Part shown: piece by piece, positions 1-53,546 of the stretch
How the letters are laid out: each line of letters begins with the position of its first letter
How positions within the stretch are numbered: position 1 is the stretch's first letter
Source of the DNA: Mesotoga sp. BH458_6_3_2_1
GTDB lineage: Bacteria; Thermotogota; Thermotogae; Petrotogales; Kosmotogaceae
DNA length: 53,546 bases
Direction: 5' to 3'
Assembly: GCF_003664995.1 (NCBI RefSeq)
Contig: NZ_JFHL01000004.1
Coordinates: 1 to 53,546, forward strand
Notes under the pieces: model-generated
What the model was told of the DNA's origin: nothing
Seen by the model: the letters and a program-made list of their open reading frames with translations, nothing else
The model's database searches: none
Translations under genes and position numbers: made by a program

Positions 1-29
1 GGGTGAAATCCCCCTGGGCTGATCACCAG
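1..29. repeat. Left copy of the inverted repeat that closes both window ends
   Basis: Bases 1-29 match the reverse complement of the last 29 bases of the window (53518-53546) at 27 of 29 positions, differing only at 21-22. The homology stops there. It may be a repeat at which an assembly broke, or the terminal inverted repeats of an element. No transposase is seen next to it. Confidence 0.8.
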
Positions 30-376
30 AATAAGAACCGCTTTACGCTTAAAATCAAGGACCCGCTGAGCGCTGTAATGGACGTTATCCGTTGACCGTT
101 CAAGAGCAAGGACCCGTTCGCCGAAAATAGCAACCGAAAAAGTGCGTTGTCGAGACGTTTACTACGCCCACGGGAAGGCGAGTCTGGCCAGGCGAAGCCT
201 AACTGACCTGCGTTAGCAGACAGGCTCTTGGATGCTTACAACAACTCTTCTTGGAAGCGCTGTCATCCCGTAATGCTCCTATACGGGATCTCACTCTTGC
301 TAGACTCTAGACTCCGGACCCCTCTTAATTTTGTTATGCTCGTTTCAGCATCTAGTTTTTAACGATATACTTAGAA
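30..376. other. Gene-free left flank with palindromic repeats
   Basis: No gene is seen. The stretch holds short palindromes of the family found again at 47.3 kb and 51-53.5 kb: a hairpin with stem ATCCCGTA/TACGGGAT near 264-290, and an AAGAACCGCT-like start near 33 resembling the one at 51281. Confidence 0.5.
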
Positions 377-406
377 TTGAACTCAAGTAAACCATGGTGT
401 TATAAT
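377..406 (+). promoter_or_regulatory. Promoter for candidate small RNA
   Basis: TTGAAC at 377-382 and TATAAT at 401-406 are separated by 18 bp, a good sigma-70-type promoter. Only two hairpins and a terminator follow within 60 bp, so a very short RNA is the likely product. Confidence 0.55.
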
Positions 407-411
407 ATTTT

Positions 412-462
412 CGCATGGGGTGTCCCCGTGGGCGGAGCAGGAAAAAGGCTCCGTTTTTTCTT
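412..462 (+). ncRNA. Candidate small RNA of about 50 nt
   Basis: Transcription from the promoter at 377-406 should begin near 412. The RNA would contain a small GGGG-TGT-CCCC hairpin (417-427) and then a hairpin with stem CGGAGC/GCTCCG (433-453), followed by six T residues, a typical intrinsic terminator. No convincing reading frame with a ribosome-binding site fits. I do not recognise the family. It could also be an attenuated leader of a gene that has been lost. Confidence 0.4.
433..462 (+). terminator. Intrinsic terminator
   Basis: Stem CGGAGC (433-438) pairs with GCTCCG (448-453) around a 9-nt loop and is followed by TTTTTTC. It ends the candidate small RNA. Confidence 0.6.
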
Positions 463-526
463 TTTGTGTATAAGAATTTCCTCACAGTTTTTTGCCTTCG
501 ATTTCTCGTTTCTCGTCTTGGTCAAA

Positions 527-590
527 AATGTAGTCTGACCCTGTTTAATCTGCTGCTTAATCTTGACCCTGTTTATCTGCTCATTCAAGC
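527..590. repeat. REP-like motif with GTCTGACCC core
   Basis: A TAGTCTGACCCTG stretch followed by a second TTGACCCTG about 30 bp on. Related motifs occur near 3765, 8787, 12582 and 15297. Such motifs resemble those seen around REP-associated (Y1) transposases, but no transposase gene is present here. Confidence 0.4.
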
Positions 591-594
591 AGGA

Positions 595-1572
595 CTAGTT
601 TCTGATCATTCCCTTGCAGTACCTTATGACTTTTTTCTCTCCAGTTTCTTTCCAGCAGGGTTCTTCGTGAGATAGAGATGAGAGCTTTGTGCTTGTAAGA
701 CGACCATATCTTTTCACGATCGTCCCGACAATCTCTTCTTCTTCGGCGGGTAAATGATCTGGCATTGCCGTTCCTTTGACCATCACAGAGGCTTTCTTGC
801 CTTCTTCGACCACTCCGGCCTCTTTAAGATAAGAGACGACGTCTTCGTACTTCACGGGCGTAGGTCCATAATGATTGGCAATATACCTGAGACCGGTAAT
901 AGACACTCCCCTTCTCTCAAACGAAAGCGAATCGGAATAGAACAAAAGCTTGAATAACTTCATATGATCAAGAGGTTCTATTTCAGACAGAAAACGTCCT
1001 ACAACTGCACTTAGGGCTCTTCCAGAAAAGACCTTGAAGCCATTGAGGTGCGTTTCGGTATTTCCGTGAGCTTCAATTATCATCCTTTCTCTCAGAGAAA
1101 GGATGGGTTCGTTTACAATACCGGTCTTGTCGACTATTCTGTCTCGATCATTCGGAGAGATCCTTCCCTGGACCGCAGCGGCATTAACGAAAGAAATGAA
1201 GTCTTCTCCGCCTGGTATTATGTAATTTCTGTAAGATTCGAGAAGCTTGTCTGAAAGAGCTCTCGAGCCGTCTTCAAGCTTTGAGACCAGGGACTTTGTC
1301 CTTCCCAGCAGAAGCGCTATCTCCTCCTGAGTGAGGTTTAGATTCTCTCTGGCTTTCCTAAGATCTGTTGGCGATGGGATGCAATTAGTCTTTTCATAAT
1401 TGTCCCAGATCTTCTTCCAGGCTTCATCGAAAGATCTGGCATCCACATATGAACTTCCGCATCCATCACATCTATAGACATCGTAGGAAAGTCTGACTTG
1501 ACTTCCCTTGAAACTCTCGATACTCTCTTCCTTAGATAGGCGCATTTCCCTTCCACATTCGGGACATCTCAT
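595..1572 (-). CDS. Zn-finger/HTH/DUF4065 (Panacea-type) antitoxin
   Basis: A three-part antitoxin of 325 residues. Residues 3-6 and 35-38 form two CxxC pairs of an MqsA-like zinc ribbon. Residues about 70-113 are an XRE-type helix-turn-helix (LTQEEIALLLG). Residues about 185-260 resemble DUF4065/SocA, the Panacea antitoxin domain known to neutralise many unrelated toxins. The start is the ATG at 1572, 4 nt after the stop of the upstream toxin-like gene, so the two are probably translationally coupled. The partner toxin is frameshifted, leaving this antitoxin possibly orphaned. Pieces of the same gene pair recur at 3568-3755 and 12035-12572. Confidence 0.75.
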   Translation of the reverse strand: MRCPECGREMRLSKEESIESFKGSQVRLSYDVYRCDGCGSSYVDARSFDEAWKKIWDNYEKTNCIPSPTDLRKARENLNLTQEEIALLLGRTKSLVSKLEDGSRALSDKLLESYRNYIIPGGEDFISFVNAAAVQGRISPNDRDRIVDKTGIVNEPILSLRERMIIEAHGNTETHLNGFKVFSGRALSAVVGRFLSEIEPLDHMKLFKLLFYSDSLSFERRGVSITGLRYIANHYGPTPVKYEDVVSYLKEAGVVEEGKKASVMVKGTAMPDHLPAEEEEIVGTIVKRYGRLTSTKLSSLSHEEPCWKETGEKKVIRYCKGMIRN

Positions 1573-1576
1573 GAAA

Positions 1577-1998
1577 TCAACTCCCGTACTCTGCAAGATG
1601 CAAAGATAGACAGATCAGCCTTTCCTTGAAACTATAACTCAGCTTCAAATAGACTCTGTCTTTGTATTCATAGTTTTCTGGGGCCAAGAATTCATCATCG
1701 GTAATATCAAGTTCTCTGAGTATTGACTCAAGCGGTAAGGATCTCCAGACAACAATCGTAAATGAATCTCTTTGATTATCATCCTTGATCTCATCGGGGC
1801 AGATGTCTTTCGCCACCTTCCACGTGGCCTAAGCACATCATAACGCTCTCTTATTCCTGACTTGTAGAAAGCGTTCATCAGATCTATGTTTTTCTTCGCA
1901 TCACTGAGCAAGTAGATATTGCATTCCCGGTTTTCGATAATCTCTTGTATTCTGTTCCTAAGAACATTGAAGAACAGCTTATTCTTCATAAGATCCAT
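1577..1998 (-). pseudogene. Toxin-like partner of the DUF4065 antitoxin, frameshifted
   Basis: Two overlapping frames together read as one protein of about 140 residues, starting MDLMKNKLFF at 1998 behind an AGGAGA site and ending SLHLAEYGS at 1577. The break is near 1829: this copy reads GTGCTTAGGCC where the two related copies (3.7 and 12.5 kb) read GTGCTTGAGGCC, so one G has been lost. Position and coupling suggest the toxin of a Panacea-type TA pair, but I do not recognise its fold. A sequencing error could also explain the missing base. Confidence 0.6.
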
Positions 1999-2011
1999 GC
2001 TCTTCTCCTAA

Positions 2012-2041
2012 ATTATATATTGTCTATGTCAACTTTGTCAA
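2012..2041 (-). promoter_or_regulatory. Strong promoter of the DUF4065 TA pair
   Basis: On the minus strand TTGACA (2036-2041) and TATAAT (2012-2017) are 18 bp apart. A second TTGACA lies inside the spacer, giving a direct AGTTGACA repeat that could be an operator for the HTH antitoxin. The ATG at 1998 follows behind AGGAGA. Confidence 0.65.
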
Positions 2042-2292
2042 CTACACGACGTTTTACTTCTCTTCATAGCTCCACCGCTCAGAGGGGCGAAAAGAATTCC
2101 GCTATGCATTTCATTGAATTTCCGCCAAGGTTTTGTGCCCTAGTTTATCTTTCGCTTCGCGAACAGGAATTCAGTTTCTCGAGTTTCTGGATCTTGCTTT
2201 ATCGTAGATATTTAGCTTGCAGGAAACGCGCTTCTCAGCAGCCAATATAAATTCACTGTAAAAACGCGAGTCTGTCACGAAAAAAGTTGTGC

Positions 2293-3408
2293 CTAATCTT
2301 CCGCGTTCTCGCTGTAGTCCTCTAATACATCGTCTGAGAGATGTACGAGGTGACGAAGAGAAGCTATCTCTTTTACGCTTTCGTATGAGAGGTATGTGCA
2401 AGTCTCAAACAACGGACCACGTTCTAGCAACGAAAAAACAGGTCTTTGCAGTTCTTGAAAAACCTTATCCTTTCTCGAGAAAGGCGCTACTATATGAAGC
2501 TTAATGTCCATATTCGGCTGAAGCGCCAGCAGATCGGCCATTCTGAGAATACCGGAATAGATAGAAGTGGTATGCTCTACCTCGAAAGCCCTCTTGATCG
2601 ATCTCCCCCTTAACCACAGAACATCTATCTGCTCTATGGTTTTCAAAGTAATCTCATCATAATTTAGGGGTAGCCTTTCTAAGATAGACGGATCGCCACT
2701 CTTACATTCGGAAAGTACTCTGCTCCGATCATTTCTGGGAATCCATATCTTCATTCCCATCTTAGCGCCAATATCTGCCAGTAAGGCCTGAATCTTAATT
2801 GACTCGCGTACATCGGATTGCTCTGCAACAATTTCCGTATCTTCAGAGTCCTCGTCCGTCGGGACGGATACAGGTATATCTTTCTTCTCACCTCTGACTC
2901 TAGGTAATAGATACTTCTTGTAGGCCTCGGCGTCGTAGGCGAATGATCTCCCGGAGTGTTCCTGCTTTAAAAGGGCTGCTTCCAAGAATTCGCCGTCTTC
3001 GTTCTCCAGTCTAACAAGACTGCCCCTGACCTTCCCGGTCCAGGCGTTGGAGTTAGGTGGAAGGTCTCTAGTAAAAGACAGACCATTCCATATCTCAGGC
3101 TCGTGTATTGGCAGGGCCTTCTCGACTTCTAACCAAACCAGTGGCTTGACTTTGAACCTCACCGCAAAAGGGTCGTCTGCTTTATAGAAACGGGGAGAAT
3201 CATCAACAAAGGGTTTGCTTGTCACTTCTAGTATGCCAACCCAGCGAGAGAGCTTGGTTAGATAGCATATAAGCTTATCTCCGATGTTCACTCTGCTCGC
3301 TAGATTCTTGTGCCGCATTCGAAATCCAGAAATAGTTCTATCTGACTTTGAAAAAGCTTCATATGTTTCTGGCGAAAAGAGGTCCGTGTAGTAGGCCACT
3401 TCAACCAT
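2293..3408 (-). CDS. EVE domain-nuclease fusion (modified-DNA restriction candidate)
   Basis: A protein of 371 residues. Residues 1 to about 150 look like an EVE domain (MVEVAYYTDLF, GDKLICYLTKLSRWVGILEV), a PUA-like fold that reads modified bases. After an acidic linker (about 165-195) the C-terminal part (about 200-345) has the motifs IDVLWLRG and FEVEHTTSIYSGILRMADLL, typical of a restriction endonuclease-like domain found fused to modified-base readers. The ATG at 3408 follows AGGCAGG; a GTG one codon earlier is possible. It stands alone between TA fragments and upstream of, but opposite to, McrBC system 1. The role in cutting modified phage DNA is inferred from the domains. Confidence 0.65.
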   Translation of the reverse strand: MVEVAYYTDLFSPETYEAFSKSDRTISGFRMRHKNLASRVNIGDKLICYLTKLSRWVGILEVTSKPFVDDSPRFYKADDPFAVRFKVKPLVWLEVEKALPIHEPEIWNGLSFTRDLPPNSNAWTGKVRGSLVRLENEDGEFLEAALLKQEHSGRSFAYDAEAYKKYLLPRVRGEKKDIPVSVPTDEDSEDTEIVAEQSDVRESIKIQALLADIGAKMGMKIWIPRNDRSRVLSECKSGDPSILERLPLNYDEITLKTIEQIDVLWLRGRSIKRAFEVEHTTSIYSGILRMADLLALQPNMDIKLHIVAPFSRKDKVFQELQRPVFSLLERGPLFETCTYLSYESVKEIASLRHLVHLSDDVLEDYSENAED

Positions 3409-3567
3409 CACCTGCCTAAGTGTCTTTCTATGCTTCTAATCCCCAATGCCCTGTCCTGCTATTCGTAATATTTCTCCCTGCTTTTTTCTTAGAAAATCCC
3501 GATATGAATAAGCTAGCTGGATTCAACACTATAATAGTCGATGTTACACAATAGACCAAAGACCCCA

Positions 3568-3755
3568 AAAATTCATCATCGGTAATATCAAGTTCTCTAA
3601 GTATTGATTCAAGAGGTAAGGATTTCCAGACAACAATCGTAAATGAATCTCTTTGATTATCATCTCTGATCTCATCGGGGCAGATATCTTTCGCCACCTT
3701 CCACGTGGCCTCAAGCACATCGTAATGCATTCTTATTCCTGACTTGTAGAAAGCA
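3568..3755 (-). pseudogene. Second fragment of the toxin-like gene of the DUF4065 pair
   Basis: Near-identical to the middle of the toxin-like gene at 1577-1998 (DNQRDSFTIVVWKSLP, ESILRELDITDDEF). It lacks the N-terminal third and the C-terminal end. The upstream break, just after the GACTTGTAGAAAGC stretch, is at the same point as in the copy at 12.57 kb, and a GGAGTCTGA motif follows in both. Confidence 0.7.
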
Positions 3756-3759
3756 TTAC

Positions 3760-3802
3760 AAGAATAGGAGTCTGAGCCAATTTTACGTGATCCTATTTTA
3801 CG
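3760..3802. repeat. REP-like motif
   Basis: AATAGGAGTCTGAGCC followed by two copies of a CCAATTTTACG/CCTATTTTACG-like stretch. It abuts the truncated TA fragment, as at 12.58 kb. Confidence 0.45.
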
Positions 3803-3828
3803 ATTTTCTAGATATTAGTATTGAATAA

Positions 3829-3834
3829 TATAAT
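3829..3834 (+). promoter_or_regulatory. -10 element of the mcrBC-1 operon
   Basis: TATAAT lies 27 bp before the start of mcrB-1. The -35 region is AT-rich with no good match to the consensus. Confidence 0.4.
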
Positions 3835-3860
3835 AGAATGGCATGGAAATGGGAGGTTAT

Positions 3861-6800
3861 ATGATGAGAAACAGTACTAAGAGCACGATTCTCGATTGTT
3901 TGAGCAACAGGTATCCCGGTTGGAAAGGATTTGATGATGAACGCTTTGTCGCAGACGAAATCACTTACAAACGGTCTACGGTGGACCTTGCTCGCAAGCT
4001 CCTCGCCAAGAAAGAACTTTCAAGGCTCATTGGAGAAAAGAACTTCGGAGAGCTGAACGAGAGAATCGAGAGAGTCGGTAAGGACAATAATCTTCTTTAC
4101 AATTCGGTCCCTACGAGCGGTGATCTCAGAATCTTATACAACGAGAACGCGAACAAAGAAGCGTTCTATGATGCCTTCCTGTCCTTGATTCACGAAAAGG
4201 GGAAGGGAGAAGAAAGGCTGGCAAGGTTCGTTGAAGTTCTGAAAGGTCTAGGTATCAAGTGTTACTGGTCGTTCCCAACTTATTTCATGTTCATCATCGA
4301 TCCAGAGAACGAGTTTTTTGTGAAGCCTTCAGTAGCAAAATGGTTTCTAGAGATGACTGGAAACAAATATAGTTCCCAGGTTGATGCCCAAATGTACAAG
4401 ACCCTGAAAGAAGAAGCGAAAAGACTTCAAGACGAGATGAACCAGTACAATCCCAAAAACCTTATTGATATTCAGAGCGCTATCTGGGTTGCATATTCTG
4501 AATCATCAAAAAAACTATCTAAGCGATACTGGAAGATTTCTCCTGGGGAGAATGCGTGGCAATGGGAAGAATGCAAACGAGACGGTTTTATAGCTATTGG
4601 TTGGCCAGAACTTGGAGACCTGTCCAGCTTGAACGAAGCTGAATTCAAGGAAAAGGCAACTGCCATAGAAAAAGAACTAGGCGGAGAGTACGCAAAATCA
4701 TCTTCAAGCCAGGTCTGGAAGTTTAGAAACATCAAAGCTGGAGACATAATAATCGCCAACAGGGGACAGAAGGAAGTAGTAGGAATTGGCAGGGTAATTG
4801 AAGAATACTTCTTCGATGGATCGGAGGAGAGGTACCCCCATAAGTTGGGTGTTGACTGGTTTGATACTGAGATTCGGCGTGTTAACAAGCCTGGCTGGGT
4901 CAAGACATTGATTGAAATCGAATACGAGGAATTTGAAGAGATAAGCAATGCACCCGGAAAATTAGATGGTTCCGCTTCAGCTGCAAAAGAGGTGCTTCAA
5001 AAAATCCTTCCCATCGATCGTGAACGAGAAGCCGCAGTCGAATTTCTTGCGGAATCTGTTGAATACTGCAACGAGAAATATCCCGACTGCTGGGAAGTAT
5101 CTCTCTTCAACCATCTTATTCGACTTAATGTTGGAAGGCTTTATTCACTCGATCTGAAGGAAGGTTCCGTAATGTTCTTTTGCAATCCAGATTCTCTTTC
5201 GGATGAACTTAAGCAGAAATTTTCGCGCTACATAAAAGTATATGATGAGTTTCGGTCGCTTAAGAGAGATGTTCTACAAATTGAGCTTCCTAGTGAAGTG
5301 TTTGTTGACTCATCCTCCCTTTTCCGAAATTCGCATCATGCTTTCCTAGATCTGGCGATGGGCACGGCCACCACCAGTCCATATAAGGCAGCGTACTCAC
5401 CAGGGATCATAGAATTTGTGAACGATATGTTGAATACCTCTCTTCCTCACCCAGGCTTTTTCAATTACCGAAACATCTTCTTCTCTGCGAAAACATTTGA
5501 ACTACTGAAAGGAATACACAATAACCCCACGAGTGCTTTCTACAAAGAAAACAGAGACGACTTCTACGAATACGTTGAACAACCCTTGAAAGAACTTTTG
5601 TCCGGTGTTGTCTCTCAACTGCCTTACGAGTTGGTTGATTATCTTGAGACCGACAAATACGTAATGGGGAAGATTCTTAAGAATGACTATGGACAAGGGG
5701 GCGCATGGGATTACGCATGGGGAGCCTTCTATCCGAAAGGTGGTAAGAAAAGAACGGACGCACAACTATATATTACGCTTCGAAAAGACTATCTGACTTA
5801 CGGTTTTTCGCTTGGTGACTACTCATCGGGGACGTGGAAACGTCTTAGTGAAAATGTATCGAATAATAGGTCCAAAATAGTGGAGTTGCTTGGGAAGAAA
5901 ATCTCCGATAATTTCGATTTGTACGGCTATGAGAGCGGAGGAGTAGAACCAGTAAACAGAGCATCAAATTTCGAAGAACTGGTAGAAAAAATGGAGGAGA
6001 TTCAGTTCAATGTTTGCAACGCTATTAGCAAAGAGAAACTTCAATCCCTCGAAAAAGAGGAACTTGTTAAGGAGATTTCTGAGGGATTTGAAATCCTGTT
6101 CCCGCTTGTCATACTCGCCACCGAAGAGAATCCCATGGAAAGAATTGTTTTGATCGTTAACCCAGGTATTAATCCTGTTGTCAATTTGGATACTGTTAGT
6201 GAAGAAACTGGACTAGATCAACTGGAACTTGCGACGTGGGTGAAGGCAATAAGAAGGAAGAGACAAGCGGTTATTTACGGACCACCTGGAACAGGGAAAA
6301 CCTTTGTAGCTAAGAAGCTTGCCGAACATATTGTTGGGGGAGGGAACGGATTCATTGATACCGTTCAGTTTCATCCATCTTACTCTTACGAGGATTTCAT
6401 AATGGGAATACGTCCTGTTTCAGATGAAAATGGGAACCTAAGATATCCTGCCAAAGAAGGTCGTTTTCTCGAATTCTGCGGTAAGGCAAGTAAGTGCGAA
6501 GGCGATTGCGTTCTGATAATTGATGAGATAAACAGGGCGAATCTCTCCCGAGTCTTCGGAGAACTGATGTATGTTCTTGAATACCGAAACGAGACCGTGA
6601 GACTTGCAGTTGACGGGAAGGAATTCAGAATCCCGGAAAATGTATATCTTTTAGGTACTATGAATACTGCGGATAGAACAATCGCACTGGTGGATCACGC
6701 ATTAAGAAGGAGGTTCGCCTTCCTGAAACTAGCCCCGAAGTATGAAATCATGCGCCATTATCACAAAGATCTGGAAACAACTGTCGAACCACTAATAAGC

Positions 6801-7004
6801 CTGTTGAAAAGACTAAACTCTCACATAGAAGAACATTATCAAGTCGGGGTATCCTTCTTTCTTTCAAAGAATCTGAGACAGGAACTCGAATCGATCTGGA
6901 AAATGGAGATAGAACCATATTTGGAGGAGTATTTCTTCAACCAACCGGACAAAGTTGCGGAATTCAGGTGGGATAGAGTAAAAATAGAGATAGGATTATC
7001 TTGA
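3861..7004 (+). CDS. mcrB: McrB-like AAA+ motor with N-terminal EVE domain (system 1)
   Basis: The NTPase subunit of a type IV, modified-DNA-dependent restriction complex, about 1047 residues. Residues about 222-360 form an EVE-like reader (YWKISPGENAWQWEEC, GDIIIANRG). The middle 400 residues are a poorly conserved recognition region. The C-terminal McrB-type AAA+ module has Walker A GPPGTGKT (about 807), Walker B LIIDEINRAN (about 885) and the MNTADRT signature (about 934) with LRRRF. GGGAGG at 3851-3856 fits ATG 3861 or 3864. The stop is 1 nt from the mcrC ATG. It is more than twice the length of E. coli McrB, the extra being the EVE and middle domains. Confidence 0.85.
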   Translation: MMRNSTKSTILDCLSNRYPGWKGFDDERFVADEITYKRSTVDLARKLLAKKELSRLIGEKNFGELNERIERVGKDNNLLYNSVPTSGDLRILYNENANKEAFYDAFLSLIHEKGKGEERLARFVEVLKGLGIKCYWSFPTYFMFIIDPENEFFVKPSVAKWFLEMTGNKYSSQVDAQMYKTLKEEAKRLQDEMNQYNPKNLIDIQSAIWVAYSESSKKLSKRYWKISPGENAWQWEECKRDGFIAIGWPELGDLSSLNEAEFKEKATAIEKELGGEYAKSSSSQVWKFRNIKAGDIIIANRGQKEVVGIGRVIEEYFFDGSEERYPHKLGVDWFDTEIRRVNKPGWVKTLIEIEYEEFEEISNAPGKLDGSASAAKEVLQKILPIDREREAAVEFLAESVEYCNEKYPDCWEVSLFNHLIRLNVGRLYSLDLKEGSVMFFCNPDSLSDELKQKFSRYIKVYDEFRSLKRDVLQIELPSEVFVDSSSLFRNSHHAFLDLAMGTATTSPYKAAYSPGIIEFVNDMLNTSLPHPGFFNYRNIFFSAKTFELLKGIHNNPTSAFYKENRDDFYEYVEQPLKELLSGVVSQLPYELVDYLETDKYVMGKILKNDYGQGGAWDYAWGAFYPKGGKKRTDAQLYITLRKDYLTYGFSLGDYSSGTWKRLSENVSNNRSKIVELLGKKISDNFDLYGYESGGVEPVNRASNFEELVEKMEEIQFNVCNAISKEKLQSLEKEELVKEISEGFEILFPLVILATEENPMERIVLIVNPGINPVVNLDTVSEETGLDQLELATWVKAIRRKRQAVIYGPPGTGKTFVAKKLAEHIVGGGNGFIDTVQFHPSYSYEDFIMGIRPVSDENGNLRYPAKEGRFLEFCGKASKCEGDCVLIIDEINRANLSRVFGELMYVLEYRNETVRLAVDGKEFRIPENVYLLGTMNTADRTIALVDHALRRRFAFLKLAPKYEIMRHYHKDLETTVEPLISLLKRLNSHIEEHYQVGVSFFLSKNLRQELESIWKMEIEPYLEEYFFNQPDKVAEFRWDRVKIEIGLS

Positions 7005-7005
7005 G

Positions 7006-8199
7006 ATGCGAGACATGATCATCGAGCTTGAAGAATATAGAAGAGCTTTAGTGCCAAGAGACTCACTTCCTGAAGAACTCGGGTTGCTTTTGCACAGAGA
7101 GTACAGCAAAAAGATAGAAATTGAATTTCCTACCATTGCCAATGACTACAACTGGCGGCTCACCTCTTTAGGCTGGGTTGGTCAGATTCGTCTTTCAAAA
7201 GAGATTTCTCTCAAGATGCTTCCAAAAGTTTCTCTAAAAAACATATTCGGAATGTTGGAATATGCATACGATTTAAAAAGCTTTGATCTAAGGCAAGAGA
7301 TCGATCATTACGGGAGCATTGAAGAGCTTTTTGAAAGACTTGTGAAAATTCTTTCTATGAAAGTGCTTCTCCGAATAAAGAGAGGGCTTTACGGCAACTA
7401 TATTCCTTACACAGACAGTCTTTCATATGTTCGAGGAAGGTTGGAAACCGATGAAATTGTTAGAAAACCGTGGAACATAAGACCGATTTGCAGCTATGAG
7501 GATCACACAAGAGATGTAGAAGAGAATCAGATTCTGGCGTGGACTATGAAATGGGTAATCATGTCGGGCATTGTTAATCAAGAAACTTTACTTCTTGCAC
7601 AAAAAGCTTATCGCAGCCTCCGACAGATAGTCGCCGAGATACCTTACGACTCAAGGTCATGTGTATCGAGACTGTACAACAGGCTAAATGACGACTATAG
7701 GCCGATGCATCTGCTCTGCAGATTCTTCCTCGAAAACTGCGGACCTTCCTTGGAAAACGGCGACCGGCAGAGCGTTGCATTTACTGTCAATATGGCTCGT
7801 CTGTATGAGCTCTTTGTCGCCAGATGGCTAGAATCGCACCTAAACGATTCGTACACGTTGAAGGCTCAAGAGAAAGTGTCTGTTTCAGGTGGAACGCTTC
7901 AGTTCAATATCGATCTCGTCCTTTATGATAGGTACACAGGAAAAGCTGTAGCCGTAATGGACACAAAATACAAGACTCGAGAGAGTCCTTCTAATGCCGA
8001 CTTCTATCAGGTCACCACATACGCACTAAGCAAAGGATGTGACAAAGCATTCTTGATATATCCTTCTGATCTCAAGAGCCCCTTTCATGAAAGTGTTAAT
8101 AATATCCAGGTAAGATCTCTGACATTTCCTCTGAGTGGTAATCTCGAATCCAACGGTGAAGAATTCATGGAGCAGCTGCACATTAACTTAAAACGATAA
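7006..8199 (+). CDS. mcrC: McrC-like endonuclease subunit (system 1)
   Basis: The nuclease partner of McrB-1, 397 residues. The C-terminal third carries a PD-(D/E)XK core: an acidic IDLVLYD (about 302) and MDTKYK (about 318), the McrC form of the D...DxK motif. The N-terminal half matches the McrBC 5-methylcytosine restriction subunit family (GWVGQIRLSKEISLKMLPKV). It starts 1 nt after the mcrB stop, so the two are co-transcribed. No terminator is evident behind it. Confidence 0.85.
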   Translation: MRDMIIELEEYRRALVPRDSLPEELGLLLHREYSKKIEIEFPTIANDYNWRLTSLGWVGQIRLSKEISLKMLPKVSLKNIFGMLEYAYDLKSFDLRQEIDHYGSIEELFERLVKILSMKVLLRIKRGLYGNYIPYTDSLSYVRGRLETDEIVRKPWNIRPICSYEDHTRDVEENQILAWTMKWVIMSGIVNQETLLLAQKAYRSLRQIVAEIPYDSRSCVSRLYNRLNDDYRPMHLLCRFFLENCGPSLENGDRQSVAFTVNMARLYELFVARWLESHLNDSYTLKAQEKVSVSGGTLQFNIDLVLYDRYTGKAVAVMDTKYKTRESPSNADFYQVTTYALSKGCDKAFLIYPSDLKSPFHESVNNIQVRSLTFPLSGNLESNGEEFMEQLHINLKR

Positions 8200-8200
8200 A

Positions 8201-8432
8201 CCTTGAGGCTTCTCATCTATGCATAAGGTTATTATTCTTAACGCGAGAGTTCTCCAATACCAAGTAACCCTACTATTCTTGCTATCTAAAGTTCATTTAC
8301 CCTATGGCAAGACCTTCAAAAACCAAACCTGTTTGTCTCTCTAAGAGGTTTCAGTGATGCTGTCTTTCAAGCAAAAAAAGAGGGATAAAACCTCCCTCAC
8401 TTCACTCTCATCGTATTTGTCTAGCAGGGCCT
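8201..8432. other. Gene-free spacer after mcrBC-1
   Basis: Nothing recognised on the plus strand. Part of the minus strand (down to about 8351) may be the shifted 3' end of the small gene at 8433-8600. Confidence 0.4.
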
Positions 8433-8600
8433 TTAGCGGCGTAATGTTTTTGGTAATAAAGATACACTCCTCTCAATGGAGGCTTTAACGTCTATATACT
8501 CTTCCTTGGGCCGCTTCTTTGCAGCTTCCATTGCTTTAACCATATTCTCCGCAGCTTTTTGGTCGATATAAATCTCTTTCTCGAATGTTCTTGTTGCCAT
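8433..8600 (-). CDS. Small hypothetical protein, perhaps antitoxin, possibly frameshifted
   Basis: A 55-codon frame (MATRTFEKEIYIDQKAAEN) starting at ATG 8600 behind GAAGGGAGAA. It is rich in K and E and resembles small antitoxins in composition only. After residue 45 another frame continues with sensible sequence (FITKNITPLKALLDKYDESE) to about 8351, so the ancestor was probably about 80 residues and this copy carries a frameshift. Function unknown. Confidence 0.4.
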   Translation of the reverse strand: MATRTFEKEIYIDQKAAENMVKAMEAAKKRPKEEYIDVKASIERSVSLLPKTLRR

Positions 8601-8716
8601 AATTCTCCCTTCTTTCGAGTGCCTTAATAATTTACTCTATCATTTCGACACGGCATTCTCCAGATGTTTACAAAACCCTAGTCCTTCAAACCAATCAGCT
8701 CGTCATTAGAACAAAT

Positions 8717-8738
8717 GGCAATTTATAAACATATTGCC
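8717..8738. promoter_or_regulatory. AbiE-type operator remnant
   Basis: GGCAAT (8717-8722) and ATTGCC (8733-8738) form an inverted repeat with a 10-bp spacer. The same half-sites with an 11-bp spacer stand before the intact AbiE pair at 14.85 kb. No antitoxin start lies immediately next to it, so it may be a relic or may serve the small gene at 8600. Confidence 0.4.
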
Positions 8739-8782
8739 GATTATTCTAATAATGATACAATAAGGGCTTCAGTTCTCGTAAT

Positions 8783-8822
8783 AATCAGGAATCTGACCCG
8801 TCATTCTGTGACCCGTTCACTC
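8783..8822. repeat. REP-like motif
   Basis: AATCAGGAATCTGACCCGTC, then CATTCTGTGACCCGTTC and CACTCTGT. Nearly the same text recurs at 15293-15328. Confidence 0.5.
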
Positions 8823-8975
8823 TGTACCTATGTCTGAAAGTGATAGCGTAGTTCTTACAAAGACTCTTTCTCCCGAAGACTGTGTCAATACTCTTTCATT
8901 AGCAATGATCTTCATTCGATTCGTTAGCGCAAAGGTGAATAGCAGTTTTCAATCTGTATAAGGTCTCGGTGGCAC

Positions 8976-9560
8976 TCATTGTATGCCAGAAAGTTTGGCG
9001 ATCTGCTCTACTGATTTGCTGAAATATGCAAATGCCTCGGGGCTCACCGCGGATAATTTGTTCAGAAATGTGAAGGACTCATCGACAATCCTTTCGAAGA
9101 ACTCGTCTCCAGACCACCTGAAAGTAGCATCGGTCTCCCCGAGTAAACAAGCTGCTAGATAAGCTACCTTAGCGGCGTCGGAGAAGAACTTCGTTTGTTT
9201 GTAGTTGAAACCAAGAATATGTGACGACAGTCTAGATCTTCCTGAATCCAGCTCTCTGTAATGGTCTGGTTCTCTCTTCCCCCGCGTTCCAATTAGGAGT
9301 GCTGTCGCAAACGCATCCTTTAGAATATCCTTTGGAGTTAGAGACTCCATTCCACGGTAATGAGCCTCGGCTAAAGCGACTCTCATAAAAGTATCCCTTA
9401 CAGTTCTAGTATTCTTGTGATAATCAAAGATAGTGGCGATATCAAAGAGCTGTTTGCAGATCTCCATTCCCTTCTTCGCATCATAAGGAATCCCTGTAGT
9501 GTTGGGAGCAAAAGCCGTGAGCTTGTCTCCAAGAATCTTATCATTAGAAGGAGTTGTAAC
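8976..9560 (-). pseudogene. AbiEii toxin remnant, N-terminus lost
   Basis: It matches the C-terminal two thirds of the two intact AbiEii proteins here (ILGDKLTAFAPNTTGIPY, QLFDIATIFD, LIGTRGKREPDHYRELDSG). The N-terminal nucleotidyltransferase motifs GGTS and DIDI are missing, so it cannot be active. The reading frame runs upstream into unrelated residues overlapping the AbiEi remnant, which points to an internal deletion joining the two genes. Confidence 0.75.
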
Positions 9561-9774
9561 GAATGTACTCCACCATTTCCTGCCTTTTTCCTCTCCTTGC
9601 TGCATATCTCAATATGCTATCTGCGTTTAGTGCATATGTATCGAAGACATTTTTGAAAACCCTGTCCATTTCGGCATCGCCAAATGGCTCAAGAGCGGGC
9701 TCCCTTGAGAACAAATCTACAAACATCTTCTCGAGTCTCGGTATTACGATTCCATCACTATCGAGATTCATCAT
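9544..9774 (-). pseudogene. AbiEi antitoxin remnant, C-terminal part
   Basis: 76 codons matching the end of AbiEi-type antitoxins (IVIPRLEKMFVDLFSREP, ILRYAARRGKRQEMV); compare the endings of the genes at 14100 and 16484. The N-terminal winged helix is gone. Confidence 0.7.
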
Positions 9775-10100
9775 GTCTTGTACGGAAAAAAGGAGTCTGG
9801 TTATACCCGGTTACTCCGGTTATTCGACTTTGATGTTCTCTGTCTTTTCTCTGGTGTATATCTCCTCTATTAGTCTCTCTAATATCCCGATGCCTATAGA
9901 CATGATCCAGTAGCGAATGAGCATCTCACGTCTTCGGGTTGCCTCTCGGACCTGGGCGGCATCGAGTCGAATGACTCATGGGTGTCTGCATCCTGCATTT
10001 GTCTTCTCAAAGACTGTGAGTCTGGAAAAAGGAAGTATCTGTTATTCAATGATGAAAGGGGTATAGTTTGGGTTGATGAAGTTGGTGTGTCAAGGGAATT
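9775..10100. other. Degraded intergenic stretch
   Basis: No intact gene. Two short stretches look like coding debris: a minus-strand piece at 9819-9960 (RREMLIRYWIMSIGIGILER) and a plus-strand piece at about 9970-10140 (KYLLFNDERGIVWVDEVGVS). Neither has a start or a recognised family. Confidence 0.3.
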
Positions 10101-10101
10101 C

Positions 10102-10131
10102 TTGTCAATTCTACTGCGAAAATTGTATACT
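10102..10131 (+). promoter_or_regulatory. Promoter of the DUF234-type ATPase
   Basis: TTGTCA (10102-10107) and TATACT (10126-10131) are 18 bp apart. The -10 sits in a GTATAcTATAC palindrome, and AGTATAC recurs at 10151, so an operator is plausible. Confidence 0.55.
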
Positions 10132-10172
10132 ATACAGTAAGTTACTGACCAGTATACAAATTGGAGGCAAAG

Positions 10173-11519
10173 ATGGAATTCTTTGATCGTGACGATGAAA
10201 TCGCTTTTTTCGAGGGGCTCACGAAGCGAAAGTCAAAGAAGATGGTCGCACTCTTCGGGCGGAGGAGGATCGGCAAAACTGCCCTTTTGAAGAAGGTTTA
10301 CCCGAATGCGCGATACTTCTTTGTAGATACTCGCTCCTCGGAGACTTTGCTGAAAGACTTCTCTTCACAGATATTCGAAGGAAGCTTTGACAACTGGGAA
10401 GGTTTCTTCAGGGCATTGTTTCGGCTTCAAGAAGTGGTGATCTTCGACGAGTTTCAGAACTTCATGAGAGTCGATCAATCGGTCTTTTCGATCCTTCAGA
10501 AGGTGTGGGATGAGAATTCAGGTAGAAGTCTGCTGATTCTCTGTGGATCATATGTGGGGATGATGAAGCGAATCTTTCTGGACCAGAAGGCGCCGCTCTT
10601 CGGAAGATGCGATCACAAAGTTGAGCTGAAACAGTTCCGCTTCAGGGACGCTTTGGAGATGATACGAAGTTTCGGCTATTCATTTGAAGAGGCTGTAGAG
10701 TGGTATTCGATACTCGGTGGTATTCCCCAATATTTGTGGCTTCTAGAAGAAAAGGCTTCTTTCAATAAGAAGATTCGAGAACTCTTCTTTAACAGGTTCG
10801 CGCCCCTTCGGGAGGAGGGCAAGAATCTTCTCATTGGTGAGTTTGGAACGGAGCATCCGGGCTACTTCTCGATACTCGAGGCAGTCGGTTACTTTGATAG
10901 AGATGTCGGGGAGATTGTCGACAGAACGGGTATGGAACGCACAAAGGCCATGAAATACCTTTCTGAGCTCACAAACAACTACGGAATTATCGGCAGGGTA
11001 GAAAACCTCCTTTCAAAATCGAAACGCGGTCTGAGATACACTATTAAAGATAACTTCCTTTCATTCTGGATGAAGTATATCTACTCAAGGCAGAACACCG
11101 TCGAATTCGATTCCGAACAGGCCCTGTCATATACTATTGAGAATCTTGGAGAATACATTGGCAGAGCATTTGAATCAATCGTGAAATCACTCATCCCCGA
11201 TCTCTACAGGGCCGAAAAAATCCCTTTATTGCCCGAGAGAGTCGGCAAACATTGGGGCAAAATTCCTGGCACCAGGGACAAGACGTATGAGATAGATCTC
11301 ATAGGGGAGTCGAGTGACAGAATCCTGGTATTCGAGTGCAAATGGAGAAAGGACCCGGTTGGACCTGAAGTAGCAGAAGTGCTAATAGAGAAGATGCAGT
11401 ACATCCCTGACAAGAGGATCAAAGTACCGGTTATTATAAGCAAGTCAGGTTTCAAAGCGAACATGCCGAAAGAAGTTCTGCTAATAGACTTGTGTGATCT
11501 AGAAGAATCAACCGGATGA
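10173..11519 (+). CDS. AAA ATPase with C-terminal nuclease-like DUF234 domain
   Basis: 448 residues. The N-terminus has the P-loop GRRRIGKT (about 25) and VVIFDEFQNF as Walker B, as in the archaeal-type AAA ATPases found scattered in bacteria. A winged-helix region (about 245-275) follows. The C-terminal DUF234 domain has YEIDLIGES and ILVFECKWRKDP, a PD-(D/E)XK-like E...D...ECK pattern. ATG 10173 is chosen because GGAGG at 10163-10167 precedes it; the TTG at 10161 overlaps that site. The family is common among mobile and defence genes but its target is unknown. It stands alone with its own promoter. Confidence 0.75.
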   Translation: MEFFDRDDEIAFFEGLTKRKSKKMVALFGRRRIGKTALLKKVYPNARYFFVDTRSSETLLKDFSSQIFEGSFDNWEGFFRALFRLQEVVIFDEFQNFMRVDQSVFSILQKVWDENSGRSLLILCGSYVGMMKRIFLDQKAPLFGRCDHKVELKQFRFRDALEMIRSFGYSFEEAVEWYSILGGIPQYLWLLEEKASFNKKIRELFFNRFAPLREEGKNLLIGEFGTEHPGYFSILEAVGYFDRDVGEIVDRTGMERTKAMKYLSELTNNYGIIGRVENLLSKSKRGLRYTIKDNFLSFWMKYIYSRQNTVEFDSEQALSYTIENLGEYIGRAFESIVKSLIPDLYRAEKIPLLPERVGKHWGKIPGTRDKTYEIDLIGESSDRILVFECKWRKDPVGPEVAEVLIEKMQYIPDKRIKVPVIISKSGFKANMPKEVLLIDLCDLEESTG

Positions 11520-11589
11520 CGTTTGCGAGCTATTCTCCGATTTGTTGGGAAGAAGATCTGTTGTTCGCTGCTGAAGACCACGTTGACAG

Positions 11590-11721
11590 TCTTGTGATCC
11601 GACACATTATGACATCATCCGCCAGCATCCGCGATAACTAACGCAGGTCGCTTTTTAGCTCCGGTGAGATCAGAGAAAGGGAGGGAATTACCACAACATC
11701 ACCCTTTACAGGTTTTTCCAC
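11590..11721 (-). pseudogene. MazF/PemK-like toxin, doubly frameshifted
   Basis: Reading three frames in turn from GTG 11721 gives VEKPVKGDVVVIP, then FSDLTGAKKRPALVIADAGG, then DDVIMCRIT, the hallmark beginning of MazF/PemK mRNA interferases. One base is missing near 11680 (within CCCTCCCTTTC) and a second shift lies near 11630. The C-terminal half is not recognisable. The GTG overlaps the end of the upstream antitoxin, the usual TA coupling. Confidence 0.65.
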
Positions 11722-11903
11722 GCTATATCCTCTTCTTCCCTTAGCCAGTCCCTGGCAAGAGCCGACTCCGAAGCATCCAGCAGCTCGCGACTTAAGGCAG
11801 GCAGACTCCTTTCTTTCAATGCCTTCACAAACCGAAGGATTTCTTCTACGAGAGTATCGGGTATGGTCTCTATTTCCTTTCTCAGGAGCTGACGTATGTC
11901 CAT
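11706..11903 (-). CDS. Small antitoxin of a MazF/PemK-like pair
   Basis: 65 residues (MDIRQLLRKEIETIPDTLVE ...), an all-helical acidic protein similar to DUF2281-type antitoxins. ATG 11903 has AAAGGGGG 7 nt upstream. Its 3' end overlaps the broken MazF/PemK toxin, so it is now probably an orphan antitoxin. Confidence 0.55.
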   Translation of the reverse strand: MDIRQLLRKEIETIPDTLVEEILRFVKALKERSLPALSRELLDASESALARDWLREEEDIAWKNL

Positions 11904-12034
11904 TAGATCGCCCCCTTTCAATGAGATTATATCATCGCCTTATCAATCCAAATCTCAGGCTTCACTAGGTAATTCAACACAAGTTTGTGTTAAGTTCGCC
12001 TGTCCTCTCCTTTCCCTTAGCCACAAAGGCTTTC

Positions 12035-12572
12035 ACTTCGATTCTCTCTGGCTCTCCTGAGATCTGCCGGCGATGGGATACAATTAGTCTTTTCATAAGT
12101 GCCCCAGATCTTCTTCCAGGCTTCATCGAGGGATCTGGCATCCACATATGAACTTCCGCATCCATCACATCTATAGACATCGTAGGAAAGTCTGACTTGA
12201 CTTCTCTTGAAACTCTCGATGCTTTCTTTCTTAGATAGGCGCATTTTCCTTCCACATTCGGGACATCTCATGAAATCAACTCCCGTACTCTGCAAGATGC
12301 AAAGATAGACAGATAAGCCTTTCCTTAAAGCTATAACTCAGCTTGAAATAGACTTTTTCTTTATATTCGTAGTTTTCTGGGGCCAAGAATTCATCATCGG
12401 TAATATCAAGTTCTCTGAGTATTGACTCAAGCGGCAAGGATTTCCAGACAACAATCGTGAATGTATCTCTTTGATTATCATCTCTGATCTCATCGGGGCA
12501 GATATCTTTCGCCACCTTCCACGTGGCCTCAAGCACATCATAACGCTCTCTTATTCCTGACTTCTAGAAAGC
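12035..12572 (-). pseudogene. Third copy of the DUF4065 TA pair, truncated at both ends
   Basis: It contains the toxin-like C-terminal part (12276-12536, VAKDICPDEIRDDNQRDTFT) and the start of the antitoxin, including its CxxC...CxxC zinc ribbon (12050-12271). The HTH and DUF4065 domains are gone: similarity to the copy at 595-1572 ends near 12035. The N-terminus of the toxin is lost at the same breakpoint as in the 3.7-kb copy. Unlike copy 1, the toxin part here keeps the GAGGCC reading. Confidence 0.75.
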
Positions 12573-12575
12573 ATG

Positions 12576-12626
12576 ACAAAGAATAGGAGTCTGACCCTAT
12601 TTTATTTGACCCTATTTTATTTATCT
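12576..12626. repeat. REP-like motif
   Basis: AATAGGAGTCTGACCC, then two TATTTTATTTGACCC-like units. It adjoins the truncated TA copy exactly as at 3.76 kb. Confidence 0.5.
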
Positions 12627-12630
12627 GAAG

Positions 12631-12918
12631 CTAATCCGGTAACTCATAGCTATCAACGATTTCCAGTTCCTCTTCCGTCATCTGATCCAGTATCCTTGTG
12701 AGTTCTTCATTCTCTTCGGGGTCGCACGGCTCGCTAGTAGCCATTATCTTGAAGTAAATTGAATTGTAGCCTTCGGTCTTTATGAGATTCCATAGAGCCG
12801 TCTCAATTATTTCGCTGGCGCTCTTGCCCTGTAGGCGCCCGAACTCCTTCAGAACCTTCCATGAAGAAGGTTTCATCATGATATTGTGTCTCTCTTTGGT
12901 TTGCCGAACATCTTTCAT
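12631..12918 (-). CDS. Ribbon-helix-helix-like small protein
   Basis: 95 residues. The segment HNIMMKPSSWKVLKEFGRLQ followed by GKSASEIIETALWNLIK fits a CopG/RHH DNA-binding fold, with a long acidic C-terminal tail. This is typical of an antitoxin or small regulator. ATG 12918 follows AAGGCGGTGA. No toxin gene lies next to it; the downstream side is a REP-like motif. Confidence 0.5.
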   Translation of the reverse strand: MKDVRQTKERHNIMMKPSSWKVLKEFGRLQGKSASEIIETALWNLIKTEGYNSIYFKIMATSEPCDPEENEELTRILDQMTEEELEIVDSYELPD

Positions 12919-13053
12919 GCGATCACCGCCTTATACACACTATACACATAGTAAATCATTTCTCCGGATATATGTAGACACGCGGACCGATCGACCGGCT
13001 CGAAAGTAGATTCTCTACGCAAGCACCTGATTTCACTCGCAGGTAATTGGAAC

Positions 13054-14103
13054 CTACTGCTCGATCAACTTCAATGCGTTGAATAGATAAAAGAAGGCTT
13101 CTGGATCTGTCTTCTTCAGCTTCTTCAGCTTGTTCCACGATGGGTTGGTGATATTGACATCACGTAAGTCGATTGTTTCTCGAAACTTCTCATGACGTCC
13201 CTTGCCGGCCTTCATCAACTGCACAAGATACGCTACCTTTGCCGAGCTTTTTATGGCGTCTTCCAGAGAGAAGCTACTGTTGAACGAGAATGCTTTGAAC
13301 GCCTTGATACCCGTCATAAGATAGCTGAACTGCTCCCTCTTGTAGGCCCCTCTATAGGCCAGCGTGATAGCCGTGTCAATACAGTCATTCAGGACATCGA
13401 CCTCGCTCAAATCCAGCTTCCTGTAACCGAGTTCGAACATGCAGTTCTGTACAAACGATTTCCGCACTACATCGAGATCGGCCAGATTGTCGAAAAGGAC
13501 TCCCAGATCGAAGAGCTGCTTGATTATCTCGGCTTCCTTTCCGGTGCCGTACGGAATACCCGTCGTGTTCGGTGCAAAGGCAGTCAGCTTGTCTCCGAGC
13601 AGAGCGTCGAGAGTCTGTATGGTTACCAGCACGTCCGGCGGGGCTGTCTCTATTACTCTATGCCTCACGGGGACTCTCAACAGCGACCTTGTGCCGACCT
13701 CCTGGTAAAGGATATCCAGAAAGACTGCCCGCTCTCTTCCGTCCAACACCGATTCCCTTACGAATCCATAGTGAGTTTTGGGAACATCCGAGGGAGTCTT
13801 ACGTTTGTCCTCAAACCAGCTTTTGAATACCCCATTGTTGCAGATCCTGTTGAATATATATTCAAGGTTCTTGGGTTTATCGGGAAGCAATATGTCTATG
13901 TCCAGTGAGAACCTGTTGTAACTATCTAGAAGAAGCATAAGAGAGGTCCCGCCTTTGAATATGAAGTCGAGGCCTTCAACGGAAAGTTGTTCGAGCAACG
14001 TCAAGGCCATTATGGTCTTTTCTACTATTCCAGGGTCATTTTTCTTGTAAGATTTCATAACTGTATCCAGCCATTCTTTGGAAGCAGAGTTTCTTGTGAT
14101 CAC
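13054..14103 (-). CDS. abiEii: AbiEii nucleotidyltransferase toxin, copy 1
   Basis: The toxin of a type IV AbiE abortive-infection system, 349 residues. The DNA polymerase beta-like fold shows FKGGTSLMLLLD (about 44-55), the GGTS motif that binds NTP, and LDIDILLP (about 67-74), the catalytic DxD. The later LLGDKLTAFAPNTTGIPYGT block is the family signature. It starts GTG at 14103, overlapping the antitoxin stop (GTGA). AbiEii-type toxins arrest growth, in some relatives by modifying tRNA; the antitoxin AbiEi represses transcription. It appears intact. Confidence 0.85.
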   Translation of the reverse strand: MITRNSASKEWLDTVMKSYKKNDPGIVEKTIMALTLLEQLSVEGLDFIFKGGTSLMLLLDSYNRFSLDIDILLPDKPKNLEYIFNRICNNGVFKSWFEDKRKTPSDVPKTHYGFVRESVLDGRERAVFLDILYQEVGTRSLLRVPVRHRVIETAPPDVLVTIQTLDALLGDKLTAFAPNTTGIPYGTGKEAEIIKQLFDLGVLFDNLADLDVVRKSFVQNCMFELGYRKLDLSEVDVLNDCIDTAITLAYRGAYKREQFSYLMTGIKAFKAFSFNSSFSLEDAIKSSAKVAYLVQLMKAGKGRHEKFRETIDLRDVNITNPSWNKLKKLKKTDPEAFFYLFNALKLIEQ

Positions 14104-14834
14104 ATGCCTTCTCCCCGGGTCACTATGAGCTTGTCTATCTCTTCTAACTTCCCGCGTCGCCTCGCATATCTTCTCAGCGTGCTCAGACTCACGTTGTAAT
14201 CCTTCAGAACCCTGTGATATATGTTCCGTAACTCCTCTCCCTGAAACGATACGAAGAGGTCCTTCTCGCAGACAAGATCGACAAGTATTTTCTCTAACCT
14301 CGGTATGGCGACATTATCAAAGGACGTTACAGGGGCTTCAGTTACAAGCGACCTTACAACAAAACACTTCTTGCATCCGAGAATGTAGTTGTTTATCTCC
14401 TTCGGAGTCGGATCGATGAACACCCGGGAGTAGGATGCTTTGATATATTCAAACACGCTCTCCTCTGTGCCTCGCTCAGTTTCTATGATCACCATAGAAG
14501 AAAGCGCCTGCTGAACAGTGAATTCGTTCAGCCATCTGCTGTTCCAGACACACAGGTTCTCCAGGTACGGGAAGCTCTTGCGAAGCTTCTTGAACAAACC
14601 GGAGAGTTCCTTCGATACGGCAGGTTCGAACTCCCGTTTGCTTCCGGCTTCATAGAGGCCTCTTCTGACGTTTCTGATGAGTCCTTCTTTCTTCAGCCGG
14701 TGCAGGGTTGCATAATAAGTACCTGGCTTCCTATTAGGTAAAAGTGTACTCAGTTCATTGATCAGTTGATAGTGCGTAAGAAACTGATTGTTTTTGAACC
14801 ACTCATTTACTTGGTTTTGACTAATCTTCTCCAT
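14100..14834 (-). CDS. abiEi: AbiEi antitoxin/repressor, copy 1
   Basis: 244 residues. An N-terminal winged helix (about 15-60, YATLHRLKKEGLIRNVRRGL) binds the operator; the C-terminal domain (IPRLEKILVDLVCEKD, TLRRYARRRGKLEEIDK) matches AbiEi. ATG 14834 has AGGTGA 5 nt upstream; a GTG at 14843 overlaps that site. It is coupled to abiEii by a GTGA overlap. An inverted repeat at 14855-14877 lies before it and is probably its own operator. Confidence 0.8.
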   Translation of the reverse strand: MEKISQNQVNEWFKNNQFLTHYQLINELSTLLPNRKPGTYYATLHRLKKEGLIRNVRRGLYEAGSKREFEPAVSKELSGLFKKLRKSFPYLENLCVWNSRWLNEFTVQQALSSMVIIETERGTEESVFEYIKASYSRVFIDPTPKEINNYILGCKKCFVVRSLVTEAPVTSFDNVAIPRLEKILVDLVCEKDLFVSFQGEELRNIYHRVLKDYNVSLSTLRRYARRRGKLEEIDKLIVTRGEGM

Positions 14835-14850
14835 TGAAATCACCTACGAA

Positions 14851-14880
14851 TAATGGCAATAAATATAGATAATTGCCGTT
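14851..14880 (-). promoter_or_regulatory. AbiEi operator
   Basis: An imperfect palindrome: read on the minus strand, AATAACGGCAAT, 11 bp, then ATTGCCATTATT. It sits 20 bp before the abiEi start. AbiEi antitoxins are known to repress their operon through inverted repeats, so negative autoregulation is likely. Confidence 0.6.
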
Positions 14881-14899
14881 ATTTGTAATTATAGCATAT

Positions 14900-15422
14900 G
14901 CTTCTTGCTGAAATACGATCCTTAAACCCGGGGGAGGACTTAGTTGTTCTAGATGGGTATCAAGTATAATTACCTATTGATGGAGCCTCTAGGGATTTTA
15001 GTCGTCGACGTGAAGACGAAAGAGAATGATAAAAGCTACTGATGTTGCCTCGTTTAACACGGCTGTCTTATGAAGTTGTCAACAAGACAGTCGATGGATG
15101 TTTCGAGTATTTGTATCACACCATTGATTGAAAGAATACATAAAAGCATCTCCTCTGAATCTAACAACCAACGAAAACCTTGCACTAAAATCACATCTCT
15201 TCTACTCAGAAAACCCATCCTGAACAGATCACCTTTCAGAGTAAGTGCATCGCCAAGCCATTTTGCAAATACTCAACAGGTCCGTCAGCAGAATCAGGAG
15301 TCTGACCCGTCATTCTGTATTTATCATCAGACTATCCATCTAAAGAACCGTATCTGAAACCCTTTATGCATTTCTTGACAACCGGAAATCGAAGATAGAT
15401 AGAAACCGAATGCTTTCAACTT
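14900..15422. other. Gene-free spacer between two AbiE pairs, with a REP-like motif
   Basis: No gene is supported. AATCAGGAGTCTGACCCGTC then CATTCTGT at 15293-15320 repeats the motif at 8783-8822. Confidence 0.5.
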
Positions 15423-16487
15423 CTACCGTGCCCCTTCCCGCAGTAGGACTGCCTCCTTGAATAATCTGAAAGCCTTAATATTGATGTTTCTTAGTCTGTT
15501 TAGCCTTGAAAACGAACGTATTTCTATTGGCTCGTCTGTTATTTCAATGTCACCCGCCCCCTCAGCCTCTTTCTGTAGCGAGACAGCTAGAAAAGCTATC
15601 TTTGATGCTGCTAGAATCATGTCTGCTTCAACGAACCTGCCTGTGAAAATATAGTTAGACAGTTTTGTACAGCCTCTCAAAAGCAGCTGATAGAGCTCTC
15701 TATCGCTCAAACCTCTGAAGCCAATTAGGAGGGCCGCTTCAAAGATATCCTCTAGAACCTCCTTAGCAGTGATTTCCGTTCCTCTGTATCGGGATTCAAT
15801 TGCAGCGACTCTTCTGAGAGTTTCACTTACGTTTCCTAACTTAACCATCTTATCGAAAAGTCGGCCGATATCGAATATCTGTTTTAGTATTTTGAGATCA
15901 TTACCTGAACTACTGTCGGTGCTCCAGTCGATACCGGTTGTCCTCGGAGCAAAAGCAGTGAGTTTGTCACCCAGAAGACAGTCGACATCGGGCGTCAATA
16001 CTTCTTGTGATGCAGAATTGTTAGTGTGTATCAAGATGAAATGATCGATCTTGCGTTCAACAAGAACTGGATAGGCCGCTTCCTCATGGAGAGCATCGAG
16101 AAGTACGTAATCCTCTCTCCCCTTGACATTCGATGAGTAATAGAACTTGTAGTGAGATTTGGGAATCTCTAGCTTACTGTTTCTAACATCGACTTCAAAT
16201 CTTGTGAACGGTTCGTTGTTTGCTATATCAGCCAGTGATCTCTGAAGCTCTTTTTGATTCACTCCTGTGACTATATCGATATCGATTGAGAAACGATTGA
16301 ACTCATCCAGAACCAGGATTAGCGAAGTACCTCCTTTGAATACAAAATGCAGTTGCCTTTCAGAAAGCCTTTCAAGGAGAGTCAGAGCATAAATTGCCTT
16401 TTCGATTATGCCTGGATCTCTTTTGGGGAATCTCTCGTTTCTCAGTTTCATTATCCATTCGCGTTCAAGAGAAGCGCTGTCAATCAC
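15423..16487 (-). CDS. abiEii: AbiEii nucleotidyltransferase toxin, copy 2
   Basis: 354 residues from GTG 16487, chosen because it makes the same GTGA overlap with its antitoxin as copy 1; a GTG at 16496 is also possible. FKGGTSLILVLDEFNRFSID (about 44) and IDIDIV carry the NTase motifs. LLGDKLTAFAPRTTGID is the family block. It is clearly diverged from copy 1, so the pairs are separate acquisitions or an old duplication rather than a recent one. Confidence 0.85.
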   Translation of the reverse strand: MIDSASLEREWIMKLRNERFPKRDPGIIEKAIYALTLLERLSERQLHFVFKGGTSLILVLDEFNRFSIDIDIVTGVNQKELQRSLADIANNEPFTRFEVDVRNSKLEIPKSHYKFYYSSNVKGREDYVLLDALHEEAAYPVLVERKIDHFILIHTNNSASQEVLTPDVDCLLGDKLTAFAPRTTGIDWSTDSSSGNDLKILKQIFDIGRLFDKMVKLGNVSETLRRVAAIESRYRGTEITAKEVLEDIFEAALLIGFRGLSDRELYQLLLRGCTKLSNYIFTGRFVEADMILAASKIAFLAVSLQKEAEGAGDIEITDEPIEIRSFSRLNRLRNINIKAFRLFKEAVLLREGAR

Positions 16488-17386
16488 AACACCCACACCT
16501 CGCCAATATTATCGGTCACAAATTTCCTTATTCTTCTCCACCTTCCTCTTCGTGAAGCATATCTCCTAAGCACGCTTTGATCAATAGCAAACCTTCCAAA
16601 GGCCTCTTCGAAAAGCTCTACCGTCATATCTCCCTGAATATAGTCATAGACCTGTTCATCGCAGAACACGTCTACAAGAATCTTCTCAAGGGATGGAATA
16701 GGAACATCATCCACCGACGTAATCGGAGATTGCGTGACTAGGTTCTTGACTATTAGGAGTTCTGGCAAACCCGATCCATAGAGACGCATATCTCTTTCGG
16801 AAGGTTTGAGCAGCACACTGTCATAACCTACAGAAAGAAAGTCAAAAACAGACTCTTCAGCGCCCTTTTCAGTCTCGATAACAAATCTCCTGCCTGCTGC
16901 CTGCTGCGAAATGAAGGAGTTTATCCAGTATGTATCTGTCAAACAGAGTCCTAGGTAAGGAAACTCTTCGGCCAGAGAAATCCATAAATCCTTAAGCTCA
17001 GCAGAAATTGATGGAAGGTAGGTGGGTTTCACCTCGGTGCTGAAAACACCCTTGGCAACTCTAGAAATCATCCCCATCTTCTCTAGGGATTGGGCAGTAC
17101 CACTGACGCTTGTCAATTCACTCGGTTCTCTAATATCCGAAAGCCTTAGAAAACTCCCTTTCATGCCATCAATCTTCAAGTCTGACACGGCAAGGTTTTC
17201 TATTCTGTAGATCCCCCTGCCTGACGAGCTAAGCAAACCGATTTTCTTGAGTGAATTTATGCGCCAGTCAAGGCGTTGCTCAGAATCCTCCGGGAACAGT
17301 CCTGCCAAATAAGTGATAAGCTTCCGTCTGGTAATAAGTCCCGATTCATCGGCAAGATCAGAAATATCTCTCTCAAAATTCCTCAC
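16484..17386 (-). CDS. abiEi: AbiEi antitoxin/repressor, copy 2
   Basis: 300 residues from GTG 17386, which is 5 nt from the GGAGG at 17393-17397; the GTG at 17392 abuts that site. It contains two winged-helix-like segments (LKKIGLLSSSGRGIYRIEN at about 50-68, and LEKMGMISRVAKGVFSTEV at about 103-121) and the AbiEi C-terminal block (IPSLEKILVDVFCDEQV, LRRYASRRGRWRRIRKF). The second wHTH-like segment makes it longer than copy 1. Confidence 0.8.
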   Translation of the reverse strand: MRNFERDISDLADESGLITRRKLITYLAGLFPEDSEQRLDWRINSLKKIGLLSSSGRGIYRIENLAVSDLKIDGMKGSFLRLSDIREPSELTSVSGTAQSLEKMGMISRVAKGVFSTEVKPTYLPSISAELKDLWISLAEEFPYLGLCLTDTYWINSFISQQAAGRRFVIETEKGAEESVFDFLSVGYDSVLLKPSERDMRLYGSGLPELLIVKNLVTQSPITSVDDVPIPSLEKILVDVFCDEQVYDYIQGDMTVELFEEAFGRFAIDQSVLRRYASRRGRWRRIRKFVTDNIGEVWVL

Positions 17387-17419
17387 AAACACCTCCAGCT
17401 AACTCTATTAAGTACGTCA

Positions 17420-17425
17420 ATTATA
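17420..17425 (-). promoter_or_regulatory. Extended -10 element of AbiE copy 2
   Basis: On the minus strand TGGTATAAT gives a TGn-extended -10 box 34 bp before the antitoxin start. No clear -35 is needed for such a promoter, and none is obvious. Confidence 0.45.
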
Positions 17426-17669
17426 CCAGAGTTTTGACAAGTTTATTAGATATGATCTGAATTTACGAATAAACGGACCGACCTCTAAAAGAACGAGATT
17501 CCGATATGGGACTATAGACTGCTCAGAATGTACGTGAATTGTATAGAATGTTGCTCAGAAGGGAAATAGCCTTTCTTTTTCATATAAGTGGTCACAGCTC
17601 TTCTTAGAATTGTGTTTGGGCTTTCAGCAACTTCCATTTCAGCCCTTCATAAACCCCAAAGCGTTACCC

Positions 17670-18332
17670 CTAGGTTGTTTCTGCCTTCGATTTGTCGATG
17701 ACTTCCTTGAAGTGTTCGTGGCAGTAAGTCTTTCCACCCAGAAGCTCTGAATTTTTCCAGCAAAGCTCCTTTTGATTCTGATCGATCAATCTTCCGCAAA
17801 CACTGCAGACATTGGGATTGGAGCTTAGCCTTTCCTGAACTTCTTCCTTGTACTTCTGATATCTCTTGAATTGCAGACCGTAGCTCTCGGCCAGTCTCTT
17901 TGCCTCAATCGGCAGCAAACCATCTACCAAAATAACTCCGTGCTTTGCCCCATGTTTCGGAAGAGAAGCGGCGAGACTCTGCACTTCGGAGTTATGGATT
18001 TCATCATTGCCCTCTCTAATAGAGAACACCGTCTTTTCTCCAAAGATATCCGCGATAAGATCAACGGAGGAATAATCGCCCCGCGGCGGAAAATCACAGG
18101 ACACTCCATAGCTTTCGAGAAGATCCTTGAACTCGAGAACTAGAAGATTCCTGAGGCTCTTCACATTTCGCTCGGGCTTCAAGTACCTCCTGATCCTAAA
18201 CGATACGAGATTCACAGCGATTATCTGCGTAAAGAGCAGAACTAGAACCACCTGATAAGGAATCACAAATGCAAGCGCAATTATTGCAGCCGATACCACC
18301 CACCAATACTTCCTGAAGTAGTATAGAATCAT
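17670..18332 (-). CDS. Membrane-anchored nuclease-fold protein with zinc ribbon
   Basis: 220 residues. Residues about 7-45 are two hydrophobic helices (WWVVSAAIIALAFVIPYQVV). Residues about 65-160 resemble an Mrr/restriction-endonuclease-like fold (DLIADIFGEKTVFSIREGND), but the (D/E)xK motif is replaced by SIR, so cleavage activity is doubtful. Residues about 175-207 hold CxxC...CxxxH (CSVCGRLI, CHEHF), a likely zinc ribbon. It starts 13 nt after mcrC-2, so it is probably the third gene of that operon. Its role there is unknown. Confidence 0.55.
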   Translation of the reverse strand: MILYYFRKYWWVVSAAIIALAFVIPYQVVLVLLFTQIIAVNLVSFRIRRYLKPERNVKSLRNLLVLEFKDLLESYGVSCDFPPRGDYSSVDLIADIFGEKTVFSIREGNDEIHNSEVQSLAASLPKHGAKHGVILVDGLLPIEAKRLAESYGLQFKRYQKYKEEVQERLSSNPNVCSVCGRLIDQNQKELCWKNSELLGGKTYCHEHFKEVIDKSKAETT

Positions 18333-18345
18333 AGCCTTATCCTAT

Positions 18346-19620
18346 TCATTCAAGCGCCTCCGACACCTCAGAAAACAACTTGTCAAGGGTCTCATTGGGA
18401 TTTCTAAGGTCAATGAAACGGACGTCAACCCTAACCTTATCATCGGAGATGTATCCGATATCGGTCCTGCTAATCTTGTCGGAATAGGGATACAGCAAGA
18501 CGATCCTGTCGGCCCCGTATTTCTTGCCATATGCGTACATCTGGTACATATCGGATTGGGAAATTCCGCTGTTTCGGTCGGTATCCGAGAGTAGTTTCCA
18601 TTTCGTATCCATAACGACTGTAAGCTCACCAAATTCCAGTACGATATCTGGCCGAAGTGCAAAGGCCCGCCTCGGACTATCAAACAGGCTGTAGGTCATG
18701 TCCTGCGTTCGGATGTTGATATCTCTACTTATAAGCTTACGAAGCTTCGCTGCTACAAAACTCTCGAACACCTTTTCCATAGGGAAGAGGAGCGCAAGCG
18801 CAACCTTGCTGCCGGCAAACGCTGTGAAGCTATTCCCAAGCAAGAACACACGACACCAGGACAGGGCCTTGTCGTAGTGATTCATGCTGCGATCGATGGA
18901 ACTCTTCGAAAAGTCTTCATAGTAGTTTTCGGAATAGTCTACCCGATCAAAGAGAGTCAGCAATCTAGAAGCATATTGGCGGTTGCGCCCGTCATGTGTT
19001 GCTTTTAGAAGGAAACGAAGAGTGGACTTAATCAGACGGTTCTCCGGTCTGTTCGCATTGAAGTCATCGTAGAGAACATAGAATCGCTGTTTGTTGACCA
19101 GATTATACTTGATATTCTGTGAGGTCAGAATCTTCCCTTTATAGAACTTCTCGTTTGCTTCAACTGGCGTGTAAGCTGATTTAAGGCCCTGTTTTGTAAG
19201 TGCAGTTACCTCATCCAGAAACATCTTTATAAAGATCTCGAAGAGATTCAGTCGATCCACGTGAAGATGGGAAACATTGAAATCTTTGAACGTGATATCT
19301 CTTAGAGTCTTAAGCATCTCAAGAAAGATTCGTTTTGTTTCATCTTCGCTGATCTCATCGCCCGCAATTTTAGGCAGGATCTCGATGACCGTTCCGTCAG
19401 TCATCGCTATCAGTCCAACGTAATTCCGAGCAGTTATAACCTTGCCAACACCCCTTCGAGCCGATAGCGAAAGAAGTTCGATCGCCTCTGTTTCTTTTTC
19501 AGAGACATTGGCGAGGATAAAGTTCTCCAGTGCTTCAAAGGTCTTCTTAGGCAAGGCCTTATATCCATTTACCGCCTTTTCACAGGCAAACCCGCTGTAT
19601 TCAGTTATAGTGTATGTCAT
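18346..19620 (-). CDS. mcrC: McrC-like endonuclease subunit (system 2)
   Basis: 424 residues. The N-terminal region (ARRGVGKVITARNYVGLIAM, TVIEILPKIAG) matches the McrC family. The C-terminal core has RPDIVLEFGELTVVMDTKWK (about 322-341), the PD-(D/E)XK motif. ATG 19620 starts 1 nt past the mcrB-2 stop; an upstream ATG at 19644 would overlap mcrB. It is only distantly related to McrC of system 1. Confidence 0.85.
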   Translation of the reverse strand: MTYTITEYSGFACEKAVNGYKALPKKTFEALENFILANVSEKETEAIELLSLSARRGVGKVITARNYVGLIAMTDGTVIEILPKIAGDEISEDETKRIFLEMLKTLRDITFKDFNVSHLHVDRLNLFEIFIKMFLDEVTALTKQGLKSAYTPVEANEKFYKGKILTSQNIKYNLVNKQRFYVLYDDFNANRPENRLIKSTLRFLLKATHDGRNRQYASRLLTLFDRVDYSENYYEDFSKSSIDRSMNHYDKALSWCRVFLLGNSFTAFAGSKVALALLFPMEKVFESFVAAKLRKLISRDINIRTQDMTYSLFDSPRRAFALRPDIVLEFGELTVVMDTKWKLLSDTDRNSGISQSDMYQMYAYGKKYGADRIVLLYPYSDKISRTDIGYISDDKVRVDVRFIDLRNPNETLDKLFSEVSEALE

Positions 19621-19621
19621 T

Positions 19622-21850
19622 TCACATTTGCCTATAGGCTTCAATCATCTTGAAGGCCTCTCTGTTCACCTCGTAATACTCCGGGAAGTCAATTTCGGCA
19701 CCACCAAACAGATCAACGGTATCAGTCTTTTTCACGATGAAGCGGGCGCTGTCGTCAGGCTTTCTGTTGTCTCCCAGAACAAGCCGGATCTTCTCATAGT
19801 CGTCGTAGAAATACTCCTGCAAGAGAGGCACTATGCTGTTTTCGAAAATCTCTGCAAGAGTCTCAATAGTCGCGCTATTCTTAAGTGGAAGCAGATAGGA
19901 ATGCCCGATCGTATGCTCGCGATCGAGCAAAACCGTGATGCGCTTGTTAATTGTATCGAGCATTTTCGCAATATCAACATCGTCTACAAAAACATCTCTG
20001 AGCGTAGATGAATCGGGCTGCATTTCGACAAAGCTAAACCTGCGGCGCAATGCGGAATCTATCAGCGCTATGGAACGATCGGCAGTGTTCATCGTTCCAA
20101 TGATGTAGACATTATCGGGCACACCGAAATTCTGCCCGGAGTAGGGAAGTTTCGCACGGAGCTGCTCGCTTGCGCCTAGCCGCTTCGAAGATTCAATCAG
20201 AGTTATGAGCTCCCCAAAGATCTTGGAAATATTGCCTCGGTTGATCTCATCTATTATGAATACTCGGTTTGGAACCTTGACCTTTTCTTTGAAGAGATCA
20301 GGCTTCAGATTCTTGAGCATTTGCAGAACATCCGAGACAGAAACAGACAGTCTATAAACAGTTGAAAGCGTCATGGTTCTACCGCCGTTGAGGTCGACTA
20401 TATCCTCGTTAATCCCTTTCACTAGCCACCTAACTTTCCGTACCCGTCTATAATGCTGGTATTCCTTGTGCCACTCCGGCTCGCCGGTGACAACACCGAT
20501 AGCATCTATTGTTCTGCTCGAATAGCATGAAAGAACAATATCGCCAATTTGCATCCTGTTGTAAAAGGCGTTAAGAACGTTACCTCCGCCCCGTTCCCCA
20601 AAATCTGTAGCATCAGAAATGTTCTCGCCGTATTCGTCCCATCCAATGCGAATGTGGTTATTCTCCATACACTCGGTCCGAGTGGGATTATCGCCTGCTG
20701 CTTCAAGAGAAACCTTCCATACGGTCGGGTTCTTCCCAATCCCCAAATCTGCGTCCGCCTTTCCTCCGACAGGTTTCCCAGCATTATCGCAGAAAGCCTT
20801 GAAGATTCCATCGTGAATCTCGTATTCGATTTCGTTGCCGGCATCAGCTTTCTCTTCTGGGGAGACAACGGGACGAATCCCCTCGATGAATTCCTCGTAG
20901 CTGAAAGACTGGTGGAAAGTTGTGAAAGCAATTGTCCCATCGTCTTTGTGTTTTAGATAGCGACCGAACACTTCTCCGTAGTCCTCATCCTTTACTTTGT
21001 CAATAGATTTTCCCTCAACGATAGCAACGGCGTACTGAATAGCGCTGTAGGTTTTGCCCGTTCCAGGGGGACCGTAGAGAATAGTATTCTTCTCAGTTAT
21101 CAGTTTCTTGTCTATATTATCATCACCACCACCAGATGAGTCGTCGATTATTGGTTGAGAGCCCTTTCTGTGAATCCAAGCCTTATATGACATCTCCGGG
21201 AATGACAAGCTGGGTCTTTCCTTACTAAGTTCGTTTTTCAGAGCGCCTAAAAATTCTGTATATTCACTGCCGGCACAATGGGTGTTGGGTACGTCTACGG
21301 AGTAATGTTCAGAAATGTACTTGCGAGAATTGGTGTCAAGAGGGAAGAATACATTCGGTCTAATCCAGAACAGGCCCATCGTAACATATGTCAACCCGTT
21401 GCCGTTAAGGGCAACGGCCTTGTCAAAAGCCTCTTTGAATTCGTTAGAAAAGGTATCTGCATCGGCCGATTCCAAGGCGTAAATAAAAAGGTTCCACATT
21501 TCATCGTTACCAACAAAGAAGGACCGTCTGTTATCAAGAACAGGTATTCCCGCAAATTGTGTCGGCGCAGTAACTGTTACCCCGAACTCGTTGGCAAGGA
21601 TTTTCGCTAGAAGGGTTCTATTTGCATCTGTTATTCCTCGATTCATTACTCCCAATACGGAGAAAGGATCGATCCGATACTGTCGGGGTCCCCACCAATC
21701 TTCTTTCTCGAAATGAAGATATCTCATCAGTGGCTGACCCGATGAAAGCTTCTTAATCACGTTGAAAAGTTCGCCCGACTTATCCTTGAATTCGAGCAGT
21801 TTGTCGGCAAGAGCCTCATAATATGGCACCCACTGGAATTCATTGTCCAA
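19622..21850 (-). CDS. mcrB: McrB-like AAA+ motor with EVE-like insert inside the AAA+ module (system 2)
   Basis: 742 residues. The N-terminal region (about 1-230) holds a recognition domain seen in McrB-like proteins (FQWVPYYEALADKLLEF). Walker A GPPGTGKT is at about 259, Walker B FIIDEINRGN at about 528, MNTADRS at about 587. Between A and B, residues about 372-480 (NPTVWKVSLEAAGD, NHIRIGWDEYGE, GDIVLSCYSSRTIDAIGVV) form an EVE-like domain inserted in the motor. The TTG at 21850 is chosen because AAAGGAG ends 9 nt before it. Co-transcribed with mcrC-2 and the nuclease-fold gene. Confidence 0.8.
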   Translation of the reverse strand: MDNEFQWVPYYEALADKLLEFKDKSGELFNVIKKLSSGQPLMRYLHFEKEDWWGPRQYRIDPFSVLGVMNRGITDANRTLLAKILANEFGVTVTAPTQFAGIPVLDNRRSFFVGNDEMWNLFIYALESADADTFSNEFKEAFDKAVALNGNGLTYVTMGLFWIRPNVFFPLDTNSRKYISEHYSVDVPNTHCAGSEYTEFLGALKNELSKERPSLSFPEMSYKAWIHRKGSQPIIDDSSGGGDDNIDKKLITEKNTILYGPPGTGKTYSAIQYAVAIVEGKSIDKVKDEDYGEVFGRYLKHKDDGTIAFTTFHQSFSYEEFIEGIRPVVSPEEKADAGNEIEYEIHDGIFKAFCDNAGKPVGGKADADLGIGKNPTVWKVSLEAAGDNPTRTECMENNHIRIGWDEYGENISDATDFGERGGGNVLNAFYNRMQIGDIVLSCYSSRTIDAIGVVTGEPEWHKEYQHYRRVRKVRWLVKGINEDIVDLNGGRTMTLSTVYRLSVSVSDVLQMLKNLKPDLFKEKVKVPNRVFIIDEINRGNISKIFGELITLIESSKRLGASEQLRAKLPYSGQNFGVPDNVYIIGTMNTADRSIALIDSALRRRFSFVEMQPDSSTLRDVFVDDVDIAKMLDTINKRITVLLDREHTIGHSYLLPLKNSATIETLAEIFENSIVPLLQEYFYDDYEKIRLVLGDNRKPDDSARFIVKKTDTVDLFGGAEIDFPEYYEVNREAFKMIEAYRQM

Positions 21851-21859
21851 GAGTATCAA

Positions 21860-22451
21860 CTCCTTTCATGGTCGCTTGCGTAATCTTTCGTTTTGTCCAT
21901 CACCTATCCGTTAAGAAGTAACTGAAGGGTCAAGCCACGAAGACAAATGGTCAAGAACACCTAATTCGTATTGTAGCGTACCAATTCTCAGATCGCAAAA
22001 TCAATCTTGAAGGTAATGGCCGCTATATGAAATACGCAAGAACTCACTTTGCAGCTGAGAGCCGTGTCCTTAACTTGATGAAGTATGAGTCATACGATAA
22101 TACCGCCTGAGTTCTCAAGAAGACTCTCTTTCAAAGACACAATCAATCTTTTATTCTTTGCCAAAAAGAAGCCTGTCACTGTTTTTCCGAACTTTTCACG
22201 TGAAGTGTCTAACGCAGCCTCGCTCACGCTTCTTCACACGAGGAAAGCCAATATCTCTCGCATCTTCAAAACCATAAAATCTCATGATGCACTCCGTTCT
22301 GAAGAGTTCTGAAGACAGTTATTACACATGTCAAAAACCCATTCAAGGACACTGTTCTCTTACAACTACCAAATGGAATATGAGCAAATATTTATGAGAA
22401 TTATTGTGACATTCTAGGTATCCTTATGAACCATTTTCTCTTTAGTCAAAC
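21860..22451. other. Gene-free spacer between mcrBC-2 and the BREX operon end
   Basis: I see no supported gene, terminator or repeat here. Confidence 0.4.
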
Positions 22452-23380
22452 CTAGATGACATACTTTTTCACAATGGTGCGAAACTTCAACGCCATTTCA
22501 CAGAGCCAATCAAATTGTTTGAGCCAAGCGCTTTCGCCTTTCTTGATATCACCATCTTGCAGTACAAGAATTCGACACGCCTTACTTGCTGTACGCCATT
22601 CGACCGAACTTCCAAGATCTAGTTCAATGGAATCTTTATTGACTTTGAATTTCTCAAACCGTTCTTTATCATCATTAATGTAAATCTCTACACCCAGCCG
22701 CTTCTTCTGCGTATTGGCGGTAAGAGCAATATGATAAGCAGAGCTTCCCACACTTAGATCGTACCAGTGCTGAGGATGAGCTTTTCGTTTGGAGAAGGCT
22801 CTTGAGAATTCTGGTTTTGCAAACGCATAATCACGAAACGCTTGCCAGAAGTCCAGCTGTAGCTTCTTAGTATCGGACAATCCTTCAGATGCCTTTACAA
22901 TCTTAGACCAGTCATTGGGACGTTCAACTACATTGAATTTCGGTGCTGGCAAAGAATCGTTTATCTTCCAAAGCTCAATTTCTATTAAGAAGAATCCAAT
23001 ATTTTCGTCTGTGTGCTGGTTAATCCACTCAACTGCTTGTTTGTGCTCATCTCTTGCTCTTCTAACAATCCACACAATCACTTCGGCTCCTTTACCTGAA
23101 GCATAGGTGATTATCTTTCCTAAGTGGTCATGGTTTGTTTCTTCCAGCTGGTTCTCAATAATGATTTTCCGACCTGTTCCGTCTTCACAGTTCCATAGAG
23201 ATCAACATTGAACCCTCCAACAGGAGACTCTAGTTCTTCGAAAACAATATCAATTCCGATTGCATCACTAAGTAGGACCAAATTCTCTTCTTGAGCTAAC
23301 CATTTGGAAAAGTCATGCGTCTCATGTTGCCATATTCTTCTCAAGTCATCGACACGTTCAATTCTACCCAGTGCTGGCAT
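22452..23380 (-). pseudogene. DUF4268 protein, interrupted by one frameshift
   Basis: Two frames read as one protein of about 310 residues. The first starts at ATG 23380 behind AAGGAGGT (MPALGRIERVDDLRRIWQHE, FDVDLYG-like). The second resumes with EDGTGRKIIIENQLEETNHD, LGKIITYASGKGAEVIVWIV and ends with the DUF4268 C-terminus. The shift lies near 23183-23195, where one base appears to be missing. The N-terminal half has the look of a PD-(D/E)XK fold (IIIENQLE as the ExQ/ExK strand). The family often sits beside restriction and BREX genes; here it is the last gene of the BREX operon. A sequencing error cannot be excluded. Confidence 0.7.
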
Positions 23381-23621
23381 GCAGTTACCTCCTTGTTTCA
23401 CAAATAATCCTCCGACCCCTTCTGTGGAAAATCCACTTAGCAAGAAAATGAAGCAGAAAATGCTAGAACTAAATTGCCTCAATGTTCTTCAGCAATCAGG
23501 CTTTCTTCACAGTATTATTGGCTTCGCTAAGGACCCTTCGGTGCATTGACTATTCATCATTAATTCTAGTTTCATTCTTTCTTCGATAATTCGGATGTTC
23601 ACTAAACTCCATTTCCGGCCA

Positions 23622-25652
23622 TCAATCCTCCAGCCTCGCGCGCATAAAGGCGTCTTCGGGGCCGGCGATGGGTATGGGTATGATTTTCGAGATCGTGTCC
23701 ATAGATACACTTGCGAGGTTTGCCATCTGTTCCAGGGGTACGGTGATAGATTTGGCTCCGTTTTCTGCGAGCATCGTTACCCTGTCGACGAAGGACAGCG
23801 TGGTCTTAAGGCTTCCCGTTATCGTCATATCTCCTATTATTCCCAATCCCTTCTTCAGGGTGTTCTTGTGTATGGCGGAAAGTATGGAGACGAATATGGC
23901 GACCGTTATGTCATCGCCCACTTCGCTGCCTATCATAGGGGTGAGCTGCACCGCTATGTCGTAATCCTTCAACGCCGAGTTGGATGGCAGGTACTTTCGC
24001 TGATTAGAGCCTATGCAGGAGATCGTGGTCTTCAGAGCTTCCTTCGCTTTCATCCCGCCACCGCTTATGTTCTGCCTTCCCGAACCGGGAACAACTATAG
24101 TTTCTACCTTCAGCAGTGTCGTCTTTCCGCCGGCAATCGAGACTGTATAGACCACGCCCGGGGGCAGTGGATCCTGCGAGATCAGGGCCTTGCTTCCTCC
24201 CTCGTTCACGGATACATAGGTTTCCTTTTTGCTCTCCTTATCTATGTACGAGAAGTTCGTGTCCCAGAACTCGAGCCCTCCAAGTTTCTTCAGCTGCTCC
24301 TTTACTCTCCTCCGGCATTCTATGGAGAAGGCCAGGACTTCTTCTATCGCTTCTTTAGTGTACTCCCCGTCCGGATAGAGAAGTTTCAACAAACCGGATA
24401 GAGTCTTTCGGACCGCCTTCTCGTCTCTCCTGTTCAGCTGGCTCCCGAAGTTGAAGTAACTGTCCGGTGCGTTAACTGCGGAACTTCCCCTTAAGGACCT
24501 CATAACCTCGGAGAAGTAGTCTATTGCGAAACCGAAGTGATCTGTGAAGAGTTCGGCTCTGAGTTTCGCCACTTCCCAGCCCGGAAGATATGCGTGTATC
24601 CTGTCCAGAAGTGCGGTGTCTTGCATCTCTACGGGGAAGGGCTCAAATAGATGAGACATCTTCAACAGAGTCTGCACATCATCGTTAATGTTTCCGTTGA
24701 AGACTATGCCCGCCTCGGCAACCACCTCTACCTTTCTAGCGAAAGTCCCAGATTCCATAAAGTCTTTCAGCATCTGAAGCGCCTGTTTGTCTTTGAACTG
24801 CATCCCGGCAACTTCGTCGAAGGCTATCAGATCCCATTCTCCTACGAGTCCGACCTTTCGTGTGGCTATGTTGTAGAAAAGCTGGGCGACGGTAGTGTTT
24901 CCCCCGGATAAGAGGAATGAACAAGGCGAGATTTCTCGGTATATGTACGACTTACCGGTAGCTCTCGGTCCCAGTTCCACGAGGTTGTAGTTCTTTTCGA
25001 CCAGAGGGACGAGTCTGAGAAGCTGGAAGAGCTTCTGTCTGTCGTCCATCTTCTTCGGTTCGAGACCTATCGAGCGTATTATGAGGTCGGTCCACTCGCC
25101 CACCGTGAACTCTTTTCTTCTATCCACGAATTGGTCTCGTATGAAGTTGCTCAACTGTATGGGATGTATCTTCTCTACTACAAAAGGCCTTCCGGGGTAG
25201 GTGTTGTGGTCGTAGATCAAATCTATTATCGCCCACATACCACCGAGAAGCATTTTAGGATGCTCCTTCACCAGTTCGTCTGTAATTACCCCGTTCTTTA
25301 TGCTCAGGTTCTGCAGTCCGGCGATGTATTCGTTTTTGGTTATGTCCAACCAGGCGTCTATCCTGTCTATGACACGAAAGAAGCCTTTATCGCGGAGCTG
25401 CATCTTCACGAGTTCCGCCATATCCGGTCTGAGAAAGTGTTTCTCCAGTATCTCCCTGACGCTATCCACGCCCTTTATGTCTCTGGGATCGGACAGGTCG
25501 GCGTAGGTTCCTAGCAGGTGCTCGAGGACGTAAGTCGGGACGTTGTAGCCTATCTTCAAGTTCCTGACGAGCGACTTTTTTATCACGTACTCGGGATATA
25601 TCTTCAGAACCTTCAGGTCTAGGGCGTCCAGCTCCACTCTTCTCTCCCCCAA
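23622..25652 (-). CDS. brxL: BrxL, Lon-like AAA+ protein of BREX type 1
   Basis: 676 residues. An N-terminal region leads to the P-loop GPRATGKS (about 226) and IAFDEVAG as Walker B. The C-terminus (about 560-676) is a Lon-protease-like domain. Where Lon has DGPSAG with the catalytic Ser, this protein has VGDDITVA (about 575), so Asp stands at the Ser position, while a Lys remains in ITGSLK. A proteolytic role is therefore unlikely. BrxL is known as a DNA-binding AAA+ effector of BREX. It starts 1 nt after the pglZ stop, in one operon with the upstream genes. Confidence 0.85.
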   Translation of the reverse strand: MGERRVELDALDLKVLKIYPEYVIKKSLVRNLKIGYNVPTYVLEHLLGTYADLSDPRDIKGVDSVREILEKHFLRPDMAELVKMQLRDKGFFRVIDRIDAWLDITKNEYIAGLQNLSIKNGVITDELVKEHPKMLLGGMWAIIDLIYDHNTYPGRPFVVEKIHPIQLSNFIRDQFVDRRKEFTVGEWTDLIIRSIGLEPKKMDDRQKLFQLLRLVPLVEKNYNLVELGPRATGKSYIYREISPCSFLLSGGNTTVAQLFYNIATRKVGLVGEWDLIAFDEVAGMQFKDKQALQMLKDFMESGTFARKVEVVAEAGIVFNGNINDDVQTLLKMSHLFEPFPVEMQDTALLDRIHAYLPGWEVAKLRAELFTDHFGFAIDYFSEVMRSLRGSSAVNAPDSYFNFGSQLNRRDEKAVRKTLSGLLKLLYPDGEYTKEAIEEVLAFSIECRRRVKEQLKKLGGLEFWDTNFSYIDKESKKETYVSVNEGGSKALISQDPLPPGVVYTVSIAGGKTTLLKVETIVVPGSGRQNISGGGMKAKEALKTTISCIGSNQRKYLPSNSALKDYDIAVQLTPMIGSEVGDDITVAIFVSILSAIHKNTLKKGLGIIGDMTITGSLKTTLSFVDRVTMLAENGAKSITVPLEQMANLASVSMDTISKIIPIPIAGPEDAFMRARLED

Positions 25653-27866
25653 TCAGAATATGCGCTCTCTCGTTGGCAAATACTCACACTCCACCCAGTC
25701 CATAAGAGTGCCGTCTTCCAAATCTCTCACTTCAATCTTGAAGGTTTCGCCGCTCTTCGCGTTCACCTTTATTTTCTGTCTCGTTTCCTCGTTTACCGCC
25801 TCTTCTATCTCGATCTTTTGATCCAGGCACTGTATATACACCCTGGGAGCGATACCGAACATATCTATCTCGGTGAAGAGGAAGACTTCGAAGTGATCCT
25901 TCTGAACCACTTTCAGTCTATCTTTATTTCCGATCATCACTCTCTTTCTTCTCTCCCCCACAACTGGGGTTATGACTAGGTGAGGGATTATTACCTCCTG
26001 GTAAGTTATTCCTCCGTGCCAGAAGTGGCCGCCGTAGTCTTTGAAGACGTTCCCACTGTTTGCGTACAGTATGTAGCTGCTGCCGGTCTGTTCGTATTTG
26101 CCTTCCTCGGGTTTGGCGCTGTTTAGGCTGTACCTGATTCCGGATGAGTAGCTTACAGTCTTGTCCTGTTTGACCGTCTCTCCGGGGACGGGAAGATAGA
26201 AGCCGTGGTCACTCGTGAAGTGCACCTCATAGCCCGCCTTTACCAGTTTGTCTGCCATATCGGAGAGTTTGGTCATTATGTCTCCATAGAATTCCATCAG
26301 CTCTTCGTGGCCCATAGAGTCTATGTCTCGAGTCTTTACAACCAGCTTTTCTGTCTCGGGCAGTTCCGAGCCCAGCTGGATTATCTCCACTCCCGGAAGG
26401 AGTTCCTTCAGGTTTTCCTCTCTATTCGGAACGCTATCCAGCGTCTTGCCGGTCTTCTTATCCACTATGAAGACTCTTTTGTCCTTCAGTATCTTTTCGA
26501 TCTCTCCGGATGAGAAGAGTGCTCCCATTCCCACGGGCGTTTCCGTTGGCGTTACCGCGAGTATGGGCTTGTTTTGTACATTCGCCTTTCTCTTAAGACT
26601 AAGCTCACAGGAGAGTTCGTATCTCAGGGCATCTACCACGATAATTGCCTTCTTGCCCTCACCCTTCAGTATTCTGTAAAGGAGGCCGGGTTGTTCCGTT
26701 TGAATCTTAGGATCGTAATGGCTCTTCCAGTGGTTCTCCGCTATCTTGTTTATCCCGGATACTTTTTTCACAGCCCAGGTTTTCAGTTTGTCGGGGAGGT
26801 GGGAGTGTCTCAGTTTCCTGTCGAGAGAGTCGTATTTCCAGAGAGTGCTCGAGTAAACAGAGAGAAAGCTCTCCAGCGAGCCTATGCTCGAGAGGTCGGG
26901 CTCTTGCAGGAGCGGTTCTAGCCAGAGGAGTTCCTCCCAGTAGACTCCAGCTTCTCTGTCCTCGTCTCTCTTCTTTCTCTTTCTAGTCCTCTCTTTCGCG
27001 AACTCTATCGCCTGTGCGGCGTTTTCTTCCTGTAAGATGGCCTGTATTTTCTTATCGAATAGCTCTTTCTCAATAACCGTGAATGGATGCTTGCAATCAT
27101 CCTCGAAGAGCTCAATATTAGCAAGAAGTTCTTCCTTGCGGACCTTGGAGAATTTCTCTGCGTGGAGGTGAAGGCTCTCTTCCCACTCGCTCTCTCTCGT
27201 CCATTCACTGTAGTATTCGTGAAGTTCATCACCCGGTCTGCTCTTGTATGAGGCCTCGAGTATCTTCTCGGCTATGAGGGTTGAGGCTTCCTCCGGTGAG
27301 GAAGAGGCAGTGAGCTTCAGGTCGAAGGTCGCGTTTGCGAAGTGAGTGAAGATGAAGTTCCTTTCTGCTTCCGACAGGCTCTTGGCGTAGTTGCTGTCGC
27401 TTAACAGCTCCCACAGGCTCTCCTTCACAATCTTGCTTATGTTCTCCAAACCTCGTTTCTTCAGGTCTTGCCACCAGTCTTTATCCCTATTCAGGCCGTA
27501 CCTCACGAGAGAAACGAGGAAGTCTTTCTTGAAGTCTCCACGGGCAATTCTGAGCTCACTCAGCAGGTTTATGGCAGATATTAACTCTCCGTTTCCCCTG
27601 TCCCAGTACTCCGCAAGATAGACGAGATCCTTCTCCGAGCGGTTGGCTATGTAAACGATGACCTTTCTGCCAGACTGGGCAAGACTCTCTGCCTCGAGCA
27701 TCGTGAGAAACTCCCTGTCGAGATTTTCCAGTACCAGGTAGTGCCAGCCCTGTTCCTCGAAGTAAGAGAGACTTTCCCGCAGCAAGAGATCGGAGTCTTT
27801 TAACACCACGGGTATTGAACTGTCCAGTTTCTCGAGTCTTGTCAATACGATGCCAAGCAGGTACAT
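25653..27866 (-). CDS. pglZ: PglZ, alkaline-phosphatase-superfamily BREX protein
   Basis: 737 residues. The C-terminal half holds the PglZ domain: KKAIIVVDALRYELS (about 403-417) provides the metal-binding Asp strand, and EVHFTSDHGFYLPVP (about 543-557) the DHG metal motif. The N-terminal half is a helical region without clear motifs. PglZ is the hallmark of BREX/Pgl systems and works with PglX in marking or excluding DNA. The ATG is 5 nt after the pglX stop. Confidence 0.9.
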   Translation of the reverse strand: MYLLGIVLTRLEKLDSSIPVVLKDSDLLLRESLSYFEEQGWHYLVLENLDREFLTMLEAESLAQSGRKVIVYIANRSEKDLVYLAEYWDRGNGELISAINLLSELRIARGDFKKDFLVSLVRYGLNRDKDWWQDLKKRGLENISKIVKESLWELLSDSNYAKSLSEAERNFIFTHFANATFDLKLTASSSPEEASTLIAEKILEASYKSRPGDELHEYYSEWTRESEWEESLHLHAEKFSKVRKEELLANIELFEDDCKHPFTVIEKELFDKKIQAILQEENAAQAIEFAKERTRKRKKRDEDREAGVYWEELLWLEPLLQEPDLSSIGSLESFLSVYSSTLWKYDSLDRKLRHSHLPDKLKTWAVKKVSGINKIAENHWKSHYDPKIQTEQPGLLYRILKGEGKKAIIVVDALRYELSCELSLKRKANVQNKPILAVTPTETPVGMGALFSSGEIEKILKDKRVFIVDKKTGKTLDSVPNREENLKELLPGVEIIQLGSELPETEKLVVKTRDIDSMGHEELMEFYGDIMTKLSDMADKLVKAGYEVHFTSDHGFYLPVPGETVKQDKTVSYSSGIRYSLNSAKPEEGKYEQTGSSYILYANSGNVFKDYGGHFWHGGITYQEVIIPHLVITPVVGERRKRVMIGNKDRLKVVQKDHFEVFLFTEIDMFGIAPRVYIQCLDQKIEIEEAVNEETRQKIKVNAKSGETFKIEVRDLEDGTLMDWVECEYLPTRERIF

Positions 27867-27870
27867 AAGA

Positions 27871-30800
27871 CTACCACTCCACTTTCAGCATTTTGTCCAT
27901 AAGCTTTTTGCTGAGTACGTCGAATTTCAGCAGCCCTCTCTTCTGGAGAGGCGCGATGTTTTTTGCCACGCCTCCGTCCACTTCGGGGAGGTAGCTCCCA
28001 TCCGCCAGTTCGCCGAGGGCGTTTGAGAATCTCTCCAGTTCTGCCAGTTTCTCCATTAGCTTTTCTCTGTTCTTTTCGTTCAGTTCGGTCGCAAGCGAGT
28101 TCTCGAGTGTTCTCTTCACGTCTCCGAGGTACTTCGATCTCAATAGAAGCATCTTGTCGTAACTCCAGCTGTGATGAAGAACGAGGAAGTTCACGCTTCC
28201 CTTATCCGATGTAAGCTGCCAGATTATTGGTCGGCTCATAAACCTCTTGGAGTGATCCTTGAAGAAGTCTTTAAGCATGTAATCATCCAGTTTCTTCCCG
28301 AGGAGATTTTCCAGCTCGTTGTAGGTGTCGCCTATCCCTAGGGCACGCCATCTCTCTATTATCCTCGTCGCTATTGAAGTCTCTCCCGTATCCGTGGAGA
28401 GTGAGAGTATTCCGTCGTCGTCTTCTCTCATTATCTCTATCGCGAGAGCCTGTATGTGTTCAGAGATAACGTCCTTAACTGCCTCCGATGGAAGGGCGTC
28501 TATCTTCGAAAGCTCTTCGACTACGGTTACGGGGCTGACTTTTAGAGTCCCGGCCAGTTCTTCGACTATGCCGAATTCCATCCCCGTTATGGCTTCGCTC
28601 TTACCCGAGCCTCTATCGTGTCTGTGTTTCATATACAGCTTCTTCAATGTCTTTCTCTCGTCTTCATTAAGATCTCTGGGAGGGTATGCGCCGACAGGTA
28701 TGCCTTCGGACTCGAGGACCTCCAGGACGGCGGCGTAGAGGTCAGATGAACCGTCCTTCGTCCTTAGTCCCAGATCGTGGACCCGTCCTTCGTTAAGAGC
28801 AGAACGCGCATCTTCCGTGAGCGACCCCAAGGGCCCGGATTGTGTAATCACATCCAAAAGCGTCAGGTCTTCGGGAAGGAGTTCGTAGAGCTTCAATACG
28901 AGTTCGTCGTTTACAGCCTCGTTTATAAGCAATCTCGCCTCGAGCTCTGCCTTATGCAGGAAGAACTTCTTCAGGGCGCTCTTCACATTCACAGGGCCGC
29001 CCTCTTCGCTTATCTCTTTCAGCCCCCAGGAGAGAGGGTCGTGTTTGAAGTCGCGCTCCATAACGTGGAAGCTATACAACTCTTTCTTTATCTCTATGCA
29101 GTCCCTGGCAAGAGAGGAGAGAGTAACCGAGTTGAGCGTGGAGAGTGGGGAGTGAGGAGAGAGGATCCGCAGTAGGTCTTGGATTTCACTGGGGCTTAGG
29201 GCTTTACTACCCAGGGTAGATGGATCAGGGATTGGAAGATTCTTTAAATCACTAACCTGATAATGAACAGTGGGGTTTTCAACATTCGCGAGCAGATTTA
29301 TCAGTTTACTATTGATGATACCTAGATAGTTTTTTGGATTACTATTGTCAGTGAAGATCGATGAAGATACCACATCAAATATGATGTTTTTCGGGCTATA
29401 TCTTATGCTTAGGGACGAAGATGTGGTTTGTGGAAAAGTCAACCCCTCTCTGAAGTAGTGGGGAATGTTATCCAACCTTGATCCAGAAAGCTTTCTCATT
29501 TCATTGCCATCTTCCCAAGACACTACCCACCACAAGTTCCCGTACCACTTGTTGTAAGGTCCCCCTTTAGCGTAGGGCACCCACTTCTTTCTATCGCTCT
29601 TGTAATCTAGCGAGATGTCTACTTGCTCCACTTCCCACCAAAAACGGAGGAATTGATCGTTATTGCCTGTGCTTAAGCCGTGAGCAACTTTGGCATACTT
29701 CATAAGGGGCTTGTACTTCCTGAACAGCTCCCTTATACTGTCGTTTATCCAGTAAACGAAGGGATAGCCCGGGATTTTCTTGAACTCGTTTTGGTTTAGT
29801 GTATATGCTCTTTGGGGTACTCTTCCGGCCAGGGTTTCCTGTATGGTCCTGACCTTCTCTTCGTAATCCAGATCTTTCACACTATGAAATGACGATTCCA
29901 AATGACCGTTGCCCCTCTCTATGGAGAACATAACGGTATTAACTATCTCGCCTCCTATGCTCTTGAACGCCCGCGGCCCGAGGTGAACCAGAGAGGAGAT
30001 CCTCGCACTGTCCAGAAGTATCTTCCTCAGCTTTTCGTGTGAGGATATGAACATAAAGGACTGCATCGTAACCATACCCAAAAAACCTCTCTCAGCCGCT
30101 AAATCTAAGCACTTTTCTATGAAGGCCGAGTACATATCCGATTTCGAGTCGGGATAGTAATCCTTCAGGAAGGTCTTCATATCTTCAGAGAGCGTTCCCG
30201 AGTCTCTATAGGGCGGGTTCGTGACAACAACATCGTATTCGCTTAACAGGAGTCTTATCGCACTGAACTGTTTGGCGTAATCGCTGTTTAGAAGCGAAGA
30301 AACGGCATCCACGTGTGCCGGAAGTTTTTCCTCTATCGTGTCTACCATTTTCTGTATGAGCCTGTCCATAGACCTGTCTGGAGATGCTTCCATAAGCGCA
30401 GATGTCTTCTCTGTCTTTCTCTTTTTGCCTGCAGGCTTCATTCTGAAGAGAGAGCCGATCATATTGAGTTTCTTGAGGCTTGTTAGGGTCTCCATAAGGT
30501 TGCGAATCACAGGGTTGGTGAGGTCGGAAAGACCCATTGAGATCATAAGGTCGGATTCGTCGAAGTGATCCATAGAGAGTGCATAAAGGTTCGACCTCTT
30601 CAATTTCGTGTTCCTGGATAGCTTCTTGGCCTTCAGATAGAGGCTCAGGGCAGTCAACTGTATCGCCCTGTCATCTATGTCAAGACCGAAGAGGTTGTTC
30701 TCAACTATCTTCTGGGGAATATTTTCACTGTGCCCGCAATCCAAGTACATCTGGTGAAGCAGATCCATAGCGTAGAGGAGGAAGTGGCCGCTTCCACAGG

Positions 30801-31629
30801 CAGGATCCATAACGGTTATCTCTTCAACTGACTTCTTTTCGCGACTCTTTACCGGTACCGTTGTGTCGTAATACTTCAGGGAGTTTCTTAAGGGGCTTTC
30901 GGGGTGCATCTCCAACCAGTACCGACCTAGTGTGTTATCTAGTATGTATTTCACTATGTAGTCTTCTGTGTAGAACTGGGTGACACTCACGAGTTTGTAA
31001 GAGGAATCGACCTTCTTTTTTGCCGAGATTTCGGCGTAGATCCTCGCTTTTTCTGCGTCCTGGTAATACTGGTAAATCCAGCCTATTATGTCGTCTTTCA
31101 GCCATTCATCAGGGTCTATGGAGTTGATTAGGTCTATCACAGCTACCGTTTCGCTCGGTCGTGGCAGAAAGCCGTAGCGGCTGCCGTTATACAGCTGGGG
31201 AAGCTCCTGTGAGAGAGTCTGGAAGACTTCTCTCAGTACGGTGTTTATTCCCTGGCCAGGTTCGCTGTTTGCCTGCGGATTGCGGCTTAGATAAAGGTAG
31301 TGAGCCTCGCTCTTTCCCCCAGTGTCTATGCTCTTGGTTACATATGTCCGCTCGATCAAGCCTCTGAGCTCCATCACTTTCAGTCCGACCAGCCTGTTGA
31401 GCGTGGTGAATGAGGCCTCCTGCACAAACTTATTTCTCGCTTCTTTTGCACCGAGCTGTTTCTCGTCTGCCTGTATTATGGGAAGTATCTGGTTTCGCAG
31501 GTCTTCGAAACCCGTTGTCGGCTCTCTGTAATCGCCGTTTTCGGTTATGCCGCACTGTTTGAGAAGGAGTGGGTATGATTTCTCCAGAGTCTCGCGAATC
31601 TGTATTATCGTCTTTTCGAGATCGGCCAT
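27871..31629 (-). CDS. pglX: PglX, BREX adenine-specific DNA methyltransferase
   Basis: 1252 residues. SAM-binding motif I DPACGSGHFLLY is at about 271 and the catalytic NPPY at about 471 (VVVTNPPYRDSG), the N6-adenine methyltransferase pattern. The specificity region follows (about 600-800), and the long C-terminal helical part is typical of PglX. It marks host DNA, and the same protein is needed for phage exclusion in type 1 BREX. It begins 1 nt after brxC ends. No frameshift or phase-variable tract is seen. Confidence 0.9.
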   Translation of the reverse strand: MADLEKTIIQIRETLEKSYPLLLKQCGITENGDYREPTTGFEDLRNQILPIIQADEKQLGAKEARNKFVQEASFTTLNRLVGLKVMELRGLIERTYVTKSIDTGGKSEAHYLYLSRNPQANSEPGQGINTVLREVFQTLSQELPQLYNGSRYGFLPRPSETVAVIDLINSIDPDEWLKDDIIGWIYQYYQDAEKARIYAEISAKKKVDSSYKLVSVTQFYTEDYIVKYILDNTLGRYWLEMHPESPLRNSLKYYDTTVPVKSREKKSVEEITVMDPACGSGHFLLYAMDLLHQMYLDCGHSENIPQKIVENNLFGLDIDDRAIQLTALSLYLKAKKLSRNTKLKRSNLYALSMDHFDESDLMISMGLSDLTNPVIRNLMETLTSLKKLNMIGSLFRMKPAGKKRKTEKTSALMEASPDRSMDRLIQKMVDTIEEKLPAHVDAVSSLLNSDYAKQFSAIRLLLSEYDVVVTNPPYRDSGTLSEDMKTFLKDYYPDSKSDMYSAFIEKCLDLAAERGFLGMVTMQSFMFISSHEKLRKILLDSARISSLVHLGPRAFKSIGGEIVNTVMFSIERGNGHLESSFHSVKDLDYEEKVRTIQETLAGRVPQRAYTLNQNEFKKIPGYPFVYWINDSIRELFRKYKPLMKYAKVAHGLSTGNNDQFLRFWWEVEQVDISLDYKSDRKKWVPYAKGGPYNKWYGNLWWVVSWEDGNEMRKLSGSRLDNIPHYFREGLTFPQTTSSSLSIRYSPKNIIFDVVSSSIFTDNSNPKNYLGIINSKLINLLANVENPTVHYQVSDLKNLPIPDPSTLGSKALSPSEIQDLLRILSPHSPLSTLNSVTLSSLARDCIEIKKELYSFHVMERDFKHDPLSWGLKEISEEGGPVNVKSALKKFFLHKAELEARLLINEAVNDELVLKLYELLPEDLTLLDVITQSGPLGSLTEDARSALNEGRVHDLGLRTKDGSSDLYAAVLEVLESEGIPVGAYPPRDLNEDERKTLKKLYMKHRHDRGSGKSEAITGMEFGIVEELAGTLKVSPVTVVEELSKIDALPSEAVKDVISEHIQALAIEIMREDDDGILSLSTDTGETSIATRIIERWRALGIGDTYNELENLLGKKLDDYMLKDFFKDHSKRFMSRPIIWQLTSDKGSVNFLVLHHSWSYDKMLLLRSKYLGDVKRTLENSLATELNEKNREKLMEKLAELERFSNALGELADGSYLPEVDGGVAKNIAPLQKRGLLKFDVLSKKLMDKMLKVEW

Positions 31630-31630
31630 A

Positions 31631-34600
31631 TCAGTCCTCCAGCTCTATCTCTAGCTCGGTGTCTTCTGAAACAGAGAGTTTTTCCAGTTCTCGCTTCAAT
31701 TCCCGATAGGTGAGTTTTCTCTTTAGCTTCAATTTTTTTGGCTGTTCTTCCTTTCTCGTGGAATTATCCAACTTTTCAGGTGACTTTTCCCTCATAAAGC
31801 TGTCGAAGGAGTCCTTAAGCTTCTCCAGCCTGTTAGAGAACTCCGTTATGTAAAGACTGGCTTCATTCAATCCGGTGTGGCACTTCTCGCATTTTATGGA
31901 GAACTGTATTTCAAGCTCTCCACAGGGAGGAGTTGGTCTTCTAAACCAGTCCTGATCTCCCGTTCTCTTCCCCAGCGAGTTTGTCTCGTCCTGTATGGAA
32001 TCGAGATATTCGTGTATCTTCTTTAGCCATTCGTCTCTATCGTCGTGAATGGGGTTGAAGTAGCTCTTGTAGGTGTTGCGTAGATTCTCGAAGGTGCTAT
32101 CGAGATCGGTGCCGAAGGAGGCTATGCTGGGCAGAGTGTCCTTATACTCTTTCAAGATCGCGGAAAGTTTTTCGCTCTGGTCTTTCTCGAAGGCACCCTT
32201 GGAGATTTCACCTTCCAGCTCGTGAAGGAAGGTTTTCTGTCTGCGAATCAGCTCGTAGTTCTTATCTAGGAACTGCTCAGTCTTGTCTGCGGTCTCCTTC
32301 AGTTCGCGTATAGAATCTCTCTCGCGAAGCAGGTCATCCAGACAGTCGCTATCGCCACCGGTGAGAGTGTTTATCATCGTTCTTAAAGTATCTAGATTCC
32401 ATTTCACATCGGCACCGAGTTTTTCCATATTTTCTTTCAACTCATTCATTCTCTTGTCGAGATGTTTCATAGCTTCCAGTGCCCGAGATATGAATTCGCT
32501 CCTGGGTGACTGGAGCGAAAGTCTCCCGTCGTCCATAAGCGGGTTTATGATGTCCATAAGATACTGCTTGTCGGACGGCTTAAGGACTACGCTGCGCCGT
32601 ATCCTGGCCTTCTTGAATTCGCTGACGCTCTTCAGAGCCTTATGCACATCGGCCTTTCCGTAATAGTCTGAATTGTTTACCATTATCTTTCCGCCACGGA
32701 TGAGACAGGCCACTGAATAGATTATCGTTTCCGGGGTCCAACCATACGGAGGAGAAGAGAACTTTTCCAGCAGAGTCTCTCCCGTCTGATCCTCTTCCAG
32801 ATACTCTATGACCGGAGAGATTATCTTGTGTGTCTCGATCAGCTCCCCGTTGTCGTTGAATACTCTGTGGTCGTCATCTAATCGGATTGTCTTCAGCGTG
32901 TTCTGGGGTCCGCTCAATACTCCGTCTATGTCCTTGCTCGTGGCGGTTGTGTAGGTGATCTCTGTGTAATGGCCGGGGATTACCTTTTCCTTCAGGAGGT
33001 CCTTAAGCTCGTTTATTAGGCTGGAAGTAGGTTTCAATTCGCCCTCGTAAAGAAGCTGTCCCGAGTCTATTGCTTTTCGCAACACCCGACCCAGCTCGTT
33101 TTTCTTGTCGTTCATTATCCTGCCGTACTTGGTCAGGATTTCGTGTATGCCCTCTCCCGTCTTTTTCGTTCTGAAGGAGTTCAGCGAGGCGTCCAGGCTC
33201 TTTATCTCCCTTGCCAGATCGCCAATGGTGTCGTCGGCCTCGGGGATTACATAGACAGTATCGCGGTGGTTCATTGACTCGAATTCGAGACCTTCCACGT
33301 TCACACCAGTGAAGGGAGCGATGCGGACCTGGAGACCCTTCTTCTTGCCGCCGATCGCTGCGTTATCCAGGAACCATTCTATGGGAATCGAGGGACCATC
33401 ACCGTAACGGATTTCCTTGTAGTTGAAGATGTTCAGCAGTTGACGGACTATCTCTTCGTTTCTCTTTGGGATGTCTATCACGGTGTTATCCATCTCTGCT
33501 ATGAATTCTCTCTCGAGGTCTGTTACGAGTGTTATCTCACCGTTGTAGCGTGTGACGTATTTCGCCTTCTCGAGGTAGTCGAGGGCATCCTTTACTTCCT
33601 TGGTGAGTTCATACTGTTTGTCGAAGATGTTCTTGCAGAGCATACGGGTAATCACCGTTTCGCTCGCGCTTATCTTATTCAGGTTTTTCAGTATATGAAG
33701 CGTCTTTAGTATGTCGGAGGCCTTCACGTTCTTTCCCATATAATCGTCGGCACTGTAAACAAGATGGGTGACTCCTGAGCCGAAGAAGGAGGGACCTAGT
33801 GCGTCGAATAGGTCGGTGGCGCTCACAACCCGTCCGAACTCTTCATCCTTCACATTCTTCAGTATCGTGTCTACGAGAAAGATGAACTTGCGGGCCGTCG
33901 CCTGGTAATACGTAGAGCCGATGGTGTTTTGAACCAGATCGGGGAGTAGCTGGAACTGGTATGGATGGAAGGGGTAGTAGGTCATAAGGTCGTCTTTGGT
34001 TTCGGTCTTCCTGTAACTTCCGTTCGTGTCGCTGAGGGTCGTTATGTTCCCCTGGTTTTCTCTCATCGTCTTCTCGAACAGGGGCTCTGCATCTATCTTT
34101 TTCTTCAGCAGTCTTTCGCGGGCGACCTCATCCACGTTCTCTGACGTGAGGTCGAGTCTCACTTCGAAACGGTCTGTCAATTTGCCCAGCTTTCTCTTGT
34201 CGAAGTCCCTGTTGGCTATTAGCTGGTCCAGCTTCTCCTGTGAGGTAACTATTAGCCTGACCGATCCCTTGCCCTTTGCGGCGAAGGCCTCAGCGACTCC
34301 CTGCAGGGCCAGTATTCTGTCTTCGTTGTCTTTGAGGGATATCACGTACTGTCCGATTTCATCTACTATGAATACGAGTCTCTTCCCGGTCTTCATCGTG
34401 TAATCGACACAGTGTTCGGCAAGAACGGCCGGCGACAGGCTGTCGTATTTGTTGACTGCGGATTTCAGGAATTCACCTGCTTCATCCGGTGAGTAGCCAA
34501 TTCTTTCGGTCATAGCCTTTACCGCGTAGCGGCGGAACTCTCCGACGTTCTGCGCCACTTTCGAGTAGTCGTTTCCACTCTGCTCTATGTAATTTCGTAT

Positions 34601-35131
34601 CTCTTCGAGGTGACCGAATGTGTCTAATTCATACTCCATTATCGCTACGTTAGGGAATGAAGAGTAGCCACAGGTTTCGAGAAACTTCTTGAAGATCGAC
34701 TGCTGTATCGTTTCCATATTCAGGGAGCTGTCGGCAGTCATTTCGAACATAACGATGGTGCTCGGTATGCTGTTCAATGACTTTATGTTTCCCTTTATGA
34801 ATTCCGGGTTCGTGCAGTTGCTCAATCTCTCATTGAAGAGTTCGCGGGCCGTTATTCCCTTAGGTAGTGTGTGGTTCGTAAGGAGATACCCGATTATCTT
34901 CGCGAAGTAGGACTTTCCCGAACCGAAGAAGCCGGAGATCCAAACGCCTATCCTGTCTGTAGAGAGAAGCTTGTAGTTCGTCAGAAAGGTTTCGAGGTGT
35001 CTCTCTATCTGGTGAGTGACTATGTACTGGGAGATTTCTTTCTCTTCGACGGTGAGATCCTGCTCACCGGCCTTTATTACGAGAGGGACTTCGTCTTCGA
35101 TGTTTATCCTCAGAAGCTCTTTAATCTTCAT
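31631..35131 (-). CDS. brxC: BrxC, large P-loop ATPase of BREX
   Basis: 1166 residues. The P-loop GFFGSGKSYF lies at about 67-76 and the acidic Walker B RLVFIVDEIGQYV at about 253. The N-terminus KIKELLRINIEDEVPLVIKA is characteristic of BREX BrxC. Long coiled-coil stretches run at about 880-1060, and a C-terminal segment has one CxxC (FSIKCEKCHTG). It follows brxB by 25 nt in the same operon. Confidence 0.9.
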   Translation of the reverse strand: MKIKELLRINIEDEVPLVIKAGEQDLTVEEKEISQYIVTHQIERHLETFLTNYKLLSTDRIGVWISGFFGSGKSYFAKIIGYLLTNHTLPKGITARELFNERLSNCTNPEFIKGNIKSLNSIPSTIVMFEMTADSSLNMETIQQSIFKKFLETCGYSSFPNVAIMEYELDTFGHLEEIRNYIEQSGNDYSKVAQNVGEFRRYAVKAMTERIGYSPDEAGEFLKSAVNKYDSLSPAVLAEHCVDYTMKTGKRLVFIVDEIGQYVISLKDNEDRILALQGVAEAFAAKGKGSVRLIVTSQEKLDQLIANRDFDKRKLGKLTDRFEVRLDLTSENVDEVARERLLKKKIDAEPLFEKTMRENQGNITTLSDTNGSYRKTETKDDLMTYYPFHPYQFQLLPDLVQNTIGSTYYQATARKFIFLVDTILKNVKDEEFGRVVSATDLFDALGPSFFGSGVTHLVYSADDYMGKNVKASDILKTLHILKNLNKISASETVITRMLCKNIFDKQYELTKEVKDALDYLEKAKYVTRYNGEITLVTDLEREFIAEMDNTVIDIPKRNEEIVRQLLNIFNYKEIRYGDGPSIPIEWFLDNAAIGGKKKGLQVRIAPFTGVNVEGLEFESMNHRDTVYVIPEADDTIGDLAREIKSLDASLNSFRTKKTGEGIHEILTKYGRIMNDKKNELGRVLRKAIDSGQLLYEGELKPTSSLINELKDLLKEKVIPGHYTEITYTTATSKDIDGVLSGPQNTLKTIRLDDDHRVFNDNGELIETHKIISPVIEYLEEDQTGETLLEKFSSPPYGWTPETIIYSVACLIRGGKIMVNNSDYYGKADVHKALKSVSEFKKARIRRSVVLKPSDKQYLMDIINPLMDDGRLSLQSPRSEFISRALEAMKHLDKRMNELKENMEKLGADVKWNLDTLRTMINTLTGGDSDCLDDLLRERDSIRELKETADKTEQFLDKNYELIRRQKTFLHELEGEISKGAFEKDQSEKLSAILKEYKDTLPSIASFGTDLDSTFENLRNTYKSYFNPIHDDRDEWLKKIHEYLDSIQDETNSLGKRTGDQDWFRRPTPPCGELEIQFSIKCEKCHTGLNEASLYITEFSNRLEKLKDSFDSFMREKSPEKLDNSTRKEEQPKKLKLKRKLTYRELKRELEKLSVSEDTELEIELED

Positions 35132-35156
35132 TCCCTTACCCCCTAGTCCTTCTATC

Positions 35157-35690
35157 TCAAATTACCAATGCCCTGTAAACCGAAGTGGTGTGTCTTCCAT
35201 CCAGGAATGTCAGTATGTGTTCCTTCCTCTTTCCAGGATAGATGAACAAGACGGGATTGACGAGTTTGCCCGTCACTTCCTCTATTAACGGATTAAGGCC
35301 GAAGAGGCCGTTGAGTATGCCCAGCCTGTGTATAACCGTTAGAGGGTTGTCCTTTGAGGATTTCACTATGCTCTCTGTCATTTTTGAATGCAAGAGATGG
35401 GCGAAGTCTTTTATGCAGGACTTGCCCAGAAAGGAGAAGTCATCTGCCAAATTGTCCATTCCATAACTGGTGGCCGTCTCTGAAATTATGCTCCCCAGAT
35501 TCAACAGCTTACTCCTACCTTCAAAGCGTATCTTAAGTTCTCGGATGGCTGTCGTCTCTTCCTTGGGAGAGACTATGAGTACAACCGCCTTCGAGCCTTC
35601 GGTCTCACTGGTCAATGAATCTACCCTCTCCAGCTTTTCAGAGAGTATGTTTAGCTTCTCTGAAAGTGAAAGGTTATTCTTCAAGTGCAT
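35157..35690 (-). CDS. brxB: BrxB (DUF1788)
   Basis: 177 residues. The C-terminal block NPVLFIYPGKRKEHILTFLD followed by a GRHTTSVYRALVI end is the DUF1788/BrxB signature. Its ATG at 35690 overlaps the end of brxA by 17 nt. BrxB is a core BREX component of unsettled biochemical role. Confidence 0.85.
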   Translation of the reverse strand: MHLKNNLSLSEKLNILSEKLERVDSLTSETEGSKAVVLIVSPKEETTAIRELKIRFEGRSKLLNLGSIISETATSYGMDNLADDFSFLGKSCIKDFAHLLHSKMTESIVKSSKDNPLTVIHRLGILNGLFGLNPLIEEVTGKLVNPVLFIYPGKRKEHILTFLDGRHTTSVYRALVI

Positions 35691-36432
35691 TTGGCAGCAC
35701 CTCGAAATCTATTTTTGGTTCCAGCCTAACTATGTTTCCGGCCATCGCAAACTCGATTATTCCCGAAGCGTTCATTTCTACCAGGTAAGAAACAAGATCC
35801 CTCTCGTCTAGGAGAAGGTACTTGAAATCATCCGAGTGCAGGATTTTCGATGGGGAGAGACCTGAATTGAAAAGGAAGTAAAGGATAGCCATAACGCTAT
35901 TCTTATTTGGGCGGAAGTAATTCAAGTCTATGTTTCTTCCATTCGCATTCGCCATTCCTAGTTTAGAGGTTATGGCGAGGTAATTGGTTACCCTCTTATC
36001 CGACATATATGCGGTAAAGCCTTTCTCCTTGACGATGCAATCAATAACGTCTTCACGAAGCAAAAAGGCGGCTCCTTTATGGTATGCAGGGAATATCTGC
36101 TCGAGTGTAATGGCCCTGACCAATTCGTCTCTCTCACAGTTCTTCCAGAAGAGAATCTCTCGTTTAGTCTGAGTCTCTATGGTTTCAGAAGTCATTATGC
36201 GCGCGAAGACCCTCAGAGCTTCAGGTGAGAAACCCTTCACGTAGTCTCCTATGAGCCAACTTGCCAGTCTTCTTCTGTATTCGCCAGAACTGACTCGAAA
36301 CGGATCGTCTAAAACGAGATGACGTTTTATTTCCTCTGCGCTCCTTCCCTTCATAACTTCGGCCATTATGTAAATGACATTCTCTAGATGATCAAATGCT
36401 CTGTTGAGGTGTGTTTTTGAGTTTGACGGCAT
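35674..36432 (-). CDS. brxA: BrxA (DUF1819)
   Basis: 252 residues from ATG 36432, chosen because GGAGG lies 9 nt upstream and within an earlier ATG (36450) frame. It matches DUF1819/BrxA, a winged-helix DNA-binding BREX protein (RRLASWLIGDYVKGFSPEAL, REILFWKNCERDELVRAITL). It is the first gene of the six-gene BREX operon. Confidence 0.8.
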   Translation of the reverse strand: MPSNSKTHLNRAFDHLENVIYIMAEVMKGRSAEEIKRHLVLDDPFRVSSGEYRRRLASWLIGDYVKGFSPEALRVFARIMTSETIETQTKREILFWKNCERDELVRAITLEQIFPAYHKGAAFLLREDVIDCIVKEKGFTAYMSDKRVTNYLAITSKLGMANANGRNIDLNYFRPNKNSVMAILYFLFNSGLSPSKILHSDDFKYLLLDERDLVSYLVEMNASGIIEFAMAGNIVRLEPKIDFEVLPNALEE

Positions 36433-36461
36433 ATAGGAGACCCTCCACATTAGGTAAATAG

Positions 36462-36467
36462 ATTATA
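36462..36467 (-). promoter_or_regulatory. -10 element of the BREX operon
   Basis: Minus-strand TATAAT 30 bp before the brxA start; TTGGTG 18 bp further up is a weak -35. No other promoter is evident within the tightly packed operon. Confidence 0.45.
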
Positions 36468-36469
36468 AC

Positions 36470-37088
36470 AACGTGATTGTCATTTCACCAAGTGCAAAGT
36501 CTGGCGCTTATTTGTCACGTCATCTGGTCACAAGTCGAGAAGCCCTCTGAGGTTTGTCTTACGAAGTAGATTTGCGGCATACTGCTTCAGTGATTAAAGC
36601 TGAATTTTGTGTGTATTTACAAGAAATGTTGACATTAGTCTCGTCGGAAGTGGATCGAAAACAACTCGCTCATGAAAAAACGGTCGAGAGCATCCTTCTT
36701 CGCGTGAACCACAATTTCTCAAAGAGATAATTAGTTTCCTAGTTTGATTATGAGGCTTTCGAATCTCAGCAAAATGTCGTAGCCAATTGCCTACTATTAC
36801 TATTGGGTTTCATTCATATGAAAATAGGTGATTTTCACCTGAGCTTGGTCTTGGGGATTCTACATCTATAAAATAGTGACTGATAAACGAAGACCGGTCT
36901 TCGGATTATCAAGAAGAGTCTCTTCGATTTTCTGAACTCTCAAAAGGAGTGGCAAGAGAATTCGACTCAGCGGATTCTATCTTTTTCATGGGAATTTAGG
37001 TAATAAGTTCTGCTTCTAAAAAGCAGCTCCGCTTGTTGGATGATAGATATTCTCAAAACGGATTCAGGTTTTGCTTAAGGAGGTGATC
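36470..37088. other. Gene-free stretch between BREX and the phage module
   Basis: No gene is supported. It contains a 16-bp perfect palindrome CGAAGACCGGTCTTCG at 36888-36903. Confidence 0.5.
36888..36903. repeat. 16-bp perfect palindrome
   Basis: CGAAGACCGGTCTTCG, flanked by ATAA and TTAT that extend the symmetry with gaps. It could be an operator or replication-related site of the phage module downstream; no run of T follows on either side, so it is not a terminator. Confidence 0.4.
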
Positions 37089-37220
37089 TTGAATGCAGCT
37101 CTGCGTAGAAAACAACTGATCACTATACAGATAGGGAGGGAGAAGATACGAAATTCAACTGCGTTATTCTTTTCGAGCACTCGAAAGGCTTATGAAGCGA
37201 ACAGTCTTAACAAAACTTAA
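37089..37220 (+). CDS. Small ORF with perfect Shine-Dalgarno sequence
   Basis: 43 residues from TTG 37089 (LNAALRRKQLITIQIGREKI...), 5 nt after AAGGAGGTGATC, a full anti-SD match. An ATG one base on opens only an 8-residue peptide. Basic, no recognised family. Perhaps a small phage regulator or leader peptide. Confidence 0.35.
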   Translation: MNAALRRKQLITIQIGREKIRNSTALFFSSTRKAYEANSLNKT

Positions 37221-37323
37221 AGAATAGTTAAGTGCTTGGAATCAGGGTTTCTTTGCGATTATGATTTGCCCAGTCGGTGTTTCCTGTTCCGATTCCGTAT
37301 GAAAAATCTCAAACCGAAAGAAG

Positions 37324-37581
37324 GTGGGCAAGTTGGTAAGAAGAAAAAAAGGATCTCCTGCAAGAGATCCTAAAAGGTACAAAGGATATTTTTCCCGAAG
37401 AAATTCTAGCACAGGAAGATTCGTTAGTTCCTATCGTGATCGTTTCCGCAACATTTCCTCGGAGGAAAGAGCTCACAGGGAGTACCACAGGATTATGAAC
37501 GAGATCTACGACAGGAATCGCGATTCCTATCCGAATGTAGTTGAAGAGAGGAGAGAGTTAATTGAGAGTCTCAAGATCTAA
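37324..37581 (+). CDS. Small basic hypothetical protein of phage module
   Basis: 85 residues, very rich in R, K and Y (YRDRFRNISSEERAHREYHR), starting GTG 37324 (or TTG 37333) behind AAAGAAGG. The end overlaps the start of the next gene by 20 nt. Family not recognised. A hairpin at 37350-37371 inside its first codons reads as a terminator on the other strand, which makes the start uncertain. Confidence 0.45.
   Translation: MGKLVRRKKGSPARDPKRYKGYFSRRNSSTGRFVSSYRDRFRNISSEERAHREYHRIMNEIYDRNRDSYPNVVEERRELIESLKI
37342..37371 (-). terminator. Possible minus-strand intrinsic terminator
   Basis: Stem AGGATCTC (37350-37357) and GAGATCCT (37364-37371). On the minus strand the hairpin is followed by TTTTTTTCTTCTT. 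No minus-strand gene is seen just upstream of it, so it may insulate the phage module or act on antisense transcripts. Confidence 0.4.
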
Positions 37582-38302
37582 TACCACATCTATTTTCAGA
37601 GTAAAGAAGCAAAGAAATTTCGTAGCGATCGACAAAAACTTTCTGAGCGATCCTTCTCTTTCATGCAAGGCGAAAGGGCTTCTCGCCTTCTTTCTTTCCA
37701 AACCAGATGACTGGGAGTTTCGGCTCTCCGAAATCAGGAGGAATTTCAAGGATGGAAAGGAGAGTATTAGAAGGGGAATTGAAGAACTCCAGAAGGCCGG
37801 TTACGTGAAGAAGGTGAAGTTGCGAGGAACGAAGGGCAAGTTCGACGGGGTGAGGTACCTGATTTACGAAACTCCTTATTTGAGCGAGGTTCACCCGCAA
37901 ACCGATTTCCCGGCTTCGGCAAAACCGAAAGCGGATAATCCGGCGGCGGAAAACCCGTTACTACTAAATAATGATATTACTAAGGATACTTCGTATCGTG
38001 CAGGCACGAGCGAAGATATATCTAAGTGGGGAAAGAATGACTTCATAAAAAGAACTGCAAGTCTGATAAAAGAGAGGCTGGAAATCGAAGACAATTACAA
38101 ACTTGCAGCTGCGCTAATAGGAGATTCAGATCGACAGATCGACTGGTATTTCCCCATGTGGCTTGTCGAACATTTCACCGACGCAATAAACAGAGCAGAT
38201 GATAAGAAGAAGTACCTATTCTCGCTCCTAAAGAAACCAGAGTTATGGAAGCTCTTCATGAGTTTTCTCGAGAGCGAGTCGTTCAATGGAAGGGGGTTAT
38301 GA
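37562..38302 (+). CDS. Phage-type replication protein with N-terminal winged helix
   Basis: 246 residues from TTG 37562, with GAGAGGAG a few bases upstream and overlapping the previous gene. The N-terminus (NFVAIDKNFLSDPSLSCKAK, GLLAFFLSKPDDWEFRLSEI, GIEELQKAGYVKKVKLRGTK) is the helix-turn-helix of phage and plasmid replication initiators. The C-terminal half is helical and may contact the helicase encoded next. Together with the DnaB-like gene it forms a prophage replication module. Confidence 0.65.
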   Translation: MRVSRSNTTSIFRVKKQRNFVAIDKNFLSDPSLSCKAKGLLAFFLSKPDDWEFRLSEIRRNFKDGKESIRRGIEELQKAGYVKKVKLRGTKGKFDGVRYLIYETPYLSEVHPQTDFPASAKPKADNPAAENPLLLNNDITKDTSYRAGTSEDISKWGKNDFIKRTASLIKERLEIEDNYKLAAALIGDSDRQIDWYFPMWLVEHFTDAINRADDKKKYLFSLLKKPELWKLFMSFLESESFNGRGL

Positions 38303-38305
38303 GAG

Positions 38306-39580
38306 ATGATGATTCTCGATGTCAGGTCCGAAAGGCAAGTGCTGAAGGCTTTAATACACTACATAAATCTTAGGTGCAGGATTGACGATATAGATAGGAG
38401 GTTTCTTTCCCAGGAATCGCAGATTATCTACGACATAATTGCAAGCAAAAGAGACAAAGATCCAACTTTGATCCTGATGGAAATGTACAACAGGGTGGAA
38501 CGCTTTGATGTCGATGATGTTGATCTGGTAAGCGAAAACGCAGCCAACAATCTGATCGACGACTTCAATGAAACTTTAAGGAACAAGAAATTCAGGTTTC
38601 TGCTAAACCAAATCTCTCGTGATATGGGACAAGGCAGCATGGGAGTTGAGGCTGCAACCGAAAGAATCATGTCCTTCCTTCATGAGAGCTCGTCTGGATT
38701 CAAGTACGTGGACATGAAGCAGGCAAATATGCTTCTAAAGCAGTTTCACACGGATGTCTGGGCGAACAAGAGCAAGAAGCTTCATTGGCCGTTCAGATAT
38801 TTCAACACGGTTTTGAACCCTCTTAGGGGTAAGGAACTTGTGGTCATAGCGGGAGAGACAGCAACGGGAAAGACTTCCTTTATGCTGAATACTGCGGATC
38901 GCTGGGCTGCCGAGGGAAAGACTATAGGATATATCTCTCTGGAAATCGATGTAGTTGACCTTAAGAACAGAATGCACCAGAAGGATTTCGATATAAACCT
39001 CAGTGCAGAGTCGGACAAGCTGAGCGAAGAAGGACGGTTGCTACTGAACGATGCGATCGACAGGACGATGGATCAGAAAATGTATTTCTGTGACAGCGGG
39101 GTGAGATCTGTTCACGAGATCATAGCAGGCATTAAGCTGATGAATATGCTTCATCAATTCGATGTTGTCTTCATAGATTATCTCCAGCTCATGAGCTGCC
39201 CGGGAAAGCAATCGAAGGATGCAGAGATCGGCGAGATAATGGGGTCGCTGAAGGCTCTTGCCATGGATATAAAAGTCCCTATCATAGTCGCCTCGCAACT
39301 GAACAGGGAAGTCGGCAAAAACGACAAGGGGATTCCAAAGCTCTCAAATCTTCGAGAATCTGGAACGATAGAACACAGCGCCGATGTAGTAATTCTTATC
39401 TACAGACCTATTCTGTACAACAAGAGCGAGTCGTTGAACGAATATCACGCGATAGTCGGCAAACAAAGAAACGGAAAGACAGGCACTATCTACATGGACT
39501 TCAACATGACCAGACAGTTTATAGAAGGTACGGGAACATCCGTGAAATGCGAAGAAGAATGTTCACCTAGCCTTGTATAG
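38306..39580 (+). CDS. DnaB-like replicative helicase, phage type
   Basis: 424 residues. An N-terminal helical domain precedes the RecA-like core with Walker A GETATGKTSF (about 182), Walker B VVFIDYLQLM and IEHSADVVILIYR. It belongs to the DnaB/gp4 family of hexameric 5'-3' helicases and is close in size to phage versions. It lies 3 nt after the initiator-like gene and just before a strong terminator. No integrase, structural or lysis genes are present, so this is a remnant or satellite-like module. Confidence 0.8.
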   Translation: MMILDVRSERQVLKALIHYINLRCRIDDIDRRFLSQESQIIYDIIASKRDKDPTLILMEMYNRVERFDVDDVDLVSENAANNLIDDFNETLRNKKFRFLLNQISRDMGQGSMGVEAATERIMSFLHESSSGFKYVDMKQANMLLKQFHTDVWANKSKKLHWPFRYFNTVLNPLRGKELVVIAGETATGKTSFMLNTADRWAAEGKTIGYISLEIDVVDLKNRMHQKDFDINLSAESDKLSEEGRLLLNDAIDRTMDQKMYFCDSGVRSVHEIIAGIKLMNMLHQFDVVFIDYLQLMSCPGKQSKDAEIGEIMGSLKALAMDIKVPIIVASQLNREVGKNDKGIPKLSNLRESGTIEHSADVVILIYRPILYNKSESLNEYHAIVGKQRNGKTGTIYMDFNMTRQFIEGTGTSVKCEEECSPSLV

Positions 39581-39582
39581 AA

Positions 39583-39607
39583 ACCGGTGCCCAGCACCGG
39601 TTTTTTT
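39583..39607 (+). terminator. Intrinsic terminator of the phage module
   Basis: ACCGGTGC-CCA-GCACCGGT followed by TTTTTTTA, 3 nt after the helicase stop. A near-perfect 8-bp GC-rich stem. Confidence 0.9.
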
Positions 39608-39649
39608 ATCGCCCAAGCTCAGCAGGTTTTTCCGTAGACTGACTCACTT

Positions 39650-39842
39650 TTTGGAGGAACTTCATTTTTCTGGAGAGGGAAGTAAATAAAGAGCTTGAAA
39701 GAAAATCCCAATTGAGCCTGAGCCCTTTGGGATTCTCAACGAATCGGCGCGTTATCATTTGAAATGCGGTGGTACGTCTAGCTTTCCTTTCAATTTTGCC
39801 CTTCTTTAGCGCCTTTTGGAATTCGTGCTGTCAAAGGATAAT
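39650..39842. repeat. Cassette-boundary repeat, copy 1 (partial)
   Basis: It shares with copies 3 and 4 the stretch beginning AAATGCGGTGGTACGTCT and the end TTTTGGAATTCGTGCTGTCA (about 39762-39837), and with copy 2 the CTCAACGAATC segment. It lies after the phage module. The rest to 40175 holds no supported gene. Confidence 0.7.
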
Positions 39843-40175
39843 GTCATCTCATTTCGAGCATAGGGACTTAGTATTTTGCGTTGAGATCACTTCTCCTCTT
39901 TTCACGGCAGCGGCACAGTTCTCAATGACATTTCTCTTGGTATGATTCCTTCTAGTTTGAAGTTGCTTCCTACCTTCTTCCCTATTTGGATATTGATGAT
40001 AATTGTCTATCTTTTGACATGGTTGACGACTGCAATTCAGTCCTTCAAGGCAAAAGAATTCTTCTGTAGGTTCGTATCATTTTCTTCTTCCGAATTCTTC
40101 TTCGAAGTCTTCTCTAACTCATAGCTTGGCTCGTCTGTGAATCGGCTTCGAAATTCGATATAGAAGTTACGTATG

Positions 40176-40187
40176 CTAATATATTAG
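40176..40187. promoter_or_regulatory. Palindromic operator/promoter of TIGR04255 cassette
   Basis: CTAATATATTAG is a perfect palindrome, extended to GTATGCTAATATATTAGTATGC with near symmetry. A GATAAT -10-like box follows at 40193, just upstream of the first gene. It probably binds a repressor of the cassette. Confidence 0.4.
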
Positions 40188-40212
40188 TATGCGATAATGA
40201 AGGCATTTTTTG

Positions 40213-41004
40213 ATGAGATTGGTGTTTAACATGAAGAGGCCAATTCTTAAGAACAAACCTCTAGTCGAGGCAATATTTGAGTTGCGCTGGGCTCTGAAAA
40301 CCCAGGAGTCCGGATCGATAGTCGATCCTCATTATAGGATAGTCTTGGGCAGTTTATACAGTAGAATTCGTGATGAATATCCTTTTCACGAACAGCTTCC
40401 TTCAGCTTCTATACCTGACGAAATGGCGCCTTTTGTTGTTCAGCACCGGTTCCGAAAGGAGCAAGAGTCTTGGCCATTGGTGCAGCTGGGACCCGGAATT
40501 ATCACGCTGAATGCGACTGAAGACTATTCATGGGATGACTTCAGTTACAGAATTGACAGGTTGATCGAAAGTTTCTTTGAGTCTTATCCAGATCCAAACA
40601 TCAACTTGAAGGTTAATATGCTTTCCCTCAGATATATTGATGCGATAGGTTTTGATTACTCTTCGGAAGACTTGTTCTGTTTCTTGCAGAAGAATCTGAA
40701 AGTGAACGCTGAGATAGACAGCAAGCTCTTTGAGAAATGCAGTGTAGACAAAAATCCTATTGCATTTGATTTTAGATATGCTTTTCCGGCAAAGGAAGAA
40801 GATAGTCAATTGAATTTCCGTGTAATGCGAGCCAAGAAGAATGGGAGAGATGTTCTGCTCTGGGATACCCAGATTGTTAGGATCTCAGATGAAGCTCTCA
40901 GTTCGGTTGTGGAAATCATGAAATGGGTTTCTGAAGCTCATTCTTTGGCGGAAGAATGGTTCTTTGGGTTGATTGAAGGTGATTTAGTCAGGAGGTTTCA
41001 GTGA
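40213..41004 (+). CDS. TIGR04255-family protein
   Basis: 263 residues starting MRLVFNMKRPILKNKPLVEA. The KNKPLVEAIFELRW opening, followed by YRIVLGSLYSRIRDEYP and the GPGIITLNATEDYSWDDF block, is typical of TIGR04255, a sporadically distributed family of unknown function often near mobile genes. ATG 40213 is preceded by GAAGG. It is the first of three tightly packed genes; AGGAGG for the next gene lies inside its last codons. Confidence 0.65.
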   Translation: MRLVFNMKRPILKNKPLVEAIFELRWALKTQESGSIVDPHYRIVLGSLYSRIRDEYPFHEQLPSASIPDEMAPFVVQHRFRKEQESWPLVQLGPGIITLNATEDYSWDDFSYRIDRLIESFFESYPDPNINLKVNMLSLRYIDAIGFDYSSEDLFCFLQKNLKVNAEIDSKLFEKCSVDKNPIAFDFRYAFPAKEEDSQLNFRVMRAKKNGRDVLLWDTQIVRISDEALSSVVEIMKWVSEAHSLAEEWFFGLIEGDLVRRFQ

Positions 41005-41384
41005 TGTTAGCTATTACGGTTAGAGAATACGATTCCTATGTATTGCCTAACGGGACGGCTTCGTCAGTTTTCGAGAATTCCTCTGTCTTGTCCAGGCAAT
41101 TCCCAGAATCAGCAGTGTACCAGACCCTTAATCCTGCAAGGATCATCGTATCGGGGTTCAGATCATGTGGTTTTGCCGACGCCGGTACTGTGCTCGATAC
41201 ATTGCTTCCTGTCTGGTTCTCGGAGACAGGGACTTCAGAAATTCTTCCCAATGTGAGAGAAGCCAGGGATTCTGTACCTCTGCCAGGCCATTTGCCCCCA
41301 AAAGCAAGGTACAAGATTAGATTGACCATTAGAAACGTAAGAAAAGGTCAGCCAAGCCGACTTGATGACGACGACTTGTTATAG
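41004..41384 (+). CDS. Hypothetical protein, second gene of the TIGR04255 cassette
   Basis: 126 residues (MLAITVREYDSYVLPNGTAS ...). ATG 41004 overlaps the previous stop and lies 8 nt after AGGAGG. No recognised domain, signal peptide or membrane segment. Conserved coupling suggests it works with both neighbours. Confidence 0.55.
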   Translation: MLAITVREYDSYVLPNGTASSVFENSSVLSRQFPESAVYQTLNPARIIVSGFRSCGFADAGTVLDTLLPVWFSETGTSEILPNVREARDSVPLPGHLPPKARYKIRLTIRNVRKGQPSRLDDDDLL

Positions 41385-41393
41385 GTGATCTTG

Positions 41394-41918
41394 ATGGCAG
41401 AGTATCCCTGGTATAAGACGGTTGAGAAAGACCAGCCGCCAGAGCAAGGTGATTTCGTCTACTCATGTCCAATAATAGTTCCACCAGCTACAATCGAGGA
41501 ATGCAAGCAGATCGAAGCTGATGTAATTACTTATGATGTTTTGATTATGAGTCAGTCTTGCGACTTAGCAAACAAGAAGATTGATCTCGTTCTTGTCTGT
41601 CCAGTTTGGTCCTTAAAGGTAATAGAGAATTTGGTCCCTCACTTCAAAAGGAGCTCTGAGAAGGAACATCTTCGCAGGGGATATATTCATGCGTTCCATC
41701 TCCTGAACAAGAGCGAAATTGACAAGTTCACTGAGGACTTCTTGGTAGTTGATTTTAGAAACGTGTACGGTGTTCACTATGACTTTCTGATGGAGCATTT
41801 GAGAAAACAAGGAAACCGTCTTCGTTTGCTTCCTCCGTACAGGGAACACCTCGCCCAAGCCTTCGCGAGATTTTTCATGAGAGTAGGACTTCCTGCCGAT
41901 ATTCCTAAATTCAAGTAG
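41394..41918 (+). CDS. Hypothetical protein, third gene of the TIGR04255 cassette
   Basis: 174 residues (MAEYPWYKTVEKDQPPEQGD ...). ATG 41394 has AGGTGA 5 nt upstream. A conserved-looking core VLIMSQSCDLANKKIDLVLV and a C-terminal REHLAQAFARFFMRVGLP are visible, but I do not recognise the family. The cassette sits between two boundary repeats in a defence island, so a defence role is likely but unproven. Confidence 0.55.
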   Translation: MAEYPWYKTVEKDQPPEQGDFVYSCPIIVPPATIEECKQIEADVITYDVLIMSQSCDLANKKIDLVLVCPVWSLKVIENLVPHFKRSSEKEHLRRGYIHAFHLLNKSEIDKFTEDFLVVDFRNVYGVHYDFLMEHLRKQGNRLRLLPPYREHLAQAFARFFMRVGLPADIPKFK

Positions 41919-41929
41919 GAAAAGACTTA

Positions 41930-42085
41930 GAATCTGGAAATCTGATTTCTTCGTTTCTTTTGGCTTTTCTGAAAGAGCTTCTTCTTCATGAAGGGCAATG
42001 AACGTAACTCGCAAAAGAACACTCCAAGTCAAGTCTGGGGCCTTTGATATACTCAACGAATCAAGCGCGCGGTGATTTGAAAACA
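41930..42085. repeat. Cassette-boundary repeat, copy 2 (partial)
   Basis: The 77-bp block from ACTCGCAAAAGAACACTCC to CGCGCGGTGATTTGAAAA (42006-42082) is repeated in copy 3 with one mismatch. It follows the TIGR04255 cassette directly. The rest to 42620 has no supported gene; a hairpin ATTCTGAC/GTCAGAAT lies at about 42278-42305. Confidence 0.8.
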
Positions 42086-42623
42086 ACGTCTTTCGTACAA
42101 CTTCCTAGATCATGGACTCGTCCTTTGGAGAGTACTGCTAAAGAAGCAAACGCGGCCGTTTTACGGATCGAAGACGTAGATCCTGTGCAGGTGCTCTCAC
42201 AGGATGACAAAGTAAGGGATTAACTTGAGTTACTCGGGATGGCTGTGTAAGGTTAGTCGGAAAGCAGCTCATGTGGTCATTCTGACGAAGCTTCTGGTCA
42301 GAATCTAGATCGTTGGCGCGGGCCGACGCTATAGATATTTCAACAAGCGAATACACCGCAGTAAGAGAATACATTAAGCTTATTGTAGTTAATGCAACTT
42401 AATGAATAATCCGGATGTCTTTGCGAAGGAAAAGCCGCACGCAGAAGAATCGTCGGAGGCCAACTACTCGATTATTCTCCATCCAAAGATTAACTCAAGA
42501 GGATTGTTGAAACCATCTGGAAAGCTCATGGAAATCATTCGATATCGCGAGCAAAGCCTTGTTAACTGGCCCAAAATGGTGGTAATGAGTAATAATCGTT
42601 ACGGATCGTTCTTACAATAATAC

Positions 42624-42641
42624 AACTTATAAGTTATAAAT
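42624..42641. promoter_or_regulatory. Operator and -10 of TAC module A
   Basis: The perfect palindrome AACTTATAAGTT (42624-42635) runs into GTTATAAAT, 10 bp before the toxin start. TAC module B has a matching ATAAGTTATAGGTTATAAAT leader, so both are probably repressed by their XRE antitoxins at similar sites. Confidence 0.5.
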
Positions 42642-42650
42642 AGAGGTAAG

Positions 42651-43077
42651 ATGGAGAGAAAGATCGATGTCTTATCCGACGAGAAAATGCAGAGGGAATT
42701 TGACAAGTACGTAGAAAAGAATCCCTCCAGAAAGAAGGATCTGATAAGGAAAAGGTTTTTTGTTCACCGAACTGCTGGAGAAGGCGGGGGAGAATTATGT
42801 GAAAACGGAACTTGCAAAACCGCGAAGATCTTCCCGCCTGGAGATTTTGAGACGTACGAAGACCAGTTATTCGATATATTCTCTTCATCTTACGGAGACG
42901 AAAAGGAATGATCCAGAAAACGCAAGGATTCTTTTCTGCTTCTTCAATGATAAGAAGGTTATTGTCTATCTCGTCTTCTTTGATGAGTCCGATGAAAAGT
43001 ATGAGAAGGCGATCGAGAGACTGAAGTCGAGGATTTATGAATGGACCGGGCGGGGATTTAATGTATGCAAGTTTTAG
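42651..43077 (+). pseudogene. RelE/HigB-like toxin of TAC module A, frameshifted in a T6 run
   Basis: It starts at ATG 42651 behind GAGGT. The first frame is lost after IRKRFF; the second continues as FTELLEKAGENYVKTELAKP ... AIERLKSRIYEW to 43077. Removing one T from the six at 42756-42761 restores one frame of about 140 residues. The restored protein has the RelE/HigB layout of the module B toxin (arginine-rich middle, FFNDKKVIVYLVFFDESDEK near the end). A homopolymer break could be a mutation, a reading error, or slippage that still makes some toxin. Confidence 0.6.
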
Positions 43078-43092
43078 GAGGTGTAGTTACTT

Positions 43093-43524
43093 ATGTTTTC
43101 ATGGGGTGTAGGCGACGGCAATAAAAGGATGGTTACTGAAGATCCAGAGCCTCTATTCAAGAGAGATAGCGACCTGTTGTTAGAGTCGGCAGACGATGAT
43201 ACGAGATTTGAATTGAAATTGATTGGAGTCATGACGGATATTTCTGCAGCTCTTATCAACTATCGGGCGGATAACTCCCTTTCACAAAAGGAGCTGGCAG
43301 AAAAACTAGAGTGCAGCCAGGCAATGGTCTCGAAAATCGAAAGTGGCGACTATAACTTCACAATTAGAAAGCTTTTTGACGTTGTCAACAAACTCGGAGG
43401 TCGTGTATCTTTTCAGATTGACTTCAAAGATGGTACTTCGGTTACAGATTCTTCAGAAGAGCGAGTCTCAATATGGGAGTGCGTTGGCAATCAAAGCATC
43501 AAAGGGATGAAGAATAGTGCCTGA
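43093..43524 (+). CDS. XRE-family antitoxin of TAC module A
   Basis: 143 residues. The helix-turn-helix (about 58-90, LSQKELAEKLECSQAMVSKI) is HigA-like. The C-terminal tail (about 122-143, VSIWECVGNQ) follows the DNA-binding domain and could be the chaperone addiction (ChAD) tail known from TAC antitoxins. ATG 43093 is preceded by AGGAGGTG. The gene overlaps the chaperone gene by 8 nt. Confidence 0.7.
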   Translation: MFSWGVGDGNKRMVTEDPEPLFKRDSDLLLESADDDTRFELKLIGVMTDISAALINYRADNSLSQKELAEKLECSQAMVSKIESGDYNFTIRKLFDVVNKLGGRVSFQIDFKDGTSVTDSSEERVSIWECVGNQSIKGMKNSA

Positions 43525-43969
43525 GCCAGTGAATGCTGAGTTTCGTTTCTTGGCGCACAGAATTTCTGATTTTTCCTTTACGCTCCATGAGGGGATCAAA
43601 AACATGTCAGTTTCGCTGGACCTGGATGATCCAGAGCTTGAATATAGGCGTGCCGATAACGGTTGCCTCCTCGGCTTGTTGTCTCTCTCAGTCAAAGTCA
43701 GGGGTCGGAGCGGCAGAAAGATTGCTTTGAAGCTCGATGCAACAATCAAGGGCAGGTTTGAAGCTCCCGAGAATATGGAAGATAAAACATTCGAAGACTT
43801 CTGCATGATTAGCGGGACCGCAACTTTGATCCCTCTTCTCAGGGCGACGATTATCTCTTTCACTTCGCAGGCTGGAATGAATCCCCCTATCAGAATACCT
43901 TTGATCAACGTACCTCAGTCACTCTCAAAGACCACTTTGTCAGAGAAAAGAGAGAAGAACAGGGAATAG
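43517..43969 (+). CDS. SecB-like chaperone of TAC module A
   Basis: 150 residues from GTG 43517. The C-terminal part (LIPLLRATIISFTSQAGMNP followed by PIRIPLIN) follows the SecB pattern LFPYAR..I....GGFPPL.L.P.N, preceded by an acidic EAPENMEDKTF segment at the position of SecB's GVF-LEE region. In TAC systems such as M. tuberculosis HigBA1-Rv1957 the chaperone protects an unstable antitoxin. It is translationally coupled to the antitoxin. Confidence 0.65.
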   Translation: MPEPVNAEFRFLAHRISDFSFTLHEGIKNMSVSLDLDDPELEYRRADNGCLLGLLSLSVKVRGRSGRKIALKLDATIKGRFEAPENMEDKTFEDFCMISGTATLIPLLRATIISFTSQAGMNPPIRIPLINVPQSLSKTTLSEKREKNRE

Positions 43970-44039
43970 TCTGATCGGAGCTCTCTTGAGATTATATTAG
44001 TCAGCTCACTTTCATCGCACATCTCGAGTGATCATAGGA

Positions 44040-44430
44040 TATAGCCAGTGGATATTTGTATTGAAGAAAGCAGCCGCTTACGCGTGGCTTCCCGGAGAAA
44101 ATCGCTCGAAATCAGCGTAGAAATCCTATGACAATTGCCGTAATTATGGGATTCGACTTCTTGCGACCGGCTTTCGACTGAGTATGACGACATTGAAAAT
44201 CAAGCTCGTTGTACCGAACCGCCGCCGGGAAAGACTCTTCTTTCAGAAGGATTCCATTTTTCTCATGAGACAGTAAACAGGACTCGCAAAAGAACACTCC
44301 AAGTCAAGTCTGGGTCCTTTGATATACTCAACGAATCAAGCGCGCGGTGATTTGAAAATGCGGTGGTACGTCTGGATTCCCTTTCGATTGTGCCCTTCTT
44401 TAGCACCTTTCGGATTTCTTGGTGTCAAAA
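44040..44430. repeat. Cassette-boundary repeat, copy 3 (longest)
   Basis: It aligns with copy 4 along most of its length: TTGAAGAAAGCAGCCGCTTA at 44059, TTCGACTTCTTGCG at 44152, GGAAAGACTCTT near 44228, then the block shared with copy 2 (44282-44358) and the end shared with copies 1 and 4. The 5' end reads KKAAAYA, like the start of serine recombinases. It directly follows TAC module A. Confidence 0.8.
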
Positions 44431-44816
44431 AGTAGTCTTCTCTTGGAAGGGTTTGTCTGGTAGATTTGGGAAACATCAGATTCTGAAAGAGGGAGAAGAG
44501 GCACCTCTTTTCGAGTGAAATTTGTGGTTGACATGGTTGCCATTTATTCTGCAAGTTGTTGGTTAGTCTAGTTCTGCTTATGAATTACCATATAAACTGA
44601 GACGATTCCCAATTTGACTGTTTCCCTCAAACTAAGAGATTCGCAAGGATGAAGAGAGCCCACGTTCTCTTCTAAGAACGATCACTGTTGTCGTGCAAGT
44701 TTAACGGCTTGACAAGACTACCGATCTACCAATCACATCAGATTAGTGTATTTTGTTCTGAATGTTAAGTGATGTAAAATAACAGACATGCCGTAATTAA
44801 ATTCAGGAGGATAGCA
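44431..44816. other. Gene-free stretch
   Basis: No supported gene or repeat between boundary repeat 3 and the broken gene at 44817. Confidence 0.4.
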
Positions 44817-45127
44817 ATGAGGAGCAGGGAGAAAGCTTACGAGATCCTTAGCATTAGGGATTTTGGGAAACCAGCGAAAAAATATTAAGGTCCTGATGTT
44901 TGATCATACGACATCCAGAGATCAACAGAAAAGGATTCCTGCAACCATATGGCAAGATACGGCCAGGACGTGGAAGAATTCACTTCAGTGTTCTTTTTGC
45001 CAGGGATTGATGCACAGTCAGTTGCGTATGCCTTCGGGAGGTGTATGAATGCGAAGGGGTGTTATTTGACTTCTCCGCTCTGAGGTTTGATGAGACATTG
45101 GCAGTCAAAGGCGCAAACCACTACTAG
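44817..45127 (+). pseudogene. Broken gene of unknown family
   Basis: It starts well (AGGAGG 7 nt before ATG 44817; MRSREKAYEILSIRDFGKPA) but stops after 23 codons. Coding-like sequence continues in other frames: VLMFDHTTSRDQQ, then VFFLPGIDAQSVAYAFGRCM, then FDFSALRFDETLAVKGANHY ending at 45127. At least two or three frameshifts have occurred. The family is not recognised. Confidence 0.5.
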
Positions 45128-45260
45128 CCAATAGTGCAGTATATGCTGTTTCTTGTTGCCTGGGAAACTTCATGAATGAGAAAGCGGAAGAATAATGAGC
45201 ATAAACGTGCATACTTTAACCTAATCGACCGTGATTGTAATTCTCTCGAATCACTATTAC

Positions 45261-45280
45261 ATAAGTTATAGGTTATAAAT
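45261..45280. promoter_or_regulatory. Operator/-10 region of TAC module B
   Basis: ATAAGTTATAGGTTATAAAT contains two GTTATA repeats and ends in the same GTTATAAAT as module A, 10 bp before the toxin start. Confidence 0.45.
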
Positions 45281-45290
45281 GAGGTGTGCA

Positions 45291-45674
45291 ATGAGAATCA
45301 TAAGATCAGAAAGCTTCAATTCCTGTTTTCTAGATTTTCTGGACAAGCATAATAACAGGGTGGCTCCTGTTATGGACAAGCTTGGTTTCTTCGAAGAGGT
45401 ACTTGAAAGGGATGGGCCTATAGGAGTCAGAAAGTCCGGTCTACTGGAAAAGTTGCATGGTACGAACATTAACAGCATTACCCTGATTAGAAAAGGATTG
45501 AATGTTCGTTGTTTGTGTTTTTTTCCCAGCAATGGTATTGAAGAGGTCTGTGTTTTGCTTATGGTGTTCATTGAGAAGAGCTCAGCAGATTATGATAAGG
45601 CAGTCAGGCAAGCTGAAATTCTGGCGGATAAATGGTTGAGCGATAATAAAGGATTCAAAGTTCGAAAGGGGTGA
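45291..45674 (+). CDS. RelE/HigB-like toxin of TAC module B
   Basis: 127 residues from ATG 45291, with GAGGTG 4 nt upstream (the ATG at 45279 overlaps that site). The layout fits the HigB/RelE ribosome-dependent mRNA interferase fold: LLEKLHGTNINSITLIRKGL, VRCLCFFPSNGIEEVCVLLM and the final helix SSADYDKAVRQAEILADKW. Toxin-first order is typical of HigBA. Intact, unlike the module A toxin. Confidence 0.7.
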   Translation: MRIIRSESFNSCFLDFLDKHNNRVAPVMDKLGFFEEVLERDGPIGVRKSGLLEKLHGTNINSITLIRKGLNVRCLCFFPSNGIEEVCVLLMVFIEKSSADYDKAVRQAEILADKWLSDNKGFKVRKG

Positions 45675-45678
45675 AACA

Positions 45679-46086
45679 ATGGCCAATAAGAGGAGTTCAT
45701 CTTTTGGTGAGTTTCTTGACCAGATTGCAAAGACCTACAATGTTGAAGATTCTCTCGCTATAGGTAGGATTAAGGGTCAAGTTGCTAGTCAGTTAATGAG
45801 CTACAGAAAAGAAAGAGGTCTTTCGCAGAAACAGTTGGGTGAGCTGTTAGGTTTTAAGCAGCCATACGTATCAAATATTGAACGTGGAGAAGAGAATCTT
45901 AGCTTAGAAACTCTTGTCAAGATCTCTGCCTGTCTTGAAGGAAGACTGAATGTAGATCTTGGAATAACTGACAGAAAAACTAAGATAACAAAAGAGGTAA
46001 TAAAATACGTTCCAATATATATTCCCGTAATTTCGGTGCAGAATAATGAAAGCTCTTTTTGCTGGAAACCGAGTGAGGCGGCATGA
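45679..46086 (+). CDS. XRE-family antitoxin of TAC module B
   Basis: 135 residues. HTH at about 41-70 (LSQKQLGELLGFKQPYVSNI). The C-terminal tail, YVPIYIPVISVQNNESSFCW, is hydrophobic and aromatic, as expected for a chaperone addiction (ChAD) segment that makes the antitoxin aggregation-prone unless the chaperone binds. It follows the toxin by 4 nt and precedes the chaperone gene by 3 nt. Confidence 0.75.
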   Translation: MANKRSSSFGEFLDQIAKTYNVEDSLAIGRIKGQVASQLMSYRKERGLSQKQLGELLGFKQPYVSNIERGEENLSLETLVKISACLEGRLNVDLGITDRKTKITKEVIKYVPIYIPVISVQNNESSFCWKPSEAA

Positions 46087-46089
46087 TAA

Positions 46090-46509
46090 ATGAATAGAGT
46101 GGAACAAGCTATACTTCAGATGAAAAGATATCTGATAAAGGAGTTTTGCTTCTCCTACACTCCAGTGCAAAATGAGATCGTGATATCTATTGAACTCGGT
46201 AGAGAGACAAAAATCATCGAAGAAGACGGTAAGAAGAACTGTCTTCTTGAGCTCACTCTAACAGCATTTGGTAGAGCCGATGAGACAGATTATCTTACGA
46301 TAAAGGCAAGCATGGAGGGTGTCTTCGAATGCCAAGAAACCCTCGAAGAAAAGGCATTAGAAAAAATGGTTGCTGAGAGCGGTACTTCAATACTGCTACC
46401 AGTACTACGCGCAGCTATTCTATCATTTACAGGGCAGGCAGGACTTACACCTCCAATTGTTATTCCGCTTATGAATCCACGTTTTTCTTCGGAAGCAGAA
46501 AAACAGTAA
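46090..46509 (+). CDS. SecB-like chaperone of TAC module B
   Basis: 139 residues. ASMEGVFECQETLEEKALEK and ILLPVLRAAILSFTGQAGLT followed by PPIVIPLMNP reproduce the SecB pattern (GVF..., then LFPYAR...I...GGFPP..L.P.N) at the expected spacing. ATG 46090 lies behind GAGGCGG. With the two genes upstream it makes a complete toxin-antitoxin-chaperone operon. Confidence 0.7.
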   Translation: MNRVEQAILQMKRYLIKEFCFSYTPVQNEIVISIELGRETKIIEEDGKKNCLLELTLTAFGRADETDYLTIKASMEGVFECQETLEEKALEKMVAESGTSILLPVLRAAILSFTGQAGLTPPIVIPLMNPRFSSEAEKQ

Positions 46510-46549
46510 AGAGTCTATATACGCTTCCTCAGCTTTTCATAGAACCTCT

Positions 46550-46945
46550 CGATTATCCAATCATACAGCTGGCGGAAATTTATGTTGAAGAAAGCAGCTG
46601 CTTATGCAAGAGTTCCCAGAAAAAGCCGCGTGAAATCAGCGACAAAAACCCATGATAATTGCCGCAGTTACGGGGTTCGACTTCTTGCGCCCTTCTTTCG
46701 CCAGAATAAATCGACATTCAAAATCAAACACCGGCGCCAGGAAAGACTCTTTTTTAGTAGAAACTTCATTTTACGAGTGAGGCAATGAATGGGACTAGCA
46801 GAAGAAAACCCTGATCCGCGTATGGGATCATTGAGATATTTGACGGATCATGAACGTTTAATTCGAAAATGCGGTGGTATGTCTGGATTCCCTTTCAATT
46901 TTGCCCTTCTTCAGCGCCTTTTGGAATTCGTGCTGTCAAAGTCGA
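46550..46945. repeat. Cassette-boundary repeat, copy 4
   Basis: It starts near 46575 (TTTATGTTGAAGAAAGCAGC) and aligns with copy 3 to about 46760; the last 75 bp (46866-46940) match copies 1 and 3. It contains an open frame MLKKAAAYARVPRKSRVKSA, resembling the KKAAAYARVS start of serine recombinases, but it decays at once. It follows TAC module B. Confidence 0.75.
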
Positions 46946-47011
46946 TTGTATTCATTATAAGAACAAGAGCCCTTTCGGGCCCTCGACTAGATTGAGTAGG
47001 GGTTTTATCTC

Positions 47012-47263
47012 TTACAGTTGTGCTGCTTTTCCAAATCCTCTGCCGAGTCCCGGTCCCTTTTCGCCAGAGGCGCCGTGCCTGTAGCCTGTTCCGTCCTGGG
47101 CATTCTTCAGTTCTCTTACACCGTCATTGGGGCAGTTGTCATTTATTCCGTCGCCGTCTGCATCTACGAAGTTCTCACAGGTTGTAGGATCCTGACTTCT
47201 CTGCATTGCCTTCGTTCCGTAACCTACTGCCAATGTCATTCCACCGATCAGAACCGCTGTACG
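47012..47263 (-). pseudogene. Small D-rich (Ca-binding-like) protein, 5' end replaced by repeat
   Basis: The frame AVLIGGMTLAVGYGTKAMQR ... NFVDADGDGINDNCPNDGV ends TAA at 47012. DADGDGINDNC is a thrombospondin type 3-like calcium-binding motif and the start resembles the end of a signal peptide. Upstream of about 47255 the sequence is a dispersed repeat found also at 51281, so the original start is lost; an ATG inside the repeat (47281) or ATG 47239 could still serve. Confidence 0.45.
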
Positions 47264-47470
47264 CTGAAAGATCAGTTGCAACTTAGAACTGTTTCTTTGC
47301 TCTTTCCGGCCACCAACCTGCTAACCCCAACCCCGGGCCTTCAAAAGCCCAGATCCCGGATCAAGTCCGGGATGACAATGTCAGACGATTATGCGATTCT
47401 TTTGTAGGGGCGAACGGCTGTTCGCCCGAAAGAGGTCTTGGTTGGAATCTCTGCCATTTACGCGATACAC
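47249..47470. repeat. Dispersed palindromic repeat block
   Basis: 47249-47325 repeats at 51275-51352; 47368-47470 repeats at 51401-51500 and 52545-52650. It contains the hairpin GGGCGAAC-GGCT-GTTCGCCC. A further hairpin ATTCTGAC/GTCAGAAT is at about 47512-47540. No gene is supported in 47282-47710. Confidence 0.8.
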
Positions 47471-47710
47471 GAGGATGACAGCCCTAGATTATTCAGAAAA
47501 CACCACATCTGTCATTCTGACGAAGCTCTTGGTCAGAATCTCGATCTTCTCGTGAGCTCAGCGAACGTCTCAAAATGATCTTTCTCGTCTCATCTCGAAC
47601 TTATCGATCAACGTAGAACTGTTCTTCCAAGCAATCAGCGTATTCTAACAAGCGGATCTTCTAGCCGCAAGCGGTTTTCCTCGCTGAAGCGGGGGTTAAA
47701 GTGCAGCACT

Positions 47711-47740
47711 CAAAAATGAAGAATCTCCCTTTCGGGAGAC
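47711..47740 (-). terminator. Terminator of tRNA-Glu
   Basis: On the minus strand TCTCCC-GAAA-GGGAGA is followed by a T-rich tail ending ATTTTTG, 40 nt after the tRNA. Confidence 0.7.
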
Positions 47741-47779
47741 TCTAACCTGTTTCGGAGCAAATGGAACGGTTTTAGAAAG

Positions 47780-47854
47780 TGGCAGCCCCACGGGGAATCG
47801 AACCCCGACCTTCGGACTGAGAATCCGGTGGACTAGCCGTTATCCTATGGGGCC
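47780..47854 (-). tRNA. tRNA-Glu (anticodon CTC)
   Basis: A cloverleaf reads on the minus strand: acceptor GGCCCCA pairs with TGGGGCT, followed by G and encoded CCA; D-arm with GGCTAGTCC; anticodon loop TTCTCAG with CTC in place; T-arm CGGGG-TTCGATT-CCCCG. 75 nt. Its 3' end faces the defence island, the usual orientation for tRNA-linked integration. Confidence 0.9.
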
Positions 47855-47865
47855 GAACAGAAATA

Positions 47866-47894
47866 ATATTATCATGGTCTCCGGCTTTTGTAAA
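47866..47894 (-). promoter_or_regulatory. tRNA-Glu promoter, overlapping the divergent hydrolase promoter
   Basis: Minus strand: TTTACA (47889-47894), 17 bp, TAATAT (47866-47871). The -35 overlaps that of the opposite promoter at 47888-47917. Confidence 0.6.
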
Positions 47895-47917
47895 CACCCC
47901 TGCTTAAGAGATATAAT
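47888..47917 (+). promoter_or_regulatory. Promoter of the alpha/beta hydrolase gene
   Basis: TTGTAA (47888-47893), 18 bp, TATAAT (47912-47917), followed by GAGGAGGTG and the GTG start. Confidence 0.6.
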
Positions 47918-47937
47918 CATTTTGAGGAGGTGTTTCG

Positions 47938-48729
47938 GTGTTTATCAGACGGTGGTTTTCTCTGGACGCTAAGGCGAACGTTGTTATATGTCACGGGATT
48001 GGAGAGCACAGCGGGAGATACGACGGCTTTGCTTCTTATCTTAATAGAAGGGGCTTCGGTGTTTTTGCTGGAGACTTTGCCGGTCACGGCATGCAGGCAG
48101 GAACGAGAGGCTTCATTAAGTCTTTCGACGATTTTACTTCCGCTGTCAAGGAGCTTGCAGACGGTGTGAAGAAGGTTCAGTCCGATCTTCCGGTCTTTCT
48201 TTTCGGCCACAGCATGGGTGGGCTTATCGCAGCAAGGGTCGTTGAGGAGTATCCGAACACGTTCAAAGCGGTCGCTCTCAGCGCGCCGCATCTGTTTTCT
48301 GCAAAGGATTCTGTAAAGAAGCTGCTCCCTTTGATATCCGTTATCAGAAGGATCGCGCCCAAGGCCACTTTCAGCAGTTCATCCCGATTCACTCCTTCAG
48401 ATCTTTCTCACAATGAAAGGGCTGTTCAGCGATATATCGAAGATCCGTATGTCCACGACCGGGTGTCGCCGAATCTCTTTTTCGGTCTTGAAGAGAGCAT
48501 CGAGATGGCGATGGCGAATGCGGGAAAGATTAAGGTCCCTGTCTTTATCGTCTACGGTTCGGCAGACAGGGTCGTCGACCCTGTCGGTGCTCAGGAGCTT
48601 TACGAGAAGATAGAAACCGAAAAGAAAATACTCGAGATTCTGGGCGGAAAGCACGAAATGTTTGCCGACGAAGAGAGGAAGTCACAGTTCTTCGGGGCGA
48701 TCTCGACGTTCTTCTCAGAGCATATCTGA
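47938..48729 (+). CDS. Alpha/beta hydrolase, monoacylglycerol lipase-like
   Basis: 263 residues from GTG 47938, behind GAGGAGGTG. VVICHGIGEHSGRYDGFASY is the oxyanion-hole region of lysophospholipase/monoacylglycerol lipases; FGHSMGGLIAARV (about 87) is the GxSxG nucleophile elbow; YGSADRVVDP (about 212) and GGKHEM (about 242) supply Asp and His. No signal peptide, so cytoplasmic. It probably splits lipid esters. Its 3' end overlaps that of ribF by 15 bp on the opposite strand. Confidence 0.85.
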   Translation: MFIRRWFSLDAKANVVICHGIGEHSGRYDGFASYLNRRGFGVFAGDFAGHGMQAGTRGFIKSFDDFTSAVKELADGVKKVQSDLPVFLFGHSMGGLIAARVVEEYPNTFKAVALSAPHLFSAKDSVKKLLPLISVIRRIAPKATFSSSSRFTPSDLSHNERAVQRYIEDPYVHDRVSPNLFFGLEESIEMAMANAGKIKVPVFIVYGSADRVVDPVGAQELYEKIETEKKILEILGGKHEMFADEERKSQFFGAISTFFSEHI

Positions 48730-49611
48730 GTGGATCTCAAGCCAGCGCCTTGAGACTTTTTCATCATGTCTGATCTGTTCTATCAGTTTGTCTAGGGACT
48801 CGAATTTAAGCTCCGGCCTAATGAATTCGAGGACTTCCAGCTCGAGCTTTCTCTCGTATAGGTTTCCGGAATAGTTGAAGAAGTAGACTTCGTATTTGAC
48901 TTCCTCCGATGTATTTACAGTCGGTCTGAACCCCACATTCAGCAGGCCAAAGTAATCTCTTGAATCTATCAGGGATCTGACAATGTAAACTCCCGATTTT
49001 GGCGTTACGAGTCTTTCATCGCCCCTGTAAATGTTTGCGGTCGGGAAGCCGATTTTCGAACCCAGCTGTTTGTCTTTGTAAACGATTCCCCTTATGGTGT
49101 AATTCTTCCCGAGGAGAGAGTTGGCCAGGGTGATATCGCCTTTGGCGAGAGCCTCTCTTATCCAGCTAGAGCTTATTCTTCTGTTGTCGTGCATCGCATC
49201 GGGGACTATCTCCACCCTGAAATCTCTCTCTTCTGAGAGCTTCTTCAGGAGGCTCACATTTCCTTTTGCGCCGTTTCCGAAGGTGAAATCGCTACCGATG
49301 ACAACGACTCTCACACCCTGCTTTATCAGGTTTGAAATGTAGTCTTCAGGCTCGAGATACCTTATCTCCGACATGTTGGCAGTCATTACTTTCTCGATGC
49401 CAGACGACAGAATCAACTCCAGGCGGTGCGTGACCGGGTAGATAATTCCGGGAAAATTCGGGAAGTAGTATCCCCAGGGATAAACAATCGAAATCGCGAC
49501 ACTCTGCAAACCGAGATCTTCGGCAAGATCCACAGTCCTTTGCATGATTGCCCTGTGACCGAGATGAACGCCATCGAAGTTGCCTATACAAGCTGCATAC
49601 ATATCAGACAC
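48715..49611 (-). CDS. ribF: Bifunctional riboflavin kinase/FAD synthetase
   Basis: 298 residues. The N-terminal FMN adenylyltransferase domain has IGNFDGVHLGHRAI (about 8-21) and SSWIREAL; the C-terminal riboflavin kinase domain has KIGFPTANIY (about 187-196) and FRPTVNTSEEVKYEVYFFNY. Makes FMN and FAD from riboflavin. GTG 49611 overlaps the truB stop by 8 nt and has AAGG 6 nt upstream; ATG 49602 is possible. Last gene of the rbfA-truB-ribF operon, a common bacterial order. Confidence 0.9.
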   Translation of the reverse strand: MSDMYAACIGNFDGVHLGHRAIMQRTVDLAEDLGLQSVAISIVYPWGYYFPNFPGIIYPVTHRLELILSSGIEKVMTANMSEIRYLEPEDYISNLIKQGVRVVVIGSDFTFGNGAKGNVSLLKKLSEERDFRVEIVPDAMHDNRRISSSWIREALAKGDITLANSLLGKNYTIRGIVYKDKQLGSKIGFPTANIYRGDERLVTPKSGVYIVRSLIDSRDYFGLLNVGFRPTVNTSEEVKYEVYFFNYSGNLYERKLELEVLEFIRPELKFESLDKLIEQIRHDEKVSRRWLEIHSDML

Positions 49612-50524
49612 CGAGAACCTTCACGAGTTTTGCCACTCTCTCGACAGAGCCTCTCGTCAGGAGGGTCTTCACGAATGAGGAGGTGCGTTCGGATCTCGCT
49701 ATTGCGATAAGTCGCTCGTCGCTTCCAACAATGCGTATTATTTCGTCTTTGGCAAACTTGCCCAGAATACCTGCAACTCCGCCGGCGTAGATCTGTCGGC
49801 CAAGTAGAACGTTGATGCTCTCGGAATCGCTGAGGAGCAAGCCGGGAAGAAAGTCAACCGCTTCCTCCAGCGGAATGATTGAGATCTGGGAGACATCGTC
49901 GATCTGAAAAGCGCTGTCGACTGAAAACCTTCCTTGCGAGACCCGCCGTAGGTTTGTGGTGGTCGCTCCACAGCCTAGCTTATAGCCTATGTCCATTGCC
50001 AGCGACCTTATGTAGGTACCCTTTGAGACTTTCGCAGTAAAGGTAATCCTTTCTCTCGAATAGCTTATATCTGTCATTGAATAGACTCTTACCGCCCTTG
50101 GCGGAAGGTTGATGATCTTCCCCTCCCGCGCAAGCTTGTATAGTCTTTCTCCGTTGTACTTCTTGGCGGAGTATGCGGGAGGCACCTGGAGATACTCCCC
50201 TTCAAAGGACTTCAAGACAGAAACTATCTCATCCTCGGAAAAGGCAGGAACTTCTCTCTCTTCAACTGTCTTTCCCGTATTGTCAAATGTGTCCGTTATT
50301 CGTCCCAGTTCAAGCTCAGCCTTGTATGTCTTGTCCATGTCGAGAAAGTACTCAAGCACTCTCGTCCCCTTCTTCACACCAGCTATGAGAAGCCCGCTAG
50401 CAAAGGGGTCGAGTGTTCCCGCATGGCCTATCTTCTTTGTATTCAGTTTTCTTCGAAGAAGGTTGACAACATCGTGAGAAGTCACACCGACTGGCTTGTC
50501 AACAAGTACGATTCCGTCATTCAT
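49604..50524 (-). CDS. truB: tRNA pseudouridine(55) synthase
   Basis: 306 residues. GIVLVDKPVGVTSHDVVNLL opens the protein and HAGTLDPFASGLLIAGVKKG contains the catalytic Asp (about 40). A C-terminal PUA-like region follows. Converts U55 of the tRNA T-loop to pseudouridine. Its start overlaps the rbfA stop (ATGA). Confidence 0.95.
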   Translation of the reverse strand: MNDGIVLVDKPVGVTSHDVVNLLRRKLNTKKIGHAGTLDPFASGLLIAGVKKGTRVLEYFLDMDKTYKAELELGRITDTFDNTGKTVEEREVPAFSEDEIVSVLKSFEGEYLQVPPAYSAKKYNGERLYKLAREGKIINLPPRAVRVYSMTDISYSRERITFTAKVSKGTYIRSLAMDIGYKLGCGATTTNLRRVSQGRFSVDSAFQIDDVSQISIIPLEEAVDFLPGLLLSDSESINVLLGRQIYAGGVAGILGKFAKDEIIRIVGSDERLIAIARSERTSSFVKTLLTRGSVERVAKLVKVLGV

Positions 50525-50888
50525 TTTCCGTGTTGTTCTTCTCCTTTTCGATCTGTTCGAGCAGTTTGGCCACCCTCAAACTTGCCTCAATTCCCGTGTC
50601 TTCCTTAAAACGAATCTCGGGGGCCTTGAAAAGCCGGATGTTCTTTGCAATGGCAGTTCTAAAGAACCCCTTGTCTTCGTTCAGTTTCTCAACGAGCTTC
50701 TTCTTCTTGTCATCGGGGCCCATAAGACTGACGTACACGGTTGCGAACCGTTTGTCTTTGGTTAACTCGACCCTGACAATGGAAGCCATGCCCAGTGATT
50801 CTTTTTCGCTGGTGTAAGATGATAGAGCTACCGTGAGAACCTTCAATATCTCAGACTCCAACATCTCTTTCCTGTAACTGCTTGCCAT
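50517..50888 (-). CDS. rbfA: Ribosome-binding factor A
   Basis: 123 residues from ATG 50888, 5 nt after GGAGGTGA. The KH-like fold is recognisable in IVRVELTKDKRFATVYVSLM and a PEIRFKEDTGIE end. Needed for maturation of the 30S subunit. First gene of this operon in the window. Confidence 0.9.
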   Translation of the reverse strand: MASSYRKEMLESEILKVLTVALSSYTSEKESLGMASIVRVELTKDKRFATVYVSLMGPDDKKKKLVEKLNEDKGFFRTAIAKNIRLFKAPEIRFKEDTGIEASLRVAKLLEQIEKEKNNTENE

Positions 50889-50899
50889 AGCTCTCACCT

Positions 50900-51040
50900 C
50901 CTGGATAATTATAACCTACAAAGCGAAGATGGGAAGATGCCGGGTGAAAATGAATGCAACGGCGCTTCGGCTTGAGGCCTGCTCGGGTCCACTGTCAACG
51001 GTTCTCCGTCCTCCGCGACGAGAGCGACCATATTATAAGA
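50900..51040. other. Gene-free stretch before hairpin array 1
   Basis: No gene. It contains a CTGTCAACGGTTCTCCGTCC stretch near 50992 that recurs in varied form near 52326 and near 88. Confidence 0.4.
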
Positions 51041-51220
51041 GATTCGATGCAAGGCTGGCTTCGCCAGGAGGCGAGGCCGACTTCGTCGGGAAGTGATTTC
51101 CTTATAGAACATTGGACGCAATGCCGGCATAGATCGTGCCGGGACGCAATGCATTGAGGAGCATCAGTGGACGCAAGGCTGGGCAAGAACTGCCCAGGTC
51201 GCAATGCCCGCTTCGCGGGA
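51041..51220. repeat. Header-plus-hairpin array 1
   Basis: Seven tandem units of about 20-28 bp. Each has a header like GACGCAATG (variants GATGCAAGG, GAGGCGAGG, GAAGTGATT, GTCGCAATG), and all but the GAAGTGATT unit, whose stem is degenerate, are followed by a hairpin whose stem differs: CTGGC/GCCAG (51055), CCGAC/GTCGG (51077), CCGGCA/TGCCGG (51124), CATTGA/TCAGTG (about 51152), CTGGGCA/TGCCCAG (51179), CCCGC/GCGGG (51207). The short-stem loops are TTC. Confidence 0.75.
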
Positions 51221-51240
51221 TGATAACCTTACTCCCTTGA

Positions 51241-51500
51241 GGTCATCCTGGCACGCTTCTGGCCAGGATCTAGATCCAAAGAACCGCTGTACGCTGAAAG
51301 ATCAGTTGCAACTTGGAACTGTTTCTTTGCTCTTTCCGGCCACCAACCTGCAACCCCCGACCCCCGGCTTTTTTTAAGACCAGATCCCGTATAAGAGCGC
51401 TACGGGATGACAATGTCAGACGATTATGCGATTCTTTTGTAGGGGCGAACGGCTGTTCGCCCGAAAGAGGTCTTGGTTGGAATCTCTGCCCTTCACGCGA
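51241..51500. repeat. Dispersed palindromic repeat block
   Basis: Hairpin ATCCTGGC/GCCAGGAT at 51245-51270, then the blocks shared with 47249-47470, hairpin ATCCCGTA/TACGGGAT near 51384-51408, and GGGCGAAC/GTTCGCCC near 51444. Repeated at 52456-52650. Confidence 0.8.
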
Positions 51501-51516
51501 AAAATGGGACCATAGG

Positions 51517-51743
51517 GAAGTGATGCGCCGAAAAACATCGGCGGAAGTGATGCTGCTTCGCAGGAAGTGATGCCCGGAAAATCATCCGGGGAAGTGATGC
51601 TCGCTTGCGCGAGGAAGAAAGAAATATTAGACGCGATGCCGCTGTGGTAGGGAGCTATTAGAAAGCCAGTCTGCTTTCGCAGGCCAGTCTCTGCCCTTGG
51701 CAGAGACCAGTCGCACTTCGTGCGGCCAGTTCCGCTTCGCGGG
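51517..51743. repeat. Header-plus-hairpin array 2
   Basis: Four units with header GAAGTGATG: CGCCGA/TCGGCG (51526), CTGC/GCAG (51553), CCCGGA/TCCGGG (51573), CTCGC/GCGAG (51600). A spacer GAAGAAAGAAATATTAGACG follows, then four units with header CCAGT: CTGC/GCAG (51671), CTCTGCC/GGCAGAG (51689), CGCAC/GTGCG (51712), TCCGC/GCGGG (51731). The headers are constant while the stems change completely yet remain paired. Confidence 0.8.
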
Positions 51744-51865
51744 AAAAGAGCAGCTGCAAATCTACAGAAACACTGCCACCTGTCGCGGACGATTGAGCAA
51801 AGGGGTTTCAAAGAAAACACTCCCCACCGCAAGCGGTCCCCCCCGCTCAAGCGGGGATTTAGGAT

Positions 51866-51922
51866 CTATTCTATGAGCTCTAGTATCTCTTTAATATTTC
51901 GCTCAGCGTTATCTTGTCTCAT
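51866..51922 (-). pseudogene. HEPN toxin remnant, first 18 codons only
   Basis: ATG 51922 overlaps the stop of the nucleotidyltransferase gene (ATGA), as in HEPN-MNT pairs, and MRQDNAERNIKEILELIE looks like the start of a DUF86-type HEPN protein. A TAG at 51866 and then the CCGCAAGCGG/CCCCGCTC repeat end it, so the toxin was cut off by repeat sequence. Confidence 0.5.
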
Positions 51923-52215
51923 GATATGTATTTGACCTCGCATAAGACCCGATCTTCATAGTCTTTTCTTAATGCATTGCGAGTCACCAGATCAACCCGT
52001 TTTTCAAGCAATGATGCGAGATTGTTCTTAAGCCTTATGAACTCGAAGAGATCGGGAGTCTGTTCGAAGTCGACAAGAATGTCGACGTCACTGCTTTCAG
52101 TGTACGAGTTTCTCGCGTAGGAACCAAAGACTCCTATGGTTTTCACCTTGTACTCCTCTTTCAGCTCAACCAGCTTCCCGGAGAGCTTTGAAAGAATATC
52201 TTCCAGGGTATTCAT
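51919..52215 (-). CDS. Minimal nucleotidyltransferase (MNT-type antitoxin)
   Basis: 98 residues. TIGVFGSYARNSYTESSDVD followed by ILVDF shows the GSxAR and DxD motifs of MNT-domain proteins (MntA). In HEPN-MNT systems the MNT protein neutralises the HEPN RNase, in some cases by AMPylating it. Its partner survives only as a fragment, so it is probably an orphan antitoxin. ATG 52215 follows GGAGGA. Confidence 0.8.
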   Translation of the reverse strand: MNTLEDILSKLSGKLVELKEEYKVKTIGVFGSYARNSYTESSDVDILVDFEQTPDLFEFIRLKNNLASLLEKRVDLVTRNALRKDYEDRVLCEVKYIS

Positions 52216-52671
52216 ACTATTCCTCCATGATTAGCACTGTTCTAAGCTAATTATAGCATCGAGGTACGTAAGGGCGCTTCGCGGGCAAAGAGCAGATGAA
52301 CGCCGCTAAAAAACCACGTTATCCGTCAACGGTCCTCCGTTCTCCGAGAAGAGCAAAACGAAAGAGATGAAATTCTGTATAGGAGCCCCAAACAAGACCA
52401 TTTTTGGTCAGGCTTCTCATAACAGACTTCACGGGATGATAACCTTACTCCCTTGAGGTCATCCTGGCACGCTTCTGGCCAGGATCTAAATCTTTGAAAC
52501 AGTTGCAAGTTGTTGGAATTGAAAAACCAGATCCCGTATAAGAGCGCTACGGGATGACAATGTCAGACGATTATGTGATTCTTTTGTAGGGGCGAACGGC
52601 TGTTCGCCCGAAAGAGGTCTTGGTTTGAATCTCTGCCATTTACGCGAAAAATGGGGCAGACCATAGGAGAA
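52216..52671. other. Gene-free stretch with dispersed repeats
   Basis: No gene. 52456-52487 repeats the ATCCTGGC/GCCAGGAT hairpin and 52530-52650 repeats the block of 51380-51500. Confidence 0.6.
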
Positions 52672-52890
52672 GTCGCAATGCGCCGAGATTCATCGGTGGA
52701 CGCAAGGCTGGGCAAGAACATTTCAAGAAGTGAGGCACGGAGAAACGTCCGGGGAAGTGATGCTCGCTCGCGCGAGGAAGAAAGAAATATTAGACGCAAT
52801 GCCGCATGCGGCAAGAAGCTATTAGAAAGCCAGTCTCTGCCCTTGGCAGAGGCCAGTCGCACTTCGTGCGGCCAGTTCCGCTTCGCGGGG
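52672..52890. repeat. Header-plus-hairpin array 3
   Basis: Units in order: GTCGCAATG + CGCCGA/TCGGTG; GACGCAAGG + CTGGGCA with its partner arm lost; GAAGTGAGG + CACGGA/TCCGGG; GAAGTGATG + CTCGC/GCGAG; spacer GAAGAAAGAAATATTAGACG; CAATG + CCGCATGCGG; CCAGT + CTCTGCC/GGCAGAG; CCAGT + CGCAC/GTGCG; CCAGT + TCCGC/GCGGG. 52753-52890 is largely the same as 51590-51743 but with units missing. Confidence 0.8.
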
Positions 52891-53517
52891 AAAAAGAAGA
52901 TCCGCTTGGCCACAAGACGCTGCACGCTGATCGCTGGGAAGAGCCTTCTTCCAGATAGTGAATCCCTCCGTCCTTTGAGAAGAGCAGCTGCAAAATGAAA
53001 GACGCATTGCTGGCTGTCAGGCACGAGTGAGTGGAGCGGGTTCAAAGAGCACACACCCCACCGCAAGCGGTCCCCCCGCTCGAACGGGGATTTAGAAGCC
53101 GGACTTCGAAAAGAACATGGCGGGACGCAAAGCTGGCGAAGAACGCGCCAGTCGCGTAAAAACTAAAATCCCTTACAAGAGTAAGACGTGATGACAGTCA
53201 TTTATGTCATCCTCGCACATCTGCCAGGATCTAGATCCTTGGATCGCTTTCAAGACTAGATCCCGATCAGTTGCATATCGGGATGACGGTCTTTTTCTAC
53301 TTCGGGTCATCCTGGCACGCTTCTGGCCAGGATCTTGATCCAAAGAACCGCTGTGCGCTGGGAAGATTAAGAATCCGTTGGCTTTTGGCGGGTTGCTGTC
53401 TTCTGGGAAGAGAGTGAGAACGTGAAGAACGTTTCTTCGTTGGTCCAGGATTACGTCATGCTGAAATTATTTCAGAATCCAGTTCTTGCATTGTGATTTT
53501 GGTTCCCATTCTTGCAA
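52891..53517. other. Gene-free right flank with repeats
   Basis: No supported gene. It contains a second copy of the CCGCAAGCGG/CCCCGCTC stretch (53060-53092; first copy 51828-51858), one header-hairpin unit GACGCAAAG + CTGGCG/CGCCAG near 53114, hairpin ATCCCGAT/ATCGGGAT near 53256-53284 and a third ATCCTGGC/GCCAGGAT hairpin at 53308-53338. Confidence 0.6.
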
Positions 53518-53546
53518 CTGGTGAGTAGCCCAGGGGGATTTCACCC
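53518..53546. repeat. Right copy of the inverted repeat that closes both window ends
   Basis: Reverse complement of bases 1-29 with two mismatches. Confidence 0.8.

Follow-up and report, generated by a model that had tools for sequence, protein, structure and literature searches.

A three-gene TIGR04255 cassette from Mesotoga as a candidate tripartite toxin–antitoxin module with exchangeable toxins

What might a TIGR04255 protein be doing at the head of two genes that match no family, in a stretch of bacterial DNA that appears, by eye, to be rich in defence genes? The question is raised by a cassette at positions 40231-41918 of a 53,546-nucleotide stretch from Mesotoga sp. BH458_6_3_2_1 (the window, as we call this whole stretch), and a first-pass annotation had answered it with a new defence or toxin–antitoxin (TA) system in which the third protein could be the effector. 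The name TIGR04255 is absent from the literature that we searched, and a three-gene system like this cassette is absent from the listings on three-component TA systems, MazF-fold proteins, and TAC modules; few subscription papers or preprints were covered in either case. In other words, what are these three genes, and which of them does what?

Several other systems can be picked out of the window by eye: a BREX-like set at 23622-36450 (BrxL-, PglZ-, PglX-, and BrxC-like frames), two McrBC-like pairs (3843-8199 and 18346-21859), two AbiE-like pairs (13054-17392), and, at 595-1596, an MqsA-like zinc/HTH start joined to a Panacea-like end, as in antitoxins of the PanA network. Two TAC-like modules, each made of a small protein, an HTH protein, and a SecB-like protein, lie downstream of the cassette at 42760-43969 and 45279-46509. 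Their HTH proteins match HTH_3 (E 2.6e-9 and 4.4e-15), the SecB-like protein of the first falls below the cut-off (E 0.0063), and the two SecB-like proteins are 34% identical to each other.

The cassette and its borders

The three genes all lie on the + strand: ORF1 (40231-41004, 257 aa), ORF2 (41004-41384, 126 aa, which its position and the logic of its tail mark as the proposed antitoxin), and ORF3 (41394-41918, 174 aa, the proposed toxin). ORF1, the putative third component, is a TIGR04255 protein by a wide margin (133.5 bits against a cut-off of 30, E 1.1e-38), and its start is more likely the ATG at 40231 than position 40213, because the N-termini of relatives sit near the KPLVEAIFEL motif. 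ORF2 probably starts at the ATG at 41004, overlapping the ORF1 stop by one base, and ORF3 probably at the ATG at 41394, with a GTG at 41385 possible; Shine-Dalgarno-like stretches, read from the sequence, precede both on the + strand (AGGAGG at 40990-40995 and AGGTGA at 41383-41388). Searches of Pfam, NCBIfam, and PADLOC with an E limit of 1 gave no match for ORF2 or ORF3. The first-pass description of a TIGR04255 gene tightly coupled to two unassignable genes stands.

That description had also bounded the cassette by the repeat of the TAC modules, and the nucleotide search agrees. One copy lies upstream (39641-39836, search match 39698-39835, + strand), a shortened one lies downstream (41996-42083, search match 42007-42083, + strand), and further matches at 44233-44430 and 46745-46940 sit beside the two TAC-like modules. 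A 198-base query has four matches genome-wide at E<=0.001, every one of them inside the window. Across 39641-46941, this local repeat family sets the cassette and the TAC-like modules apart from one another, as though they had been swapped between repeats.

The proposed palindromic operator fared less well. A palindrome does exist at 40170-40193 (12-nt arms, 83% complementary, unstranded), but the best score of the region upstream of ORF1, 7.0 against a shuffle mean of 5.4 and a shuffle maximum of 10, is within chance (p 0.13). Upstream of TIGR04255 genes at large, palindromes showed no clear excess (p<0.05 in 12 of 157, against 6 of 95 control genes).

A predicted toxin fold for ORF3

For ORF3, no PDB sequence gave a credible match. 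PF02452 was not found in ORF3 itself, with an E limit of 1, or in any of 68 relatives, with a limit of 0.1. The family has its own pattern of conservation. An alignment of 68 sequences shows no variation at Q18, G19, and G96, at Q54, C56, and D57 of the SQSCDL signature (41550-41567, + strand), or in most of the C-terminal PYREHLSQAFARFFMRVGLP, among other positions. A conserved C-terminal segment, LLPPYREHLAQAFARFFMRVGLP (41826-41894, + strand), is invariant at most positions; C25, C69, and H102 are 96-97% conserved.

A confident AlphaFold model (pLDDT 91.8, pTM 0.85) predicts that this protein has the MazF/CcdB toxin fold. The top named PDB matches of the model are MazF, Kid, and CcdB (Foldseek E from 3.3e-4), all 11 PDB chains at E<=0.001 are MazF-type entries, and VIA gives Z 10.6 against Staphylococcus aureus MazF (3.0 A over 112 residues) and Z 9.2 against CcdB. 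Compared by profile with 15 PemK proteins of related genomes, ORF3 gave a weak link (6%, E 0.006), in which VLIMSQSCDLANKK-IDLVLVCPVWS is paired with CLVISVDQFNHGPAELVIVVPITS. The catalytic residues of MazF we take to be Arg and Thr; in that weak register, the Thr falls on Trp72, and the Arg falls on Tyr47 if the alignment is extended without gaps. ORF3, as modelled, shares the toxin fold, with a weak link to PemK by sequence; it may carry another ribonuclease site or may act as a protein-binding poison in the manner of CcdB.

The trio in other genomes

Close to home, the cassette is sporadic, because ORF3 was found in none of 100 relatives of the source genome (1 of 101 counting its own) and TIGR04255 occurs in 5 of 103 genomes of the source phylum, its own included. 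Searches of 72,556 plasmid records and 50,697 phage records found no ORF3 relative, and among the viral contigs searched, one encodes a relative (locus L010). Farther afield, a scan of GTDB genomes, from which the best 80 of 181 loci were kept, reached contigs titled Methanosarcinales, Heimdall- and Lokiarchaeota, Bacteroidetes, Planctomycetes, Dehalococcoidia, Synergistaceae, and Chlorobiaceae. On a tree of 77 ORF3 rows, archaeal and bacterial rows mix and the phylum labels need 28 changes where 19 is the least possible, a pattern that suggests horizontal transfer, with many of the forks weak. (One contig, L051, is titled as a Klebsiella pneumoniae MAG; its ORF3 groups with a Dormibacterota row, and the bin may be mislabelled.) In 4 of the 80 loci (L013, L058, L081, and L084), ORF3 is split over two frames, which may be decay or assembly error.

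The three genes do occur together elsewhere and in the same order. Gene order was counted in the 72 of 81 ORF3 loci with at least 1200 nt upstream: TIGR04255 lies within 900 nt upstream of the ORF3 relative in 42, and 41 of these also have a gene directly before ORF3. Such a gene is present in 64 of the 72, 23 of them lacking a detected TIGR04255, and 7 loci show neither partner. With 30 of 72 loci lacking a detected TIGR04255, 7 of these without a gene 2 as well, the trio is therefore not obligatory. Where ORF1 and ORF3 do occur together, their distances co-vary (Mantel r 0.80 over 42 loci, host kinship uncorrected, with none of 2000 permutations as high). In five loci (L070, L074, L082, L084, and L085), a different family of about 220 aa precedes gene 2 where TIGR04255 is missing; this five-sequence Planctomycetota family was considered as kin of TIGR04255 and set aside, a profile comparison giving no link (1.9%, E 0.026).

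The neighbours of related loci bear on the defence half of the original proposal, for which proximity to known defence genes had been suggested as a gauge, and they give a divided answer. Among sampled neighbours, there are some restriction-modification, PIN, and Schlafen-AlbA genes, and there are also sugar epimerases, GidA, MreB, and ArgJ. PADLOC models were matched in larger numbers by 150 neighbour genes (172 models; the genes chosen from 211, with no more than the 3 nearest taken from any locus) than by 142 control genes (26 models; 142 of 203, from 17 regions of 5 genomes), which is no strong evidence, because one restriction enzyme can match many models and the defence proteins behind the matches, judged from 25 listed rows, may be few. 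These neighbourhoods are looser than a defence island and fit scattered TA modules.

The second gene and its tail

The ORF2 family is poorly conserved save for a C-terminal tail of about 30 residues (...MPPKKRYTIEVKIKSIRKAxPRIVEPE), which in the cassette is HLPPKARYKIRLTIRNVRKGQPSRLDDDDLL (41289-41381, + strand), proposed as the segment that binds ORF3. An HMM of this tail picks out the gene before ORF3 in 60 of 82 loci, some of which served to train it, and none of the 88 gene-2 proteins that have no ORF3 behind them. It misses the other 22 of 82, as well as 8 of the 21 ORF3-type loci of a wider TIGR04255 set described below, a set that overlaps its training loci. In one locus (L048), such a tail sits on what looks by eye like a TPR-like protein. 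The N-terminal part of ORF2, for its part, goes with TIGR04255: an ORF2-like N-part is commoner in loci with TIGR04255 (18 of 43) than in loci without it (2 of 30; Fisher p 0.001, with rows that are not independent).

Exchanged toxins behind TIGR04255

What, then, stands behind TIGR04255 when it is not ORF3? In five genome samples, which include centre genomes picked for carrying it, the family was found in 5 of 103, 16 of 247, 30 of 321, 30 of 301, and 43 of 294 genomes. We gathered 118 loci, 116 with a usable TIGR04255 frame, and a simple longest-frame rule for finding genes placed a gene 2 directly behind it on the same strand in 110 and a gene 3 directly behind that in 99, with median gaps of -3 nt and +3 nt. 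The 99 third genes fall into 21 that are ORF3-like (10 of these from genomes preselected for ORF3), a HEPN cluster of 19, a "type C" cluster of 14 whose gene 2 is GWDSYGA-like, a "type A-prime" cluster of 12 (GD...S/T-Q/H-x-C-D-L/I), in which gene 2 often carries an HTH, and some small clusters, with 20 singletons left over. Also assigned to type C by eye is a trio with a GWDGHDA motif at 5983-7831 of a Pantoea plasmid record (L008).

Known toxins appear in this slot. At E 0.01, Pfam finds HEPN in 7 of the 99, YhaV, PemK, and PIN in 1 each, and a few plainly unrelated neighbours; most of the 19 HEPN-cluster members are thus assigned by clustering, and two (L173 and L204) have no Pfam HEPN match at E 0.1. 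The third gene of L205 gave a match below the cut-off, and that of L105, PIN-like by eye, was rejected as a PIN protein for want of a PIN match. In three loci of the source phylum (L003, L005, and L006), TIGR04255 is followed by a protein of 156-178 aa and then by a HEPN-type protein, which Pfam backs in L003 only. The second genes vary as well. Among 90 proteins scanned (the set excludes 12 rows that the ORF2 HMM had already matched, and 8 of 98 rows, L216-L220, L222, L223, and L228, were left out as unrelated by eye), Pfam finds HTH_23 in 8, HTH_17 and HTH_3 in 4 each, and PrlF in 1.

In two loci, the second gene appears to change along with the third. In L225, from a genome of the phylum searched around L011 (contig titled Methanosarcinales), gene 2 has an ORF2-like N-part (E 2e-20), lacks the ORF3-type tail, and ends instead in SETSLKKDWLKPEEDEAWKDL; the gene that it overlaps encodes a PemK (Pfam 1.5e-9). 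Relatives of this PemK were collected from 25 loci, one of them L225 itself (as L242) and two, L249 and L263, left untabulated; 21 of the 22 others have, in the antitoxin position, an ORF with a SETSLKKDWLKPEEDEAWKDL-type tail, and 20 of these 21 ORFs are only 59-82 aa long. The second gene of L225 thus appears to be an ORF2-like N-part that carries the tail of ordinary PemK antitoxins and is paired with a PemK. In L168, where gene 3 is YhaV (6.8e-46), residues 85-129 of gene 2 match positions 46-90 of the 99-position PrlF profile, its C-terminal half only, at E 0.0058, below the cut-off; the clean swap is known from one locus, L225. Because of these natural swaps and because likeness in the N-part tracks TIGR04255, the simplest reading is that the tail of gene 2 belongs to the toxin and its N-part to TIGR04255.

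A tree of 70 TIGR04255 rows, which like our other trees and counts treats related rows as separate, requires at least 14 changes of toxin class. L225 with its PemK falls within a starred branch of ORF3-type rows, a starred fork joins L162 (PIN) to L173 (HEPN by clustering), and a weakly supported one joins L168 (YhaV) to L100.

Discussion

Computation has given us a recurring gene order, co-variation between its first and third members, a toxin fold in the model of ORF3, a tail exchanged together with the toxin, and known toxins in the same slot. Because the trio recurs and co-varies, with a predicted toxin fold and known toxins where ORF3 stands, the cassette is best read as a TA system whose effector is the third protein. 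This supports the first-pass annotation, which had named that protein, with its SQSCDLANKK core, as a possible effector. The layout is that of a type II system, two adjacent small genes with the proposed antitoxin first. We put the probability that the cassette is a tripartite TA module, with an exchangeable toxin and antitoxin tail and a constant TIGR04255 protein, at about 0.65; that ORF3 is the toxin and ORF2 the antitoxin is, taken by itself, an assignment that we make with considerable confidence.

How would such a module work? ORF3 would be a small toxin of MazF/CcdB fold with a signature of its own (GD ... SQSCDL ... PYREHLSQAFARFFMRVGLP). The C-terminal tail of ORF2 would bind and block it, and the N-part would tie the antitoxin to ORF1. 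We suggest, as the most tentative step, on which we would not bet even money, that ORF1 binds the antitoxin, so that neutralisation would depend on ORF1; were ORF1 lost, captured, or altered, for instance during phage infection, the toxin would be freed.

Known systems resemble this scheme in some respects and differ from it in others. MazEF and PemIK, whose toxins belong to PF02452, share the fold of ORF3 by model comparison, place a small antitoxin gene directly 5' of the toxin, and likewise make the antitoxin's C-terminal tail the toxin-specific part, as the swap in L225 illustrates; ORF3, however, has no PF02452 match and conserves other residues, no known antitoxin domain is recognised in ORF2, and a third gene precedes the pair. 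In TAC modules, such as HigBA-SecB of Mycobacterium tuberculosis, a third protein makes the antitoxin conditional by chaperone addiction (excerpt of PMC5105189), and in CmdTAC, the third component, CmdC, senses phage (excerpt of PMC11618068). Like these systems, as excerpted there, the cassette has three genes and a third protein that would condition the antitoxin. That protein, however, is a TIGR04255 protein, whose profile showed no link (0.1%, E 0.43) to the pair of SecB-like proteins in the window, a weak test with two sequences on one side, and SecB is not among the structure matches listed for ORF1, which excludes nothing. The order here is third component, antitoxin, toxin, and the antitoxin C-terminus follows the toxin rather than TIGR04255, whereas the ChAD of TAC antitoxins is a C-terminal chaperone site. 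Given the gene order and the missing profile link, weak as that test was, the cassette is probably not a TAC module; by analogy, it would work like TAC chaperone addiction or CmdC phage sensing. The Panacea (PanA) network of hyperpromiscuous antitoxins is also reported to join one constant component to many toxin folds. There, the antitoxin domain itself stays constant; in the cassette, a separate protein does, and the antitoxin tail is what changes.

Could TIGR04255 simply be a repressor? ORF2 and ORF3 might be an ordinary type II pair with TIGR04255 as a separate DNA-binding autoregulator, a role proposed because ORF2-type antitoxins show no DNA-binding domain (Pfam finds none in ORF2). The precedent would be PaaR-PaaA-ParE, reportedly also a TA operon of three genes in which the third protein stands apart. 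In that operon, PaaR acts as a transcriptional regulator, whereas no operator was supported for TIGR04255. The AlphaFold model of ORF1 (pLDDT 91.9) has no confident PDB relative by Foldseek or VIA; its top Foldseek match is the TATA-binding protein (E 2.8e-4, TM about 0.25), and TBP-like viral transcription-factor entries recur among its BFVD matches, a faint hint in favour of a repressor, but TBP reaches a VIA Z of no more than 5.6. (Higher VIA scores, at Z 8.6, came from guanidino kinases and spermine synthase, which were set aside as relatives, since the tool calls that range common.) TIGR04255 also accompanies second genes that have an HTH of their own, HTH_23 among them, and palindromes are not in excess upstream of its genes; all told, we think the repressor unlikely. 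Still further down our scale, and quite improbable, is the thought that ORF3 is no toxin at all, an SH3-like MazF fold put to housekeeping or regulatory binding with ORF2 as its adaptor. The MazF-type Arg and Thr are not kept in the weak register, the conserved C-terminal segment could serve as a binding surface, and some neighbours are metabolic, but known toxins replace ORF3 in its slot with matching antitoxin tails, and the distribution is sporadic.

The last alternative is an anti-phage defence module: abortive infection of the TA type, in which ORF1 would sense a product of the phage. The cassette shares its repeat with two TAC-like modules, a Pantoea plasmid carries a TIGR04255 trio flanked by lysis and terminase genes in a region that resembles a prophage, an ORF3 trio is found on a viral contig, and the third component of CmdTAC is displaced by newly made capsid protein (excerpt of PMC11618068). 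Against this, ORF1-3 match none of the PADLOC families at E up to 1, the neighbourhoods of related loci are mixed, and the plasmid and phage records searched hold no ORF3 match. An anti-phage role is plausible, then, and we would still call it doubtful; of the proposal of a new defence or TA system, the TA part is the one that the evidence favours.

If we are permitted one larger speculation, which we hold only a little short of an even chance, TIGR04255 would be the hub of an undescribed three-gene TA superfamily in bacteria and archaea; the hub would sense infection or stress and guard a composite antitoxin, its N-part read by the hub and its tail fitted to the toxin at hand, be that a SQSCDL MazF-fold protein, PemK, HEPN, YhaV, PIN, or a protein of unknown fold, with ORF3 as a MazF-fold toxin that has a new active site. 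The natural domain swaps, with a constant N-part and an exchangeable tail and toxin, would make sensing by a third TA component something that can be tested by exchanging parts. A widespread family without mention in the literature searched would thereby gain a proposed function, and, if the reading is true, a MazF-fold toxin family missed by the sequence searches that we tried would be added to those already described.
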